From Synergistaceae bacterium (GTDB lineage Bacteria > Synergistota > Synergistia > Synergistales > Synergistaceae), in NCBI GenBank assembly GCA_030523725.1, contig JAUNHV010000008.1, forward strand, positions 1 through 64,000: 64,000 nt of DNA, in the 5' to 3' direction. A model generated the notes under the pieces. The model was given only the letters and a program-made list of their open reading frames with translations. It did not search any database and was not told where the DNA came from. The stretch's first letter is position 1. Every line of letters begins with the position of its first letter. This document shows positions 1 to 64,000 of the stretch, piece after piece. The translations under genes were made by a program, and so were the position numbers.

Positions 1-1
1 A

Positions 2-376
2 AACTTTGATGTTGCCAACAATGGTATAATTTCAACAGGATTTGACTGGTTCAAGATTGGACTTCATAGAGACTTCACAAAGAAGTTGAAAGCATTTGCA
101 CAGTACACATATTTCCGTGCAAACAACAAGTCAATGCTTGCTCATGGCTCAAACGCTCTTACAATGGGTCTTGCCAACTTGGACGTTGATGATGTGAAGG
201 ATTTTGGTGTTGGTATTCGTTATCAGTACACACCAGCAATTGCTTTCCAGCTTCAGTATGATTTGAGAGATTTTGGACAGGGAATCCACGTAAAGGAATC
301 AAGCGAGAGATTGACAGACATTGGTATGTTTGGCAAAGATCACGTCTTCCGTTTCCGTACAGAGCTCAGCTTCTAA
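2..376 (+). CDS. C-terminal part of an outer-membrane beta-barrel porin (partial)
   Basis: The reading frame is open from the first bases of the window and ends at 376, so the gene starts outside. The visible 124 residues alternate polar and hydrophobic positions as in transmembrane beta strands (FAQYTYFRANNK, FQLQYDLRDFG). The protein ends in FRFRTELSF, with the terminal Phe expected for outer-membrane barrel insertion by the BAM machinery. In Negativicutes such barrels are usually the C-terminal part of proteins with an N-terminal S-layer homology domain that anchors the outer membrane to peptidoglycan; that part is not visible here. A hairpin terminator follows at once. The barrel call is firm; the porin function and the SLH domain are inferred from family knowledge. 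Confidence 0.75.
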   Translation, partial: NFDVANNGIISTGFDWFKIGLHRDFTKKLKAFAQYTYFRANNKSMLAHGSNALTMGLANLDVDDVKDFGVGIRYQYTPAIAFQLQYDLRDFGQGIHVKESSERLTDIGMFGKDHVFRFRTELSF

Positions 377-410
377 TTTAGTTAGAGTACTGTAAATTAA
401 CAAAATTACA

Positions 411-451
411 AAAGATAGTCGTGAGAGTTTTCTTGCGACTATCTTTTTTTT
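411..451 (+). terminator. Intrinsic terminator after the porin gene
   Basis: An 11-bp perfect stem (AAAGATAGTCG at 411-421 pairing with 436-446) with a 14-nt loop is followed by a run of T. It sits 35 bases after the porin stop codon. Confidence 0.85.
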
Positions 452-642
452 ATTATAATCACGATAAAACATAGAGCCTTACGTTATTAGAGCATCTTCG
501 TGTTGAGGGGAAGTGCTTGTCCAGGTTTGACGTGAAGGTAAGGGAGAATTATAGAAGACCTGATACATTTGATCTATGATGGGTGGAATTTTAATAAAAC
601 ATATTTTCAAATTATTGTATCTTATGATGTGAAATATTAAAG

Positions 643-683
643 ATGGCAAGAGGTTGTAGTGACATTCTACAACCTCTTGCCAT
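643..683. repeat. Perfect 17-bp inverted repeat with 7-nt loop
   Basis: ATGGCAAGAGGTTGTAG at 643-659 is perfectly complementary to 667-683. No T run follows on either side, so a normal intrinsic terminator is not obvious. It could be a regulatory hairpin, a remnant of a mobile element end, or a factor-dependent terminator. Confidence 0.7.
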
Positions 684-1051
684 TGTAATTATGGTAGAAA
701 TCTCGTTGGTCTCGCGTATCAAACGAAATTATACCACTTACTGTACGTGTGCGTGACGAGATTACCATACACTTAGAGGGAAGGAAGATTTATTTGACAA
801 GTAAGGAACATAATTTATAGCCAACGCGGAGAAGATATTAGGAATGTTATACAACACTAAGCGTTTAAAGTTTTAACGATTTGAAAAGGCAGCAATAACA
901 GATAGGCAGTATGTGCTGATATCCCGTGTATTCCCAAAAGTATATCCTGCCATAAATATACAATGCCAAGAGAAGTAGTATGTGGTACAAATTCCCACAT
1001 TAGGCAGGGTAAAGAAGGTAAGAATGCGGTGTCCTTGTTTTGAGTAAAGAT

Positions 1052-1080
1052 AAAGCCAGCACCGTTAGGCGCTGGCTTTT
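1052..1080. terminator. GC-rich hairpin, probable terminator
   Basis: AAAGCCAGC (1052-1060) pairs with GCTGGCTTT (1071-1079), followed by a short T/A-rich tail. It lies downstream of the leftward nucleoside hydrolase operon and could act for that operon or in both directions. Confidence 0.5.
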
Positions 1081-1101
1081 AATAAACCGCAATAAGGCTA
1101 G

Positions 1102-1136
1102 AGCAAAAACACACTAGGCGTGTAATTTTGCTTTTA
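1102..1136. terminator. Hairpin next to the end of the nucleoside hydrolase gene
   Basis: AGCAAAA (1102-1108) and ACAC (1111-1114) pair with GTGT (1120-1123) and TTTTGCT (1126-1132) around a TAGGC loop. It sits 14 bases beyond the stop codon of the leftward gene. The longer T run is on the + strand side, so its direction is uncertain. Confidence 0.45.
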
Positions 1137-1145
1137 TTAAACGTT

Positions 1146-2246
1146 TTATTTCTTTGCTTTGAAGTAATAAATATAATCGACTAATTTTTTAAGATCTTCG
1201 TTAAATGTTGCTACAAAGTTTTCTTGAGTGCAATCCGAGAGAATAAAAATAGCATCATTGTCCTTATCATCTTTGGGTGTTACCACAATCTTGCCCCTTT
1301 GCTCTCCATCGCGAATTACTTTAACATCTGCGTAGTAACCTGTGAAGTTTTGGGGTCTTGTTAGATATTGCAAGCATATCATGTCGTGGATTGGTGCAGC
1401 CTGTCCGCCGTATTCATCCTTACTGTTTGAAATATGCTCAATAAGTTTACCAATCAAAGTAAGTTCTTCCTTATCACTATTTAGAAGTTGTTCAAAATTT
1501 TCTCTTGGAACCAAAAGCCTTTGTGTTAGGTCGAGAGGAACCAAGGTGATTGGTACCCCGCTTTTTAAGACGATGTCAAATGCATCTGGATCCTGATATA
1601 CGTTAAACTCGGCATATGGCGTTACGTTTCCAGGTGTTTTAATTGCGCCACCCATGATGATAAAACGCTCAATTTTTGTGGCTACCTCAGGAAAAGTCTT
1701 TAACAAAATAGCCTCTGTAGTAAGCGGTGCGACTGCTACAACTGTTATCTTTTCCTTTTTGGGCAAGGACATAATCGCATTTCTCATGTATAAGATGCTG
1801 TTGTCCACGGTATAGTTTTTACCATTATCGTTAAGGTCCAGATCACCCAATATATATTTCTTATCAATGGCTGCTTGTTGCTGCAAAAGTGCATTATGTG
1901 CACCTTCAGCAACAGGAACCTTTTCAGCACCGAAGAGGCTGAGTAGCGTGATGACATTTTTTAGTGCAGTCTTGCGATCTGAAGTAAGTGGCTGAACTGT
2001 GACACCGCATAAATTGATAGTGTCTCTGTTGGCTACTGTCATAGCGAGTGCAATATTATCGTCGGGTAAGCTACCGGTATCAAGCCAAACGTTTGTCTTA
2101 ACCTCTGGTAGGCCAACAACGATAAACCGCCCACCCATGATAACAGCTACAGTAAAGATTACAAAGGCAATAGCCCTAATCCATGAAAACTTTTGTTTAA
2201 TTGTTCCTTTGGCTTTGCCTGTCAAAAAATTTGAGAATTTTCCCAT
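1146..2246 (-). CDS. Membrane-anchored nucleoside hydrolase-like protein (IUNH family)
   Basis: The 366 residues match the inosine/uridine-preferring nucleoside hydrolase fold, which cleaves the N-glycosidic bond of nucleosides. The N-terminal active-site strand (VWLDTGSLPDDNIALAM), the central FIIMGGAI segment and a C-terminal PIHDMICL His-Asp motif are all present. Two things are unusual. The family signature DTDPGxDD reads DTGSLPDD, so the second Asp, a calcium ligand in characterised enzymes, is Gly. Residues about 22-45 form a transmembrane segment, whereas most family members are cytosolic, so the domain probably acts outside the inner membrane. The start ATG has an AAGGAG box upstream. 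It is last in the leftward run below dnaB. It may be a surface or periplasmic salvage enzyme, or a binding protein that lost activity. Confidence 0.75.
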   Translation of the reverse strand: MGKFSNFLTGKAKGTIKQKFSWIRAIAFVIFTVAVIMGGRFIVVGLPEVKTNVWLDTGSLPDDNIALAMTVANRDTINLCGVTVQPLTSDRKTALKNVITLLSLFGAEKVPVAEGAHNALLQQQAAIDKKYILGDLDLNDNGKNYTVDNSILYMRNAIMSLPKKEKITVVAVAPLTTEAILLKTFPEVATKIERFIIMGGAIKTPGNVTPYAEFNVYQDPDAFDIVLKSGVPITLVPLDLTQRLLVPRENFEQLLNSDKEELTLIGKLIEHISNSKDEYGGQAAPIHDMICLQYLTRPQNFTGYYADVKVIRDGEQRGKIVVTPKDDKDNDAIFILSDCTQENFVATFNEDLKKLVDYIYYFKAKK

Positions 2247-2326
2247 TTTCCCCTTCTCCTTTGTAAAATTTTGAGTTTCTTTTGTATCTATTTCAGTTCC
2301 AGTTTTTCAACTGGTGAAATACAGCT

Positions 2327-2941
2327 TTATTTTGGCTCGCTTTCCAAGAGCCATTGATCATTGCTAATTTTCTTGAGTGGTGTACCAAGGGTTGCTAAAG
2401 TAGTAAATAGAGCTTGTTGTTCTTTCTTTGGTGTAAAAACAAAACGATAATCAGTAAGCTCACTGTCCTTTGTTATCGTGAAGTGTCCCTTAACGTTACA
2501 AGCGCCGCTAAACTTAAAATCACGAACAAAGGTATTGTCTTCCTCGTCTATACGAACATGTGCCGAACCGTTGCCAAAGTGTAATGCTCCTAGAAACGGA
2601 AGCTCAAGTGTGACATGGCGTGCAGAAAGCTTGCCGTCAATAGCGTTGCTTGTCATTGCAGTTATGGATGGTGTTGCACTTATACTTGAAAAGGTTAAGT
2701 AAAAGGGATCAAATTCCGCAACGACATCATAAAAGGTAAGTGTCTTAATGACAAGCCCGCTTGTTTGCTTGCTACCTATGGAAAGAGCAACACCATTTTT
2801 TTGGCATTCCTGTACGGCACGATTGCCAATTTGCTCCATCAAATCTGTATCAGGGGAAGCAAAACGTATTCCTATAAAAATAGCTAATATGATAGCAGTA
2901 ATGAAAGTAATTATTGCTAATTGTATTTTTGAAAGATTCAT
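2327..2941 (-). CDS. Inner-membrane-anchored envelope protein of unknown function
   Basis: This 204-residue protein has one N-terminal transmembrane helix (about residues 7-27) followed by a predicted periplasmic region rich in beta strands, with alternating short hydrophobic stretches such as VIKTLTFYDVV and HVTLELPFLGAL. The pattern recalls AsmA-like or GspN-like periplasmic domains of diderm bacteria, but I see no diagnostic motif and do not assign it. It lies 80 bp before the nucleoside hydrolase and just after dnaB on the same strand, so co-transcription is likely. Its ATG has an AGGATGG sequence upstream as possible ribosome-binding site. Confidence 0.6.
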   Translation of the reverse strand: MNLSKIQLAIITFITAIILAIFIGIRFASPDTDLMEQIGNRAVQECQKNGVALSIGSKQTSGLVIKTLTFYDVVAEFDPFYLTFSSISATPSITAMTSNAIDGKLSARHVTLELPFLGALHFGNGSAHVRIDEEDNTFVRDFKFSGACNVKGHFTITKDSELTDYRFVFTPKKEQQALFTTLATLGTPLKKISNDQWLLESEPK

Positions 2942-2954
2942 TTTTTACACCATC

Positions 2955-4301
2955 CTATGATGTGTAACTATTTTCAAATTTTGAATACTCATTGAAGAAT
3001 ACTAAATCTATCTTTCCCGTAGCTCCGCTTCTGTTTTTAGCAATATGCAGCTCTGCGGTTGCATTCGCTGTGTCTTGTTCGGAGTTATAGTAGGCTTCAC
3101 GGTAGAGGAACATAACCATGTCTGCATCCTGTTCAATTGCGCCAGATTCGCGAAGGTCTGAAAGCTGAGGCACCTTTTTGTCTCGTTTTTCAACGTCTCG
3201 GGAAAGTTGAGAAAGAGCTATGACAGGCATTTTAAATTCTCGAGCAAGGCTCTTTAAGGTGCGTGAAATTTCTGAAACTTCAACCGTTCTGTTGTCCCGT
3301 TTTTTTGCAACCTCCATAAGCTGGAGATAGTCAATGACGATCAATCCTTTGCCATTTGTTGCGTATTTAGAAGCAAAACGTCGGCAGCGTCCGCGTATTT
3401 CAACTGTTGTTAGTGGTGTGCTGTCGTCTATGTAGATTGGAGCTTTCTCCAAAGTTGTAGCGGCACGTGTAAGGGAATTCCAATATTCTGACTGAGAACT
3501 TTTATTTCGGAAAAGCTCTCTCATGTTAACCTTTGCTTCGGCTGATAACATTCTTGCTATAATTTGCTCAGAGGACATTTCAAGAGTAAAAATTAGGACA
3601 GGAATGTTTTGCTTTGTTGCGACATATTGGGCGATGTTCAAGGCAAGAGAAGTTTTCCCCATTGCCGGTCGAGCTGCAAGGATGTACAACGAACCACCTT
3701 GAAGTCCTGCAGAAAGTGCATCAAAAGCCCTGAAGCCTGTTGCAATTCCCGTCAAATCCCTGCCACCTGCAAGTCGCATCTCGATATCTCTCATTGTGGT
3801 AAGCAAGACATCATGAGCACTGCGCATGTTAGACATTCTGCCACTACGAGAGAGAGCAAAAACCTTCTGCTCTGCCTCTTCTAGCGCGTCATCACTTTCT
3901 TTGTCTTCTTCAAAACCAATACGAGCAATGTCTGAACCGACAGTAATCAGGTTTCTATGGATAGCCTTGTCTTTAACGATTTGAGCGTGATATTCTACGT
4001 TTGCGACTGTCGTTACGGAATCCGTTAAGGAAGCAAGAAATGTTCTGCCACCGAGGGATTCTTCTTCGCCAGATTTTTTTATTTCGTTTTCTACCGTTAT
4101 GGCATCTGTTGCAATATCCTTTTCATTCAAAGCAACCATGAAGGCAAAAAGTTTTCTATTTCTAGGGTCGTAAAAATCGTCGGGCTCGACTATTTCCATA
4201 ACTAGGGGAAGGCAGGTTCCGTCTAGTAAACACGATCCGAGTACCGCGCGCTCTGCCTCTGCATTGAAAGGAGGTACTCGATCAAAATTAGTTAATTCCA
4301 T
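2955..4301 (-). CDS. dnaB: Replicative DNA helicase DnaB
   Basis: The 448-residue protein is full length for bacterial DnaB, the hexameric 5'-3' helicase that unwinds DNA at the replication fork. The N-terminal primase-interacting domain begins with PPFNAEAERAVLGSCLLD, which is highly characteristic. The RecA-like motor domain shows Walker A (ARPAMGKTSLA), Walker B (LIVIDYLQLM) and the RSGATGKI segment near the C-terminus. It follows rplI by 2 bases in the common Firmicutes order yybS, rplI, dnaB. The predicted helicase loader (DciA-like, 7424-7903) and a candidate oriC lie a few kilobases away, so replication functions cluster here. Confidence 0.97.
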   Translation of the reverse strand: MELTNFDRVPPFNAEAERAVLGSCLLDGTCLPLVMEIVEPDDFYDPRNRKLFAFMVALNEKDIATDAITVENEIKKSGEEESLGGRTFLASLTDSVTTVANVEYHAQIVKDKAIHRNLITVGSDIARIGFEEDKESDDALEEAEQKVFALSRSGRMSNMRSAHDVLLTTMRDIEMRLAGGRDLTGIATGFRAFDALSAGLQGGSLYILAARPAMGKTSLALNIAQYVATKQNIPVLIFTLEMSSEQIIARMLSAEAKVNMRELFRNKSSQSEYWNSLTRAATTLEKAPIYIDDSTPLTTVEIRGRCRRFASKYATNGKGLIVIDYLQLMEVAKKRDNRTVEVSEISRTLKSLAREFKMPVIALSQLSRDVEKRDKKVPQLSDLRESGAIEQDADMVMFLYREAYYNSEQDTANATAELHIAKNRSGATGKIDLVFFNEYSKFENSYTS

Positions 4302-4303
4302 TT

Positions 4304-4750
4304 CTATTGTTTCTCTACGGAAAGGGTCATTTCGGCTTCGACGCCTTGGAAAAGCTTTAATTTTACGGGATATTGTCCCAACAATTTTATTGCTTCAGGC
4401 AGTTTTATGTCTTTTTTATCGATCGTGACCTTGAACTGTTTTTTTACAGCTTCAGAAACCTGAGCTGTGGTTACGGCACCAAAAAGCTTTCCTGTATCAC
4501 CACAAGAGGCAAAGAGTATTATTTTTTTGCCAGAGATATTATCTTTTAGCTCTTCTGCTTTGGCCTTCAACTTAGCAGTTTTATCTTCTTGGTTCTTCTT
4601 TTGGAATTGATAATCTTTTAGCTTTCCTGTTGTTGCTTCAACAGCCAAACCACGCCCTACCAGAAAGTTTCTGCCATATCCATCTGCAACTGTAAGGAGA
4701 TCACCTTTTTTGCCTACCTTCGGCACATCTGTTGTTAAAATAACTTTCAT
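4304..4750 (-). CDS. rplI: 50S ribosomal protein bL9
   Basis: The 148-residue protein starts [17 protein letters not shown], the standard N-terminal RNA-binding domain of bL9, with [16 protein letters not shown] as the next conserved block. A lysine-rich connecting helix (about residues 45-75) and a C-terminal domain with GKLFGAVT complete the protein. bL9 binds domain V of 23S rRNA near the L1 stalk. GGAAAGGA precedes the ATG. It lies between the YybS-like gene and dnaB, as in many Firmicutes. Confidence 0.97.
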
Positions 4751-4773
4751 TCTGTGAAAATCCTTTCCGTGAT

Positions 4774-5751
4774 TTAATTCTTTAATTTTCTAAAGTTCCA
4801 CATTACGTCAGCTGCCCCCACAAGAGACAATATGCATGAGGGAAATCCAATCACTAAGGTGAAAAAGGCCAGTATATATTTGAAGAAGGGCTTAACGTGT
4901 TTTTTTTCTAAGAAAAACATAACAAAGGCAAAGCCCTGTATAAAAAAAGCGACCCAAACTATTTGTTGAATGTTAAAGGCAATATCTTCGCAGATAGCAA
5001 AGTCCTTGAAGTTTAATTTTGAAGCTATCTCGAATATAAAAGAAGCGAAGAGCGCCCAAAAAAGATTTGGAGCGAAGGACCAGCGAGAAACGCGTGGCAT
5101 GGACAAAAGTCGTAAGTGTTGTTTTTTTGCAATTCGTTTCAAAAAAATATAACAAAGGAAGACTTCTGCTGTAACAAAAAGCAGAATGGTGGTTGGAAAC
5201 ATTTTTGATGAAATCTCGTTCAAAAGCTTTATGCTTCCTGCTATGTCAAGCTGTGGAAGCTTTGAAGCGTAAGGAGCAAGCGTCTTTTGTAGTAATTCTG
5301 TATTTGGTAAAGCAACATTTCTTCCAAGCAATTTGCCGAGGGCTGCTATGAGTCCGAGTTTTAAGTAAACGGAGAATTCAATTGCCTCTGTGAAAAAAGC
5401 TGATACATTATCTCTATTTTTTTTCAAAAAGAAAGCAATAAGCACTCCAGAAAAACTAAAAAGAGCAAAGTAGGTTAGAGCAGCGGCAAATCCATCACTG
5501 AAACCTATGGCAAGGGAAGCAATAAACGAAAGCAAAACTGCAAAATAGCAACTAGTTGCCATGGAAATAACAGCAAATGGCAAAGGCGCAAAAAGCGTAG
5601 AGATATTGAAGAGAAACGCTATATCATTATTAAATTCAAAAAGTATAAATGAGAGAAATAACCAAAAGCCAAACATAAATTTGTTTAATTTTAATTGTGT
5701 TTCTTTTTTATTCTTTATCCGCTCTTTTTTTACTTTTAGTTCTATTTTCAT
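4774..5751 (-). CDS. YybS-like multi-pass membrane protein (DUF2232)
   Basis: About 325 residues with roughly eight hydrophobic segments and a short charged N-terminus. Its position directly before rplI and dnaB and its length fit the YybS/DUF2232 family of polytopic inner-membrane proteins of unknown function. I chose the ATG at 5751 because AAGGA lies 8 bases upstream; an in-frame ATG at 5769 has no visible ribosome-binding site. The family call rests on topology and synteny more than on sequence motifs. Confidence 0.7.
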
Positions 5752-5840
5752 CCGAGAATTCCTTATCATACAAACTGCGCTATTTTAACACGAATTTTGT
5801 CTTTTCTGCATAATAAAATTTCTATTTTATTGATGAAATT

Positions 5841-5868
5841 TTGCATTTTAAGTTAATTCTGCTATAAT
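5841..5868 (+). promoter_or_regulatory. Sigma-70-type promoter for the transglycosylase-like gene
   Basis: TTGCAT (5841-5846), a 16-bp spacer and a perfect TATAAT (5863-5868) lie about 75 bases before the coding start. Confidence 0.6.
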
Positions 5869-5944
5869 ACAACTGTGGTTATGCAGGTGTAGCATGCTTT
5901 AGCAATTTTATTAGTTATTTCATAGAATGAAAGGAGAGGTTTTT

Positions 5945-6763
5945 TTGACAAACAGCAAATATAGCACTCACAAATTTTTTTGTACTATTTGTCTTACTGT
6001 ACTTGTTATTTGCCTATGTTTTCACTCCTCGGTAGCTGATGCAATAGAAAAGCCTACGGCAGAGGCGCCAAAAGAGGATAGTGCATTTTCTCGCTTGGAA
6101 GATGCAATAAAAAAACAAAAAGAGAAGTTTCTGCCAAAAATACCAAAGCTATACGAAGAAGGCTTTACAGGTTATTATGGTTCTGCGATAAGCAAGGCCT
6201 TGGAACAAGCAGGCATTAAGAAAATCAATCTAGATTTGTTAAAACAGAAATATCCAAATTCTGCCTTAAATGAGATAAAAAACATGACAGATGAGCAGAA
6301 GTTGGATGTAGCGGCTGGAATTTTATACATAAAAAAATGTTGCTATGGAAGGGTCTCTAAAACCGACATTATACGCGAGAGTGCCGCTATTGTTTATTAT
6401 GCTGCCAAATATAAAGTAGCTGCTGCAGAGGCATTTGCTATGGCAGACCTTGAGAGCCACTGTAATCCTAATTGCGTGGGGCGATTTGGGCGAGTTATTG
6501 GTCCATTTCAAGTTCATTGGAAATCTCATTCAAAAACCTTGTTGAGAAGAAAAATTGTCAGTTGTCGTGAAGATATGTTTGACGCTGACAAAGGGGTTCA
6601 CGCTGGGGTGTTTGTCTTTGCAGGCTATGTTCATAGAGCCGGTTCAGTAAGGAAATCTTTGAAAGGCTATCTTGGTAAAGCCTCAAAAAGATATACAAAC
6701 ATGTTTTTTCAGCGTGTGAATAAATTTAACAGTATTAAGGAAAAACTGAGAAAATCATCCTAA
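5945..6763 (+). CDS. Secreted lytic transglycosylase-like (SLT) protein
   Basis: An N-terminal signal peptide (hydrophobic stretch FFCTICLTVLVICLCF) is followed by a charged linker and a C-terminal domain with the lysozyme-like SLT pattern. AFAMADLESHCNP supplies the likely catalytic Glu, followed by RVIGPFQVHW at the place of the usual GLMQ motif, and a late GYLGKASKRYTNMFF block with Tyr. Such enzymes cleave glycan strands of peptidoglycan in the periplasm. The start is a judgement: AAGGAGAGG (5931-5939) lies 5 bases before TTG at 5945, while the upstream ATG at 5927 overlaps the ribosome-binding site. It is a single-gene unit with its own promoter and terminator, next to the candidate oriC. 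Confidence 0.65.
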   Translation: MTNSKYSTHKFFCTICLTVLVICLCFHSSVADAIEKPTAEAPKEDSAFSRLEDAIKKQKEKFLPKIPKLYEEGFTGYYGSAISKALEQAGIKKINLDLLKQKYPNSALNEIKNMTDEQKLDVAAGILYIKKCCYGRVSKTDIIRESAAIVYYAAKYKVAAAEAFAMADLESHCNPNCVGRFGRVIGPFQVHWKSHSKTLLRRKIVSCREDMFDADKGVHAGVFVFAGYVHRAGSVRKSLKGYLGKASKRYTNMFFQRVNKFNSIKEKLRKSS

Positions 6764-6768
6764 ATAAA

Positions 6769-6800
6769 AAATTGAGGCAAAATAGCCTCAATTTTTTTTT
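6769..6800 (+). terminator. Intrinsic terminator
   Basis: AAATTGAGGC (6769-6778) pairs with GCCTCAATTT (6785-6794) and is followed by a T run to 6800. It directly follows the transglycosylase-like gene. Confidence 0.9.
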
Positions 6801-6872
6801 ATCATTTGGCTTCTTTTGGTTTCCTAAAAAAACAAAGTGGCATAATTTTGCCTCAAAAAAATCCTAAAAAAC

Positions 6873-7335
6873 GGTTATAATTTTCCACATCTTGTGGATA
6901 ATCTTGTGGATATGTAACAAATTAACCTATTAGCTACAAAGTTTTCCACAAAAAAATTTTTCAAAAATTTGACTAATTTAAAAAATTGAGTTTCGTGTAA
7001 AAATTCATAATTGTGTTTTTGAAGTTCTGAAAAAGAAATTCCTTTTTTTATAAAGTAATTCTCCTAATTATTAAAAAAGACAGTGATATCAAGAGTTTGC
7101 GAGATATCTTTGTTTTTTAAGGTGACGCATTTTTGCATAACAGTTATCCACGAGATTTTCCACACCCTGTGGATAACTTTATAAAAGAGAAAAAATCCCT
7201 GTGAAAATTGAATTATTTGTCCACGAAAAGCAGGTGGCAAATTTTTTGAAAATGTGATTTATGTATTTTTGAAAAATTTTCCTAAACTTTGTTTAATTTG
7301 TTTTTTTTAAAAAATACTTTAATATAAAAGGTAAA
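6873..7335. other. Candidate chromosomal replication origin (oriC)
   Basis: This non-coding AT-rich stretch holds a dense set of DnaA-box-like 9-mers. Two are perfect matches to TTATCCACA on the minus strand (6893-6901 and 7168-7176). One-mismatch copies lie at 6881-6889, 6905-6913, 6942-6950, 7144-7152 and 7156-7164, and a weaker one at 7217-7225. They form two clusters (6881-6950 and 7144-7225) separated by very AT-rich sequence, with further A/T runs at 7230-7330 that could serve as the unwinding element. DnaB, a DciA-like loader and mnmG flank it, all typical near bacterial origins. No dnaA gene is in the window. A 13-mer CAGTGATATCAAG at 7081 recurs in the hairpin at 7351-7404. Confidence 0.8.
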
Positions 7336-7350
7336 ATTTATGATAACAAA

Positions 7351-7404
7351 AAAACGCAGTGATATCAAGGCTTTAACCGTTGTTTCTTGATATCACTGCG
7401 TTTT
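7351..7404 (-). terminator. Long-stem terminator after the DciA-like gene
   Basis: AAAACGCAGTGATATCAAG (7351-7369) pairs perfectly over 19 bp with 7386-7404. On the minus strand the stem is followed by a T-rich stretch, so it can end the mnmG operon before it runs into oriC. On the plus strand TTTTGTTTG follows, so it may work both ways. Confidence 0.8.
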
Positions 7405-7423
7405 GTTTGTTATAACTTTAGTC

Positions 7424-7903
7424 TTAAAGATATTCAGAAATTCGTGCCATTGCGTGTGCCAGTTCGTCACTTGCTCCTTGCCTTTTATAAGCTTCTGTTC
7501 CTTCTTTTAATGTTTCTTCGCTCAAATCCTTCAATTTAACTTTCTTTATTGGTTCCTTTGTTTCATGGCGATAATTTTTTACTATTGAGCCGAGTGCAAA
7601 GTCGATTCGTACCTTCCTATCCAAAATTTTTGTAAGAGACAGTTCAAGACGAGCTCTACGCGACATTGCAGCCATCTTTGCCATTGGCTCAGATATATTT
7701 ACCTTGATGTGAAATGCGTCTTCTTTTTCTTCATATGCCACAGGAGCAGTTACACGACAAAGAGGAATACCGGCGATTTCCTGCCAACGAGTTTCTATTT
7801 CGTCCATCTTGCGAGCAATCGTTAAAGGGTGGAGATTGTTTTCTTCGTCAAAATCTCCCTGTAAAAATTCCTTTGCCTTTTGTGCCTTGAATTCTACAAA
7901 CAT
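7424..7903 (-). CDS. DUF721 protein, probable DciA-type helicase loader
   Basis: About 159 residues. The ATG at 7903 overlaps the mnmG stop (TAATG) and has GAGGG upstream, so I prefer it over the longer frame that extends into mnmG. The central segment (MDEIETRWQEIAGIPL, then alternating beta-strand residues to RRARLELSLTKIL) fits the DUF721 fold, with a Trp-containing helix and a KH-like core. DciA proteins of this family bind DnaB and promote its loading at origins in bacteria without DnaC/DnaI. The position beside oriC and near dnaB agrees with that role. The family call is fair; the loader role is inferred. Confidence 0.7.
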   Translation of the reverse strand: MFVEFKAQKAKEFLQGDFDEENNLHPLTIARKMDEIETRWQEIAGIPLCRVTAPVAYEEKEDAFHIKVNISEPMAKMAAMSRRARLELSLTKILDRKVRIDFALGSIVKNYRHETKEPIKKVKLKDLSEETLKEGTEAYKRQGASDELAHAMARISEYL

Positions 7904-9795
7904 TATTTGTCCCTCGTTTCTTGCGAATGGCTTTTTTCTATGGCAATCCAAAGAAGTTGTATGTCGCTTGGTGGTACTCCTGGAATTCTGCTGGCTTGTC
8001 CAAGTGATTCGGGATTGGTTTGTTTCATTTTTGTTCTGCCTTCGTCGGAAAGTCCTACAATTTTTTCATAGTCAATGGTGCGAGGAATCTTTAATTTTTC
8101 CATTCGCTCAAACTTCTTCACCTGGTTTTTTTGACGTGAGATGTAGCCCTCGTATTTTAACTCTGTCTCCACCTTTTGTCCAACTTCGTCATCAATGTCA
8201 CATAGGGTTTTTCCTGCTATGTCTTTGACAAAATTCCAAGATATCTCGGGGCGACGGAGCAAGGATTCTGCCAACACACTTTCTTCTAACGGGCTTGAGC
8301 CAATTTCAGCGAGGTGAGCATTATTCTCTTCGTTCATTATAATTTTTGTTTCAGCTAAAAGGGAGCGGCATTTTTTTTCTTCCTCGCGGAAACGCAAAAC
8401 TTCCTCGTATTTTTCTTCACTTAAAAGTCCTATGTCGTGTCCTTTATCGCTAAGGCGTTCTGTTGCGTTGTCGTGACGAAGAAGAAGACGATATTCTGCG
8501 CGGCTTGTCAACATCCTATAAGGTTCATTTGTCCCCTTTGTTACGAGATCATCTATCAAGATTGCAATGTAACTTTCATGGCGACCAAGGACAAAACTTT
8601 CTTGCCCCTTTACACGGAGGGCGGCGTTAATGCCAGCTAAAAGTCCCTGTCCTCCGGCTTCTTCGTAACCACTTGTCCCATTTATCTGGCCAGCAGTAAA
8701 AAGATTTTTTATAGTTCTTGTCTCAAAGTTGCTAAAAAGTTGTGTCGGGAAAATATATTCGTACTCTATTGCGTAGCCTGGACGGACGATTTTTGCGGCT
8801 TCACAACCTTTTATTGTCCTTACACTTTCCCACTGTGCTTCCATGCACATGGAGGTGGAGAAATTCTGCATATAGACCTCGCCACTAGAACCGGAAATTG
8901 GCTCTAAAAAAATTGGATGGCTTGGTTTTTCGGGGAAACGCAAAATCTTGTCGTCAATGGATGGACAATAGCGAGGTCCTTTGGAAAGGAGAGTTTCTGT
9001 ATAGAGTGGAGATTGATTGAAGTATGAGTGGATTACTTCGTGTGTTGCCTCGTTTGTGCGAGTTATGCCGCAAACCATTTCGTTGTAGGTCTTTTTTACC
9101 ACATTTCTCTTAAAATGTGAAAAAGCCTGGGGTTCGTCAAGGCTTTTTTGTTTGTCTAGGATATCCCAATTTATAGAGCTTTCCAAAAGGCGTGGTGTTG
9201 TGTCTGTCCTGAGTCTGCCTGTGGCGAGCCCGTGTTCTTTCAAGCTTCTAGCAAATGGTGTAGCTGCAACTAGTCCAAGTGGTCCAGACTTGTGGTGAGT
9301 GAGACCGATAAAGATTTCTGAGGCAAGATATGTCCCAGTTGCTAAAATTACACAATCTGCTTCAAAAACATGTCCAGTTTTTATCTTTACTCCCTTTATG
9401 GTCTCATTTTCAACGCAAAGGTCAGTTACTTCTGCTTGAAATAGAGTTAAGTTGTCTGTGGTTAAGAGTGTTTTTCTGTAAAAGTCTGAATATTTTCGTG
9501 GATCGCACTGTGCACGGAGCGTGCGAACTGCAGCTCCCTTTGATGTGTTGAGCCAACGAATGTGGCGAGTTGAAGCGTCCGTTGCTTCCGCCATAACGCC
9601 GCCTAGCGCATCAATTTCACGGACAATATGCCCCTTTGCAGGTCCACCAATAGACGGATTGCAAGGCATTAAAGCAATGCTATCTAAATACATTGTAAGG
9701 AGCAAAACAGAGCATCCCATGCGAGAGGCTGCAGTTGCCGCTTCGCATCCTGCGTGTCCTGCTCCTATTACTATAATATTGTAATGTTTGTTCAT
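7903..9795 (-). CDS. mnmG: tRNA uridine 5-carboxymethylaminomethyl modification enzyme MnmG (GidA)
   Basis: About 630 residues, full length. The start MNKHYNIIVIGAGHAGCE carries the FAD-binding Rossmann GAGHAG motif; GGPAKGHIVREIDALGG and GYEEAGGQGLLAG are family hallmarks. MnmG works with the GTPase MnmE to modify the wobble uridine of several tRNAs. ATG codons at 9801 and 9795 are both possible; the longer frame to 9942 includes non-conserved sequence and is unlikely. It overlaps the DciA-like gene by one base and is close to the candidate oriC, as is common in bacteria. Confidence 0.97.
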   Translation of the reverse strand: MNKHYNIIVIGAGHAGCEAATAASRMGCSVLLLTMYLDSIALMPCNPSIGGPAKGHIVREIDALGGVMAEATDASTRHIRWLNTSKGAAVRTLRAQCDPRKYSDFYRKTLLTTDNLTLFQAEVTDLCVENETIKGVKIKTGHVFEADCVILATGTYLASEIFIGLTHHKSGPLGLVAATPFARSLKEHGLATGRLRTDTTPRLLESSINWDILDKQKSLDEPQAFSHFKRNVVKKTYNEMVCGITRTNEATHEVIHSYFNQSPLYTETLLSKGPRYCPSIDDKILRFPEKPSHPIFLEPISGSSGEVYMQNFSTSMCMEAQWESVRTIKGCEAAKIVRPGYAIEYEYIFPTQLFSNFETRTIKNLFTAGQINGTSGYEEAGGQGLLAGINAALRVKGQESFVLGRHESYIAILIDDLVTKGTNEPYRMLTSRAEYRLLLRHDNATERLSDKGHDIGLLSEEKYEEVLRFREEEKKCRSLLAETKIIMNEENNAHLAEIGSSPLEESVLAESLLRRPEISWNFVKDIAGKTLCDIDDEVGQKVETELKYEGYISRQKNQVKKFERMEKLKIPRTIDYEKIVGLSDEGRTKMKQTNPESLGQASRIPGVPPSDIQLLWIAIEKSHSQETRDK

Positions 9796-9886
9796 TAACA
9801 TATTCTCCGAATCGCTAGATGGCGTAATTCTAGCACAAAAATAAACTTGCAACAAATATGATGAAAAAAACATTTTTTTGCATTTT

Positions 9887-10003
9887 TTAGCCATAAGCGC
9901 CGCTTCGCGGCTAACATAAAGGGAATGGCAAAACCAGAACAAGTAGGGTCGCTACTCGTGTCACTCGAAAAAGCTGATAAAAAATGTTCACTTTTGTGAA
10001 CAT
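9887..10003. repeat. Intergenic hairpin element (copy of the TTAGCCATAAGCG family)
   Basis: Between mnmG and the DUF4143 ATPase, TTAGCCATAAGCG (9887-9899) is followed by a GCCGC-TTC-GCGGC hairpin, the linker CTAACATAAAG (9911-9921), a GGAATGGC half-stem, and a separate hairpin ATGTTCAC-TTTT-GTGAACAT (9984-10003). The linkers recur at 11518-11560 and near 19720. The rest of the 355-bp gap shows nothing else. Confidence 0.6.
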
Positions 10004-10150
10004 AGTGCAAGTTGCAAATGTAGTAATAGCATATAAAAAAGCAGTTTGAATTTTGAGAAAATTTTAAGGAAATTAGATTGGCTAAATCAGTAAAAATCCA
10101 TAGCAAAAAAGCAAAAAAGAGTGAAGCCAGAGCCTATATGCACTTTGCGC

Positions 10151-11404
10151 TTATAATTCCAAGCTGTTTTCTTTTAATAAGAAGTCGTAAATACTCATGG
10201 TGATGATACCGTATTCGTCTCTTCTGATATTCATAACATCTTTGGTAATGATGATTTTTTTGAAAAAATCGTTAACGTTTACGAGAGGAGATTTTTCCTG
10301 CATGATTTTTTCTTCTGTTGGCATGGTGAAGGCGGACTGAATGTAATATCTTTTGCTGCCCATGTTTGCCACAAAGTCAATTTCAAGCTGCTTTCGGTAT
10401 TCTTTTCCATCGTCTGCCGTGCCGCGTTTTTCCACGACGCCAATGTCAACGGAATAGCCACGGCTTCGCAGTTCATTGTATATGATATTTTCCATGAGGT
10501 GATTTTCTTCAATCTGCCTAAAGCCGAGTCGAGCATTTCTGAGTCCGACATCTTCAAAATAATACTTCAAGGGTGAGCCGATGTACCTTCTGCCCTTGAC
10601 GTTATAGCGACTTACTCCCTTGATGATAAAAGCATCTTCTAAATACTCGATATATTGTCTGATAGTATTCAGGCTGATTTTTGACTGAATTTCGCTTTTA
10701 AATGTTGCTTGAATCTTTGGTGGATTTGTTAAAGAGCCAATCGCAGAAGCCAAAATATTTATAAGGTCTTCCAGTTCCTGAGTTTTTTCGATATTGTGCC
10801 TTTCAATAATATCTTTCAGATAGGTTTCTTTGAATAAATTTGTGAGGTAACTAATCTTTTGTTCTTCCGTTTTCATGGTTACAGTGAGGGGAAGGGCTCC
10901 ATACACGACATACTCAGCCCAGCCTTGATACACATCACCACTGTAAATCTGCATAAATTCTTTGAACGATAAGGGGAAAATGTGAATTTCGTCTCCCCTG
11001 CCTCTAAATTCTGTAATTACGTCTTTAGATAGGAATTTAGAGTTGCTCCCTGTCACGTATATATCTGCATTTCTTATGTGGAGCAGGGAATTTAGGACTT
11101 CTTCAAAATCTTGCAACATTTGAACTTCATCTAGCAGGATGTAATATTGCTCATCGTCTTTTATCAATGATTCAATATATTCTAATATTGTGTCCGGATT
11201 GCGATATTTTTTATTCTTGTGTAGGTCTAGCTCAAGCGCAATGATATGTGACGTTGGGACATCATGCTCCAATAAATAGCGCTTAAAAATATTGAACAGT
11301 AGATAGGATTTGCCACTTCGCCTGATGCCAGTTATCACTTTAATCATTCCGTTCTGCATGCGGTTGACTAAATCTGTAAGGTATTTATCTCTTTTTATAT
11401 CCAT
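10151..11404 (-). CDS. AAA-type ATPase with DUF4143 domain
   Basis: The 417-residue protein has an N-terminal AAA module with Walker A (TGIRRSGKSYLL), Walker B (YILLDEVQML) and a sensor-like VTGSNSKFLS, followed by a C-terminal DUF4143 region (about residues 200-400) with EIDFVA near the end. These ATPases are widespread in anaerobes and archaea, and their substrate is not known. The C-terminal region includes an E-x-D-F block resembling PD-(D/E)xK nuclease motifs, so a nucleic-acid role is possible. The ATG at 11404 has AAGGAG upstream. A close paralogue lies at 44104-45363 on the other strand. Confidence 0.85.
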   Translation of the reverse strand: MDIKRDKYLTDLVNRMQNGMIKVITGIRRSGKSYLLFNIFKRYLLEHDVPTSHIIALELDLHKNKKYRNPDTILEYIESLIKDDEQYYILLDEVQMLQDFEEVLNSLLHIRNADIYVTGSNSKFLSKDVITEFRGRGDEIHIFPLSFKEFMQIYSGDVYQGWAEYVVYGALPLTVTMKTEEQKISYLTNLFKETYLKDIIERHNIEKTQELEDLINILASAIGSLTNPPKIQATFKSEIQSKISLNTIRQYIEYLEDAFIIKGVSRYNVKGRRYIGSPLKYYFEDVGLRNARLGFRQIEENHLMENIIYNELRSRGYSVDIGVVEKRGTADDGKEYRKQLEIDFVANMGSKRYYIQSAFTMPTEEKIMQEKSPLVNVNDFFKKIIITKDVMNIRRDEYGIITMSIYDFLLKENSLEL

Positions 11405-11517
11405 AGGGTAGTCTCCTTTATTGAACATTTATGACAGTTACGGCAATTTTATTCAATAAGATTATACGCCTAATTGATAGAAAAGCAAGGATATAAAAGA
11501 TTTTTAGCCATAAATGA

Positions 11518-11662
11518 TTAGCCATAAGCGCCAATGCCTTAGGCATTGGCTGACATAAAGGGAATGGCAAAGCCATTCCCAACATGAAATTAAACAAAAA
11601 ATGGGCTTTACAAGTAAAGCCCCTACGTGCGAAACGTTGTAAACCCTTGCGGCGCAAGGGTT
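11518..11662. repeat. String of four perfect 9-bp hairpins
   Basis: Four successive hairpins each have exactly 9-bp perfect arms and 2-3 nt loops: GCCAATGCC at 11530-11550 (loop TTA), GGGAATGGC at 11560-11580 (loop AAA), GGGCTTTAC at 11603-11622 (loop AA) and AACCCTTGC at 11642-11662 (loop GGC). The stems differ in sequence, while the linkers TTAGCCATAAGCG and CTGACATAAAG match the element at 9887. The array ends one base before a G11 tract. Confidence 0.75.
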
Positions 11663-11663
11663 C

Positions 11664-11674
11664 GGGGGGGGGGG
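11664..11674. repeat. G11 homopolymer tract
   Basis: Eleven consecutive G bases lie between the hairpin string and the strong promoter at 11712. Such tracts are prone to slipped-strand length change. A second tract (G9) sits inside the downstream autotransporter gene. Confidence 0.85.
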
Positions 11675-11711
11675 TACTTCTAAAAAATATCAAAAAAATT
11701 AAAAAAATATC

Positions 11712-11740
11712 TTGACAAAGAAAAAACAAATCGATATAAT
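11712..11740 (+). promoter_or_regulatory. Perfect consensus sigma-70 promoter
   Basis: TTGACA (11712-11717), a 17-bp spacer and TATAAT (11735-11740), both boxes perfect. It points to the leader ORF at 11840 and, through a terminator, toward the autotransporter. I see no comparably good promoter nearer the autotransporter. Confidence 0.85.
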
Positions 11741-11839
11741 ATGCGCACTGAAGTCGAAGGATGTACAGATTTAGCCGCATATATCCTAATAACACAATTA
11801 TCATATTATCATATATGGAGAGAAGTAAGGAGTGAAGAT

Positions 11840-11926
11840 ATGATGGGACAGTTGACTTTTGTATTTTTTAATAATGAATTTATTTTGAGCAACACAACGG
11901 AGCGTGTTAGGTGCATTATGCCCTAA
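11840..11926 (+). CDS. 28-residue leader peptide or small protein
   Basis: A short ORF starting MMGQLTFVFFNNEF has AAGGAG 7 bases before its first ATG and lies about 100 bases downstream of the consensus promoter. Its last codons and stop fall inside the stem of the following terminator, so translation would affect hairpin folding. I recognise no family. It may be a leader peptide in an attenuation device controlling the autotransporter, or a small protein encoded by a free-standing short RNA. Confidence 0.45.
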   Translation: MMGQLTFVFFNNEFILSNTTERVRCIMP

Positions 11927-11951
11927 CACTGCTTTGTTGTGTTGTTTTTTT
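11890..11951 (+). terminator. Two-part intrinsic terminator of the leader transcript
   Basis: An outer stem CAACACAAC (11890-11898) pairs with 11936-11944, and an inner stem GTGTTAGG (11904-11911) pairs with 11922-11929. A T7 run ends at 11951. It would produce an RNA of roughly 200 nt from the promoter at 11712. Confidence 0.85.
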
Positions 11952-11963
11952 GTTGGTTCTTTC

Positions 11964-12154
11964 TTAGCCATAAAGCGCCGAAGTGAATTGAAAATTGAAA
12001 ATTGAGAATTGAAAATTGATGTGTGCCACTTTGTGGCACGAATTAGAGTGAGGCGGAGCCTCACTAAAAATCGTTTTTGCAAAGCAAAAACACCGCAATT
12101 CTCCATTCTCCATTCTCAATTCTCAATTTTAACGGGTTTGTTCTCTATGGCTAA
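11964..12154. repeat. MITE-like element with three internal hairpins (cloverleaf layout)
   Basis: TTAGCCATA (11964-11972) and its inverted copy TATGGCTAA (12146-12154) bound a 191-bp element. Inside them a 14-bp stem pairs 11998-12011 with 12117-12130. Within that lie three perfect hairpins: GTGCCAC at 12023-12039, AGTGAGGC at 12047-12065 and GTTTTTGC at 12073-12091, each with a 3-nt loop. The left end matches the TTAGCCATAA motif of the other hairpin strings. It carries no gene. Confidence 0.65.
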
Positions 12155-12291
12155 AAAAGTGAAAAAAGGAAATCATGGCGTAAGCCAAGGTTTTTATAGA
12201 TTGTCGCAATGTGGGTTTTAGGCGTGGGCGCCAAGTTTGCGGTGCCACAAAACAAAAGAACGAAAAGTTCAGAAAGGAGAGAAATTTCAAG

Positions 12292-14766
12292 ATGGGAAAT
12301 TTCAAAATGACACAAAGAAGGCGCCAAGGATTTTTGGCAATGGTAATGGCAGTCATGTTTGCTTTGAGCAACGTGACGGTGGCGTGGGCATCACCTTCGG
12401 GTGGTATTGTTCAGATCACGGACTTTAGTGGTGGCAATGGTGCAGGAACAAAGGCAGCCGAGACGATCTATTTTGGCAGTTTTTGGCAGAATGGGACAAC
12501 TCTAACCAAAGACACAGCCAAAGAAGGCATAAAGTGGCGAGTGCTGGCAAATGATGAAACTAAAGGTGTATTGTTATTGTCAGACCAGGGGTTATATGCA
12601 GATCAGTTTAACTCAACAGCAGAGCAGGGGCATAATTGGAATGGTTCAGATATTCAAAAGACTTTGAATGGCACAGAAGCAACGCCAGAAAAAACCACAT
12701 TCAAAAGTGACGGAACTGGAGCTGTGGATGAATGGGGTAGCTTTGCCGGAGATGCATTTGATACAAAGGAGCTTGGAGCGATAAAGGAAACAAATGTAGA
12801 GACAGACGGAACAACATCACAAGACAAACTATTTTTGTTAAGTGGCAACGTCTCCGGTGGAGGTGAGGTAAATACAGGAGCCTATGGATTTGGTGCAGAT
12901 GCAACAAGGGTGATGGGTGCAACGGAATTTGCACAAAATGTGAAGTTGTATGATAATGACAGGGTGGTGGAGAATTATGGCGGTTTCTTTTGGTGGTTGC
13001 GCTCGCCTGGCTCTTATGCCAGTTTTGCGTTCAATGTCAACGGTGGCGGCGAAGTCGGTGAGGGCAGTGTGGGCGCCGGCGGTGTTGCCGTTCGCCCGGC
13101 TTTAAATCTGAATCCAGAATTGGTTTTGTTTTTATCCGCCGCAAATGCTACAGGCAAAGGCGCGGTTACTGTTGATAGCGGTTTCTCTCTAGACAATACC
13201 TATACGGGTTCAGATGGTTGGAAGCTGACCTTGAAGGATACAGACATAACAGCACCTACGGTAAGCTCTGTAACACAGACAAAAGAGGGTGACACGGTTG
13301 ATTCCCTTGCTGGAAAAACCAATACACTAGATCTAACAAACGGACTGACTGTAAGCTATAAGGACGATTTGAGTGTAGCTTATGATGCCGCCGCTTCTTT
13401 TACGACAGGTGCAAATTACCTGTCAGCTGTGGTGAAGGATTCCGCTGGAAATTATGTCAACTATGCAAAAATTGCAGATAAATCTTCCCCTAGCTCCGCA
13501 AAGGTTGGCTTAGGCACCTTGGCCGATGGTACATACACGATGTACATCTTTGCTGAAAATACGGCGACTGACGACAAGGGAACGGATTATGCTTCAGATT
13601 TTAGCGACCCGAATGGCTACACTATAGGAAAGGGTACCGTAACAATCTTTGCGGACAAGCTTAGTGCCACACATAAGGGCAAAGAGCTCACTGCCAATCT
13701 CGACAAGGGGTTCAACCTTTCCTTTGATGCAGATACATACAATACAAGCGTTGCCCTAGCTAACAATGCGACAGGCACAATTACGGCGGGCGGAACTGGC
13801 ACAGAAATAAAGAACGTTTCTGTGGGAAGTGGCGCAAGTCTTGCTTTCAAGAACAAATTTACCGTGTCAAACCTATCTGTGGCAGACAACGGACTACTAC
13901 AGATTACGAGCGATGTGAATGCCAGCACTGTGGACACGATTACAGTTAAAAATGCCTTAACGCTTGGCGACGCTTCAATGCTAAAAATTCAGCTTTCTGA
14001 TCCATATTTTGCGACTGCAAAAGAAGGCATTCCTGTGGACGGTCTTACGTTGCTTTCTGCCACAAATGGTCTTAGCATAAAAGCAGAGAACATAACAGGT
14101 GTTGCGACAGTTGGAACATATGGCATCTTCACTCCTACATTTAGCGTAGCGGATAATAACATCTACCTAACTGGCTTTAACTTTAAGAGTGGAGATGTGC
14201 CAGGGGGCGATGGACATATTTATAAGTTAGCCTTTATTGGAGCTTACACGCAAGGTGATCCTGTTCCATATGGTCATGTTGTGAAGTATGACGAAGATAC
14301 AAAGACAAATATTTTGTACAAGGTAAAAAATGATGATGATAAGGCGTGGGGGCTTATTGGGCGTGGCATTGAAACGCGTGAAGACAAAGAGGAACAAGAA
14401 CTGAAATTTGATTGGGATGACGAGTCGAAGACATTAAAGCCACACGAGGGAGAAGGAAATGGCGACATCCTTGTTAAGTATAATAAAAAAGGCGAGAAAA
14501 AGACAGCAAGTGACCTTTCCACGGATGCTACTGCCTACGTAGGTATAGAAAGATATGGTGAAATGCGACAAAGTGCAGTTACTGGAGGCAGTATTGAGGG
14601 CGAGGTAAAAGCAGATTTTATAGGCAATGTGGCAAACTGGGGAGCTCTTAGTCTTACCAATAACATCGTTGGAACTATAACTGGTGACTTTATAGATAAC
14701 AGTGCACTGATGATAGAACTAGGGGGGGGGCTAAGTACAAGCCGCAAGGTGGTGCTATTCATTTAG
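12292..14766 (+). CDS. Giant autotransporter, 5' part, cut by a frameshift at a G9 tract
   Basis: About 824 residues as read. A signal peptide (MTQRRRQGFLAMVMAVMF, cleavage near WAS) is followed by a DUF6273-type domain (ETIYFGSF, then WWLRSPG and VRPALNL, about residues 35-280). After that come beta-rich passenger repeats ending in units such as GTITGDFIDN. The frame leaves the coding sequence at G9 (14722-14730) and stops at 14766 after an unrelated tail. From 14730 the +0 frame continues the same repeats without a break, so 12292-19556 is one gene of about 2420 codons that needs one more G (or two fewer) to be read through. In the present state the product would lack its outer-membrane barrel. 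The ATG at 12292 has AAGGAG 12 bases upstream; a second ATG at 12307 is possible. Confidence 0.8.
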   Translation: MGNFKMTQRRRQGFLAMVMAVMFALSNVTVAWASPSGGIVQITDFSGGNGAGTKAAETIYFGSFWQNGTTLTKDTAKEGIKWRVLANDETKGVLLLSDQGLYADQFNSTAEQGHNWNGSDIQKTLNGTEATPEKTTFKSDGTGAVDEWGSFAGDAFDTKELGAIKETNVETDGTTSQDKLFLLSGNVSGGGEVNTGAYGFGADATRVMGATEFAQNVKLYDNDRVVENYGGFFWWLRSPGSYASFAFNVNGGGEVGEGSVGAGGVAVRPALNLNPELVLFLSAANATGKGAVTVDSGFSLDNTYTGSDGWKLTLKDTDITAPTVSSVTQTKEGDTVDSLAGKTNTLDLTNGLTVSYKDDLSVAYDAAASFTTGANYLSAVVKDSAGNYVNYAKIADKSSPSSAKVGLGTLADGTYTMYIFAENTATDDKGTDYASDFSDPNGYTIGKGTVTIFADKLSATHKGKELTANLDKGFNLSFDADTYNTSVALANNATGTITAGGTGTEIKNVSVGSGASLAFKNKFTVSNLSVADNGLLQITSDVNASTVDTITVKNALTLGDASMLKIQLSDPYFATAKEGIPVDGLTLLSATNGLSIKAENITGVATVGTYGIFTPTFSVADNNIYLTGFNFKSGDVPGGDGHIYKLAFIGAYTQGDPVPYGHVVKYDEDTKTNILYKVKNDDDKAWGLIGRGIETREDKEEQELKFDWDDESKTLKPHEGEGNGDILVKYNKKGEKKTASDLSTDATAYVGIERYGEMRQSAVTGGSIEGEVKADFIGNVANWGALSLTNNIVGTITGDFIDNSALMIELGGGLSTSRKVVLFI
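12988..13110 (+). other. GC-rich, A-poor patch in the DUF6273 domain
   Basis: The codons from the WWLRSPG motif to VRPALNL are rich in G and C at third positions and poor in A, unlike the flanking passenger codons. This is the segment that varies between members of this domain family. See the related finding. Confidence 0.4.
14722..14730 (+). repeat. G9 tract inside the autotransporter gene (candidate phase switch)
   Basis: Nine G bases mark the exact point where the open frame changes. Reading frame 1 before the tract and frame 0 after it join if the tract has 7 or 10 G. This is the usual layout of a slipped-strand phase-variable surface gene, here in the OFF state. Confidence 0.8.
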
Positions 14767-17700
14767 AGGATAGCGTAGTAAGTATCATAAATGGTGATTT
14801 TATTGGCAATTACACCTATCCAGACAATGATGATTTTGATCATCCAGAAGGTGGTGCTATTTATAACAAAGGTGGTACAATAAGCGCCATAAAAGGTGAT
14901 CTTATTGCCAATTACGCAATGTATGGAGGTGCAATTTTTAATTGTAATTCTTCTTCTAATGAAGGTACCGTTAATGTGACGGGCAGTTTTGTTGCCAATT
15001 ATGTAACATTTTGGGGTGGTGCAATCTATAACGAGCATGGTACCGTTAACGTGACTGGCAATTTTGTCGGCAATCACGCAATGTATGGTGGTGCAATCAC
15101 TAACGGTGGTACACTACCCTATGACAAGTCTGCTACCGTTAACGTGACGGGTGATTTTGTTGGTAATTATGTAAAGCCTTACAACTTTTCCTCATCAACC
15201 TATGGTGGGGCGATTTCAAATGGAATTAATGGAACGATGACAATCCGAGGTAATTTTAGAAATAATTTTGTTTCAGGCGGCCCTGGCATTGATGCTGCTG
15301 GTGGAGCGATTGACAACAGGGGCACAATAGCAATCCTTGCAGATGACAAGGATATTCTCTTTAGTGGTAATACCGTTTTGGATTCGGACAAAATAGATGT
15401 AGGTGGTGCAATCTACAATTCCCAACAAGCCAGCGTACTAAAATTATATGCCTCAGATGGTAACTCAATCAGCTTTGAGGGTAGAGACGGCTCCACTAAT
15501 GCTGATAAGATTGTAGATTCTGTTCATAACATTGGCAAACTTTATATAAATGGTAACGGAAGTGATGAAACAGGCTATACCGGCACTGTGAACTTTGTTG
15601 CGATTACAGATAATGCTACACCATCAGGACAGATGTATATCTATGGTGGAACAGTTGGTATATCAAGAGACGTTACGCAGAGTCTGCTCTCGATAAACAA
15701 TGCTACAATAAATATGCAGGACGCAGCAGGTGCAAAACCTGAGGATGTTAGATATTCAACCATAACAGTAACCACATTAGGGGGATCTGGTAATCTAATG
15801 ATTGATGCAACTGTGAAAAATGATGCAGCCAAAAATGCTGATAAAATTGTTTATACATCAGTAGACCATGCTGCCACATTAACCCTCACGAACATTAATT
15901 TGAGAGAGGGCTTTGATTCATACACGACTGAAACAAAGGATGACTACCTGACGGTTTTAGATGGAAGTGGTGCAACGCTAGTCGTCGGTGATGCAACTTC
16001 AAAAAAAATTACAACTCAGTTAGGAGATTACCTTTATACCTTTGAAAATGGAACAACTCCTGGAAAGCTGAAGGTTACAGGGAAATTTAACCCACTAGCT
16101 ACTTTGGTAGACTACATTACAGATACAGAAGTTGGACACCCGATAGATACATACAGCTTTGCAAAAAGTGAAATATTAGCAAAAGCCATAACGACGGGTT
16201 CTGCAGGTGGTGCAACCCAAAAGACAAATTATACCCTTGGTATGAATGGGCTTAGCTTGACGGGAACAGGGACAAAACATGATGGTATTACTGTTGCAGA
16301 AAAGCACACGTTAGATATCAGTAGCACGAGTGCAGAAATGAAAGGGACAATTTCCGGTTTTGCCACAGCCTTGACAGTTGATACTGGTGGAACGCTAGTG
16401 ATTAAGAATGTGAATTTCAGCGACAACACGACGGATATTTCAAACGCTGGAACATTGAATATGTCCGGCACAAACTCCATGAATAGTGGCGTGGCAAATG
16501 ATGGTGCGATGGAAGTGTCAAGCGGAAGCACAACCTTTGCTTCCGGAGTTAGCGTAAGCGGCGAAGGTAGCCTGGTAAACAAAGGAAGCCTAACGATAGA
16601 CGCAGACAAACTTACCTTGACCGGTGATGTAACAAACGAGGGGACATTAACCTTCACAGGCGGTACAACAGAAGCAAGAGCAGAGCTAGGAGTTACAATA
16701 AAGGATTCCACGACAGGTACAGTTGCCTTCGGTGATGGAAATGCTAACGCTTACATCAGTAACGCCAATGCTCTTAATCAAAGTGCAATCAATGTAGCGG
16801 CAAAGGCGGATGTTACGAACACCGGAAAATTAACAGCTAAGACACTAATAAATGCTGGCACCTTGTCAGCAGCAATAGACGATTTGTCTGTTGATACAAC
16901 ATTTACAAACAATGGCACTCTTGAAACCTCTGGTGAGTTGAATAAGTTGTCAACTCTGACAAACTCCGGCACAGTAAAAATTGCATCAGGCAAGACCTTG
17001 AAAGTTACTGCCGACAAGAATTTGGGCGGAACGCTCGATATGAATGGTGCAACGCTTGATATGCAAGAAACGGAAGGTGAGGCTTCCTATTCAGCCCTGA
17101 CAGTAGTTACACTAAAGGGTAATGGCGACTTAAAAATTAATGCAAATGTAAATGAAAGCGTGAAAAAGGCAGATAACATTTCCTTTGAAGGCATAGCTGG
17201 TACTACACCAGTAGTAAACCTTGCAAGCATTAATTTGGCAGAAGGCTTTAGCACTCACGCAACAAAGAGCACGCCAAGGATTGAAAAAAATTGGTTGACA
17301 GTTTTAGGCGGAACTGGTGTAACTCTTGCGACCTTGAAAGTAGGAGGAACAACAGGGTCAATCACAACACAACTTGGAAATTATAGTTACAAATTTACAA
17401 CAGCAGGTAGCGAGGCAGGAAAGTTAACAGTTACAGAAACCTATAACCCAATTACCTTAACTGAATACATAAGTGGTGCTGAAAAAGCAAAAGATTTAAC
17501 GTCATACAGCTTTGAAAGTGATGAAACCCTTGCAGCTGCTGTTACCACGGGTGCGACGAAAACAAATTACACCATTGGTATGAATGGAAAAGATTTAAAG
17601 GCAGGAACGGGTAAAAATAACGGTATCACAGTTTCAAACGGTAGAACATTAACTATTGACGGTAAAAACAGTGCCGCAAATAACGGTACGATTTCTGGAT

Positions 17701-19556
17701 TTGGCACAGCCTTAACAGTTGCTAATGGCGGTACGCTCGCGATTAATAACGTAAACTTTAGTGACAACAATATAGCTATTTCAAACGCTGGAACATTGAA
17801 TATGTCCGGCACAAACTCTTTTGACTCAAAAATTACAGGAAATGGAACAGCAACGAACGCAGGAACAGTAACAATTACTGCTAATAATTTGGACATTGCA
17901 TTACAAAATGATGGTACCTTGAATCTAGGTGCTGGAACATTGGGTTTGGGTAAGAACATCTCAGGTACTGGCGCAACCGTCATCAGTGGAGTTGTAAAGT
18001 CCAACGCAGAAATAGCTAACACAATAACAATAGACGGTGCTGGACAATCTCTTGAAATTTCAGCAGATAATGTTGCTGGTGAAGTAACAAACAGCAACCA
18101 AGGAACACTTATCCTTGATGGTGGAAAGCTAGCAAAACAGGTAAGTGCAGCTACAGAGGGAGAAATGGGCACAGTGAACCTGAAGAGTGCAACAGAAATT
18201 GCAGCTCAAATTAACGACCAGATTATTAAAGCGACAAACGGTTATTCAACGGTTGCAGATGCAAGCTACATTACAAGCGATATCTTGACCTTTAACGGTG
18301 GAGGTTTTGACTTTAGAAATTACGGTGTTGAACATTATGTAGTCAAAAACATCAATCTGACGGGTAACGGTAATTTAATGCTTGATGTAGACCTTGCTAA
18401 TAAGTTGATGGACACCCTTAACGTAGCTGAAGGTGGAGCCGTTACCGGTTCAGGAAAGCTTCATGTTACTGCCCTTACACTTTTATCAGACGCAAAACAG
18501 AACAAAACAAATATTGCCTTCACAACGACAGATGGCTTGAAGGGACATGTCGTGTCAGACGTTACACATGTAGCATCAGACATGTGGAAATACCTCGTTG
18601 CTTATGATAAGGAGACTGGTGAATTTGCCTTCACAAAGAACGGCAGAAATGAGCCAGACAAGCCAGAGGTTAGCGAAACCACAAAATCAGTTGCTGACAC
18701 GGCAAATGCAATAAACCTTGCATGGTTGGAGACTACCGGTACGCTACAAAAACGCCTTGGTGACCTCCGTGGCGGAGAGGCAAGCAACACAGGCTGGGCA
18801 CGTTTCCAGAGAAGCAACGATGATCACAATGGAGCAAGAAAACTTAACGTTTCCGGTAACCTCTATCAGCTTGGTTATGATATTGCCTTAAAGAACGATA
18901 CGACCGCTCGCGGTTACTTCGGTCTCTCCCTTGAGAGATTTGACGGAAGCCAGTCATATAAGATTGGTGGTGGCGATGTAAAATCCACATCACTTAGCGC
19001 ATACTACACAAAGATTTATGACAGTGGTCACTACTTTGACTTCATCTTCCGTTATGGTAGATATGAAAGCGACACAACAAGCTACGACGCAGGACTTTCC
19101 ACAAAACTCGACTACGGTATGAACGGAGTAACCTTATCCGGTGAATATGGATATAGAGCAAATATTGGTAAGAATGGATTCTACTTCGAGCCACAGGCAG
19201 AAGTTATCTATGGTTATTTAGCTGGAGCAAAGAAGACAAGTAGCAGAGGCATCTTGGCAGACATAGATAGCACAAACCACTTTGTGACAAGACTTGGTGT
19301 TGCCTTGGGTAAGAAGGTTAAAAACTTTAATTACTACTTAAGAGGCAGCTACTATCATGACTTTGCTGGTTCAACAAACATCTTGTATGGAGATGCATCA
19401 TACAAACAAGACAGTGCGAGAAACTGGTGGGAACTTTCCCTCGGTGGAGGCTGGAACATGACAGACGCAAGTTACTTCTATGCAGAACTCACGAAACACT
19501 TCAAGGATGTAAGTAACTCGATAAACTTTAATCTTGGTTTCCGCTTCACACTGTAA
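14730..19556 (+). CDS. Giant autotransporter, 3' part: passenger repeats and outer-membrane barrel
   Basis: The frame is open from the G tract to 19556 (about 1608 codons). It begins with glycine-rich units such as GGAIHLEDS, GNFVGNHAMYGGAI and VNVTGDFVGNY, the pattern of a right-handed beta-helix passenger. Longer units of about 450 residues occur twice, around 16080-17040 and 17460-18000, each with a TNYT-GMNG block and ISNAGTLNMSGTNS. The last roughly 270 residues form the autotransporter barrel: it begins near GWARFQRSNDD, has many alternating strands and ends FRFTL with a terminal hydrophobic residue preceded by Phe. The domain would display the passenger on the outer membrane, probably as an adhesin. 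Without the 5' part it has no signal peptide. The stop is followed at once by a long hairpin repeat. Confidence 0.85.
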   Translation, partial: AKYKPQGGAIHLEDSVVSIINGDFIGNYTYPDNDDFDHPEGGAIYNKGGTISAIKGDLIANYAMYGGAIFNCNSSSNEGTVNVTGSFVANYVTFWGGAIYNEHGTVNVTGNFVGNHAMYGGAITNGGTLPYDKSATVNVTGDFVGNYVKPYNFSSSTYGGAISNGINGTMTIRGNFRNNFVSGGPGIDAAGGAIDNRGTIAILADDKDILFSGNTVLDSDKIDVGGAIYNSQQASVLKLYASDGNSISFEGRDGSTNADKIVDSVHNIGKLYINGNGSDETGYTGTVNFVAITDNATPSGQMYIYGGTVGISRDVTQSLLSINNATINMQDAAGAKPEDVRYSTITVTTLGGSGNLMIDATVKNDAAKNADKIVYTSVDHAATLTLTNINLREGFDSYTTETKDDYLTVLDGSGATLVVGDATSKKITTQLGDYLYTFENGTTPGKLKVTGKFNPLATLVDYITDTEVGHPIDTYSFAKSEILAKAITTGSAGGATQKTNYTLGMNGLSLTGTGTKHDGITVAEKHTLDISSTSAEMKGTISGFATALTVDTGGTLVIKNVNFSDNTTDISNAGTLNMSGTNSMNSGVANDGAMEVSSGSTTFASGVSVSGEGSLVNKGSLTIDADKLTLTGDVTNEGTLTFTGGTTEARAELGVTIKDSTTGTVAFGDGNANAYISNANALNQSAINVAAKADVTNTGKLTAKTLINAGTLSAAIDDLSVDTTFTNNGTLETSGELNKLSTLTNSGTVKIASGKTLKVTADKNLGGTLDMNGATLDMQETEGEASYSALTVVTLKGNGDLKINANVNESVKKADNISFEGIAGTTPVVNLASINLAEGFSTHATKSTPRIEKNWLTVLGGTGVTLATLKVGGTTGSITTQLGNYSYKFTTAGSEAGKLTVTETYNPITLTEYISGAEKAKDLTSYSFESDETLAAAVTTGATKTNYTIGMNGKDLKAGTGKNNGITVSNGRTLTIDGKNSAANNGTISGFGTALTVANGGTLAINNVNFSDNNIAISNAGTLNMSGTNSFDSKITGNGTATNAGTVTITANNLDIALQNDGTLNLGAGTLGLGKNISGTGATVISGVVKSNAEIANTITIDGAGQSLEISADNVAGEVTNSNQGTLILDGGKLAKQVSAATEGEMGTVNLKSATEIAAQINDQIIKATNGYSTVADASYITSDILTFNGGGFDFRNYGVEHYVVKNINLTGNGNLMLDVDLANKLMDTLNVAEGGAVTGSGKLHVTALTLLSDAKQNKTNIAFTTTDGLKGHVVSDVTHVASDMWKYLVAYDKETGEFAFTKNGRNEPDKPEVSETTKSVADTANAINLAWLETTGTLQKRLGDLRGGEASNTGWARFQRSNDDHNGARKLNVSGNLYQLGYDIALKNDTTARGYFGLSLERFDGSQSYKIGGGDVKSTSLSAYYTKIYDSGHYFDFIFRYGRYESDTTSYDAGLSTKLDYGMNGVTLSGEYGYRANIGKNGFYFEPQAEVIYGYLAGAKKTSSRGILADIDSTNHFVTRLGVALGKKVKNFNYYLRGSYYHDFAGSTNILYGDASYKQDSARNWWELSLGGGWNMTDASYFYAELTKHFKDVSNSINFNLGFRFTL

Positions 19557-19558
19557 AT

Positions 19559-19685
19559 AAAACGAGGATTATATACCTCATCTGCTTTGCGGTTGGGCGT
19601 AAAAGGATGCTCGATGGACGACTAGTCCACCTGCGCTCCTTTTGCACCCAACCGCTTTGCATTTGAGGCATCTAATCCTCGTTTT
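19559..19685. repeat. 127-bp palindromic repeat, copy 1
   Basis: AAAACGAGGATTA (19559-19571) pairs with 19673-19685. Further paired blocks (CCTCA, GCGGTTGGG, AAAAGGA) lead to an apical TGGAC-GACTA-GTCCA hairpin, giving one long imperfect stem-loop. It begins 3 bases after the autotransporter stop and ends in TTTTTGGG. A second copy of the same length is at 41616-41742. It may work as a terminator. Confidence 0.85.
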
Positions 19686-19715
19686 TGGGTTGGTATGCTA
19701 TCTGATTCTGCTAAC

Positions 19716-19794
19716 GCGGCTAACATAAAGACAAGGAGTCGTTGGTAAAACCAACGACTCCTTGCTGTGTTTTTAGCTCTAGCCAAGCTAGAGC
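19716..19794. repeat. Hairpin pair with the CTAACATAAAG linker
   Basis: GCGGCTAACATAAAG (19716-19730) precedes a hairpin with 15-bp perfect arms (19732-19746 with 19750-19764, loop AAA) and a second one, GCTCTAGC-CAA-GCTAGAGC (19776-19794). It lies between the converging autotransporter and esterase genes and belongs to the same family as the elements at 9887 and 11518. It may terminate both transcripts. Confidence 0.65.
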
Positions 19795-19819
19795 CTTTGT
19801 GCTCTTTGTGTAATCACCG

Positions 19820-21646
19820 CTATCTGCTCAACATTTGCTTGAAAGCATCAGACCACGGCATAATGTATCGGAAATATTCATTTGTGTCAAACATTTTGAT
19901 AAGGTTTTCAATTCTATCATTATTGAATTTTTCAATTAATTTAATTTGTTTTGTACTAATTAACATGCAGTTTCTGTCTGCCTTGTTATAAGGTTTCCAT
20001 GCAATTTCCTCAATGGAAGGATTGCCAGTCCTGCAGAATTGTGCAATCATCTTTTGAAATTTGATAGATAGGTCAACTTCTTCTTGTGTTCCAGTTCCAC
20101 TTTGTCCGTCAAAATTTCCAAAAAAGTAATAACAATCTACTCCGTGTGCTGCTTTTAGCAGCGAACGTAGCTGTCCATCGAGTGGCTGATCAAAGGCATA
20201 GGTATAGCATGTTCCACCGTTTTGTGTCTGCTTTTCTGCCATATAGTAGTTAATTCCCTGCAGGGTATAATCGTTACAGAAGGATAAGAGTTTTTCCAAG
20301 TAGGATTGATTACCAAGAGATAACATATACTTCATGTATGCAACCTTGAATTCGTATGAAGGCATAAAATTAGGATAAATGACGCTAGGCCCCGTGCATA
20401 TTGTGTGAAAAGCATCACAGAATTGCTCAAAAGTGCGACCTACTGCTTTTAGCCTTCTTCTTATAGCTTCCCTATAATAGGCAAACTCATTCGTGGTTGC
20501 TCCCTGAATCACCGTAATGTTGCTGCCAACATTTTGGGAATAAACAGCGTAGGGATCTTCTGGTAATACAACACTTCCACGAACACAGAAATTTAAAAAT
20601 TGTTGATTTTCTGGGTTATTCCACCATTTTTTTAAGGTTTCAAAATCAAGCTTCTGTAATTGTTCAATAGAAGAAATGTTGAAATCTGAAGCAATTTTTT
20701 TTGTCAGTCTTTCTGAAGACTTTAGAGGAATACATTGATTAAATCCTCCGCTCATTGAAATTGCCTTTGTGAAAAGTTTTTCCTCTTCGAGTAAATATTT
20801 ATTATTAGGATCAGAAGCCATCATTACAAGCGTAGAAACCGAACAACCTCCAGCGGATTCACCACAGATAGTAATATTGTCTGGATCTCCGCCAAAAGCT
20901 GCAATATTCTTTTTTATCCAACGGAGTGCCTGTATTTGATCTAAAATTCCATTAGCTATAGCAGTATTAAATACACTCTCCTTTTCCTTATAGTCCTTTA
21001 ACAGATATCTCCCGTCTTTCATAACTCCGAGGTTAATCTGTCCGAGGATACCGACACGATACGTTATATTTACTACGATTATGTCTGGGTTGTAATAAAC
21101 AAAATTGGAACCGTTATACACCGGATCAGAAGTTCCACCAAAAATCCAACCTCCACCGTGAATATAGACTAATACGGGTTTGCGTTTTTGGCTAGATATG
21201 CCGGAATGAACCACCAAGGTTAAACAGTCAAGGTCACCCTGTTCATAAAAGGAAGCCATTTCTTGCCCTTCTGTGTCTAGTGGTTGTAAAACAGATTTCC
21301 CATAATAGTAGGCTTCATATACCTTGTCAGAAGGTGCAGGGTTAACCGCACGCTCAAAGCGAGCAGGAATTGTGCCGAAAGGAATTCCTTTCCATGATAA
21401 TGTGCCATTTTCCTCACGTTTTCCAACGAAAATTCCGTTTTCGCATTTTACAGCAAGAGATTTGTCATATTCTCCGGTAATCTCCTGATTTTCGTGATAC
21501 ACAGGCATCGTATTTCGTTTCTGCCACTCGTCAGCAGTGCGATATAGCGCCTTTATAGACGAAAACTTACTTTTTACAAATGCAAAAACTGCACAAGCAA
21601 CTAATAAACAAATAACTACTGTAATTATCCACTTGCTTTTCTTCAT
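19820..21646 (-). CDS. Membrane-anchored type B carboxylesterase
   Basis: The 608-residue protein has an N-terminal transmembrane segment (IITVVICLLVACAVFAFV) and a carboxylesterase/para-nitrobenzyl esterase domain. Visible motifs are WKGIPFGTIPARF near the start, VLVYIHGGGWIFGG forming the oxyanion region, and the nucleophile elbow GESAGGCSVS with its Ser. AAHGVDCYYFFG supplies the likely catalytic His. These enzymes hydrolyse carboxylic esters, and this one would act outside the inner membrane. It is the last gene of the leftward run that includes the large NRPS, separated from the acetyltransferase by 85 bp. A role in processing the NRPS product is possible but unproven. Confidence 0.85.
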   Translation of the reverse strand: MKKSKWIITVVICLLVACAVFAFVKSKFSSIKALYRTADEWQKRNTMPVYHENQEITGEYDKSLAVKCENGIFVGKREENGTLSWKGIPFGTIPARFERAVNPAPSDKVYEAYYYGKSVLQPLDTEGQEMASFYEQGDLDCLTLVVHSGISSQKRKPVLVYIHGGGWIFGGTSDPVYNGSNFVYYNPDIIVVNITYRVGILGQINLGVMKDGRYLLKDYKEKESVFNTAIANGILDQIQALRWIKKNIAAFGGDPDNITICGESAGGCSVSTLVMMASDPNNKYLLEEEKLFTKAISMSGGFNQCIPLKSSERLTKKIASDFNISSIEQLQKLDFETLKKWWNNPENQQFLNFCVRGSVVLPEDPYAVYSQNVGSNITVIQGATTNEFAYYREAIRRRLKAVGRTFEQFCDAFHTICTGPSVIYPNFMPSYEFKVAYMKYMLSLGNQSYLEKLLSFCNDYTLQGINYYMAEKQTQNGGTCYTYAFDQPLDGQLRSLLKAAHGVDCYYFFGNFDGQSGTGTQEEVDLSIKFQKMIAQFCRTGNPSIEEIAWKPYNKADRNCMLISTKQIKLIEKFNNDRIENLIKMFDTNEYFRYIMPWSDAFKQMLSR

Positions 21647-21731
21647 TTTGTCATAGCTCCTTTGTTATAGTAAAAGGTGTTTCATCTTTTAAGTGTATTT
21701 TTGTGCTTTGACACTTCCTCCTCCAAGCCTT

Positions 21732-22379
21732 CTAAAATTTGCCCAGTATTTCTTTTATCTTTGCCTTGACTTTATCAAGATTGCTGCTAGTAAGTACTGG
21801 AATAAGACTGTCAATTTCCTTTATAGATTTATTCCACCATTTCCATTCAAGCATTAAATCTATCAATTCGTCGTCAAATCTTTTTCGGATAGGCTTAGCT
21901 GGATTTCCGACAACGATTGTGTATGGGGAAACATCGCTTCCCACAACGCTCTTTGCACCAATAATAGCACCGTCTCCTATGTGAACACCGGGGAGTATAG
22001 TTGCGTCTTGCCCAATCCAAACATCGTTGCCAATTATGGTATCGCCCTTAAATGGCATATCAGTTGCCTTTGGCGTATTCATATTCCAACCTTCCAGTGT
22101 GTAAAAAGGAAATGTAGAGACTGCGTTCATCTGGTGATTTGCATCATTCATTATAAACTCTACACCAGATGCAATTTGACAAAATTTACCAATGATGAGT
22201 TTGTCTCTACTCCAAGGGTAGAAATTTGTAACGTGACCTTCAAAGTTAGAGTCTGCAATGTATGTAAAGTCGCCCACAATTATATTTGGATTTGTCAATG
22301 TAGGTTTTACATAAATTTCGTTATTAAAACCAGCAACAGGGTGTATGGTACTAGGATTTGGCTCTATATCGTTTTTCAT
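21732..22379 (-). CDS. Vat/CatB-type left-handed beta-helix O-acetyltransferase
   Basis: The 215-residue protein shows hexapeptide repeats (IIGKFCQIASGVEF, TIIGNDVWIGQDATIL, GDGAIIGAKSVVGSDV) and the MNDANHQMNAVSTFPF block typical of xenobiotic acetyltransferases of the streptogramin A (Vat) and CatB class. These enzymes transfer acetyl from acetyl-CoA to a hydroxyl group; the His in the NDANHQ block is the usual catalytic base. Family members next to biosynthetic genes may modify or detoxify the product. The family call is firm; the substrate is unknown. Confidence 0.85.
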   Translation of the reverse strand: MKNDIEPNPSTIHPVAGFNNEIYVKPTLTNPNIIVGDFTYIADSNFEGHVTNFYPWSRDKLIIGKFCQIASGVEFIMNDANHQMNAVSTFPFYTLEGWNMNTPKATDMPFKGDTIIGNDVWIGQDATILPGVHIGDGAIIGAKSVVGSDVSPYTIVVGNPAKPIRKRFDDELIDLMLEWKWWNKSIKEIDSLIPVLTSSNLDKVKAKIKEILGKF

Positions 22380-22409
22380 GTTTACCTCAGTTGTATGCTT
22401 AAGCTATTT

Positions 22410-22802
22410 TTACTTTTCAAAATTTATTACGTCGATAGCAGCTATAACTGCATTACGAGTACAATCCTCACAGGAACACATGACTACTCCGCTGTTTTTT
22501 CCCTTTAAATCTTTACAGATAGTTGCTCCACAAGAATCTAAAAACTTATGATACAAAGTCCTAGATTTGTCTAAGGTATTTTTCCTCTCTGTAGCTAGTC
22601 CTACTACAAGGTTTGCTCCAATAAGAGCTCCGCATGTTGCGTCCATTGTCCCCATGCCGGTAGCAAAACCTGCCGTTGCCAGTAATAGTGTGCTGCATTC
22701 TTTTCCCATTGCTTCGGATAATGCCTTTACCACCGCTTGGGCACAGTTATAGCCATTGTGTTTGTAATAAACTGCTTTGTCTGCAATTTCTTTTTTTGTC
22801 AT
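22410..22802 (-). CDS. C_GCAxxG_C_C family protein
   Basis: The 130-residue protein contains the family pattern of spaced cysteines: GYNCAQAV near residue 18, a central ATCGALIGAN, a conserved FLDSCGATICKDL and two late cysteines in CSCEDC. Such small proteins are common in anaerobes, are thought to be redox-active or metal-binding, and have no settled function. It follows the STAS gene by 9 bases on the same strand, so it is likely part of the NRPS-phosphatase transcription unit. Confidence 0.85.
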   Translation of the reverse strand: MTKKEIADKAVYYKHNGYNCAQAVVKALSEAMGKECSTLLLATAGFATGMGTMDATCGALIGANLVVGLATERKNTLDKSRTLYHKFLDSCGATICKDLKGKNSGVVMCSCEDCTRNAVIAAIDVINFEK

Positions 22803-22811
22803 ATATTACTC

Positions 22812-23120
22812 TTAAGCTTCCTTTGCGATGATTGGCATCTTCTCATTGAGATGTGTCATTTCAAAAATGCTCATTACATCTGGATTAACATTAATAACAG
22901 AGAAGGTTGCTTCTAATGTTTTTGCTGTGCGGTTTGCTGCAACTACCTGACGAATACCAGCAGATGACATGTATTCAACATCGCTAAAATCTAACACAAG
23001 TTTTGTCGCTGCTGTGATATTGTCGATTATCGTACCAAGCTCCTGTGAACCCTTATAATCGAGCCATCCTTCAATCTTTAATGTAAGTTCTCCGTCCTTG
23101 TTCTCTGTTGTGATTGTCAT
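22812..23120 (-). CDS. STAS-domain anti-anti-sigma-factor-like protein
   Basis: The 102-residue protein is a single STAS domain. LVLDFSDVEYMSSAGIRQV carries the conserved DxxxxxSxG segment in which one Ser is the usual phosphorylation site. In partner switching the unphosphorylated STAS protein binds an RsbW-like kinase and frees its target; a SpoIIE-type phosphatase reactivates it. Here the ATG overlaps the stop of the phosphatase gene (ATGA) and has AGGAGG upstream, so the two are translationally coupled. No sigma factor gene is nearby, so the target may not be a sigma factor. Confidence 0.92.
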   Translation of the reverse strand: MTITTENKDGELTLKIEGWLDYKGSQELGTIIDNITAATKLVLDFSDVEYMSSAGIRQVVAANRTAKTLEATFSVINVNPDVMSIFEMTHLNEKMPIIAKEA

Positions 23121-25150
23121 TTGTTTTCCTCCTTATATAGGTATTTTGTAATGGTTAGAATATTTTTATCATCTACTCTTTCATAGGTTACCTCGTCTGC
23201 AATAGAGAAGGCAATCAACTGCCCAAGTCCACCAACCTGTTCGTCCAGATCATAATCGGTGCCGCTAATTACATTATCTGTTGGATTATAGGCAATGCCA
23301 CAGTCCTCAAATCGCATAATAATACGATCAAAATGCTCAAATACAAAGCGTATAATTTGTCCCTTCTTTTCCTGCTCCTTGAATGCATAGGAGCAAATAT
23401 TAACAAAAATTTCTTCTGCTGCCACGCAAAGCGTAAGTTGCAGTTGTCGTGGTAAATCAGAAGTTAAGAGAATCTCTCTAATATAGGTAAAATCTGCCGT
23501 GTCTGGCGAAAGCTCCAGCTCAAAGTGATATTTTACTGTAAAGGCAAGCATTGTAATATCATCACTTTGCTCTGAGCCACCTGTGAAGTTACGGACAGCT
23601 CGATAGACATATTCCACCAAGTCCTTTTCGTGCGAAGCGTGGAACTTACTAAGCACATTTTCTAAACGTTCCGTACCAAAGAAATTATTTGTTGCATCAA
23701 TTGCTTCGTTAACACCGTCTGTATAAAGGAATAGGCTCTCGCCAGCGGAGAGATGAATTTCTTCTTGTGTAAATTTTTCACCCTTATAAAGCCCGAGCAA
23801 TATATTTTGTGCACCTTTGAGAGGTTCTAGTCTATCTCGTAAAACATAGGGAGGATTGTGACCAGCGTTTGAGTATGTAAGGACACCAGTTTTGATATCA
23901 AAAATACCTACGAAAGCTGTAATAAAGAGCAGTGATGGATTTCTGCTACAAAAAGTTTCATTTACATTTTCTAGAATCTGTGCAGGAGTTAGACCAACGG
24001 TGGCATATTGGTGAATTAAGACCAATGCAACCGCCATGTAAAACGACGGGGCGTAACCTTTCCCAGAAACGTCACCGATTGTTAAGAGCACACGGCCATC
24101 TCCTAGATCCAGATATTCGTAAAGATCTCCACCAACTTCCTTCGCAGGCACCATTTTGGCGACGATCTCATATTCTTGAGTGTTAAATCTTGGTGGCGCT
24201 AAGAAACCTTTCTGAATCATTGTTGCAATTTTTGCTTCTGTTTTGCGCCGTTCTTCTGCACTTGTTAGCTGGTTATTTTCTTTTATATATTTGTCAATAT
24301 TATCTGACATGGTATTGAACGCAGATGCAATCATTGCAAATTCATCGTTACTACTTGTGTCAAGCGAAACCTTGGAGCGTTTACCATCTGTGATAAATTC
24401 CATCATTGAGTCAACGAGCTTTTGAATTGGCTTGAAAACACTGTGACGAATGAGGAAATAAATAATTATTGTCATAAATATAAATATACATAGAATGGCT
24501 GATACAAATGGCATGTAGGCCTTGGCAATTTCTTCCTTGATTTCACGTGTAAAAATGCCGGTTACTACCACAACCCTACTGCCATAACCATCGTTTGTAA
24601 GGCTATAAAGAGATTCAAGGGCTGGTTCAAAGCGATTACTCCTCTGTGAAGAATATGGAATATGGTTCACCCATATTTTCAGTTCTGCCTCCGTGGGGAT
24701 ATGGTGAATTTCAGCTCCTATCAACCCATTATAATCGTCAGGAAGAGTCTTGTCCCCCAAGGAGAGTATTTTACCAAAAGCGTGTTGCGCCTTTTCAAAA
24801 ATGTGTCTATCGCTTTCTTTATATGAAAAGCTTAAGAGCTTCATTGTATTTTCCTTATCAGAAATGGAATAGATGTACATATAATCTACATGGTACCATT
24901 TACAGATATAGTCACAGCAAAAATCGATATATTTTGTCATTTTTTCGCTGATAATTGGTGTACGCGTATCTCGAGCTTTCTGCCAAATCAGGTCGCCAAT
25001 AACACCAGCTAAACTTGCATTATATTTTGAGGTTTCAGTTTGAACAATATCTGAAATTATAAAATATGAACCAATAATCGATATTGCCATGATTATGAAA
25101 ATCAATGTTGCGAGTTTCGCTGTTAGTTTTCTTGCAAAAGATCGTTTCAT
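23117..25150 (-). CDS. Membrane sensor SpoIIE/PP2C-type phosphatase with RsbW-like domain
   Basis: About 677 residues. The layout is a transmembrane helix (about 10-33), an extracytoplasmic sensor region of about 175 residues, a second helix (about 211-233), a HAMP linker, a SpoIIE/PP2C serine phosphatase domain (about 310-530, with KEVGGDLYEYL near 339 and LYTDGVNEA) and a C-terminal HATPase domain of the RsbW type (about 545-677, with AAEEIFVNICSYAF near 578 and GGLGQLIA near 638). One polypeptide thus seems to carry both phosphatase and kinase-like modules for the STAS protein encoded next. I prefer the ATG at 25150, one base after the NRPS stop; a TTG at 25171 would overlap the NRPS end and has no visible ribosome-binding site. 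The tight spacing links its expression to the NRPS. Confidence 0.93.
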   Translation of the reverse strand: MKRSFARKLTAKLATLIFIIMAISIIGSYFIISDIVQTETSKYNASLAGVIGDLIWQKARDTRTPIISEKMTKYIDFCCDYICKWYHVDYMYIYSISDKENTMKLLSFSYKESDRHIFEKAQHAFGKILSLGDKTLPDDYNGLIGAEIHHIPTEAELKIWVNHIPYSSQRSNRFEPALESLYSLTNDGYGSRVVVVTGIFTREIKEEIAKAYMPFVSAILCIFIFMTIIIYFLIRHSVFKPIQKLVDSMMEFITDGKRSKVSLDTSSNDEFAMIASAFNTMSDNIDKYIKENNQLTSAEERRKTEAKIATMIQKGFLAPPRFNTQEYEIVAKMVPAKEVGGDLYEYLDLGDGRVLLTIGDVSGKGYAPSFYMAVALVLIHQYATVGLTPAQILENVNETFCSRNPSLLFITAFVGIFDIKTGVLTYSNAGHNPPYVLRDRLEPLKGAQNILLGLYKGEKFTQEEIHLSAGESLFLYTDGVNEAIDATNNFFGTERLENVLSKFHASHEKDLVEYVYRAVRNFTGGSEQSDDITMLAFTVKYHFELELSPDTADFTYIREILLTSDLPRQLQLTLCVAAEEIFVNICSYAFKEQEKKGQIIRFVFEHFDRIIMRFEDCGIAYNPTDNVISGTDYDLDEQVGGLGQLIAFSIADEVTYERVDDKNILTITKYLYKEENK

Positions 25151-25151
25151 T

Positions 25152-28100
25152 TTAATTTTCGTCCAATTCAAAATAATCTATGGTAAGCAAACTTCTAATT
25201 GCACGTTCCAAATAATCATCCGAGGGTAATGGCCATGAGAAACCAAGTCGGTAAAGAATATTTGTTGTGAATTTGTTGTCAACTTCCACGCCATGTATAT
25301 CTGGTCGGTCATTTGTGATGAGTCCTTGAAGACGTGCATTAATACGTAAATCGCCAAGCATTCTATGATAATCTGCATAATACTCTCTATCTGCCACAGG
25401 AGTAATTTTTACACCACAGCGATTTGCCACGGCAACAAGCTGCCACTCGTCAAATATGAATCTGTTGTCTGCATTAAATGCAGTAAACATATCATTTGTT
25501 CCTGATAGAAGTACCACAGCTCTTGCCGTCATGTCAATTGGAGAGAAACTCATTTGGTCTGTTGAATGACTAATTGGTGCTTTGCCTATCGTTGCAAATC
25601 CTCGCAAGGCATTTAAAAAAGCGTTTGAATTGAAGTTAATCTGAAATTCTCCGTCACTCTGTCGTCCCATCAAATTGCCGACACGAATAATTTTACCACG
25701 CATTCCATTTTTTATTGCTTCGAGCATCTTTAGCTCTGCATGATATTTTGAGATACCATACTTATTGCCCATGTCGTCAATAACGAAGAGCTTGTTTTCA
25801 TAGGCTTTAATGTTCTGTCTCCAAGTTTCTTCTGTATGTGCGCCATAGACAGAAATTGTAGATACTTGAATTAACTTTGCATTATGCTTAGTTGCAACCT
25901 TTATTAAATTCTCAACGCCATGAACATTAATACGTTCTATGATGTCGTCCGCTGCATAGTGTTTTACGCAGGCAGCACAGTTAATGATGGTATCAAAATG
26001 CACATCTTTTAGCACATTTACGAGGTTATCGCCTGTGATATCTGCTTCAAGAACCTGAATTCGTTTTTCAAGAGCTTCGGTAAATATCTCGTCAAAGTAG
26101 TACATCAACATACTTTTTAGACGTTTTAGTGGTGTAGCAAAGCTGCCACGTCGTATAAGACAGACGATATGTCCCTCATTTGCATCAATGAGTTCTCTAA
26201 GTACATGAATTCCTAAAAATCCGACAGCCCCAGTTAAAAGAACATCTCCCAAAGGTTTTCTTTCCACCTGGTCTGCATATTCAAGTGTATTATACTGCAA
26301 TTGCTCCGGATAGTCAGAGCGAATTCCGGAAGTGTCTTCATTGGTGCCTTCTGTGGAAATACTGTAAGCCTTATTATGGCTTGCAATATAATTTGCTAAA
26401 AGTTCAGGTGTTGGGTTGTCAAAGATATTTTGGTATTCAACCCTGATACCTCGTGCCATGAGCTGCATTGTGACCTTTGAAGCAGAAAGCGATGTTCCTC
26501 CCATTTCAAAGAAATTATCATCAGCATAGAATTCGTCTAGTGATAAAACAGATGCAAAAAGTTCGCAAAGTTCCTGCTCAATAGATTTTCGCGGAGCTTT
26601 TCTTCCGCTTCTCTTCTTTTCTCGCTTTACTTCTGGAAGTGCTTTTTTGTCGATTTTTCCACTTGGGGTAAGAGGCATGGCGTCTAGCTGCATCATCACG
26701 TCTGGCACCATATAATAGGTAAGACGGCTCCTCATGTGAGCGATAAGAGCTTCGGAATTTATTTCGTGATCTGCTGAATAGAATCCTACGAGGTAGTCCT
26801 CTGAACCGTTATTTCGGACAACAACCTTGCTTCGAGTAATGCCTTCAAATGCATTGATACAATTTTCAATTTCATCTAGTTCAACACGGAAGCCACGAAG
26901 TTTTACCTGATTATCACGACGACCAAAAAATTCTATTTCGCCGTCCTTATTCAAACGAACAAGATCTCCGGAATGATACGCAGGAAGACCATCAAATGTA
27001 GAAAATACTTCTTTTGTTTTATCGGGAAGGTTTATATAGCCTCTCCCAACACACTCACCAACAATGAGTAGCTCTCCACATGCGTATGGTGGCAGGATAT
27101 TCCCAAATTTATCCACGACATAAATTTTCGCATTTACCATAGGACCACCAATTGTAATATTTTCGGCACTATCTAGTTTTTTTGCACTGCATGTTACGGT
27201 ACATTCCGTTGGTCCATAAGCATTGATAATGGTAATTTCTGGCGAAAGTTCTTTTAAGGAATCATAAAGTGTTGTGGGGAAAGTTTCTGCTCCAACAAGA
27301 ATAGATTTAACATTTGCCATCACAGGTCTAAATTCAGAAATACTTAAAAGATTAGTAAGAAGTGATGGTGTTGTCATCATTATATCAACCTTGTGCTTGC
27401 TAATGACATCTGCAAGCAAAAGTGGATTATGAATTTCGCGTTCTGTGGCAAGACAAACCGTTTTGCCGTTCAAAAGCATTAACATATGGTCAAGAATGGA
27501 TGCGTCAAATGAAACGGAGCTCAGAGCAAGTGACACATGTCCACTCATGTTACCGTGATAGTATTTATAGACTGAGTCTGCAGGCTGTGCAAGATTTGCA
27601 AGGCTGTGATGCTCAATCATCACACCTTTTGGATTGCCGGTAGAGCCAGAGGTATAGATGCAATACGCAAGACTATTTGTCGGAATATCAAGGTTTGGAT
27701 TTTCCTCGTTGCCATCTGCTACGAGGTCATCCACTATCAAGGCACGATATGGTTTGTCTTTACTGAAAAGTACTTGCCTTGATTCCAATATATCCTTCGT
27801 AGTGATCACAAGAGGACTGCCAGCGTCACGCAGACAATAATCAATTCTATCATCTGGATAGTCGGGTAAAAGTCCAAGGAACGCACCCCCAGATTTGAAG
27901 ATTGCAATTTCTGAGATGGATAGTTTTTCGCTTCTTGGAAGCATCATGCCAACAACTGTGTCTTTTTTCACGCCTTCTTCAATAAGGCGATGTGCCATTC
28001 GATTGGCTAAAGTGTTAAGTTCTTTATATGTAAGTTTACGATCCTCGCATATTACGGCAGGGCAATCCGGGGTGGTTTTTGCAAAATGTTCAAATAAACG

Positions 28101-31100
28101 GTTTACTGAGACATTTTCAAAAGGATGTTTTGTTTCATTGATTTTTGAAAGTAGTGCCTCTGATTTTTCTGAAATAAGGGAAATAAAGTTTGTCTTCGTC
28201 TTTTCTATGAAGCCTTTAAGAGTCATCTCAAAAACATCTAAGAAGCACTCAATGAAATCAGGACTGTAATGTTCCAGACGGAAATCAGAAACCAAACGAT
28301 ATTGACCGTTTGCCAAATACACATTTAGTACTATCGGCGCTTTTGCACCAGCAGGTGCTGGGTTAATAACTTCTACTGGCTCGCCGGCGAGAGAATCGAA
28401 AGAAAACTCATCTCCCTGATATGCAAAGATGACGTCTGATTTTATACCGTAGGCAGCAGAAATTTCAGCGAATGAAAAAATATCATTTGACATATTGTTT
28501 ATTAACTGTTCCTGCGTTTCAAGAATCATATCCGTGATAATTCTACTTCCTCCAGTGTGAACAAGAACAGGTAATGTTTTTACAAGCATGGAAATAGATC
28601 TTGAAAGTCTTGAGTCACTTCTGCCATTATAAATGGTTGTGTAAATAGTGTCCTCAAAATTTCCGAAGCGACTCAGTGTATAGCCAAACGCCGTGTTAAA
28701 GAAAGCATTTTGTGTTACCCTGTGCTTGTCGCAGTAAGCTTTAACGTCTTTATAACTTATTTTGGAAAGACGCTCAAGAGTTGCAGAGCCTTTAGCGTCG
28801 GTTTGAGTTGCCTTTGGTGGCAAACAGGCAGGATCGCAGCCCTTGAACACACTATCATAATAAGATTTTGCAGAGGCATAGTGTTCTGTGTTACGTGCCG
28901 CCTCTTCGTCCAGCGCTACTTCAAATCCTGTATATTTTTCCTTTTCAACGAGGAGTCCTGCATAGACTTTGTTTATATCATACAAGAGGATATTCTCTGA
29001 CATTCCGTCAGAAATAATATGATGAAAATCTAGGAAAAGATAATTTGCATTACTTGTTTCGTAGATAGCTATGCGATAAAGTGGTTCATTAAGGAGCGTG
29101 AAAGGTTTTACTAATTTCTCATGCCCCGGAAGCTCCTCGCATTTTATGAAGTCAATCTGTGGTAAGGCTTCGTCGTTTCTACGGGCTCTGATATTGCCTT
29201 CTGCATTAGCAAACAATGTTGTTTTAACATAGGGATGAGCATTAATTACTGTTTTTGCTGCTTCGATAAGTTTTTTAGTGTCAACGTTTTTGCCAAGCTT
29301 TAAAAGAAGTGGAATATTGTAAAGCACTGAATTTGGATTAGCACTACACTCAATATAAATTCCCATTTGAGTTTGCGTAATAGGATAATCTGGGAGCAGC
29401 TCGTATTCAACCTCTTTTGTAGAAGATTCAATAAAGGTGGCTAATTTTTCGATAGAGCTGTTTGCTTTAATATCTGCAACCTTAAACGGAATGTTGAATG
29501 TTTTTTCTAGTTCAACATTCAAACGAATAATAGATATAGAAGTAAGACCTGTTTCATAAAGATCTGCATCTATACTAATTTCTTTCTGCCCTAAAATTTC
29601 TGTAATAATGTCATGGAGCTTCTTTTGTGTGTCATTTTTAGGTGCAATGACAAGGGCAACTTTTCGTTCCGGTTTTGGAAGAGCACGTTTATTTACCTTC
29701 TGATTCTGATTTAATGGAATTGCCTCAATCTGCATTGTAACAGCTGGCACCATGTAAGACGGTTTTTCAGAGAGGATAAATTCATTCAATCTCCTAATGT
29801 TAATTTCTTCGTCTGACACAACGTAGGCAGCGATAAATTTTCCGCCAGCAGGATCGTCAAAGGCAGCGACAGTTGCGTCTTTGATACCGCTAAAGCGGCG
29901 AATAATTTCTTCTATCTCTGTAAGTTCTACTCGGAAACCACGTATCTTTACCTGTCCATCATGTCTCCCAATAAAATCTATTGTGCCGTCTGGGAGATAA
30001 CGCACGATATCCCCAGTCCGGTATATTGTTTTGTAGCTCTTTTCATTTGTAAAAGGATTTTTGATAAAGGCATCTGCTGTTTTTTCTGGCAGATTCAAAT
30101 AGCCCTTTCCTATTTGACGACCAGAGACGAGCAATTCTCCAGGAGCTCCAACCGGCAATCTATTCATGTTTGCATCGACAATATAGCCCTTGATGTTCGC
30201 ATTGACCTTTCCAATGGAAGTTTTATAGGTGTTGCTCTCAACCTTGGTGTTTGTGACATAGGCAGTGCACTCGGTTGGACCGTAATGGTTTCTGAATTCA
30301 AACGAAAGTTTGTCTGTATCAATAGGAATAAGTGCTTCACCGCCAACCATGAGGTACTTTAAGTATGGCGTCTTTGTGAAGGTTGCAAATTGCCTGCCCA
30401 CCTGGGTTGACATGAATCCGTGGGTTATTTTATTTTCTGTGTAATATCTGTTAACTTCGGAGAGATCAAGGCGGATTTCTTCAGGGATAACATGTATAAC
30501 TCCTCCGTACGGTGGAAAAGATATAATGTCTTGCATGCAGGCGTCAAAACCGAAAGATGCATAGCAAGCGTTGGTTGCCTCTCCGTCAATTTTGAACATA
30601 CGCTTGTTCAACTGAGATAATGCAGTTACGTTGCCGTGACTGAGCATGACCCCCTTCGGATTTCCCGTTGTGCCGCTGGTGTAAAGAAGGATGAAGAGAT
30701 CGTCCAGTTCATTTTTAACTGGTGTTGGTGTTGCCTCTGGCAAATTTTCCAAGTCTTCGATAAATAGGAATTTTTCATTATAGCCTGAGATTTTATCCTT
30801 TAATTCACGAGTCGTAATGAGAAGTTTTGCTTTGGCATCTTTTACCATAAAAGACAGACGTTCTTCTGGGTAGCTAATGTCTAATGGTTCATAGGCACAC
30901 CCGGCTTTTAACACACCGAGAGGTGCAAGAATAATCCACTCATTTCTTGGTACAAGAATAGCCACAATATCATTTCGGCTAAATCCAAGTGACTGAATTT
31001 TCGCTGCTATCTTGTCTGTAATTTTTCCAGCTTGGCCATAGGAATAGTGATTTTCTTTATAAACGACAAATTCATGCTCTGGTGTCTTTGATACCCATTC

Positions 31101-34085
31101 GTTAAAGCCTTCCGTAATTGTTTTGTCTTCCAAGGGCATCTCGTTATTGTTAAAGGTATCCAGTAATGTGGCTTGATGTTCGGAAACAAGGCTTACTTCT
31201 TTTAAGTATTCTTTCTTTACAAATTCGCTGACAGCACAGACAAAGGCATCTGCAAATGACTCTATAATGCCTCGTGAGTAAAGGTCACTTCTGTAACGGA
31301 AGCTCAAACGATAACCATCTTCTCTATAGAACGCCATAAGCGTGAGTTTATTTATTGCGTCAGGATTTGGAATACCAATAACGGGAAACTGCTCGCCGCA
31401 AAGAGTTAGAGAGTTAAAAGCATCATTTTGATAAACGAACATAAAATCGTTCGAAATACCATATTCCGTTGCAAGCTCTGCGAAGGGATACACATCATTT
31501 TTGGTGTTTTTGCGGAACATTTCCTGCATTTTTCTAATATAGCGTGTTATGTCACTCTCGCCCTTCAAGTCAACAGGGAGTGCAATGGTTTTGACAAGCA
31601 TTCCCGCGGTGTTAAAGGTCATGGAAGTATGTCTGCCGCTTTCAGCGACACAGACAAGTGACTGATCTGTGCCATTGAATTTTGCAAGCACAAAGGCAAA
31701 GGCAGAGAGGAAAAGGGAGTGCTCTGTAAAATTATTGCTCTTTAAGAATTTTAGCAGCTTATCCCGTTCCAGTGAGAGTTTACACTCAACTGTATCAAGT
31801 TTTGCTTCTCCTTTGTCTTTGAAATCAGATGGAAAATCATTTGACAATTCTAGACCATCAAACATTTGTTTATAATATGTTTTTGCATCATCATACTTTT
31901 GAGATGTCCTTACCACTTCCTCATAGGTTGAGAGGTCAAAAGCAGAAGTTCTTTCTTCAAAGAGGTCGTATCCGCCATAAGCTCTGCTTATTTCTTTTAA
32001 GAGGATTGAAAGTGTGGTTCCGTCAAAGACGATGTGGTGAGCATCTAGTGCTAATACCTTTTCTTCATTGCTTTCAAAAATGCAAGCACGAATCAGTTCA
32101 CCATTTGCAAGGTCAAATGGTTTTATAAATTGTTGGAGCTCAGTTTGCATATCGTTTGTTTTACGACACTCCAGCTTAAACTTTCTGTTGTTTGGAATCA
32201 TGCAAGGCACGCCACCAACAACATCAATGTTACATTGATACGCCTTGTGGTTTGCGACGGTCTTTTCAACTGCTGCTGCGAGTTTTGCTACATTCACATT
32301 TTCCCCAAGTGTGATGCTGATTGGATTGTTGTACATGAGGCTCTTTGGATTTTCCTCAACAGCAAAATATACCCCGAGTTGTGAAGATGTGAGAGGATAA
32401 GCAGCTTTTTGCACCCTCTCAAATGGGATTTCATCTGAACCACCATTTTCGATTAGCTCGGCAATTTTGGCAGGAGTTTTTCCTTCAAAGAATTTTTCAA
32501 GATCAATGGGCAAATCTTCAAGTGCATTGATTGTTTCGATTGCCTTTATAGAGTCACCTCCCAAAAGAAAGAAATCGTCATCTCGACCAATTCTTCCACA
32601 TTGCAAGACTTCCTCTATTGCGTGGCAGATAGCTTCTTCTATCTTGTTTTGTGGTGCAACATACTCTCGTTTGTAAGAGGCAATGTCCGGTTCTGGGAGA
32701 TTTTTCCTGTCAAGTTTTCCATTTGGATTTAGTGGGAGTACTTCCATCTTGGTGTAGAAACTTGGTACCATGTAATGTGGAAGGTTGGTTTTGCAATGCT
32801 CTCTTAGTTTTTCTTCTGTAACACCTTCGTCAGCAACATAGTATATTGCAAGATAAGTGACACCATTCTTTGCAGTAAAATCTTTAACTGCAGCTTCTTT
32901 AATGCCTGGAAATCTTCTGACAGTGGTTTCCACCTCAAGTGGCTCCACGCGCTGCCCGTTGATTTTTATTATCCAGTCTTTTCTTTCGATAAACACAAGG
33001 TTTCCATCTGGCAGGCGTTGCACGATGTCACCTGTGCGGAACATTCGTTCATACCCATCAATTTCAGTGAATGGGTTTTTAACAAAGGCTTTCTTTGTTT
33101 CTTCTGGTCTATTGAGATAGCCCTTTGCAACGTAACCAGCAATGCAAAGTTCTCCGATTTCAACTTGGTTGTTGTTTTCGTCTAGGACGTATGCTTTTTC
33201 CGTGCCAAAAGGTTTTCCTATAGGTGTGTTTTCATAAAGCTTATCTATCTTAAAGCCTAGTGTGCCGCCGAATAGCTCTGTTGCTCCGTAGCCATTCATC
33301 ACAACTGGATGATCATTGAAATATATATTTGTAATTCTTTCTGAACCTACGGAGATAATCTTTAAGGATTTGTTATGCTTTAGCATAAAATTAACGATTC
33401 TTGGCGGAACAAATGATGCTTCTATATCGTTATCATCATAATATTTTGCAAGTTTGTATGGATCTTTTCTTATTTCATCTGGCACAATTACAATATGTTT
33501 TGCGAGGGGTAGTGCTGCGATGAAAAGTCCTGTACCAACGACAAAGGTAAAGGGGGCTACAAGCCCTACAATATTATTTCTTTCTGTTTTTTCTTCTTTA
33601 TCATGAATAGTGTTTCTTGCTGCAACTGCCGCCATGGAATAAAAATCGTGAACGACACCCTTTGGATTGCCGGTAGAACCTGAAGTGTAAATTACGATTC
33701 CTTCTGCGTCCATTTCGGAAATAATAGGCTCAACCCTAAGTGACATATCCATTGACTTCATAAAATTCTCGTCAATACAAAGATCGTATTGTGAATCTTG
33801 TTTTATATAATTAAGACGTTCTTCTGGGTAATCGTCAGAAAGCGGAATTGCAACAGCTCCCATTATCCAACATCCGATAAGGCATCCACCATATTCTTTG
33901 CTTCTTGGAATTTCCACTATCACGCGGCTTCCGTAACGCACACCATTCTTCTGAAGATTTGCCGCAACGCATTTTGCAAATTCACATAGTTCATTGTAAG
34001 TAAAGGTGCCATTGTCATCAGAAATGGCGGGTTCTGCTCCGTGGTCTTTCACTGTTTGAAGAAATGTTTCAATAATGTGTTTCAT
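25152..34085 (-). CDS. Three-module non-ribosomal peptide synthetase with terminal reductase
   Basis: 2977 residues. Domain order by motif: A1 (about 1-480), T1 (LLGGDSIKA, Ser about 512), C1 (HHIVFDG, about 683), A2 (TSGTTGNPKG, about 1134), T2 (GLTSISI, Ser about 1516), C2 (HHIISDG, about 1688), A3 (TSGSTGNPKG, about 2144), T3 (MGGTSLSA, Ser about 2531) and a thioester reductase (NAD(P)-binding VLLTGAVGFLG, about 2618, and YGISKYHAE). The reductase should release the product as an aldehyde or alcohol. A2 and A3 have the FDA core (FDACMQD, FDASILD) expected for amino acids. A1 reads APFTFVVGTG there, without the Asp that holds the alpha-amine, so it may load an acyl or other acid. No phosphopantetheinyl transferase, MbtH or thioesterase gene is in the window. 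A promoter with an embedded palindrome lies directly upstream. Confidence 0.95.
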   Translation of the reverse strand: MKHIIETFLQTVKDHGAEPAISDDNGTFTYNELCEFAKCVAANLQKNGVRYGSRVIVEIPRSKEYGGCLIGCWIMGAVAIPLSDDYPEERLNYIKQDSQYDLCIDENFMKSMDMSLRVEPIISEMDAEGIVIYTSGSTGNPKGVVHDFYSMAAVAARNTIHDKEEKTERNNIVGLVAPFTFVVGTGLFIAALPLAKHIVIVPDEIRKDPYKLAKYYDDNDIEASFVPPRIVNFMLKHNKSLKIISVGSERITNIYFNDHPVVMNGYGATELFGGTLGFKIDKLYENTPIGKPFGTEKAYVLDENNNQVEIGELCIAGYVAKGYLNRPEETKKAFVKNPFTEIDGYERMFRTGDIVQRLPDGNLVFIERKDWIIKINGQRVEPLEVETTVRRFPGIKEAAVKDFTAKNGVTYLAIYYVADEGVTEEKLREHCKTNLPHYMVPSFYTKMEVLPLNPNGKLDRKNLPEPDIASYKREYVAPQNKIEEAICHAIEEVLQCGRIGRDDDFFLLGGDSIKAIETINALEDLPIDLEKFFEGKTPAKIAELIENGGSDEIPFERVQKAAYPLTSSQLGVYFAVEENPKSLMYNNPISITLGENVNVAKLAAAVEKTVANHKAYQCNIDVVGGVPCMIPNNRKFKLECRKTNDMQTELQQFIKPFDLANGELIRACIFESNEEKVLALDAHHIVFDGTTLSILLKEISRAYGGYDLFEERTSAFDLSTYEEVVRTSQKYDDAKTYYKQMFDGLELSNDFPSDFKDKGEAKLDTVECKLSLERDKLLKFLKSNNFTEHSLFLSAFAFVLAKFNGTDQSLVCVAESGRHTSMTFNTAGMLVKTIALPVDLKGESDITRYIRKMQEMFRKNTKNDVYPFAELATEYGISNDFMFVYQNDAFNSLTLCGEQFPVIGIPNPDAINKLTLMAFYREDGYRLSFRYRSDLYSRGIIESFADAFVCAVSEFVKKEYLKEVSLVSEHQATLLDTFNNNEMPLEDKTITEGFNEWVSKTPEHEFVVYKENHYSYGQAGKITDKIAAKIQSLGFSRNDIVAILVPRNEWIILAPLGVLKAGCAYEPLDISYPEERLSFMVKDAKAKLLITTRELKDKISGYNEKFLFIEDLENLPEATPTPVKNELDDLFILLYTSGTTGNPKGVMLSHGNVTALSQLNKRMFKIDGEATNACYASFGFDACMQDIISFPPYGGVIHVIPEEIRLDLSEVNRYYTENKITHGFMSTQVGRQFATFTKTPYLKYLMVGGEALIPIDTDKLSFEFRNHYGPTECTAYVTNTKVESNTYKTSIGKVNANIKGYIVDANMNRLPVGAPGELLVSGRQIGKGYLNLPEKTADAFIKNPFTNEKSYKTIYRTGDIVRYLPDGTIDFIGRHDGQVKIRGFRVELTEIEEIIRRFSGIKDATVAAFDDPAGGKFIAAYVVSDEEINIRRLNEFILSEKPSYMVPAVTMQIEAIPLNQNQKVNKRALPKPERKVALVIAPKNDTQKKLHDIITEILGQKEISIDADLYETGLTSISIIRLNVELEKTFNIPFKVADIKANSSIEKLATFIESSTKEVEYELLPDYPITQTQMGIYIECSANPNSVLYNIPLLLKLGKNVDTKKLIEAAKTVINAHPYVKTTLFANAEGNIRARRNDEALPQIDFIKCEELPGHEKLVKPFTLLNEPLYRIAIYETSNANYLFLDFHHIISDGMSENILLYDINKVYAGLLVEKEKYTGFEVALDEEAARNTEHYASAKSYYDSVFKGCDPACLPPKATQTDAKGSATLERLSKISYKDVKAYCDKHRVTQNAFFNTAFGYTLSRFGNFEDTIYTTIYNGRSDSRLSRSISMLVKTLPVLVHTGGSRIITDMILETQEQLINNMSNDIFSFAEISAAYGIKSDVIFAYQGDEFSFDSLAGEPVEVINPAPAGAKAPIVLNVYLANGQYRLVSDFRLEHYSPDFIECFLDVFEMTLKGFIEKTKTNFISLISEKSEALLSKINETKHPFENVSVNRLFEHFAKTTPDCPAVICEDRKLTYKELNTLANRMAHRLIEEGVKKDTVVGMMLPRSEKLSISEIAIFKSGGAFLGLLPDYPDDRIDYCLRDAGSPLVITTKDILESRQVLFSKDKPYRALIVDDLVADGNEENPNLDIPTNSLAYCIYTSGSTGNPKGVMIEHHSLANLAQPADSVYKYYHGNMSGHVSLALSSVSFDASILDHMLMLLNGKTVCLATEREIHNPLLLADVISKHKVDIMMTTPSLLTNLLSISEFRPVMANVKSILVGAETFPTTLYDSLKELSPEITIINAYGPTECTVTCSAKKLDSAENITIGGPMVNAKIYVVDKFGNILPPYACGELLIVGECVGRGYINLPDKTKEVFSTFDGLPAYHSGDLVRLNKDGEIEFFGRRDNQVKLRGFRVELDEIENCINAFEGITRSKVVVRNNGSEDYLVGFYSADHEINSEALIAHMRSRLTYYMVPDVMMQLDAMPLTPSGKIDKKALPEVKREKKRSGRKAPRKSIEQELCELFASVLSLDEFYADDNFFEMGGTSLSASKVTMQLMARGIRVEYQNIFDNPTPELLANYIASHNKAYSISTEGTNEDTSGIRSDYPEQLQYNTLEYADQVERKPLGDVLLTGAVGFLGIHVLRELIDANEGHIVCLIRRGSFATPLKRLKSMLMYYFDEIFTEALEKRIQVLEADITGDNLVNVLKDVHFDTIINCAACVKHYAADDIIERINVHGVENLIKVATKHNAKLIQVSTISVYGAHTEETWRQNIKAYENKLFVIDDMGNKYGISKYHAELKMLEAIKNGMRGKIIRVGNLMGRQSDGEFQINFNSNAFLNALRGFATIGKAPISHSTDQMSFSPIDMTARAVVLLSGTNDMFTAFNADNRFIFDEWQLVAVANRCGVKITPVADREYYADYHRMLGDLRINARLQGLITNDRPDIHGVEVDNKFTTNILYRLGFSWPLPSDDYLERAIRSLLTIDYFELDEN

Positions 34086-34118
34086 GGCATAAACCTCTTC
34101 TTATTTTTTTGTAAAACC

Positions 34119-34147
34119 TAAATACTGAACCTCATGTGAGGTGTCAA
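34119..34147 (-). promoter_or_regulatory. NRPS promoter with a palindrome in the spacer
   Basis: Read on the minus strand, TTGACA (34147-34142) and TATTTA (34124-34119) are spaced by 17 bp. The spacer is largely filled by the palindrome ACCTCA-TG-TGAGGT (34129-34142). A regulator bound there would block RNA polymerase directly. The transcription start would fall about 30 bases before the NRPS ATG. The palindrome could also be a weak hairpin after the upstream GNAT gene, but no T run follows. Confidence 0.6.
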
Positions 34148-34695
34148 TCTTTTCTGTACGGGGCTGCTAAGAAATCCTTGTCTAGGATTTCGCATCTTGT
34201 GCTATCTATCAATCTGTTAAAGGCATCCAAGTCAAAGTTTTTATGGCTTGAAAATACTTCAAATTCACAATCCATATAGTGACGAAAGTATCCTGTCGGG
34301 AAAAAACCATTGCGAAGATATAAATCACGACGACGCTTGCGCTGTTCATTGTTGGGTGCATTTTCGTCGATTGCTTCAAAATCAATTATAAATTGGCGTT
34401 TACCACAATATTCCAGAATTAGCTTTAGTGCCTTTGTGCCTATCCCGTGCCCGCGGCGAGATGCCTCAATGGCAAAATAAGAACCATAGCCACACTCGTC
34501 AGTGAGGATAATCATAAAAAATCCGCATAATGTTCCTTCATCGTCAATTATGCCAAGAAGATGCTTATCAATTGTGGATTCAGCACGAAAGGCATCGTAA
34601 AGGTTAATTCGCTCATTGGCGGGAAAAGCTTCTTCAGAGATGCGACAAACAGCATCAAACTCAGGTGAGTCAGTTGTCAAACGAATAAGTTTCAT
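34144..34695 (-). CDS. GNAT-family N-acetyltransferase
   Basis: The 183-residue protein has the acetyl-CoA binding segment EASRRGHGIGTKALKLIL and the beta-4/beta-5 pattern LCGFFMIIL of GNAT enzymes. The C-terminal YLRNGFFPTGYF is also typical. It would transfer acetyl to an amine of an unknown substrate. It is the gene immediately upstream of the NRPS on the same strand, with its stop codon just before the NRPS promoter. Confidence 0.85.
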   Translation of the reverse strand: MKLIRLTTDSPEFDAVCRISEEAFPANERINLYDAFRAESTIDKHLLGIIDDEGTLCGFFMIILTDECGYGSYFAIEASRRGHGIGTKALKLILEYCGKRQFIIDFEAIDENAPNNEQRKRRRDLYLRNGFFPTGYFRHYMDCEFEVFSSHKNFDLDAFNRLIDSTRCEILDKDFLAAPYRKD

Positions 34696-34718
34696 GTTAT
34701 TTCTCCTAATTTATCTTT

Positions 34719-35210
34719 TTATTCCTGGTTAGAATTCAGCTTTAAGCGCTGTTCTTTCCAAACATACCTTGCTCCCTCTAGTCCCATTTTCCCATTTGGA
34801 ATGAAACCAGCTTTAAAGAGCACTCGCTTTGAGGCGACATTGTTTTCTTCCGTTTCTGCCTCTATCAACCTTACCCCGTTTTGGACAGATGCCCATTTGA
34901 CGACAGCATATAAGGCTTCTGTCATATACCCTTGCCCTTCATATTCACTTTTCATTCCATAACCAATTTCAGTGATGCCGTCTTCTGGCAATCCTTTAAA
35001 GGATAAATTCCCAATAACCTTGTTACTGCCATCATTTAGCTCAATATTCCAGATTGCATACCACTCCCATTGGTCAAGGTGTAATTGACCTCCGTCCAAC
35101 ATTTCTTGATAGGCTTGCTTCAAGTCTGGTGAAGTTTCTTTTTGTATTAAGCATTTCATTTGTTCTCTAGAAGCAGGATAAATATTGAGTCGTTTGGTTT
35201 TTATCATCAT
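34719..35210 (-). CDS. GNAT-family N-acetyltransferase (RimJ/RimL-like)
   Basis: The 163-residue protein begins IKTKRLNIYPASREQ and contains VIGNLSFKG, then SEYEGQGYMTEALYAVVKW and the NVASKRVLFKAGF block, the usual signature of RimJ/RimL-type acetyltransferases. Substrates of such proteins range from ribosomal protein N-termini to small molecules; nothing here identifies one. It precedes the other GNAT gene by 23 bases. Confidence 0.88.
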   Translation of the reverse strand: MMIKTKRLNIYPASREQMKCLIQKETSPDLKQAYQEMLDGGQLHLDQWEWYAIWNIELNDGSNKVIGNLSFKGLPEDGITEIGYGMKSEYEGQGYMTEALYAVVKWASVQNGVRLIEAETEENNVASKRVLFKAGFIPNGKMGLEGARYVWKEQRLKLNSNQE

Positions 35211-35228
35211 TTATAAGAGCTCCGCAAA

Positions 35229-36260
35229 TCACTCTTTAATAAAATCAAAAATCAATTTTTGTACCTCTATTGCCTCTGGAATTGGCGACATAATCGGAAA
35301 AACATGAAACAGTCCTTGTCCCTCAATGAGGGTACAGGACTGTTTATTTTCTTTATATATTTGAAAAAGTTTTTGAATATCTGGATAAAAAATTTCCGCT
35401 GTTGCAACAGTAATCAATGTTGAAGGAAGACCACTAACGCTGCCATTAATAGGGCTGATGCGGTAATCTGTTCTGTCATCTCCTGCTGCCCACATCTTGC
35501 CACACTCAATAAGTCCATATCGCGAGAGCATTAAATCTTTTGCCTCGTAGCGAGCATTTTCAGGGTTACTCATTGTGACATCCAGCCACGGTGACAATAA
35601 CACCATTTTGTCTGGTAGCTTTTTTGATTTTGCCTTTAAATCCATAACAAAACCTAATGCTAACCCGCCTCCGGAGGAGTCGCCTACAATGCAGACAGGC
35701 TTGTTTTTTATATTTTTTTTCTGCAATTCGCCATAGACTTCATGCAGAAGTTTGTAGGCGTCGCGATAATTTCCCTGAGGAGCGAGATTGTAAAGTGGCA
35801 TGATAACAGTTGCGTTTAATTTTGAGGAGAGCCTGTCGCAAAACATTATCTGGCTTGGCTCAATGCCAAAAATATAAGCCCCTCCGTGTAGATATAATAT
35901 TATTCTTTCTGTTTCAGTATGTGGGGTCAAGCTATAAACGTGTGTTTGCTCATACAATTTATCGCTTAGCAAATTTCTTAAGGTAATGTTTTTACCTGTT
36001 CTAAAATCCAACTGCGGTAATTCTAAATTTCCCGTCTTTCTTTGTGTGATTTGTTTTATGACGACAGTTTCCCAGCCCTTTTCTCCAAAAAAATCCACCC
36101 ATAAATTGGAATTTTCCTCGAGAAACTTTTTTGTTTCTTGAGTTTCTGTTATTTTTATTATTTTGCAACTATTGCTTGTAGTCATGAGGAAATACCTCCC
36201 TAAGAGAGTGACAATAATAATAAAAAAAATAAAAAGATGTGACTTGGAAAACTTTGTCAA
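35229..36260 (-). CDS. Membrane-anchored alpha/beta hydrolase of the hormone-sensitive lipase type
   Basis: The 343-residue protein has an N-terminal hydrophobic anchor (LFIFFIIIVTLLGRYF) and the alpha/beta hydrolase_3 motifs YLHGGAYIFG (oxyanion hole), VGDSSGGGLALG (Ser nucleophile) and GLFHVFP with the likely His. These enzymes hydrolyse small esters. The frame starts with TTG at 36260 behind a GGAG 11 bases upstream; the true start could be a later codon. It lies between the acid phosphatase and the GNAT pair, all leftward. Confidence 0.82.
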   Translation of the reverse strand: MTKFSKSHLFIFFIIIVTLLGRYFLMTTSNSCKIIKITETQETKKFLEENSNLWVDFFGEKGWETVVIKQITQRKTGNLELPQLDFRTGKNITLRNLLSDKLYEQTHVYSLTPHTETERIILYLHGGAYIFGIEPSQIMFCDRLSSKLNATVIMPLYNLAPQGNYRDAYKLLHEVYGELQKKNIKNKPVCIVGDSSGGGLALGFVMDLKAKSKKLPDKMVLLSPWLDVTMSNPENARYEAKDLMLSRYGLIECGKMWAAGDDRTDYRISPINGSVSGLPSTLITVATAEIFYPDIQKLFQIYKENKQSCTLIEGQGLFHVFPIMSPIPEAIEVQKLIFDFIKE

Positions 36261-36284
36261 AACCGTTATAGCTCCGTCTATTTT

Positions 36285-37583
36285 CTATTTATATTTGGCG
36301 ACCATGTCATCGTATGCTTTTATTGCTGCTTTGAATCTATCAATAATATCCTTTGCATTATATAGCCCGTCGCTATTAGCATTTAGCCCATTGAATTCAA
36401 GTCTATATTTGACAGGAGGATTTTTTAGGTCGAGTAGTGGGCGTTTTCTTAATTGTTCCGAGGATTGATAGACGTATGATACAGAATAATATTCCTTGCC
36501 GTCTCGTTTATCTTTCCATTTTTCTATAACAATCTTTCCGCCAATTGGGGTCTGCCTCTCCACAGAACAGGGCAGACGATATTCCTTTGCGTCTAATGCG
36601 GACAACACACTCACAATGTTGCTATCATGGCCGCACAAGAAGGTAAAAATGCGCTCGTTATTTAGCAACTCGCGGTTTATTTCTTTTAATAATGGGTGCG
36701 CTACATTTATTGAGATCAAAGGAAGTCCGAACAACATGTGAATATATGTATCAGCAATTTCGCTAATTGCGAGCCTGTCTTTTAGTGATATATCATGTCC
36801 AAAGGCAGCCTTTTTCTCATCGGGTTCTTCATAGTACTGTAACGTGAGAGCATCGCTTGCGGCAAGGGCAATTTTTAGTGATCCTTTTATAGTTTGTTCG
36901 TTTTTTAGTTTGAAAATAATTTTTGCATCTGTAGCAATTAATTTTGGTAGCTTTTTGGCATAATTGGATTGTTTATAATCCAATACCTTTTCCAACAGTT
37001 CAAAATTGTCCTCTAGGTCTGCCAAATTTATTAGCTCATCCTTTTGTTTTTCAACGTCTGCTTCATATTTTTTGCTAGTGAAGGTTAAGGCTGAGGAGAA
37101 TATTGGGTCCGCTATGCCAATTTTTCCGTGATGTTCAACGTTAATATTTGCTATTGGAAACATTCCGCTTGAAAAAATTTTGGCTGTGGCAATGGTTCTC
37201 TGCTTGGAATTAGCGTAAATTCTGACAGTCTTTCCCGTTGGAATCCAGTTTTCTTCCATCAGACCTCTGTCAACCAAATATTTTCTGAAATATTGCCCCA
37301 TTTCCGACTCAAGATTTCCGCCACGAAGAGACAATTCACTTGGGCGTGAAGACCAATCAAACCATTTATGATTTGTAACTTCGCTTAAAACTGAGCTGCC
37401 ACCTGATAAAGGTGAACGGATATTGTGCCTGCTCAAGACTAACATTTTTACAAGCTTGTATTTATTTTTATCAACACAGAAATTTTTGTGACTCGAAGAA
37501 GCGTCACACTTCGGTGTTGCAAATAGACTTAGCAGTAGTAATACTGCACATATACATATTGTCTTTACAGTTTTTCTTTTCAT
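36285..37583 (-). CDS. Secreted histidine acid phosphatase (glucose-1-phosphatase/phytase type)
   Basis: The 432-residue protein has a signal peptide (TICICAVLLLLSLFATP) and the RHxxRxP catalytic motif as LVLSRHNIRSPL, plus the late HD pair in FLCGHDSNIVS. The spacing and length fit the Agp/AppA branch of histidine acid phosphatases, which use the first His as nucleophile and the Asp as proton donor to release phosphate from sugar phosphates or phytate in the periplasm. Its ATG overlaps the end of the AlkD-like gene. Confidence 0.9.
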   Translation of the reverse strand: MKRKTVKTICICAVLLLLSLFATPKCDASSSHKNFCVDKNKYKLVKMLVLSRHNIRSPLSGGSSVLSEVTNHKWFDWSSRPSELSLRGGNLESEMGQYFRKYLVDRGLMEENWIPTGKTVRIYANSKQRTIATAKIFSSGMFPIANINVEHHGKIGIADPIFSSALTFTSKKYEADVEKQKDELINLADLEDNFELLEKVLDYKQSNYAKKLPKLIATDAKIIFKLKNEQTIKGSLKIALAASDALTLQYYEEPDEKKAAFGHDISLKDRLAISEIADTYIHMLFGLPLISINVAHPLLKEINRELLNNERIFTFLCGHDSNIVSVLSALDAKEYRLPCSVERQTPIGGKIVIEKWKDKRDGKEYYSVSYVYQSSEQLRKRPLLDLKNPPVKYRLEFNGLNANSDGLYNAKDIIDRFKAAIKAYDDMVAKYK

Positions 37584-38272
37584 TACCCTTTCTCCAATTG
37601 CTTCAGTGTTCTCAGATATACCTTCTTGTCATCCGTTATTCTGTAACTTTCAATAGCTTTTTGAACAGTCTTATTATGTGTCCACCTATCAAGTCTGTTA
37701 TTTTCAAGGTATGGAATGGTGCTATTCCACTGCTTTGCGAGCGCTGTGGCAAAAAACCACGCTATCATCATATTGACATAATATTCATTGCTTCTTACGG
37801 TAGCGGAAATTTCAAGAAATTCTGGCATAAAATCATCATCAAGAAAATGACTCATAAGCATCTCTATGCCAAATCTTATCGTGTAAGTTTCACTTGATTT
37901 CACCCATTCTCTGATTTTAGCAATTAGCATGGGCTTATGTTTCTTGAAAATCTTTGGTGACATTATATCACATACTGCCCAGTTATCTACAAAGGGGAGA
38001 AAACGATCGGTTGCCTCTATTGTTTTGTCGTAATCCTGCATCTCGGATATAAGCAGTCCGTGAAGCATATTCTCGTCATAGTATTTGTGTGGCAATTCCT
38101 GAAGAAATGTTGCTGCAATAGGTTTTCCCTTAATTTCTTTTGCTAATTTTCTTACTTCTGGAACTCGTACACCTATAAAAAGAGACTCATCAACCGTTGG
38201 CGTGAGTTTTGCCTGAAACGTAGCATACGCTTCATCACGCAAGGCAAATAACATTTTGGTTATCTTTTTCAT
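37583..38272 (-). CDS. AlkD-like DNA alkylation repair protein
   Basis: About 229 residues made of repeated helices, with VRVPEVRKLAKEI, the DNWAVCDIMS block and IRFGIEMLMSHFLDDD, all typical of the HEAT-repeat AlkD family of DNA glycosylases that remove bulky or alkylated bases. The start MKKITKMLFAL at 38272 is preferred; the longer frame to 38323 overlaps the upstream gene. It is also possible that it is one of the AlkD relatives with no proven glycosylase activity. Confidence 0.8.
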   Translation of the reverse strand: MKKITKMLFALRDEAYATFQAKLTPTVDESLFIGVRVPEVRKLAKEIKGKPIAATFLQELPHKYYDENMLHGLLISEMQDYDKTIEATDRFLPFVDNWAVCDIMSPKIFKKHKPMLIAKIREWVKSSETYTIRFGIEMLMSHFLDDDFMPEFLEISATVRSNEYYVNMMIAWFFATALAKQWNSTIPYLENNRLDRWTHNKTVQKAIESYRITDDKKVYLRTLKQLEKG

Positions 38273-38280
38273 CTTTTTAT

Positions 38281-38973
38281 TTACTGTTTTTCTTTTGAAA
38301 AGGGGCAACGCGTGCCGATGCACTGATTATTTTGTGTTGAAAAATTGCAAATGACATCAGTTTTTTCCATCTCAATGCCGAAATTTTCTTTAACAAAATC
38401 CATGGCAGCAAGGATGGAAAGATAGGAATCACGTTTGCAACAACGAGGTCCACCAACGGAACCAATTGAAGCGAGTGATTTTGCCGTCATTTGATTAGAA
38501 AGGCCAAATGGCGCCAAGGCAAGAGGTGTTGAGCCAGTAATAATTGATACAAATATCCCTGAGCTAATGCCTGCCCCACAAGCGCCCCAAAAACCACAGG
38601 CTCCTCCTGGAACGTTCTGAGCTCGATTTTTCATTTCTGCCAATGCTTTTGCAAGGTTAATTTCTCCGCCAGCGTTTTTGTATGCCGTTAGGAGTGCAGA
38701 ACCGACCATAATGTGGTGTTCTGGACCGTGCATGTGACAAAAGGGAAGACTCATCATTTTGTTTAGAATTTCTATTGGATTTGCCGAAGTTTCTGCAAGG
38801 CAAACGCCGAAAATGCTGTCAATTCCCTTTGTGTGGCATTCATTACAGACATAATGTCCATTCACACAATGAGCTTTGCTAAGCTCCTTTTTATGGCATA
38901 TTGCACACTCCAACTCTCTATCCTCCGTGAGATATTTGAGCGGTGCTTTACAAATTATACATTCTTCCTTCAT
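38281..38973 (-). CDS. DUF5714 cysteine-rich protein
   Basis: The 230-residue protein starts with a zinc-ribbon-like region of CxxC pairs (CIICKAPL, CAICHKKEL, CNECHTKG). It then has a conserved HMHGPEHHIMVGSALL block, a glycine-rich GGACGFWGACGAGISSG segment and GGPRCCKRDSY. This arrangement matches the DUF5714 family of anaerobes, whose function is not established; the conserved Cys and His suggest metal binding. It ends 9 bases before the AlkD-like gene. Confidence 0.8.
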   Translation of the reverse strand: MKEECIICKAPLKYLTEDRELECAICHKKELSKAHCVNGHYVCNECHTKGIDSIFGVCLAETSANPIEILNKMMSLPFCHMHGPEHHIMVGSALLTAYKNAGGEINLAKALAEMKNRAQNVPGGACGFWGACGAGISSGIFVSIITGSTPLALAPFGLSNQMTAKSLASIGSVGGPRCCKRDSYLSILAAMDFVKENFGIEMEKTDVICNFSTQNNQCIGTRCPFSKEKQ

Positions 38974-39020
38974 GCGCTACTCCTTTTATAAAACATCTAT
39001 TTCCCAATTTCAAAAATTTT

Positions 39021-39272
39021 TTATTTTTGGGGAATAGATGTTTTTGTAGACTTTAGATTTTTTTTCATTTCTTCAACTTCTGCCACTGCAGCAAGAGTAG
39101 TTGCATTAGGAACTTCCTGTCTAATATCAAAAGGAATTGCCTTTTCTCGAAGCATTTGCCTTAAAAATATATTAACAGCAGTTGATAAATCTAAACCAAA
39201 TTCAACAAGCATTGCTTGAGCTTTTGGCTTAATTTCCTCATCTATACTTATATTTGTTGCAACTTTTGCCAT
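39021..39272 (-). CDS. RelB/DinJ-type antitoxin without a partner
   Basis: The 83-residue protein begins MAKVATNISIDEEIKPKAQ and contains GLDLSTAVNIFLRQ and IPFDI, the ribbon-helix-helix DinJ/RelB pattern. Such antitoxins repress their own operon and bind a YafQ/RelE-type RNase. No toxin ORF lies within the next genes on either side, so this copy appears orphaned. An acidic, Lys-rich C-terminal tail remains, as if a toxin-binding region were intact. Confidence 0.85.
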   Translation of the reverse strand: MAKVATNISIDEEIKPKAQAMLVEFGLDLSTAVNIFLRQMLREKAIPFDIRQEVPNATTLAAVAEVEEMKKNLKSTKTSIPQK

Positions 39273-39599
39273 GATATTTACCTCCTTGATATAGTTTTAA
39301 CCGCCCATAATCGTATTATAATTTAGAACTTTATAATAATCAATATATATTGCGCATGTTATGTGTAGTATTAAAAGGTCGCTAGTGGAATAATAAAGAA
39401 TGGGGACGTGTTTAATCGTAGCTTATAGTGTATAATAACGCTGACTAGGGCGAGGAAGGGAAAAATATGTTAGGCACAATTCTTGAGAAAGGATTGAGAA
39501 ACAACAAAAGACTTTAGCCTTACCAAAAATATGAAAAATAGCATACAAAAATTTATGTGAGATAGATTCATTCATAACCTTGAATAGGAGGAGGTTAAG
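39273..39599. other. Intergenic stretch between the antitoxin and the flavoprotein unit
   Basis: It holds the divergent upstream regions. A TATAAT occurs at 39431-39436, and a 16-codon ORF at 39467-39517 follows a GAGGAAGGG sequence. I see no recognisable product in it and do not call it a gene. Confidence 0.4.
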
Positions 39600-39674
39600 A
39601 TGGAAAAATTAACATTAGATTGTGTATTATGTTATGACGCTCCATGCACTAAAGAGTGCAAAAAATACCTGTAA
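39600..39674 (+). CDS. 24-residue cysteine-rich microprotein
   Basis: The ORF starts with ATG behind a very strong AGGAGGAG and encodes a short peptide with CVLCYDAPCTKECKK. The Cx2C, then Cx4C and Cx3C spacing resembles the N-terminal iron-sulfur motif of dihydropyrimidine dehydrogenase/glutamate-synthase-like subunits (CxxCxDAPCxxxC). It ends 15 bases before the flavin reductase gene and should be translated just upstream of it. It may be a small Fe-S or metal-binding partner of that enzyme, a leader peptide, or a relic of a lost larger gene. Confidence 0.5.
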   Translation: MEKLTLDCVLCYDAPCTKECKKYL

Positions 39675-39689
39675 ATTAGGAACTGTACA

Positions 39690-41495
39690 ATGCTAAAAAA
39701 AATTTTTAACAACAAAAAAATTATAGCTTTGATAATCTTTTTTTCTGTTCTATGTATGTGTGGAGTCTGTTTTTCATCATCACGTTCCAGAAATCCAAAA
39801 GAAATTGACGTAGATATTGCTATTATTGGTGCTGGTGGTGCCGGAATGACAGCGGCAATTGCGGCTTGTGAAGCTGGAGTGCAAAATATTGTAATCTTGG
39901 AAAAACAAGCCTTTGTTGGTGGCAATACTTTAAGAGCCTCTGCCGGATTTAATGCCGCGAATACACGTTACCAAAAAGCAGCACACATAGAGGATTCTAC
40001 CGAACTTTTTATGCAAGACACCATAAAAGGTGGCAAGGGGCTAAATGATAGGGAACTGGTAAAAAGTTTGGCACTAAATTCTGCAAAAACATTAGACTGG
40101 TTCAACGGATTAGGGGCAAATCTTACCCAACTTGGAATACTTGGTGGTTCAAGTGTTAAGCGCACACATAGACCAGCAGACACCTCTTCCGTTGGTCACG
40201 TTATCGTCCAAACCTTGAATAAACAACTAAATCTTCATAAAATTCCCGTTTTGTTAGAGACGACTGCCACGAAAATTTTAACAAACTCGAAGGGCAAAGT
40301 TTGTGGCGTAGAGGCACGTGGTAAAAATGGAAATAAAATTATTATCCACTGTAAAGCAGTAGTCCTCGCAACAGGTGGTTTTTCTGCTAATCAAAAATTG
40401 GTTACATCATACAGAGCAGATTTAGCAGGCTTTGGCACCACCAATCACCCTGGCGCAACAGGAGACGGCATAAAAATGGCAAAAAAGCTTGACGCTGCAC
40501 TTCTTGATATGAAACTAATACAGACACATCCGACGGTACACCCAACTACGCAAACAATGTTTACGGAAGCAGTTCGTGGAAATGGCGGTATCCTAGTGAA
40601 TAAAGAGGGAAAACGTTTTGTCAATGAACTTGCTACACGAGACATCGTATCTGCTGCAATACTAAAACAGAATGGTAAAAGTTGTTACTTGGTTTTTGAT
40701 GATGCCGTGAGAAAAAGCTTGAAGGCGATTGAAGAATATGTGAAGTTGAAAATTGTGAAGGAGGCAAATACACTGGAAGAACTAGCAAATTCTATACAGG
40801 TTCCTCAAGGGGAATTTATCGCGACAATGACACGTTATGGCAATTTTCAGCGCAATGGACATGACCCCGACTTTGGAAGATGTAGTATGGAAAGACCTCT
40901 TAACCAGCCCAGGTTTTACGCAGCAATTTGTGCCCCTGCAATTCACCATACAATGGGCGGGGTGAAAATTAACACAAACTGCGAGGTAATAAACAAAAAA
41001 GGAGCAAAGATAAGTGGTCTTTTCGCTGCTGGGGAAGTTGTTGGTGGTGTCCATGGTGGCAATAGACTCGCAGGAAATGCCATTGCCGATATTATCGTCT
41101 TTGGTCGCATAGCAGGTAAAGGTGCCGCTGACTACATCAAAAATAATGGCGAAATAACTTCAAGTAAGGCGAATAAAGAGTTAACCCAAGAAGAAACTAC
41201 CCCTTTGGTGATTGCAAATAAAAAGGGCAAATATAAAGACGGAAAGTATGATGGAAGCGCACCAGGAAGACACGGAGATATCAAGATTCGAGTTACCGTA
41301 ACAAACGGTAACATTACAAAGCTTGAATTGATAGAACATAATGATACATCGGGGTTGCTCGAAGCAACCTTAAAACAAATAGAGACAAGAATGCTCACAT
41401 CACAAAACACAGATGTTGAAGTCGTGTCTGGGGCGACCTTGTCAAGCAATGGAATTATCGAAGCTACACGTCAAGCTCTACAAAAAGCACGTTGA
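39690..41495 (+). CDS. Secreted flavin reductase of the urocanate/fumarate reductase type with FMN-binding domain
   Basis: The 601-residue protein starts with a hydrophobic signal (IIALIIFFSVLCMCGVCF). A FAD-binding domain follows with IAIIGAGGAGMTAA and EKQAFVGGNTLRASAG, and a late HHTMGGVKI then GLFAAGEVVGGVHGGNRLAGNA block, as in fumarate reductase flavoproteins. The C-terminal 90 residues form an FMN-binding domain with VVSGATLSSNG, where the Thr is the usual site of covalent FMN attachment by ApbE. Related enzymes reduce urocanate, fumarate or other enoates outside the inner membrane as respiratory electron acceptors. No haem motif is present, so electrons must come from another carrier. 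The microprotein at 39600 is directly upstream. A palindromic repeat and then a dicarboxylate symporter follow. Confidence 0.9.
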   Translation: MLKKIFNNKKIIALIIFFSVLCMCGVCFSSSRSRNPKEIDVDIAIIGAGGAGMTAAIAACEAGVQNIVILEKQAFVGGNTLRASAGFNAANTRYQKAAHIEDSTELFMQDTIKGGKGLNDRELVKSLALNSAKTLDWFNGLGANLTQLGILGGSSVKRTHRPADTSSVGHVIVQTLNKQLNLHKIPVLLETTATKILTNSKGKVCGVEARGKNGNKIIIHCKAVVLATGGFSANQKLVTSYRADLAGFGTTNHPGATGDGIKMAKKLDAALLDMKLIQTHPTVHPTTQTMFTEAVRGNGGILVNKEGKRFVNELATRDIVSAAILKQNGKSCYLVFDDAVRKSLKAIEEYVKLKIVKEANTLEELANSIQVPQGEFIATMTRYGNFQRNGHDPDFGRCSMERPLNQPRFYAAICAPAIHHTMGGVKINTNCEVINKKGAKISGLFAAGEVVGGVHGGNRLAGNAIADIIVFGRIAGKGAADYIKNNGEITSSKANKELTQEETTPLVIANKKGKYKDGKYDGSAPGRHGDIKIRVTVTNGNITKLELIEHNDTSGLLEATLKQIETRMLTSQNTDVEVVSGATLSSNGIIEATRQALQKAR

Positions 41496-41615
41496 CATCC
41501 AACTAGCTTAATTGCCTGATTCAGAATCCCGTCTAAGTGTTTTGCGCAATCCGTCCTCATAAATGAGGCCTTTCCACAGCAAGCTGCTGGGTATTAGCCC
41601 CTAGCCTTGCAGAAT

Positions 41616-41742
41616 AAAACGAGGATTATATACCTCATCTGCTTTGCGGTTGGGCGTAAAAGGGTGCTAGATGGACGACTAGTCCACCTCCACTCCTTTT
41701 GCTCCCAGCCGCTTTGTATCTGAGGCATTTAATCCTCGTTTT
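41616..41742. repeat. 127-bp palindromic repeat, copy 2
   Basis: Same length and layout as copy 1 (19559-19685), with about ten differences by eye. The outer stem AAAACGAGGATTA pairs with 41730-41742, and the apical hairpin around GACTAGTC is identical. Several differences replace a pair with a G-T pair and so keep the fold. It lies 120 bases after the flavin reductase gene and also ends in TTTTTGGG. Confidence 0.85.
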
Positions 41743-41862
41743 TGGGAGGCATTAACAGCTAGCTATTCTTGAGTAATATCAAAAATTTGCGTTTTGAATA
41801 TTCCCTCCTTTGTGATAGAATGTCAAACAATTTAGTTTATACAGTTTGGGAGCGTATAAGAG

Positions 41863-43122
41863 ATGTCAAACAAAATTAACGTGGGAAAGGCCTATTTATT
41901 TCCTATTATTCTTTTTGTATCAATTGCACTGGGGTCACTTTTTGGTGCAAAATTTGGGGAGACTGCATTAAAGCTTCAGCCAGTTGCAGACCTCTTTATT
42001 AACGCGCTTTTTATGCTCGTTGTTCCGCTCGTTTTTACCACAATTTGCTCCACCATTGCTAGTATGTCATCAATGGAACGACTAGGGCGAGTGATGAAAT
42101 GGATGCTTTTTGTTTTTTTTGTAACCGGAGCGATTGCATCCGTTATTGCCTTTGTTGTTTTCAGCTATTACCCTCCTGCAGCGAATTTTTCTCTCATTGA
42201 AAGCTCAGTGGCTGGTACATCTGCTAACGCTGCTTTAAAAAATTCTGGCATAATGAAACAGCTTGTCGGTGCCTTCACCGTTGATGATTTTGCACTGCTT
42301 TTAAGCAGAAAATCTATGTTACAGTTGATTGTCTTTACAATATTTTTTGGGCTTTCGCTACAAAGTCTTGGAGAGCGTGGCAGAGCCGTTGGACGTGGCA
42401 TTGCAACTATTGCTGAAGCAATGGTGCACATGGTGCAGCTTGTTATGTATCTTGCACCTCTTGGGCTTTTTGCATATTTTGCAATTCTTGTTGGTCACCA
42501 TGGCCCACAGCTTTTAGGAGTTTACTTCAAGGCTATTGTCATTTTCTATGTAACTGCTATTGCATATTTCTTTATTGCCTTTACAATCTACGTTGCTTGG
42601 GCAACGAGAGGAAGGGGAATAAAAACATTTTGGTCTAGCATAGTGCCCCCTGCACTTATGTCACTCGGAAGTGGCAGCTCTACTGCAACACTACCGCTTA
42701 ATTTGCAAGCAGCAACAAACCTCGGTGTGCCACAAGATATTTCCGGCCTTGTTTTGCCAATCGGTGCAACTGCTCACATGGAAGGGTCATGCATTTCTGG
42801 GATTTTGAAAATCGCTTTTCTCTACGGAATGTTTAATATGCCTTTTACCGGAATAAAAACTTTAGTGCTCGCCATTTTTATTTCTGTGCTTTCTGGCATC
42901 GTGCATTCCGGAGTAACTGGCGGTGGGCTCATTGGTGAAGCTCTTATAATTTCTCTTTATGGTTTTCCCCCGGAAGCATTTCCAATTGCAGTTACCCTTG
43001 CCTTTCTTGTTGACCCAGTTGCCACCATGGTTAATTCCGTAGGTGACACAGTAAGTTCAATGATTATCACAAGGATATTAGAGGGCAAGGACTGGTTTGA
43101 GAAGGCAAAGGGGCAAAATTGA
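41863..43122 (+). CDS. Dicarboxylate/amino acid:cation symporter (DAACS family)
   Basis: The 419-residue polytopic protein carries the family motifs: the serine-rich re-entrant loop MSLGSGSSTATLPLN, the GLVLPIGATAHMEG block and the late DPVATMVNSVGDTV region that binds sodium and the carboxylate substrate. Members of the GltP/GltT/DctA family take up glutamate, aspartate or C4-dicarboxylates with Na+ or H+. Its position near a secreted enoate reductase suggests carboxylate traffic, but that is only context. Its stop overlaps the coaX start. Confidence 0.92.
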   Translation: MSNKINVGKAYLFPIILFVSIALGSLFGAKFGETALKLQPVADLFINALFMLVVPLVFTTICSTIASMSSMERLGRVMKWMLFVFFVTGAIASVIAFVVFSYYPPAANFSLIESSVAGTSANAALKNSGIMKQLVGAFTVDDFALLLSRKSMLQLIVFTIFFGLSLQSLGERGRAVGRGIATIAEAMVHMVQLVMYLAPLGLFAYFAILVGHHGPQLLGVYFKAIVIFYVTAIAYFFIAFTIYVAWATRGRGIKTFWSSIVPPALMSLGSGSSTATLPLNLQAATNLGVPQDISGLVLPIGATAHMEGSCISGILKIAFLYGMFNMPFTGIKTLVLAIFISVLSGIVHSGVTGGGLIGEALIISLYGFPPEAFPIAVTLAFLVDPVATMVNSVGDTVSSMIITRILEGKDWFEKAKGQN

Positions 43123-43880
43123 CACTCATTTTTGATGTAGGCAACACATCTGTTGTAACAGCGGTATATGATGGAAACAAACTGCTTCACACATGGAGAT
43201 TCCCTTCAAAAAAGCAAACTGCTGCTAAATTTTCTGTGGCACTTTCCCGTGCTTTTCGTGAAGCAAAAATAGAAACCACTAGCATTGACGGTGCTGCGTA
43301 TGCCAGTGTTGTCCCACTTGCAAACCAAATCCTTGAAGAAACCGTGCAAAAAATTTTTGGCTTCAAGCCATTCTCTGTGACGGCGGGAAGTGCAAATCTG
43401 CCATTCAAGGGTCTTCCACGAGAGCTTGGAGCTGACAGGGTTGCAGATATCGCTATGGCATACAAAAGATATGGTGCTCCCTGCATAGTTGTAGATATGG
43501 GAACAGCGATTACCCTTGATGTTGTATCTCAAGAACCTGCACGTCTTCTGGGTGGTGCTATAACTCTTGGCATTAGATCTATGTTTGAAGTGCTTGGAGC
43601 AAACACCGCGCTACTCCCCAGTAACCTTATCGCTAACGCACCGAGTAAGGCTATTGGCACGACGACAGAAACACAGATGCAAAGCGGCATAGTTTTTGGT
43701 GCAGCAGCTATGGTTGATGGGCTAATAAAACGCACATGGAAAGAGCTGGGGAAGGAATGTCGTGTTATTGCAACTGGCGGTGATGCAGAGCTAATTTCTC
43801 AATTTTCAAACAGGATAAACGTATTAGACAAAAATTTGACACTCGACGGCATAAAATATATTTACGAGTTAAACAAGTAA
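43119..43880 (+). CDS. coaX: Type III pantothenate kinase
   Basis: The 253-residue protein opens with the phosphate-binding LIFDVGNTSVV and has ELGADRVADIA and IVVDMGTAITLDVV, all hallmarks of CoaX. It phosphorylates pantothenate in the first step of coenzyme A synthesis and is not inhibited by CoA. It starts with TTG overlapping the symporter stop (TTGA). CoA from this pathway is also the source of the phosphopantetheine arms needed by the NRPS carrier domains. Confidence 0.95.
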   Translation: MTLIFDVGNTSVVTAVYDGNKLLHTWRFPSKKQTAAKFSVALSRAFREAKIETTSIDGAAYASVVPLANQILEETVQKIFGFKPFSVTAGSANLPFKGLPRELGADRVADIAMAYKRYGAPCIVVDMGTAITLDVVSQEPARLLGGAITLGIRSMFEVLGANTALLPSNLIANAPSKAIGTTTETQMQSGIVFGAAAMVDGLIKRTWKELGKECRVIATGGDAELISQFSNRINVLDKNLTLDGIKYIYELNK

Positions 43881-43888
43881 AAAACAAA

Positions 43889-43936
43889 AAAGAAGCAACA
43901 TATATTGCAAGTTGATAATATGTGTTGCTTCTTTTT
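43889..43936 (+). terminator. Intrinsic terminator after coaX
   Basis: GAAGCAACA pairs with TGTTGCTTC across an AT-rich apical part, followed by a T run. It begins about 10 bases after the stop. Confidence 0.75.
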
Positions 43937-43994
43937 CTTCTTGCGATTTTTATTGGGTAATTTTTACCAAAAGTAGTATTAAAAGATAAAAGTG

Positions 43995-44092
43995 TATAAT
44001 ATTGCAAAAATATCTTTTAGCAGTTTGAAATTTACGCAAGACTATGTATAATAAAAGAAATTTCTGTAAAGATTAGCAAAAATATCTTTTAG
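43995..44092 (+). promoter_or_regulatory. Promoter region with a 17-bp direct repeat
   Basis: GCAAAAATATCTTTTAG occurs at 44004-44020 and again at 44076-44092, the second copy running into the ribosome-binding site of the ATPase gene. TATAAT boxes lie at 43995-44000 and 44047-44052; the second has TTGAAA (44025-44030) 16 bases upstream. The repeats could be operator sites for autoregulation. Confidence 0.55.
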
Positions 44093-44103
44093 GAGTAATT
44101 TAC

Positions 44104-45363
44104 ATGACTAAAGAAATAAAAAGAGATTATTACCTCACGCAATTAATTCAGCGTAAAGACAATGGCATGATTAAAATTGTTACGGGTATAAGAAGATGTG
44201 GAAAGTCATATTTGCTACGCACATTGTTCAAAAAACATTTAACAGAAAGTGGAGTGCCAAATGACCATATCATCGAAATGGCGTTTGATCTCTATGAGAA
44301 CATTGAGTATCGTGACCCCAAGGTGTTCTACCCTTGGGCAAGGGAACAATTAAAAGACAACGGCACATACTACTTTTTGCTAGATGAGATACAGTTATTA
44401 GACGACTTTGTTAGCGTGTTGAACGGGCTGGCTGACAAAAAGAATTGCGATGTTTTTGTAACAGGTAGCAATGCAAAATTTTTGTCGAGAGATATAGCCA
44501 CAGAATTTGGTGGCAGGGGAGACGAAATCCACATGTATCCCTTGAGCTTTTCTGAATTTATGGCAGCCTATGACGGCAACAAGTATGATGGTTGGAACGA
44601 ATATATTACCTACGGCGGCATTCCACTTGTTGTTTTAACTGAAACTGAAGAACAAAAGGTGGCGTTGCTGGACAACCTATTGAAAGAAACATATATCAGA
44701 GATATTGTTCAAAGGAATAATATCAGAAACATTGACGAAATGGAGACGCTACTGAATGTCTTGTCATCTGCCATCGGTAGCTTGACAAATCCAAATAAAC
44801 TTCAAAAAACCTTTAAGAGTGTCAATAAATCAAAAATCACATCAACTACAATCACAAAATACATTGAATATCTGAAAGATGCTTTTTTGATAGAGGAAGT
44901 AAACAGATACGATATTAAAGGCAAGGCATATATAGGCACACCATCAAAGTATTATTTCATGGATATGGGGCTCAGAAATTCACGAATCAATTATAGGCAG
45001 CTTGAAGTGACACACGCCATGGAAAATGTGATATACAACGAACTCAGAATGAGGGGATTTCTTGTTGACATCGGCAATATTACCGTTACCGAAAATGATA
45101 AAGATGGAAAACCGACTCGTAAATATTTGGAAGTAGATTTTATATGCTCCAAGGGCTCTAAGAAGTTTTACATCCAATCTGCATACGTGCTTGGCTCACC
45201 AGAAAAAATGGAACAAGAACTCAAGGCATATTACAAAATAAATGATTCATTCAAAAAAATTGTCATTACATCAGATACCCCGAAACCGTTTTATAACGAT
45301 GATGGCATACTCTTAATGAATATATATGATTTTCTGTTAAATCCGGCTTCTATGGACTTCTAG
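44104..45363 (+). CDS. AAA-type ATPase with DUF4143 domain, paralogue of 10151-11404
   Basis: The 419-residue protein has Walker A (TGIRRCGKSYLLR), Walker B (YFLLDEIQLL), VTGSNAKFLSRDI, FGGRGDEIHMYPLSF and a C-terminal DUF4143 part with LEVDFICSKG. It aligns along its whole length with the ATPase at 10151. Function and substrate of the family are unknown. AGGAG lies 7 bases before the ATG. It stands alone between coaX and rlmD, with its own promoter region and a direct repeat upstream. Confidence 0.88.
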   Translation: MTKEIKRDYYLTQLIQRKDNGMIKIVTGIRRCGKSYLLRTLFKKHLTESGVPNDHIIEMAFDLYENIEYRDPKVFYPWAREQLKDNGTYYFLLDEIQLLDDFVSVLNGLADKKNCDVFVTGSNAKFLSRDIATEFGGRGDEIHMYPLSFSEFMAAYDGNKYDGWNEYITYGGIPLVVLTETEEQKVALLDNLLKETYIRDIVQRNNIRNIDEMETLLNVLSSAIGSLTNPNKLQKTFKSVNKSKITSTTITKYIEYLKDAFLIEEVNRYDIKGKAYIGTPSKYYFMDMGLRNSRINYRQLEVTHAMENVIYNELRMRGFLVDIGNITVTENDKDGKPTRKYLEVDFICSKGSKKFYIQSAYVLGSPEKMEQELKAYYKINDSFKKIVITSDTPKPFYNDDGILLMNIYDFLLNPASMDF

Positions 45364-45396
45364 GGTTATTGGGTATAAATTTTTGGAGCTGTATAA

Positions 45397-46776
45397 ATGA
45401 AACAAAAACCACTCACAACTTTAAATCAAGGTGATATTGTAGAGCTTACCATTGAGAGTATTTCAAACGAAGGCTCTGGCGTAGCACGCGTTGGGGACGA
45501 AAATTTCGTCATCTTTGTTGAAGATGCGTTACCTGGTGAAAAAATATCTTGCCGTGTTGTGCAAAAGAAACGCACATGGGCAAGCGGAAAGGTGCTTGAA
45601 AGAAAAAACACCTCTGAAATTCGCAGAACCCCACTATGCCCTTCTGCCTTAACATGTGGTGGCTGCACACATCAACACATTTGCTACACCTATCAACTAG
45701 AAACGAAAAAACAAACCGTAAAGGATGCACTAGAGCGCATAGGACACTTTGAAGATTTTACTCTTTTTGACTGTAAAAGTTCACCTAGCGAATTTGGCTA
45801 TCGCAATAAAGCATCAATTCCTGTTGCTTGGAAAAATGGAAAAATGCTTGCTGGTTTTTACAAAAAACATAGTCACTACATTGTGCCCTTTGCTTCCTGT
45901 CCTGTGCTTACCCCAAGGGTGGAAGAAATTTGCAAAAACCTTTTGGCAGAAATTGAAAGAAACAAATTGTGTAACGTGCGTGAAATTGTCGTTCGCAGTG
46001 CAACAAATGGGACAGATTCCCTTGCTTGCGTCATTATGACACGGCAACCGAGCAAGCAAGAGGTTGAAACACTAAAGAGAATTGCAAAGGGGCTAAAGCA
46101 ACTTACAGGGCTTTCCATCAACATAAACGAAGGTGGCTCAAATTTCATTTGGGGTGACAAATCCATAAATATCTACGGCAGCGACACAATGAGAGAAACA
46201 CTTGATGGCCTAACCTTTACCATGGAAGTTTCCTCATTTTTTCAAATAAATTCTTTGCAGGCAGAGCAACTTTACAAGTATGTAATTGAACTCTTGAATA
46301 CAGGAAAAGAAATAAAATCAAACATTTTGGAACTGTATTCTGGCGTGGGAAGCCTTACTTGCTTTTTAGCAAGAGCGATAAGGGAAACACAAAATGTGTT
46401 AGCCGTAGAAAGTTGGAAGCCTGCTTCAAAATACATCACGCATAATGCAAAGCAAAATAATCTGTCAAATGTTCGTGTGATGGAAATGGAAGCAGAAGAT
46501 GCGGTAGAGTTGCTTGAACAAAAAGGAGAAATGAATTTTGATGCAGTTGTGCTAGACCCTCCACGGAGCGGCTGCGACAAAAGAGTGCTTGAAGCATTGA
46601 TAAAAATTTCCGCTCAAAAAATTATATATGTTTCCTGCAATCCTGCTACACTGGCAAGAGATGCAGAAATTCTTTGCCAAGGCGGATACAAACTAATAAG
46701 TGCAAAGCCATTTGACATGTTCCCACAAACGGGGCATGTAGAAACGGTAGTCTTGATGTCAAGGGTGGACAATTAA
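45397..46776 (+). CDS. rlmD: 23S rRNA (uracil-C5)-methyltransferase RlmD/TrmA family
   Basis: The 459-residue protein has an N-terminal TRAM domain (about residues 10-65), a cysteine cluster for a 4Fe-4S centre (LCPSALTCGGCTHQH, completed by a Cys further on), a Rossmann SAM site (ILELYSGVGSLTCFLA) and the catalytic region LDPPRSGC followed by IYVSCNPATLARD. It methylates a uridine of 23S rRNA; RlmC, RlmD and TrmA cannot be told apart surely by eye. The C-terminal GHVETVVLMSR coding segment recurs three times downstream, indicating that the 3' end has served as an integration site. Confidence 0.9.
   Translation: MKQKPLTTLNQGDIVELTIESISNEGSGVARVGDENFVIFVEDALPGEKISCRVVQKKRTWASGKVLERKNTSEIRRTPLCPSALTCGGCTHQHICYTYQLETKKQTVKDALERIGHFEDFTLFDCKSSPSEFGYRNKASIPVAWKNGKMLAGFYKKHSHYIVPFASCPVLTPRVEEICKNLLAEIERNKLCNVREIVVRSATNGTDSLACVIMTRQPSKQEVETLKRIAKGLKQLTGLSININEGGSNFIWGDKSINIYGSDTMRETLDGLTFTMEVSSFFQINSLQAEQLYKYVIELLNTGKEIKSNILELYSGVGSLTCFLARAIRETQNVLAVESWKPASKYITHNAKQNNLSNVRVMEMEAEDAVELLEQKGEMNFDAVVLDPPRSGCDKRVLEALIKISAQKIIYVSCNPATLARDAEILCQGGYKLISAKPFDMFPQTGHVETVVLMSRVDN
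46710..46776 (+). other. rlmD 3' end, probable attachment site (native copy)
   Basis: The codons for FDMFPQTGHVETVVL to the rlmD stop are the reference for diverged copies at 47484, 50053 and 60684. rlmD/rumA 3' ends are known integration sites of integrative elements in some Firmicutes. Confidence 0.5.
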
Positions 46777-46878
46777 AAAGTGCAGGGGCAATTATTGAAG
46801 GAGATATTTGATAAAGAAAGTTAGACAAAATTCGAATTTGTCTGATGAAAAATAGCCGGAAAGCAGAGTAAGGGGAAA

Positions 46879-47454
46879 ATGACAATGGGTAAAGAACTAT
46901 CAGAAATGACATTGGAGGAACTATGGGAGCTGTTTCCGATTTTTTTAGTTGAGCATAATGAGAATTGGAATGCGTATTACAGGGAACTTGAAGATTCATT
47001 ACATATAATCTTATCAGGCTGCCATGTTGATAGGATCAGTCACATTGGAAGCACTGCTATACCGGGAATATGGGCAAAGAACATTATGGACGTATTGATA
47101 GAAGTATCCCCAAGCGAGGATATCAAGAAAGTGGCAAATATAATGGAACAAAGTGGATTCATTATAATGTCTGCCGGCACACAAAGAATCTCTTTGAATA
47201 AAGGGTATACTAAAGAAGGTGTTGCGGATAAGGTATATCACATTCACCTCAGATACACTGGAGATAATGATGAACTGTATTTTCGTGATTATCTGATTGA
47301 ACATCCTGACGTAGCAAAGGAATATGAGACTCTTAAGTTAAATCTATGGAAAGAATACAAGCACAATAGAGACGCATATACGAAAGCGAAAACAGACTTT
47401 GTTCAAAAGTGGACACAGGAAGCTTTAAAAAAGTATGGTAATAGATACTGCTAG
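46879..47454 (+). CDS. GrpB/UPF0157 family protein
   Basis: The 191-residue protein contains the GrpB pattern of a nucleotidyltransferase-like fold: FLVEHNENWNAYYREL, then SHIGSTAIPGIWAKNIMDVL and YHIHLRY, with DYLIEHPDVAKEYETLK late in the protein. Members are widespread and their substrates are largely unknown. It lies between the native rlmD end and the first rlmD-tail copy, so it appears to be the cargo of one small inserted segment. Confidence 0.9.
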   Translation: MTMGKELSEMTLEELWELFPIFLVEHNENWNAYYRELEDSLHIILSGCHVDRISHIGSTAIPGIWAKNIMDVLIEVSPSEDIKKVANIMEQSGFIIMSAGTQRISLNKGYTKEGVADKVYHIHLRYTGDNDELYFRDYLIEHPDVAKEYETLKLNLWKEYKHNRDAYTKAKTDFVQKWTQEALKKYGNRYC

Positions 47455-47483
47455 ATCACGGTATGTTCGCATATTACCCTTAT

Positions 47484-47555
47484 ACCGATGACATCAATCT
47501 CATCGCTACGGGGCATGTTGAGACTGTTGTGTTGATGTCAAGGACAGACAAGTAA
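47484..47555 (+). other. rlmD-tail scar 1
   Basis: The segment encodes ATGHVETVVLMSRTDK and a stop but has no upstream gene. It matches the rlmD end in protein with many synonymous base changes, so it came from a foreign rlmD. Its left 42 bases (47484-47525) recur at 50053-50094 with two differences. Confidence 0.75.
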
Positions 47556-47616
47556 AGAGCATACTTGATGCTCCATCAGAAATGGTGTATCGTTCAACAA
47601 AAAGGGAGGGTTTTAA

Positions 47617-48702
47617 ATGAAAACTAAGAATAACAAATTTGATTCTTTTCTAGGTGTATCATCATCAAATGGCTTTTATGGATATTTTCAACTGTTAGCG
47701 AATGAACCAGATTTATACCTATATCTTTTAAAAAGTGGACCAGGTTGTGGCAAATCCTCTTTAATGAAAGAGATAGCATCAATTGCGTTTGATAACAACC
47801 AAACAGCCGAGCTAATTCATTGCAGTAGCGACCCTAATAGTCTTGATGGAGTGATACTTTGGGATAAAAAAATAGCAATACTTGATGCGACTTCACCTCA
47901 TTCAGTCGAACCCATTACCCCTGGAATGATGCAAGAAGTAATAAGCCTATACCATACAATCAATAAAGAAAAACTTAGCCTTAACAAAAAAGATCTTATT
48001 GACCAAGCTAAGCGTTACAAATATTATCATAAGCAATCAGGAAGTGCTTTAGCCAATGCTGCTAATTTGCTTAGGAATAATCTTCAAACTGCAAGCATAT
48101 TTTATGACGACGACAAAATTTCAAATTATGCGAACAACTTAGCTAAAAAATTAATTACAGTAAAAGATGATTGCTCTGCCGGGCATAAATATTCTCGTTT
48201 TTTTAGTGCAATAACACCTCGTGGTATCATATTTTATGAGGATTCACTGCGAGCTCTGGCTGAGCAAATATATGTTATAGAAGACGACTACGGTGTTTGC
48301 AGTAACAGTATTCTTAAAACAATTTGCAACTATGCCATAGATGCTGGCAACGATGTGTTTTGCTGTGGCTGTCCGTTATTGCCTGAAGAAAAAATAGATT
48401 TTCTAATAATTCCTGACCTATCATTAGCTTTTGTTACGTCCAACAGTTGGCATAAACTAGATTTTTCTAAACAGAATGTTATAAATTATCAGGATTTTAT
48501 AGATAAAAAGCTCTTTGAACAGGTGCAAAGTCAACTAGAATTTAATCAAGGTATTATAAAACAGATAGTAGAGCAAAGTATTAAGCTTCAACAACAAGCA
48601 ATGAAAAGTCATGATAAAATGGAAGAATATTATAATCCAGCAGTTGATTTTGCCGAAGTTAATAAAGTTCGACAAAATCTGATAAAAGAGATATTCGGGT
48701 AG
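47617..48702 (+). CDS. P-loop ATPase of the PRK06851 type
   Basis: The 361-residue protein has Walker A (KSGPGCGKSSLMKEI), HCSSDPNSLDGVILW, ILDATSPHSVEP and a second half that repeats the fold (SRFFSAITPRGIIFYEDS). This matches a family of soluble ATPases of Firmicutes with no assigned role. AAAGGGAGG precedes the ATG. It pairs with the MFS gene 9 bases later, between two near-identical 42-bp repeats. Confidence 0.8.
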   Translation: MKTKNNKFDSFLGVSSSNGFYGYFQLLANEPDLYLYLLKSGPGCGKSSLMKEIASIAFDNNQTAELIHCSSDPNSLDGVILWDKKIAILDATSPHSVEPITPGMMQEVISLYHTINKEKLSLNKKDLIDQAKRYKYYHKQSGSALANAANLLRNNLQTASIFYDDDKISNYANNLAKKLITVKDDCSAGHKYSRFFSAITPRGIIFYEDSLRALAEQIYVIEDDYGVCSNSILKTICNYAIDAGNDVFCCGCPLLPEEKIDFLIIPDLSLAFVTSNSWHKLDFSKQNVINYQDFIDKKLFEQVQSQLEFNQGIIKQIVEQSIKLQQQAMKSHDKMEEYYNPAVDFAEVNKVRQNLIKEIFG

Positions 48703-48711
48703 GTTTATAAA

Positions 48712-49920
48712 ATGCATACTGCACCCATGACATCAACCAATAAAGAAGGAATATTTGAAATTTTAATAGCCCTATTTTGTGTTTTTTGCGTTGCTGTTTG
48801 CCAATTCAAAGTATCTGCTTCTACTGAACTTTTAATGCAAAATTTTGGTATTAACAATATGAAAGTTGGCTTATTAACATCAGCCACAAGCATTGCTGGA
48901 CTAATTCTGGCTATTCCTGTTGGTGCATTAACTGCAAAATTTGGATTTAAATCCATAGGATTAATTGCTTTATGTGCATGTGCAATAGGATCTTTTCTGG
49001 GATTTTTTACAAATTCTTACAAAGTGCTTTTATTTAGTAGAGTGCTTGAGGGGATTGCTGTTGGTTCAATGTTTACTATTGTTCCATCATTAATCGCTGT
49101 GGTTGCTAAGGACAAAGTTAGAACATTTTTCATGAGTGTTTTCTCTTGTTATGTTGGAATAGGACAAATAATTGTTTTTGTTACAACAAATTTAATTGTT
49201 GATCAATCTAATCCAGCATCTTACAAAAAACTTTGGTTGTTAACAAGCATACTTCTATTAATTTGTATTGCATTATGGCTTATATTCATTAAACCAACAC
49301 AATCTAGATCTGTTAGTAAAGACACTCCTACAAAAATTCGAGGCTTTTATAAATACCCCTCGCTTTGGATTATAGCTTTACTAATGTTTTGCTATCTTTC
49401 CATTTACAAAGGCGAAACAACATACACTATGCCATACATTTACTCTATTGGTCTTGACTTAATTTTTTCTAACAGTCTGTCCGCCATACGTGCCTTTGTT
49501 GCTATAGTAGCATCAATAATTACAGGCTTAATCATAGCTTCTTTCAACGCAAAAAAACTTTATATAGCTGGAATTATTGCATGTATCTTAAATTTCTTTG
49601 CAATCTTTTGTGTGTGGTCTTATACAACAGAAGTGATGGCTGTTGTCTCTTTAGCAATTGTTGGTATTACCGATGCGGCTTCTCTTGCGATATTTACAAG
49701 TTTGTCACCTTATTTGCTAAAGGACATCAAATTGGTAGGTATTACTAATGGTTTCATAACTATTGGGAAAAGCTTAGCCATTCTTAGTGTTCCTTTTATT
49801 TCTGGCAGTATAATAGATTCGTTTGGCTTTGGTTCACTAACCTTTGTTTATTTTATTTTTGGAGTTGCCGGTTTAATATTAAGCATACTTTTATACTTCT
49901 GTCATAAACGTGCTAAATAA
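48712..49920 (+). CDS. Major facilitator superfamily transporter
   Basis: The 402-residue protein has about 12 transmembrane segments and the MFS loop 2-3 motif (GALTAKFGFKSIG) in the first half, with a related turn in the second. No substrate can be read from the sequence. It follows the ATPase gene in one unit and ends before a strong terminator at 50007. Confidence 0.9.
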   Translation: MHTAPMTSTNKEGIFEILIALFCVFCVAVCQFKVSASTELLMQNFGINNMKVGLLTSATSIAGLILAIPVGALTAKFGFKSIGLIALCACAIGSFLGFFTNSYKVLLFSRVLEGIAVGSMFTIVPSLIAVVAKDKVRTFFMSVFSCYVGIGQIIVFVTTNLIVDQSNPASYKKLWLLTSILLLICIALWLIFIKPTQSRSVSKDTPTKIRGFYKYPSLWIIALLMFCYLSIYKGETTYTMPYIYSIGLDLIFSNSLSAIRAFVAIVASIITGLIIASFNAKKLYIAGIIACILNFFAIFCVWSYTTEVMAVVSLAIVGITDAASLAIFTSLSPYLLKDIKLVGITNGFITIGKSLAILSVPFISGSIIDSFGFGSLTFVYFIFGVAGLILSILLYFCHKRAK

Positions 49921-50006
49921 ATTTATTACGTCTTTAAGATTTTGTTGTATCCCCTCATTTTCCTATATGGCAAAAACAGCACCGGGTGTCCGGTCTGTGA
50001 GCAAAA

Positions 50007-50047
50007 AATAACCTGAGTATCAAACCGCAATACTCAGGTTATTTTTT
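50007..50047 (+). terminator. Intrinsic terminator
   Basis: AATAACCTGAGTAT (50007-50020) pairs with 50030-50043 over 14 bp and is followed by a T run. It closes the ATPase/MFS unit. Confidence 0.92.
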
Positions 50048-50052
50048 ATTCA

Positions 50053-50094
50053 ACCGATGACATCAATCTCATTGCTACAGGGCATGTTGAGACT
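50053..50094 (+). other. rlmD-tail scar 2 (42-bp direct repeat)
   Basis: 40 of 42 bases equal 47484-47525. The similarity stops abruptly after GTTGAGACT, where the rest of the rlmD tail is missing. With scar 1 it brackets the ATPase/MFS pair. Confidence 0.8.
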
Positions 50095-50106
50095 ATAGAC
50101 ATAAAA

Positions 50107-50920
50107 TTAACTAGTCGTTACTGAAATAATAGAAAAAATGAGATTATGACTTGAAATAATGGGTTAAGTAGGTATAATATTTTGCAAGAAAAGCAGAAAA
50201 AACAGGAGGAATCTTGCAAAATGCAACCAAAATCACAAGATAAACAAGGATGCCTTTTCAAACAAAAACTTTCAGAATTCATCAATATGAACCATGAACT
50301 TGTAAAACTCGCAGATAAAATCAATTGGCAAGTTTTTGAGAAAGAATTTGGTAGAGTCTATATTGCAGGTAAAGGTAGACCTGCTCTTCCTACACGTTTA
50401 ATGGTTGGCTTGCAATTACCCACCGTGGCAATTTTGTAATAGGTGCACTTGCCTTATCGGGTTGCCCAAATGATGCTATAACATTAAAGAGTTCAATAGA
50501 ACAAGTAACACGAGTAACCAAGGTGAAGCCAAAAGAAATTTACTGTGATAAAGGGTATCGTGGAACAAAGTGGCACAAGGAGATATCTGGAAAAGTATTA
50601 ATTCCAGGAGTTAAACAAGAGATAACAAAAAGACAAAAACGAGATCTCAAACGAAGAAATGCAATAGAGCCAATTATAGGGCATATGAAATTTGGGCATG
50701 GTATGCAACGAAGTTTTCTCAAGGGAGAAGCAGGTGCAGCGGTCAATGCCCTTATGTCTGCATGTGGTTTTAATATAAGAAAGCTTTTAAAACACCTTAA
50801 AAGCTTTTTACAATTTTTCAAAAATTGGAATTTTACGTCAAAAATGCAAATTTTGAGATTTTTTAGAAGCTATTTTCAAAACTTCTGTAAATTTGCTATT
50901 GTTCAGTGACGACTAACTAA
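50107..50920 (+). mobile_element. Remnant of an IS5-type insertion sequence
   Basis: Imperfect terminal inverted repeats of 19 bp (50107-50125 and 50902-50920, 16 matches) bound an 814-bp segment holding the two ends of a transposase gene. About half of the gene is missing. I cannot assign a target-site duplication with confidence. Confidence 0.8.
50221..50909 (+). pseudogene. IS5-type transposase with internal deletion
   Basis: The 5' part encodes the N-terminal domain (GKGRPALPTRLMVGL) and then breaks. The 3' part continues from HRGNFVIGALALSG through KEIYCDKGYRGTKWH to RRNAIEPIIGHMKFGHGM, which contains the DDE-type catalytic Glu region. The catalytic core between the two parts is deleted and the frame changes, so it cannot be active. 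Confidence 0.85.
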
Positions 50921-50993
50921 ACTTAAATAAAATGCTGCTAAACGCATAACTGATTCAACCGATTTGACACAGTTAGAAGAAAGGTGAAAGATA

Positions 50994-53693
50994 ATGAAAA
51001 TTATGAAAAGTAAAAAATTACTTGTATTTTTGTTGGTGATTTTCGTTTCCACTTTGCTACTTATTGGCTATTCTAGTAGGGGTGGCAAAAAGCAGAATCG
51101 AGATATCGTACGTGAATACGATACCGTAGAGGAATTGGAAGGGAAAAGAATCGGCACAATTTCGGGCTCTGTGCAAGAAGCATTGGTACTGAAAAACGTA
51201 AAGAAGCCTCAGATAACCTATTATACCAACGCTTCAGAGGAGGTTCTTGCTCTTCAAGATAGTAAGATTGACGCTTTTGCGATGGATGGCGATACATATC
51301 TTTCCTTCCAACAGCAGGGAATAACTGATCTTGTTCGGCAAGAAAAATACCTTGGCGAGACTCCAGTTTACTTTGGCTTCACGCGCGTAGGCAACGGCGA
51401 ACAGGTGCGCAATCAGTTTAGTGAATACATCCATAAATTGGATACCGAGGGTAAGCTGCAAAAAATATTGGACTTTTGGTATTCCCTTCCGGAGAAAGAG
51501 CCAGTTTTTGATTTTGAAAGTCTGCCAAATATTAATGGCAAGCTGACCTATGCAACCTTTCCGCTTGATAGACCACACATCCATTATAGTGCGGCAGGAT
51601 TCAGTGGAATCGAAATAGAATTATTTTATGGCTTCTGTAAGGAATATGGATATGCGTTAAATTGCTATGTGACCGAATACGCTAGCGTCCTTACTGGTCT
51701 TGAAACCGGAAAAGTGACAACCACAGGATATTTAGCCATTTCTCCTGAAATTGCTAATAAGCTGTTTTTCTCCATCCCATATATGTACGCACATCAGACG
51801 ATGGTTGTTAGAAATTTGGCTGCAAAAAAGCTATCATCTGGAAACTTTTTCAAAAATATCGCTGAAAGATTTGAACAGAATTTTATCCGCGACAATCGCT
51901 GGAAGCTTATGCTGAGAGGCTTTTACGTCACGCTCATCCTTTCTCTTTGTTCCGCATTGTTTGGCACGATAATTGGTTTTGTTGTCTGCTTTGCAAGAAT
52001 AAGCAAGAACAAGACAGTTTCCACTGTTAGCGCCGCCTTCATTCGACTGTTTCAGGGTATACCCATTGTAGTATTTTTGCTGATACTTTATTTTGTAATA
52101 TTCGCCAAGTCAGATATTAGTGGAATCACTATCGGTGTAATCGGATTTTCCGTGGACTTTGGCGTATATGTTGCGGAGATATTGCGCTCTGCAATCGAGG
52201 CCATTCCTCATGGACAATGGGATGCGGCGGAAGCGTTGGGCTTTGGGCATTCCAAGACGATGGCCCGCATAATACTGCCTCAAGCAGTGTACCATGCGTT
52301 ACCTGTCTACAGGGGGCAGTTTATTTCGATGGTTAAAATGACCTCTGTAGTCGGCTATGTTGCGGTTCAGGATCTGACTAAGGTTTCGGATATTATCCGT
52401 TCTCAGACTTATGACGCCCTTATGCCACTGCTGTTTACGGCAGCGATATATTTCTTGCTTTCTTGGTCATTAGCGCAGTTGATTTGCCGTATTGAAATCA
52501 AAATAAACCCGAAGCTTCGTAAAAATCCGCTTAAAGGTATTGACACCACAAACGTGACTGATATTGACGTTACTGATGATGGCTTCAAAAAAGACGGCGC
52601 GGAGATTTTCAACATCAGTCACCTTAGCAAGCGATATGAAAACGCTCAGCCGCTAAAAGATGTCAATGCTATCATCCATAGAGGGGATGTCATTGCGCTT
52701 ATTGGCCCGTCTGGAACTGGTAAAACCACTCTACTACGTTTGCTGAATCATTTAGAAATACCTACGGACGGAACAATCGTCGCATTCGGGAAAGATGTAC
52801 CCAAAAAGGGCAAGGAACTCTCCGCATACAGAGCAAGAGTAGGGATGGTGTTCCAGTCCTTCAACCTGTTTTCGCACCTAACAATTATTGAAAATATTAT
52901 GCTGGCTCCGATGGAACTGATGGGTGTCAGTCGTCAAGAAGCATATGAAAAAAGCATTCGTCTGCTACGTCAGGTTGGACTTGCAGAAAAAGCACTGAAT
53001 TATCCAGATGAGCTTTCTGGTGGACAACAGCAGCGTGTTGCCATAGTGCGGGCGTTGGCAATGAATCCTGAAGTGATTCTTTTTGATGAGCCGACTTCCG
53101 CATTGGACCCAACCATGGTGAGAGAAGTTTTGCAGGTCGTATCCAATCTCGCAAAAAAAGGATTCACGATGCTTGTCGTGACCCACGAAATGCAGTTTGC
53201 CGAATCAGTTTCCAACCGCGTCTTCTATATGGACAAGGGTGTAATTTTTGAGGAAGGAACTCCTCAACAGATTTTCCATGCACCGACAAATCCAGAGACA
53301 AGAGCATTTATTAACCATCTCAAGCTGTACTCCTATCAGATTACAAGCCCAGACTTTGACTTTGTGAATTTCCTTGCAACTGTCAATTCTTTCGGACATA
53401 CCCAGCTCATGCCAAGGACATTGCTAAACCATCTTTCCCTTTGCATCGAAGAGCTAGTAATGCAGGCTTTCCTAAACAGCAAAAGGCATAGCTTACCTGC
53501 AGACATCGTCGTAGAATATGCGCCAAATAGCGACCATTGTTGCCTAAGCATTTCCTTTGTTGGAGAAAAATACAACTTGCTTGACAGTCTTGATGACATA
53601 AGCACCAGACTGATAAACGGCATCACATCCCGCAAAGAATACAATTATTTGGAATCTGAGAGCAAAAATATACTGACAGTAGAAGTGCAATAA
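50994..53693 (+). CDS. Amino-acid-type ABC importer fused into one chain with an RsbW-like C-terminal domain
   Basis: 899 residues. An N-terminal signal or anchor ([18 protein letters not shown]) is followed by two substrate-binding-like regions (about 45-165 and 180-275). A polar amino acid permease domain follows (about 305-500, with the EAA loop [19 protein letters not shown]), then an ATPase domain (Walker [11 protein letters not shown] near 570, LSGGQQQR near 673, [13 protein letters not shown] near 697). The final 115 residues (about 785-899) do not belong to a standard transporter. [13 protein letters not shown] near 819 and KNILTVEV at the end align with the RsbW-like domain of the phosphatase at 23117, but ATP-binding residues are changed (Asn to Gln). 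All import parts are thus in one polypeptide plus a probable regulatory domain. The NRPS gene follows after 14 bases. Confidence 0.9.
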
Positions 53694-53707
53694 TAGGAGT
53701 GAAGAGG

Positions 53708-56650
53708 GTGAAAGCAAAAATGGAATATTTTATTAAAAAATTAATTGACAACGCAAAAAAATATCCCGCTAGAAAAGCACTTGTATCGTATGACAAAAAA
53801 GTATTTACCTACGCCGAGTTGGATTATTACTCCGCAAAGGTGTATGCTTTTCTCAAAGAAAAGGGTATTGGCAAAGAATCTTTTGTAATGATTTGTCTTC
53901 CACATTCTGTAGCAGCTATTATTTCTATGATAGGGGTTTGGAAGGCTGGCGCAGCCTTTACTATTACAGAAAACAATCGCGCATCTGAACGTATTGAATT
54001 CATAAAGCATGACTGCAATTGCAATATTGTCATTGACGAAACGGTTGTTGCGCAAATGCTTAAATGCAAACCCTTGACCGGCTTTGAAAAAACTGACAAA
54101 AAAGATGCATGCTACGCAATATATACATCTGGAACGACAGGCAAACCGAAAGGTATTATTCATGAATACGGAAAATTAGATCAGATGATAGAAGCATCAG
54201 ACGCGACTATGTCTGAATGTGCAGATGATGATTCAACACATTTTGCACTTGTCACTCCTCTGGATTTTGCTGCTACTGTGACCGAAGTTGTGCCACGACT
54301 TTACAGAACACACTGTATCTACATTGCATCGACGGAGAGCATTCGAAATCCCGCGGAATTTGAAAAATTCTTTCTTGAAAACAAAATAACTGATACTGCA
54401 ATGTCTGCATCGTTACTAAAAACATACACTAATATTTCCCCTTATCTAAAAACGATTCTTTGCACCGGTGAAGCTTCCAATGGACTGAAAATTGATGGTG
54501 TCCGTCTGATAAACAAATACGCAATGAGTGAATCACTGTTTACAGTTGCAGCATTTGAAATAGACAGGCTCTATGATGTTACACCAGTTGGGAAAAAATG
54601 TCTTGATGAGATTGACATTATGATTCTTGATGATAACGGCAATCTTCTCCAAAACGGCGAGACGGGCGAGATATGTTTTAAAAACGAATACTTTCGTGGT
54701 TATCTGAACCTGCCTGAGCAGACTGCAAAAGTTATGTCCGGAGGGCTGTTCCATTCCGGAGATATGGGCTTTATAGATGATAACGGAAATCTTGTCGTAT
54801 CTGGCAGAAAAGACGATATGATAAAGATAAATGGCAACCGCATTGAACCTGCCGAGATTGAGGCTGTTGTCAAATCTGTCCTTGGAATAGAAACAGCTGT
54901 TGCAAAAGGATTTTCAAACGATGAGCGTTCATACATTGCGCTTTACTATCTCAACTCCGAAGCAAAGGGAATTTTTGCCAATACGGATTTGCAGGAACTT
55001 CGAAATAAACTAAGCAAACATCTTCCCTATTACATGATACCTACTTACTATGTAGGTATCGATAAACTTCCGCTAAATGCTAACGGGAAGCTTAGCAAAA
55101 AACTCCTGCCAGAACCTGATGTTAATGAAATGCGAAGTCACTTCGAGGCACCGGAGAGTCCAAATGAAAAATTTATCTGTAAAAAGATGGAAGAAATCCT
55201 TGGCATTAGTGAAATAGGAAGAAAAGACGATTTCTTCCTGCTTGGTGGGGATTCACTGCGAACCATAACCCTTGTTACCGCATGTCGTGATTTCGGGCTG
55301 ACATCCAGTGACGTTTATAAGCTGAGGACACCTGAAAAAATTGCAAAATTTGTTGCCAGTAATACAGAAAAGAACGGTGGTTACTCTGAAGAACTTAATA
55401 GACTCGCAATGCAACGTGAACAGGAACTTTTGCCAGATCAGATTGATATTGTGGATCAGCAGTTTTTTGCACCACACACGGACATGTGGAATATTCCCGT
55501 TCTCATGAAAATTAAAAAAAGCGTCGATTGTGAACGCCTCAGAAAAGCTGCAATGCGCGCTATTTCTCATCATCCGTCTTTTGGGACAAAGATAAAAATA
55601 AAGAAAAATGGCACCTTTGTTCAGTATTATGATTCGTCATGCTACACTGAAATTCCGATTATAGAAACGACAGATGCAGAATTTTCCGCAACATTAGCAG
55701 GAAAAAATTTTGTGCGTCCTTTTGCATTATGTAATTCCCCTTTATACAGAGCGGAGTTTTACAAGACAGAAAGTAGTATGTATTTCTTTCTTGAAGCGCA
55801 TCATCTAATATGTGACGGTACATCACTCACGATTCTCTTAGAGCATATTTATCAGTGCTATATGGACGAAAACTGCATTCTGCCTCCGGATTTTTACTAT
55901 CTATATCTGCAGAACTGTTCTGACATAGAAAGTAATAGATTGTATGAAAACGAAAAAAATAAATATGACGAATTCTATTCAAAATATCCGAATATTGATT
56001 CATGTCATGGGGTGTTAAAACAAGATTTCTTAAATATCGATTTTCCAGCGGAAAATATAGATTACATACTTGATGTGCCAAAAAGTCCGGAGCATGGCAA
56101 TGTATTTTTCATTACCGCGACAGCAATTGCGATGTCAAAGTTTAATAACGAAGATCTTGTCTTGCTCAGATGGACATATAACAACCGTGATGTGGCACAA
56201 AAATTTGATATGACAGGCTTGATTTATCGTAATCTTCCTGTAGTATTAAAAATTGATGAGACTAGCACTCCCGAAACTCTGCTTTCCGATGTTGAGAGAC
56301 AGGTGAATTTTTCCATACAAAACTGTAAATATCCGTATGTGTATAAACACTTTTATCAGTTTAATGATTCTCCAATTGCCATATATCAGTTGAATACAGG
56401 AGCTTTCGGGAATTTGTATGATTTACTAGAAGAGGGAGAATTACTTTTTTATAGATTAGAATTTTCTGATGTTATGTGTGTTGTTGACATCTTTGAAGAT
56501 GTCAATAGCCCAAAGCTTACACTGGGAATTCATTATTCTGCCGGTAATTACAGTTCTGCTTCAATGGAACGCTTCTGCAAACTTTTTAATGATGCTACTC
56601 ATTATCTTGATGGTTCCTCTAAGAAACAGAAAAATCAAGAAAGTAATTAA
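53708..56650 (+). CDS. Single-module NRPS protein with A-T-C order
   Basis: About 980 residues. The adenylation domain (about 1-480) shows YTSGTTGKPKGI and GDMGFIDDNG. The carrier domain has LLGGDSLRT with its Ser near 512. A condensation domain closes the protein (about 560-960, HHLICDG near 700). The core that normally reads FDA is FAATVTE here, so the Asp that holds an amino acid alpha-amine seems absent and the substrate may be a non-amino acid. There is no module, reductase or thioesterase after the condensation domain. The product may be passed to a free amine or to another protein. I prefer the GTG at 53708, 8 bases after GGAG; an upstream GTG at 53699 overlaps that site. Confidence 0.88.
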   Translation: MKAKMEYFIKKLIDNAKKYPARKALVSYDKKVFTYAELDYYSAKVYAFLKEKGIGKESFVMICLPHSVAAIISMIGVWKAGAAFTITENNRASERIEFIKHDCNCNIVIDETVVAQMLKCKPLTGFEKTDKKDACYAIYTSGTTGKPKGIIHEYGKLDQMIEASDATMSECADDDSTHFALVTPLDFAATVTEVVPRLYRTHCIYIASTESIRNPAEFEKFFLENKITDTAMSASLLKTYTNISPYLKTILCTGEASNGLKIDGVRLINKYAMSESLFTVAAFEIDRLYDVTPVGKKCLDEIDIMILDDNGNLLQNGETGEICFKNEYFRGYLNLPEQTAKVMSGGLFHSGDMGFIDDNGNLVVSGRKDDMIKINGNRIEPAEIEAVVKSVLGIETAVAKGFSNDERSYIALYYLNSEAKGIFANTDLQELRNKLSKHLPYYMIPTYYVGIDKLPLNANGKLSKKLLPEPDVNEMRSHFEAPESPNEKFICKKMEEILGISEIGRKDDFFLLGGDSLRTITLVTACRDFGLTSSDVYKLRTPEKIAKFVASNTEKNGGYSEELNRLAMQREQELLPDQIDIVDQQFFAPHTDMWNIPVLMKIKKSVDCERLRKAAMRAISHHPSFGTKIKIKKNGTFVQYYDSSCYTEIPIIETTDAEFSATLAGKNFVRPFALCNSPLYRAEFYKTESSMYFFLEAHHLICDGTSLTILLEHIYQCYMDENCILPPDFYYLYLQNCSDIESNRLYENEKNKYDEFYSKYPNIDSCHGVLKQDFLNIDFPAENIDYILDVPKSPEHGNVFFITATAIAMSKFNNEDLVLLRWTYNNRDVAQKFDMTGLIYRNLPVVLKIDETSTPETLLSDVERQVNFSIQNCKYPYVYKHFYQFNDSPIAIYQLNTGAFGNLYDLLEEGELLFYRLEFSDVMCVVDIFEDVNSPKLTLGIHYSAGNYSSASMERFCKLFNDATHYLDGSSKKQKNQESN

Positions 56651-56754
56651 AGGTGTATCAACTATATTGCCTCTATACAAGTGCTTCAAAAAGCAGGATT
56701 TATTCTAGATAGTATATAATATGGTATGCAGAAAAAATTTGTGGGAGATACACT

Positions 56755-58521
56755 ATGAAAAAAGTTAAGCAAAACAAACGGTACTATAACATGTGCTCTT
56801 TAAAGAAAGTACTTAAGCTCGGAAATACACAGGACTATGCTTCTTTCGCTTTTCAGGATACTGAAGTGTTAAAGCATGAAGATACTAACATGTCAGTGTA
56901 TCGTGCCATCCTTGATGCTAATAAATTACACGAAGAGGACACCGCACTTATCTTTATGAACCATCGAATAAGTTACAATAACCTTATTGCTCAAGCTGAT
57001 AAAATAAGCGATATCATGACATCCCTTAATATCAAAAAGGGTGACTTAATCTTTCTTGGAGCAAACACCCCTCAGGCTGTTTCCATTCTTCTTGCGTGTA
57101 GCAAAATTGGCGTTACAGCCATGATTTTAACGCAGAGGACAACTCCAACCCAATTTGCACGGGCAGTTTTAAATACCAATATTCCATTAATGTTTTGTAC
57201 AGATGATATATTTGCCCGTTTTTCTGAACATATTACGGTAGATAAACGTGTGCGTATTATACTTATTCCTTTTGATATTCCTATTGGCGAAGATGAGTCA
57301 GATAAAAAATTTGACAAGGACACTCAAAATATCTGCACTTGGGATGCTTTTTTGAATTTCAAAATCACGAAGTATGCAGAGGAAACATACGGGGGAGATT
57401 TTCCTCTCACGATCTCTGCAACAACTGGATCAACAGGATCTCCAAAGGGGATTATATTGGAGAATAGAAGCTATATCGCATTAGAAAAAATGTTACGCCG
57501 TGCAGATTTTAACTGGCATCGTGGAGATATTATTGCTTCCACACTTTCTACTGGAGTAGTAACTGGAACCTCTCTATTACTTCTTGTTCCCTTAATGATG
57601 GGGCTCTGTGTTCTTCAACATCCACGTTACCCAAAAACAAATCCTTTTACAACTTTTCTCAAAAATGTAACCTTACAAAAGGCGAATATTCTTGTTTCTC
57701 CTCCTTCGTTGTGGCTTGCAATGATAGCTAATTGCTCTGATGATATTGATTTATCAAGTGTAAAACGCGCCTATACGGTAGGAGAACCAATTTCTGAAAC
57801 TGAATACAACATTATTAACAATTTTCTTCACGAAAAAAACGCTACAGACAGACTTAGAAATATGTATGGAATGTCAGAAACCAATAGTATAGCCACATAT
57901 TCCCCAAATACGCTTAAAAACCCCATTTGTGTTGGAATAGCTGCCCCATACAATATCATTTCAATTTTTGACCCCGATACACTACAAGAGCTACCTTTTG
58001 GCAAAATTGGTGAAGTATTCATCCATACACCGACAGCAATGCGTGAATATCTCTATGATTCTAAGGCAACACAAGAAATTTTTATCAAAGACAATGTTGG
58101 GAGGCAATGGGTTCGTACGGGCGATTTGGGAATGATGACTGGCGATGGTGAATTGACAATCCTTGGTCGTATTAGTCATAGGTTTGTCACAGCTAATGGC
58201 ACTTGTATTTATCCCTATATGCTAGAACACGTTCTGTTACAACATCCAGAGGTATCACGTATTAAAATGGTTAACACAATATACAATGGGGAAAATACTT
58301 ATGCCATTCATATTATCCCTAATAATTTGGCAGTGAATAAGATAGAACTTGCAGGAAAATTATTTGAGCTTCTAGCAAAATCTGATACTATCGTCACACT
58401 TCCTAGGATAATAAAGATACGTGACAGCTTTCCAAAGAATCAAGGTGGCAAGGTTGATATGCAGGCACTTGCACAGGAAAAAGATGGTTTTTTTGAATTA
58501 GATTCATACAAAATGGGGTAG
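56755..58521 (+). CDS. Acyl-adenylating enzyme (AMP-binding/acyl-CoA synthetase-like)
   Basis: The 588-residue protein has the ANL-superfamily core ATTGSTGSPKGIIL, the MYGMSETNS motif and the VRTGDLGMMTGDGE hinge. Near the end is FPKNQGGKVD, which places the catalytic Lys. It should activate a carboxylic acid as the adenylate and transfer it to CoA, a carrier domain or another acceptor. Its place right after the A-T-C NRPS suggests it supplies an acyl group for that product. GGGAG precedes the ATG, and a TATAAT-like box lies upstream, so it may have its own promoter. Confidence 0.85.
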   Translation: MKKVKQNKRYYNMCSLKKVLKLGNTQDYASFAFQDTEVLKHEDTNMSVYRAILDANKLHEEDTALIFMNHRISYNNLIAQADKISDIMTSLNIKKGDLIFLGANTPQAVSILLACSKIGVTAMILTQRTTPTQFARAVLNTNIPLMFCTDDIFARFSEHITVDKRVRIILIPFDIPIGEDESDKKFDKDTQNICTWDAFLNFKITKYAEETYGGDFPLTISATTGSTGSPKGIILENRSYIALEKMLRRADFNWHRGDIIASTLSTGVVTGTSLLLLVPLMMGLCVLQHPRYPKTNPFTTFLKNVTLQKANILVSPPSLWLAMIANCSDDIDLSSVKRAYTVGEPISETEYNIINNFLHEKNATDRLRNMYGMSETNSIATYSPNTLKNPICVGIAAPYNIISIFDPDTLQELPFGKIGEVFIHTPTAMREYLYDSKATQEIFIKDNVGRQWVRTGDLGMMTGDGELTILGRISHRFVTANGTCIYPYMLEHVLLQHPEVSRIKMVNTIYNGENTYAIHIIPNNLAVNKIELAGKLFELLAKSDTIVTLPRIIKIRDSFPKNQGGKVDMQALAQEKDGFFELDSYKMG

Positions 58522-58677
58522 TATCAAAACAAATGATACATAAAAGATACTCGCATTTGTTCACGAAGGAGAAGGAAAATATAGTTTCCTTCTTATAGGT
58601 GATAAAATTCCGGCAGGAGCAAAGCTTTACTGATTCCGATTTAGCGAGTTTTTATATAAAGGAAATTTTATATTATT

Positions 58678-59223
58678 ATGGAAAAAAGTATTAAAATTTT
58701 ATCATTACTGCTTATTTTATCTGTGCTTACCTCTATTGTCCTTGCCGTACTTTTAGTAAAAAGTAAGCAGAAAGTAACATCAGAAGATTTAATGAAAAGA
58801 TTTAGGCTTTCCGCTCATGTGGAAAATGGTGCATTTGTAGAATGTCATTATCCAAGCACGGAAAAAAGGCCTGCATCGGGCTCGATTTATTATTACATAG
58901 GACATGATGAATACACAAGGTTTCATGAGATAGATTGTGACGAATACTGGTGTTACATAAAAGGTTCTCCTTTAGAAATTTGGCAAATTGATACTGAGGG
59001 AAAAATTACCATATCCAAGTTTGGAATCGAGGAAGGATGCAAGCCTTTAGTATTCTTCAAACGCGGAGTAAAGTTTGCCGCCAAAGGATTAAAAAGAGGA
59101 AATGAAGGGACTTTTCTGAGCTGCATTACAGTTCCAAGATATATGGCTCAGGGATTTACCCTATATGAAGATGAGCAGATAATTCAAATGTATCCTGAAA
59201 CGAAAGCTTTTTACATTCACTAA
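58678..59223 (+). CDS. Membrane-anchored Cupin_5/DUF985-like protein
   Basis: The 181-residue protein has an N-terminal membrane anchor (SLLLILSVLTSIVLAVLLV) and a domain matching the Cupin_5 pattern: SGSIYYYIGHDEYTRFHEI, then DEYWCYIKGSPLEIW and a late CITVPRYMAQGF. The family folds as a double-stranded beta-helix and often binds a small ligand or metal; no enzymatic role is settled. With its anchor it would face the periplasm. It sits between the acyl-adenylating enzyme and the peptidase-like gene of the second NRPS locus. Confidence 0.7.
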   Translation: MEKSIKILSLLLILSVLTSIVLAVLLVKSKQKVTSEDLMKRFRLSAHVENGAFVECHYPSTEKRPASGSIYYYIGHDEYTRFHEIDCDEYWCYIKGSPLEIWQIDTEGKITISKFGIEEGCKPLVFFKRGVKFAAKGLKRGNEGTFLSCITVPRYMAQGFTLYEDEQIIQMYPETKAFYIH

Positions 59224-59416
59224 ACAGGGGCTATCAGAAAACGAGATTGAATATTTAAAGCCAATCGTATCAATAAATATGTGTAAGGCTTTTGCTACAG
59301 GTTCGAAGAAAACAATTCAGTGATTGCATGGCGAGACCGCTGAAAATTTGCAACGATCGAATTATTGAAATGTTCCATGGGATGGTTCAAATGAAAGAAA
59401 GGTAGTGTCAAATATT

Positions 59417-60493
59417 ATGAAAGACAGAAGACTCAACGGAATGAAAACATTTACTCATGTATTAAGTATGATTGTGGCTTTATTTGTAGCATTTTTTGCG
59501 GGGATATCTTGCGCATATTCCCATAGCAATGGATGGCCTGAGGGACAGGAAGAAGGATTCATTCCAGTCAATGGTGGTAAAGTCCTTTACCATTTATACG
59601 GTAAGGATAAGCCAGGTATCCCTATCATCTTTCTACACGGTGGTCCCGGTAGTGTAGGTACTTGTTTTTTTAAGCAAACTGTCCTTGCAACAGAGCATCC
59701 AATTGTAATTTACAATCAGCTCGGTAGTGCTGGCTCAGATTTTGATAAAAGCATCCAAACAGCGGAGCAGGCACGTAAATTTCTTACCATTGAACACTTT
59801 GTAGATGAGCTCCAGACAGTTGTTGATTATTTTGGGTTTGATAAATTTATGATTGTAGGGCGTTCCTGGGGAACAATGCTTGCTGTAGAGTATGCAGCAG
59901 CTAAACAACCTGCAGGCCTCAAGGGGATTATTCTTGACGGACCATTTCTTAATGTAGATGTTTGGTGTAGCGATGCTGAAAGGTTGATTCAATCCTTGGA
60001 AGAGCATGATGTATGTGGTACTAAAATGAACGGGAAGAAGATGTGGAATGTTGTCAAGGAATGTGAGGCTTCAGGCGCATTCTATGAAGATAAAAGATAT
60101 GTTGCAATCAATAACATCTATTCATCACATTTTAACAGTAGGTACGAGAATAAAAGTTGTAATGATGGAACACCAATAGAGACTGCTACAACTCAACATA
60201 TGGTTGCAGGTGTTTCTGTTTATGAGTATATGTGGGGACCATCGGAATTTTCATGTACTGGAACACTCAAGGGACATGATTCAACTTGTCTTTTAAGCAA
60301 AATTAAAGTTCCTATTCTTTACATCTGCGGTGAATATGATAGTGGCACTCCAGAGGCAGCTAAATTATATATTTCTAAAACTCCACATGGGGAGCTTCGT
60401 GTTATCAAAGGTTGTGCGCACAATGCTTCAAGAGAAAAACCAGCGGAGTTTAATGCCATCATTAGGGAATTTGCTGATAGAATTTCAAAATAA
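59417..60493 (+). CDS. Secreted proline-iminopeptidase-like alpha/beta hydrolase
   Basis: About 358 residues with an N-terminal hydrophobic segment (LSMIVALFVAFFAGISC) and the S33 peptidase motifs IIFLHGGPGSVGT (oxyanion hole) and VGRSWGTMLAVEYA (Ser nucleophile). CGEYDSGTPE and VIKGCAHNASREKP give the likely Asp and His. Family members release N-terminal proline or other residues from short peptides. In an NRPS locus it could trim or inactivate the peptide product outside the cell. The start is uncertain: GTG at 59405 and ATG at 59417 are both poorly spaced from AAAGG. Confidence 0.85.
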   Translation: MKDRRLNGMKTFTHVLSMIVALFVAFFAGISCAYSHSNGWPEGQEEGFIPVNGGKVLYHLYGKDKPGIPIIFLHGGPGSVGTCFFKQTVLATEHPIVIYNQLGSAGSDFDKSIQTAEQARKFLTIEHFVDELQTVVDYFGFDKFMIVGRSWGTMLAVEYAAAKQPAGLKGIILDGPFLNVDVWCSDAERLIQSLEEHDVCGTKMNGKKMWNVVKECEASGAFYEDKRYVAINNIYSSHFNSRYENKSCNDGTPIETATTQHMVAGVSVYEYMWGPSEFSCTGTLKGHDSTCLLSKIKVPILYICGEYDSGTPEAAKLYISKTPHGELRVIKGCAHNASREKPAEFNAIIREFADRISK

Positions 60494-60556
60494 ACGGTGG
60501 CAAATGGCGCTATGAAATTATAGAAACACAGATGTTGCAAAATTCTACTTGAATGT

Positions 60557-60593
60557 TAAAAAGCGATGACCCGTAGTGGGTCATCGCTTTTTA
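60557..60593 (+). terminator. Intrinsic terminator
   Basis: TAAAAAGCGATGACCC (60557-60572) pairs over 16 bp with 60578-60593, and the stem ends in a T run. It closes the second NRPS locus before the sensor/MFS genes. Confidence 0.9.
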
Positions 60594-60683
60594 GGGTAAA
60601 AAATTCAACATATAGCATAGTCAAGTAAAATACAGTATAATTACTAAAAAGTTCAAAATTCTGCAAAAATAAGTGAAAACAAT

Positions 60684-60729
60684 TTGATATTATTCCCGCA
60701 AATGGGATATGTGAAGACGGTAGTATTTA
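60684..60729 (+). other. rlmD-tail scar 3
   Basis: TTTGATATTATTCCCGCAAA and the following ATGGGATATGTGAAGACGG resemble the rlmD 3' end (FDMFPQTGHVETVV) with one base shifted and several changes. It is the most diverged copy and lies just before the first sensor/MFS gene. Confidence 0.5.
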
Positions 60730-60771
60730 CAATTACAATACGGGCAGCAAAGAAATAATTAGGAGATTTAT

Positions 60772-63720
60772 ATGAATATAAAAAAGCTATCAGTTACTAA
60801 AATTTTGTTTGTTCTTTCTGTAATATTAGCAATGTGTTTTGCGATGCAGGTATTGGGACATAAGCTTTTATTCCCGTTTCCTACTGAGATTAAGTTTGAT
60901 ATGCCTATATGCAATTGTATAACTGATTCCGGAGAAATGCTGGTCACAGACTCGGAAAATACACGCCTTATTTTCTGTGATAAGAACGGAAAGGCCTGTC
61001 GTATTGAAAATTTAGATGAAACCTCTCCAATTTCAAAGGTTCTCCAAATTATCAAAGATGACAATTATTTCTATGTTCGCGGGGTTAAATATAAACGAAA
61101 TACCTCTTTTGTGCAATCCGAAAAGGTTCTTCGTTATGACTTTAGCGGGAAAAATCGGTCGCTGCTTTATGAAAATATCAGAGAATGGTTACAACGTTAT
61201 TCTTGCCTTTACGATATCAGTATTTATGGAGATCGTCTTTACTATGTAACTGGTTCCCCTGTAAAAGGACAGTTGGGCTACACTGTTGCTGTATCTTTTG
61301 TGGACACTGATCCTGAGACGAATGATACCCCTCAAAGCGTTTTTCAAAGCACCATAGCAAATGCCTATACATCCCACTATCTGGCACATGAAAAAAAATT
61401 GTATACCAATGATTTTTTGGGATACTTGTATTTGGAAAGTGAAAACAGTTGCACGCAAGTTGATCTTAAAGGGAAAGCCGCAAGAATTTTTCTGCCAGAA
61501 CATGATGGTTCCATAATCTATTCCAATTCAACCAACTGGAATTTATACCGGGGGCAAACAATTATTGCGGAGAATGTTGCAGTATCGTGCTTGTCATCCT
61601 CTGAAAAATATGTACTCTTTAATAATGAATTTGCAGGGACATTAATGCGTTACAATAAGCTAACGGGAGATACAGAGAGTCTGAATTCTGTCAAATTTTC
61701 AGCCCCGTTCTGGGGACTTACTCTTCTTAGGTTTTTGAGCGTAATTTATATTTTAGCGCTTTTGTTTGTACTAATAGTCAAGTTTCTGATAAGTTTATTT
61801 AAACACAAAGAATATATTTTGCTGCGAAGAATTGGAGTTATTGTCTTTGGTGTTTTTATTCTCATTTTGATATCCTGGTTTTACACTAACCACATTTATC
61901 AGATGCAGCTAAATGAAATCAAAAAAGAAGTACTGGTTCATAGCAATTTTTTTTCTAATACAGTAAAAGCAGACAGTTTTTCCAAAAATGCTAAACTCTT
62001 AAGTAGGCTTCAAAATCAAGTCAATGAAGCTGATTTCAAGGCCTTTACGGAAGAACTCTCAGAATGGGTAAAATACTACGGTTCCTATGTTGCTGCTGCA
62101 GAAGCTAAGGGAAGCTATCCCCATGTATTGTTATACACTCGTATGAAAGATCGTCTCCTTTTACTCTATGATTCTTTCTATGGTGAACAATTCGGAGAAA
62201 GCTTTGATCTTGATTCTGCGGTTACAACAGTTATGAAAAATATAGATAAAACAACGGTTTCGTTTATAGAAGCTACCGAGGCACTGTGCAGCGTAGTACC
62301 TGTAAAGGATGATAGTGGTGAAATTGTTGGACTTGTAGAAGTAAATGAAGATTTTAGTGTATTCAAAAAAAGGATGACTTCTGATATACTGAAACTGACG
62401 ATGGAGCTTTTAACGATTTTCGTGGTGATATACCTAGTTCTAACCGAGGGAAAGTCGTTGCTCCTTGGGCTACGAGAGAGAGCACGCCGTTTATTGGAAA
62501 AAAATCCAGTTGCTGAGCTTGCAACAATGCGATCCTTAAGCTTTCTGTTCTATCTGTTAACCTCATTTGACGGAGTGATTCTCGTCCTGATTACTCGGGA
62601 AATGCTACTTTCCGGTGGTTATCCGCCGAATGCCATTACTTGGCTTATGGCGCTTCCAGCAATGGCTTATGCCATTGGTAACATAATCGGGACGTTGCTT
62701 TACAGTTTTTTTGTAAGATATATCCCAATAAAAAAGCTGGCTATTGGGTCAATTACATTAATGGCAGTATGTTGTGTCCTTATGATTCCTGTAATCATGA
62801 AGAATCTCTTTTTCGTATTTGTTGCTCTGAAATTTTTCAGTGGTGTGTACGAAAATTTGTCATTTGGCATGCTTTTATCAATGCCTTTTAGAACCGAAAA
62901 TGAAGATGATCGTTATCATGCTTTAAAAGATAGGGTCACGGGTGAGGTTTCTAGCAGTATACTTGGCGCAATGATAGGAGGATTTATATCTCAGGAATTT
63001 GGTAATATCTCACTTTATGCTGTAAATACAATAGCCTTTGTGCCTCTCATCGTGCTGATGCTGGTTGTTATTCCTAAAAATTGCTTCTATGTCAATCGTG
63101 CCCAGAGTAAAAAAAATAGAGGCTCATTAAAAAACTTTGGGAAATTCCTAATCAGTATTCCTGTACTGTCATTTCTTATTTTTCTGACGGTACCTCTTAT
63201 AACGCTAGGGGGTTATAAGAGTTATCTGTTCCCGATATATGCTGCGGCTATGGAGATGCCAAAACTCTATATAACAAACTTTTACGTGTTTGCTCGTGTC
63301 GTCATGCTCCTCCTTGATAAACCAATTGCGAAAGTGACGCGACATATCGAATACTGGAAACTATCCATAATTGGTATGTTTATAATGGGGATGGCGTACC
63401 TTGGCTTTGCACTGAATGCTACGATTGTATGGGCTGTTATTATGCTCTTAATAGATGCCATTCTGACTAAAATTGTATTATCTGCAAGAGAAATGCTCTG
63501 GCCTCGTCAGGCTAAAGTTTTTGGATTGAATATTGTGGAAACAAGCAATTATATGTCACTTTTTGAACGAATAGTTTTCTCCATCAAGGAAATGATACTC
63601 TCAGTTTTTCTGTTACTTGGAAACCAAGAAGCCTGCATAGCAGTTGGTGTCTTTTGTATTGTGTTTACCTTGCTTTTTGCCCTTACCACATATCGTTCCG
63701 CTCTGGCAAAAGGCCAATAA
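60772..63720 (+). CDS. Sensor-MFS membrane protein, first copy
   Basis: 982 residues with an unusual layout. A membrane helix (about 9-29) leads to an extracytoplasmic region of about 290 residues with repeated short blocks (GEMLVTDSENTRLIFCD, KYVLFNNEFAGTLMRYN), as in a beta-propeller-like sensor. Two helices follow (about 320-345 and 353-376), then a second extracytoplasmic region of about 160 residues resembling a Cache-type sensor (VVPVKDDSGEIVGLVEVNED), another helix (about 538-560) and a 12-helix MFS-like domain (about 590-980). I know no characterised protein with this order. In other bacteria MFS-like modules are fused to SpoIIE phosphatases; here no phosphatase is attached. A ligand sensor or exporter for the NRPS product is possible. 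AGGAG precedes the ATG. Confidence 0.7.
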   Translation: MNIKKLSVTKILFVLSVILAMCFAMQVLGHKLLFPFPTEIKFDMPICNCITDSGEMLVTDSENTRLIFCDKNGKACRIENLDETSPISKVLQIIKDDNYFYVRGVKYKRNTSFVQSEKVLRYDFSGKNRSLLYENIREWLQRYSCLYDISIYGDRLYYVTGSPVKGQLGYTVAVSFVDTDPETNDTPQSVFQSTIANAYTSHYLAHEKKLYTNDFLGYLYLESENSCTQVDLKGKAARIFLPEHDGSIIYSNSTNWNLYRGQTIIAENVAVSCLSSSEKYVLFNNEFAGTLMRYNKLTGDTESLNSVKFSAPFWGLTLLRFLSVIYILALLFVLIVKFLISLFKHKEYILLRRIGVIVFGVFILILISWFYTNHIYQMQLNEIKKEVLVHSNFFSNTVKADSFSKNAKLLSRLQNQVNEADFKAFTEELSEWVKYYGSYVAAAEAKGSYPHVLLYTRMKDRLLLLYDSFYGEQFGESFDLDSAVTTVMKNIDKTTVSFIEATEALCSVVPVKDDSGEIVGLVEVNEDFSVFKKRMTSDILKLTMELLTIFVVIYLVLTEGKSLLLGLRERARRLLEKNPVAELATMRSLSFLFYLLTSFDGVILVLITREMLLSGGYPPNAITWLMALPAMAYAIGNIIGTLLYSFFVRYIPIKKLAIGSITLMAVCCVLMIPVIMKNLFFVFVALKFFSGVYENLSFGMLLSMPFRTENEDDRYHALKDRVTGEVSSSILGAMIGGFISQEFGNISLYAVNTIAFVPLIVLMLVVIPKNCFYVNRAQSKKNRGSLKNFGKFLISIPVLSFLIFLTVPLITLGGYKSYLFPIYAAAMEMPKLYITNFYVFARVVMLLLDKPIAKVTRHIEYWKLSIIGMFIMGMAYLGFALNATIVWAVIMLLIDAILTKIVLSAREMLWPRQAKVFGLNIVETSNYMSLFERIVFSIKEMILSVFLLLGNQEACIAVGVFCIVFTLLFALTTYRSALAKGQ

Positions 63721-63793
63721 AATAGGTTAACATTAAACAATTATGATAGACAAGGATTGCATAGACAAAAATTGCCTAAAATAGGAGATTTGT

Positions 63794-64000
63794 ATGAATA
63801 TAAAAAAGATATCAATTACTAAAATTTTGTTTTACCTTTCTGTGATATTGGCGATGTGTTTTGCATTGCAGGCACTGGGTCAAAAGCTCCTGTTTCCGTT
63901 CCCTGCGGAGATTAAATTTGACATGCCCACGGGGGGGTGTATGACAAATTCTGGAGAAATGCTAGTCACAGACTCGGCAAATACTCGTCTCATTTTTTGT
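63794..64000 (+). CDS. Sensor-MFS membrane protein, second tandem copy (partial)
   Basis: The visible 69 codons begin MNIKKISITKILFYLSVILA and follow the first copy closely through SGEMLVTDS, with the same ribosome-binding site and spacing. The copy differs by a G7 run at 63931-63937, where the first copy has no G run. As read the run is in frame. The gene continues beyond the window. Confidence 0.85.
   Translation, partial: MNIKKISITKILFYLSVILAMCFALQALGQKLLFPFPAEIKFDMPTGGCMTNSGEMLVTDSANTRLIFC
63931..63937 (+). repeat. G7 tract near the 5' end of the second sensor-MFS gene
   Basis: Seven G bases encode part of a TGGC stretch that replaces ICNC of the first copy. The position, 46 codons into the gene, is where a length change would abolish the protein. 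Seven is a modest length, so instability is uncertain. Confidence 0.6.

Follow-up and report, generated by a model that had tools for sequence, protein, structure and literature searches.

The window, the whole 64,000-nucleotide stretch analysed here, carries on its minus strand an NRPS gene (25152..34085; 2977 aa) followed by genes for a membrane phosphatase-kinase (23117..25150; 677 aa) and an anti-sigma-antagonist-like STAS protein (22812..23120; 102 aa). Pfam matches and an A-domain alignment give the NRPS the architecture A-T-C-A-T-C-A-T-R, and the phosphatase-kinase combines two transmembrane helices, an extracytoplasmic region, a HAMP domain, a SpoIIE (PP2C) domain and an RsbW-like HATPase_c_2 domain. 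The junction between the first two genes reads AAT-TAA-A-ATG, where a single base separates the NRPS stop from the ATG at 25150; an in-frame TTG upstream (25171) is a possible alternative start. The STAS gene is preceded by AGGAGG and shares an ATGA with the phosphatase stop. The first-pass annotation of this DNA had described a three-module NRPS with SpoIIE, RsbW-like and STAS domains, the one-base spacing and the ATGA overlap, all of which were confirmed by the domain matches and by the sequence of the junctions. The three genes lie within a run of 12 colinear genes (38973-19820, minus strand) separated by gaps of mostly less than 60 bp, and a strong, bidirectional terminator-like hairpin (19731..19765) follows the last of them. 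A GNAT acetyltransferase gene (34144..34695, minus strand) lies 58 bp upstream of the NRPS gene and colinear with it, with no strong terminator seen between the two; it is possibly co-transcribed with the NRPS, as is the gene for a second GNAT acetyltransferase (34719..35210, minus strand), recognized by a domain match. On the other side, the gene for a C_GCAxxG_C_C redox protein (22410..22802, minus strand) begins 9 bp after the STAS gene and is probably co-transcribed with it. The 1.55-Mb genome contains three SpoIIE genes, and the probability that one would fall within 60 bp of an NRPS end by chance is about 1e-4. The window also encodes a large autotransporter (14919-19556, plus strand; beta-domain 7.8e-26), and a DUF6273 ORF (12211-14766, plus strand) that ends 152 bp before it may be the 5' part of the same gene, now disrupted.

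Three AMP-binding, two Condensation and three PP-binding domains were found in the NRPS, together with a terminal NAD_binding_4 domain (3.9e-30, residues 2617-2857); the enzyme thus has the A, T and C modules and C-terminal thioester reductase of a reductase-terminated NRPS, and the Pfam domain search detected neither a starter C domain nor a thioesterase. The A4 motif of the first A domain (A1), FTFVVGT, has Val where A domains specific for amino acids have the Asp that binds the alpha-amino group. This Asp is also replaced by Val, Ile or Ala in most three-module relatives in the A-domain alignment, and two-module relatives begin with a C domain. Because A1 lacks the Asp and the two-module relatives have a starter C domain, the predicted product is likely a capped dipeptide aldehyde or alcohol, in which A1 would load the acyl group or another non-alpha-amino acid. 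The A-T-C-A-T part resembles the aureusimine synthetase AusA (1404 bits to NF047350), in which a terminal reductase likewise gives an aldehyde, but AusA has two modules (A-T-C-A-T-R) rather than three, and A1 of the window NRPS lacks the alpha-amino Asp. With a score well below the NF047350 cut-off of 2500 and a third module, we rejected assignment of the window NRPS as AusA.

The phosphatase-kinase is predicted to cross the membrane at residues of about 14-32 and 216-234, and its HAMP, SpoIIE and HATPase_c_2 domains score 8e-6, 1e-46 and 5e-9, respectively. Among 17 NRPS-linked proteins, the PP2C metal-binding residues (D342, D360, D478, D530 and D531) are invariant, as are E580 and N584 of the HATPase N-box and the glycines of the G2-box (GGLG); a DxG motif is also present. 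The window STAS protein scores 57.7 bits to TIGR00377, above the cut-off of 53.45, and its acceptor, Ser53, lies within an SSAG motif, aligns with the Ser of TM1442 and is kept in 67/67 aligned STAS domains. By these sequence features, the PP2C, RsbW/SpoIIAB-type GHKL and STAS parts conform to a SpoIIE/RsbU-type partner-switching module. The best fold match of the phosphatase model is the RsbU-RsbW part of Mycobacterium tuberculosis Rv1364c (3ke6), followed by the phosphatase domains of RssB, SiaA and SpoIIE. Rv1364c is a regulator of sigma F that carries its STAS domain in the same chain; it shares the fused RsbU-RsbW architecture but has no NRPS. Among the matches of the STAS protein was 7ch8, which we take to be MlaB, the STAS subunit of a lipid transporter. 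In the AlphaFold model of the phosphatase, the sensor region (56-200) falls below pLDDT 50, and we therefore claim no ligand class for it. No close ortholog of this protein was found in its own phylum, where the best match (37%) comes from a genome that lacks an NRPS.

A scan of genome contigs with the phosphatase alone as query gave no matches, and the next query, an alignment of five A2 domains, retrieved 80 NRPS loci from GTDB genomes. When loci with an A2 identity of at least 48% were taken as close, SpoIIE, STAS or HATPase genes were present at 29/36 close loci versus 2/44 others (Fisher p = 6e-13), an imperfect control, as the two groups do not share the same taxonomy and habitat; an initial grouping, made in part post hoc, gave 31/39 versus 0/41. 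By comparison, a 20-kb reach has about a 2.7% chance of containing a SpoIIE gene at a density of three per 2.2 Mb. Domains in these surveys were called by phmmer with those of the window and its relatives, so that remote members can be missed, and the flanks often end at contig ends. Close loci occur in Prevotella, other Bacteroidales, Lachnospiraceae, Clostridia, Bacilli, Acholeplasmatales, Erysipelotrichaceae, Atopobiaceae and one Thermoplasmata archaeon, with many of the genomes coming from the rumen. In L145, L149 and other Bacteroidales loci, a porin-like outer-membrane gene (Alginate_exp, 450-460 aa) adjoins the STAS or NRPS gene; its product is possibly the outer-membrane exit for the peptide. 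Distances between R domains and between SpoIIE domains co-vary (Mantel r = 0.83, p = 0.0005), also within the Bacteroidota (0.52), archaea (0.83) and Bacillota (0.65), and shared vertical descent accounts for part of this relationship. A single clade of all NRPS-linked SpoIIEs was rejected, as seven changes are needed, at least two of which are forced. The earlier claim that the partner-switch genes are tied to the NRPS is supported by recurrence across phyla and in archaea, by overlapping starts and by co-divergence.

The picture in the window's own phylum (188 genomes in the collection searched, nearly all from one order) is mixed. The module accompanies 4/10 NRPS-reductase genes there (p = 1e-4) and is absent from 6/10, and most SpoIIE/STAS loci, including two in the window's own genome, lack an NRPS. 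The first-pass annotation had proposed checking in related genomes whether the pair keeps company with the NRPS. As seen from the NRPS it often does, both in this phylum and at most close loci elsewhere, whereas as seen from the phylum's SpoIIE/STAS genes it mostly does not. The window's genome has further NRPS genes; those examined, on contigs 13 and 1, have no partner-switch genes nearby. Contig 13 carries a row of NRPS genes of ~980 aa, mostly with one A-T-C module each (L060, 2337-19498). A second, unrelated NRPS-type region lies in the window itself (50994-63720, plus strand; also L062), with genes for an SBP/permease/ABC fusion (899 aa), an A-T-C protein (983 aa) and an AMP-binding protein (588 aa), as well as three tandem genes of ~983 aa, the first of which has an MFS-like C-terminal half.

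To follow the unit in archaea, we collected matches to the SpoIIE-HATPase of the archaeal locus L166 within its order and read 20 of the places. Matches were present in 35/147 genomes, and all 14 of the best (the query and its 13 nearest) adjoin an NRPS-reductase gene. The gene order is mostly NRPS, an optional PPTase, SpoIIE-HATPase and STAS with short overlaps, which matches the order in the window. One such unit sits inside a 1.66-Mb contig, making contamination unlikely. The more distant archaeal SpoIIE-HATPases that we read have no NRPS, and at least four of them lie beside a MATE-HATPase gene; among the archaeal MATE-HATPase places without an NRPS, one has a GH3 and two have LuxC/LuxE synthetases. 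Since this set and the Lachnospiraceae set described below were drawn by SpoIIE or MATE-HATPase similarity, they measure the presence of the NRPS given the module and not the reverse. The L166 genome (G188) has no sigma70 region 2, and its single SpoIIE is the NRPS-linked one. As the first-pass annotation had noted, there is no sigma factor at the window's locus, nor was one found anywhere in the window; the genome has a single sigma70 region-2 gene, of primary-sigma size, located on contig 13. The cognate alternative sigma factor of a sigma B or sigma F type switch was thus found neither at the locus nor in the genome. Together with the archaeal genome that has no sigma70, this indicates that a sigma factor is not the general output of the module.

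Some relatives carry switch domains fused to pathway proteins. MATE-HATPase fusions occur in 15/397 genomes of the Lachnospiraceae-type family to which G190 belongs, where 16/19 of the genes adjoin an NRPS-reductase gene, and 38 such fusions were found in total among the loci read. In L118 (2917-4878), L308, L309 and L311, a STAS domain forms the N-terminus of an AMP-forming ligase; these STAS-AMP-ligase proteins align over their full length across four genomes (43-100%), and in one of these the gene sits directly behind a MATE-HATPase gene. Through these fusions, partner-switch domains are joined in cis to an adenylating enzyme and to an exporter. The MATE-fused HATPases keep G1 and, in 12/13 cases, the N-box but lack the GGLG box (L118, L136, L147, L152 and others), and some may therefore be scaffolds rather than kinases. 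At other loci a GH3, LuxE/LuxC, ATP-grasp or GH3_C-aminotransferase gene takes the place of the NRPS beside the MATE-HATPase, both in archaea (L297, L298 and L301) and in the Lachnospiraceae-type family (L275, L277, L282 and L283), and several of these loci also have SpoIIE and STAS. The switch may work with various kinds of synthetase. The window unit has neither a MATE nor a MATE-HATPase gene next to it, and MATE-HATPase genes are likewise missing beside the archaeal NRPS units. A STAS-Condensation fusion (L141), at first sight the strongest link of all, was set aside, since it was confined to a single draft genome and most of the A domain is missing from the following gene.

We propose, with a probability of about 0.6, that the window encodes a sigma-independent partner-switching module dedicated to the NRPS-reductase pathway, which would gate synthesis or release of the product. 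Because the pairing recurs in archaea, which have no sigma factors, the module probably controls the enzyme pathway directly. As we infer the sequence of events, the membrane protein would sense an external condition, its SpoIIE domain would dephosphorylate the STAS protein at Ser53, and the HATPase domain would rephosphorylate the same residue. The unphosphorylated STAS protein would then target the NRPS or adenylating enzyme or, among relatives, the MATE exporter, and so switch synthesis or release of the predicted peptide on or off. The SpoIIE-SpoIIAB-SpoIIAA and RsbU/W/V systems share all three domains with the module, as well as the Ser acceptor, the N-box and the G-boxes; however, their output is a sigma factor, which the window locus lacks and of which the archaeal relative has none. 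By analogy, the closest working model is SiaABCD, which also comprises a membrane PP2C phosphatase, a kinase and a small switch protein with an enzyme, not a sigma factor, as output, although its kinase is a separate protein. The switch protein, SiaC, is not known to be a canonical Pfam STAS protein. SiaA is the top NCBIfam match of the window phosphatase and one of its fold matches, but at 71 bits against a cut-off of 700 (NF038263) we rejected assignment as SiaA, and the comparison is limited to how the systems work. In Pseudomonas aeruginosa, SiaC directly binds and activates SiaD, which, unlike the target proposed here, is a diguanylate cyclase (PMC8457831, PMC7647112).

Other explanations were weighed against this reading. 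The STAS and HATPase proteins might gate a MATE-type exporter, with the NRPS as co-transcribed cargo and synthesis left uncontrolled. The many MATE-HATPase fusions, some beside GH3, LuxC/LuxE or ATP-grasp synthetases without an NRPS, fit this idea, but neither the window unit nor the archaeal NRPS units have an adjoining MATE-HATPase, and in four genomes STAS is fused to an adenylating ligase; we consider export control unlikely. Classical transcriptional control, in which the HATPase would bind the housekeeping sigma factor and the STAS protein would free it so that the operon reports on and adjusts general transcription, strikes us as distinctly improbable. The fold match to Rv1364c and the single sigma70 gene agree with it, and the Chlamydia RsbW-sigma66 case, in which a lone housekeeping sigma can be the partner-switch target (PMC8256260), leaves a primary sigma some room as the output in bacteria. 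The same gene order in archaea, including a genome without sigma70, argues against it, and neither the tight, recurrent linkage to one NRPS type nor the exporter and ligase fusions would be expected of a global sigma regulator.

The first-pass annotation had suggested a self-regulating circuit with a sensor that detects the NRPS product or the target of that product. Translational coupling and co-inheritance are compatible with such feedback, but the sensors of the NRPS-linked phosphatases vary (Cache in 8/17, an unclassified two-TM type in the window, and types with five or six TM helices in archaea and elsewhere) on the same NRPS type, which favours diverse inputs over a fixed product sensor; that of the window is, in addition, modelled with low confidence. 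This part of the annotation was not supported, and we regard it as very unlikely. Strongly disfavoured, and the least probable of all, is the absence of any functional link. SpoIIE and STAS genes are common in gut anaerobes and many in the window's phylum are unlinked, so one could land in an operon by chance; yet the linkage rates, both in the phylum and across the 80 loci, are far above what gene density predicts, the genes overlap on the same strand and co-diverge within groups, and the other NRPS genes examined in the window's genome have no module. Dedicated, sigma-independent control of the NRPS pathway thus remains our preferred reading. We extend it, more tentatively and at somewhat less than even odds, to a trans-domain class of switches in which STAS proteins would bind adenylate-forming synthetases (NRPSs and AMP-ligases, with GH3 and LuxC/LuxE suggested by neighbourhood) as a post-translational on/off control of megasynthases, the RsbW-like kinase being built into a phosphatase or a MATE exporter.

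A comparable neighbourhood was described in 2010 in Methanobrevibacter ruminantium M1, where mru0066-0071 include an NRPS beside serine phosphatases, an anti-sigma-factor antagonist and MatE, and mru0513-0516 form a second NRPS neighbourhood with a PPTase, a phosphatase, an antagonist and a kinase; its authors guessed that these genes control NRPS expression (PMC2812497). The organism is also an archaeon and the NRPS and switch genes occur together, but the gene order differs, and the report (PMC2812497) deals with one genome, with no survey, fusions or sigma argument. Our search of open-access journal papers found the combination only in that genome paper and no account of the spread of the neighbourhood, the fusions or the sigma-free argument; a rumen BGC survey makes no mention of STAS, SpoIIE, anti-sigma or MATE. 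The parts are of known kinds, here in a variant combination.

Partner switching is taught as sigma-factor control. STAS proteins lacking known targets have nonetheless been listed, among them SypA, HmpV and RbaV (PMC8256260), and in 2009 SpoII-type regulators were noted in Methanomicrobiales, which have no sigma factors, with targets that could not be read from the genome (PMC2686161). An operon in which bacteria and archaea alike keep the module with one type of NRPS, together with the STAS-ligase and MATE-HATPase fusions, gives the switch a named candidate target. The wider, trans-domain class, if it exists, would account for at least some of the archaeal anti-sigma and anti-anti-sigma proteins whose targets are missing. 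If our reading is right, post-translational switching would be a new form of control of peptide natural products made by microbes of the rumen and gut, and would offer a handle for waking silent clusters.
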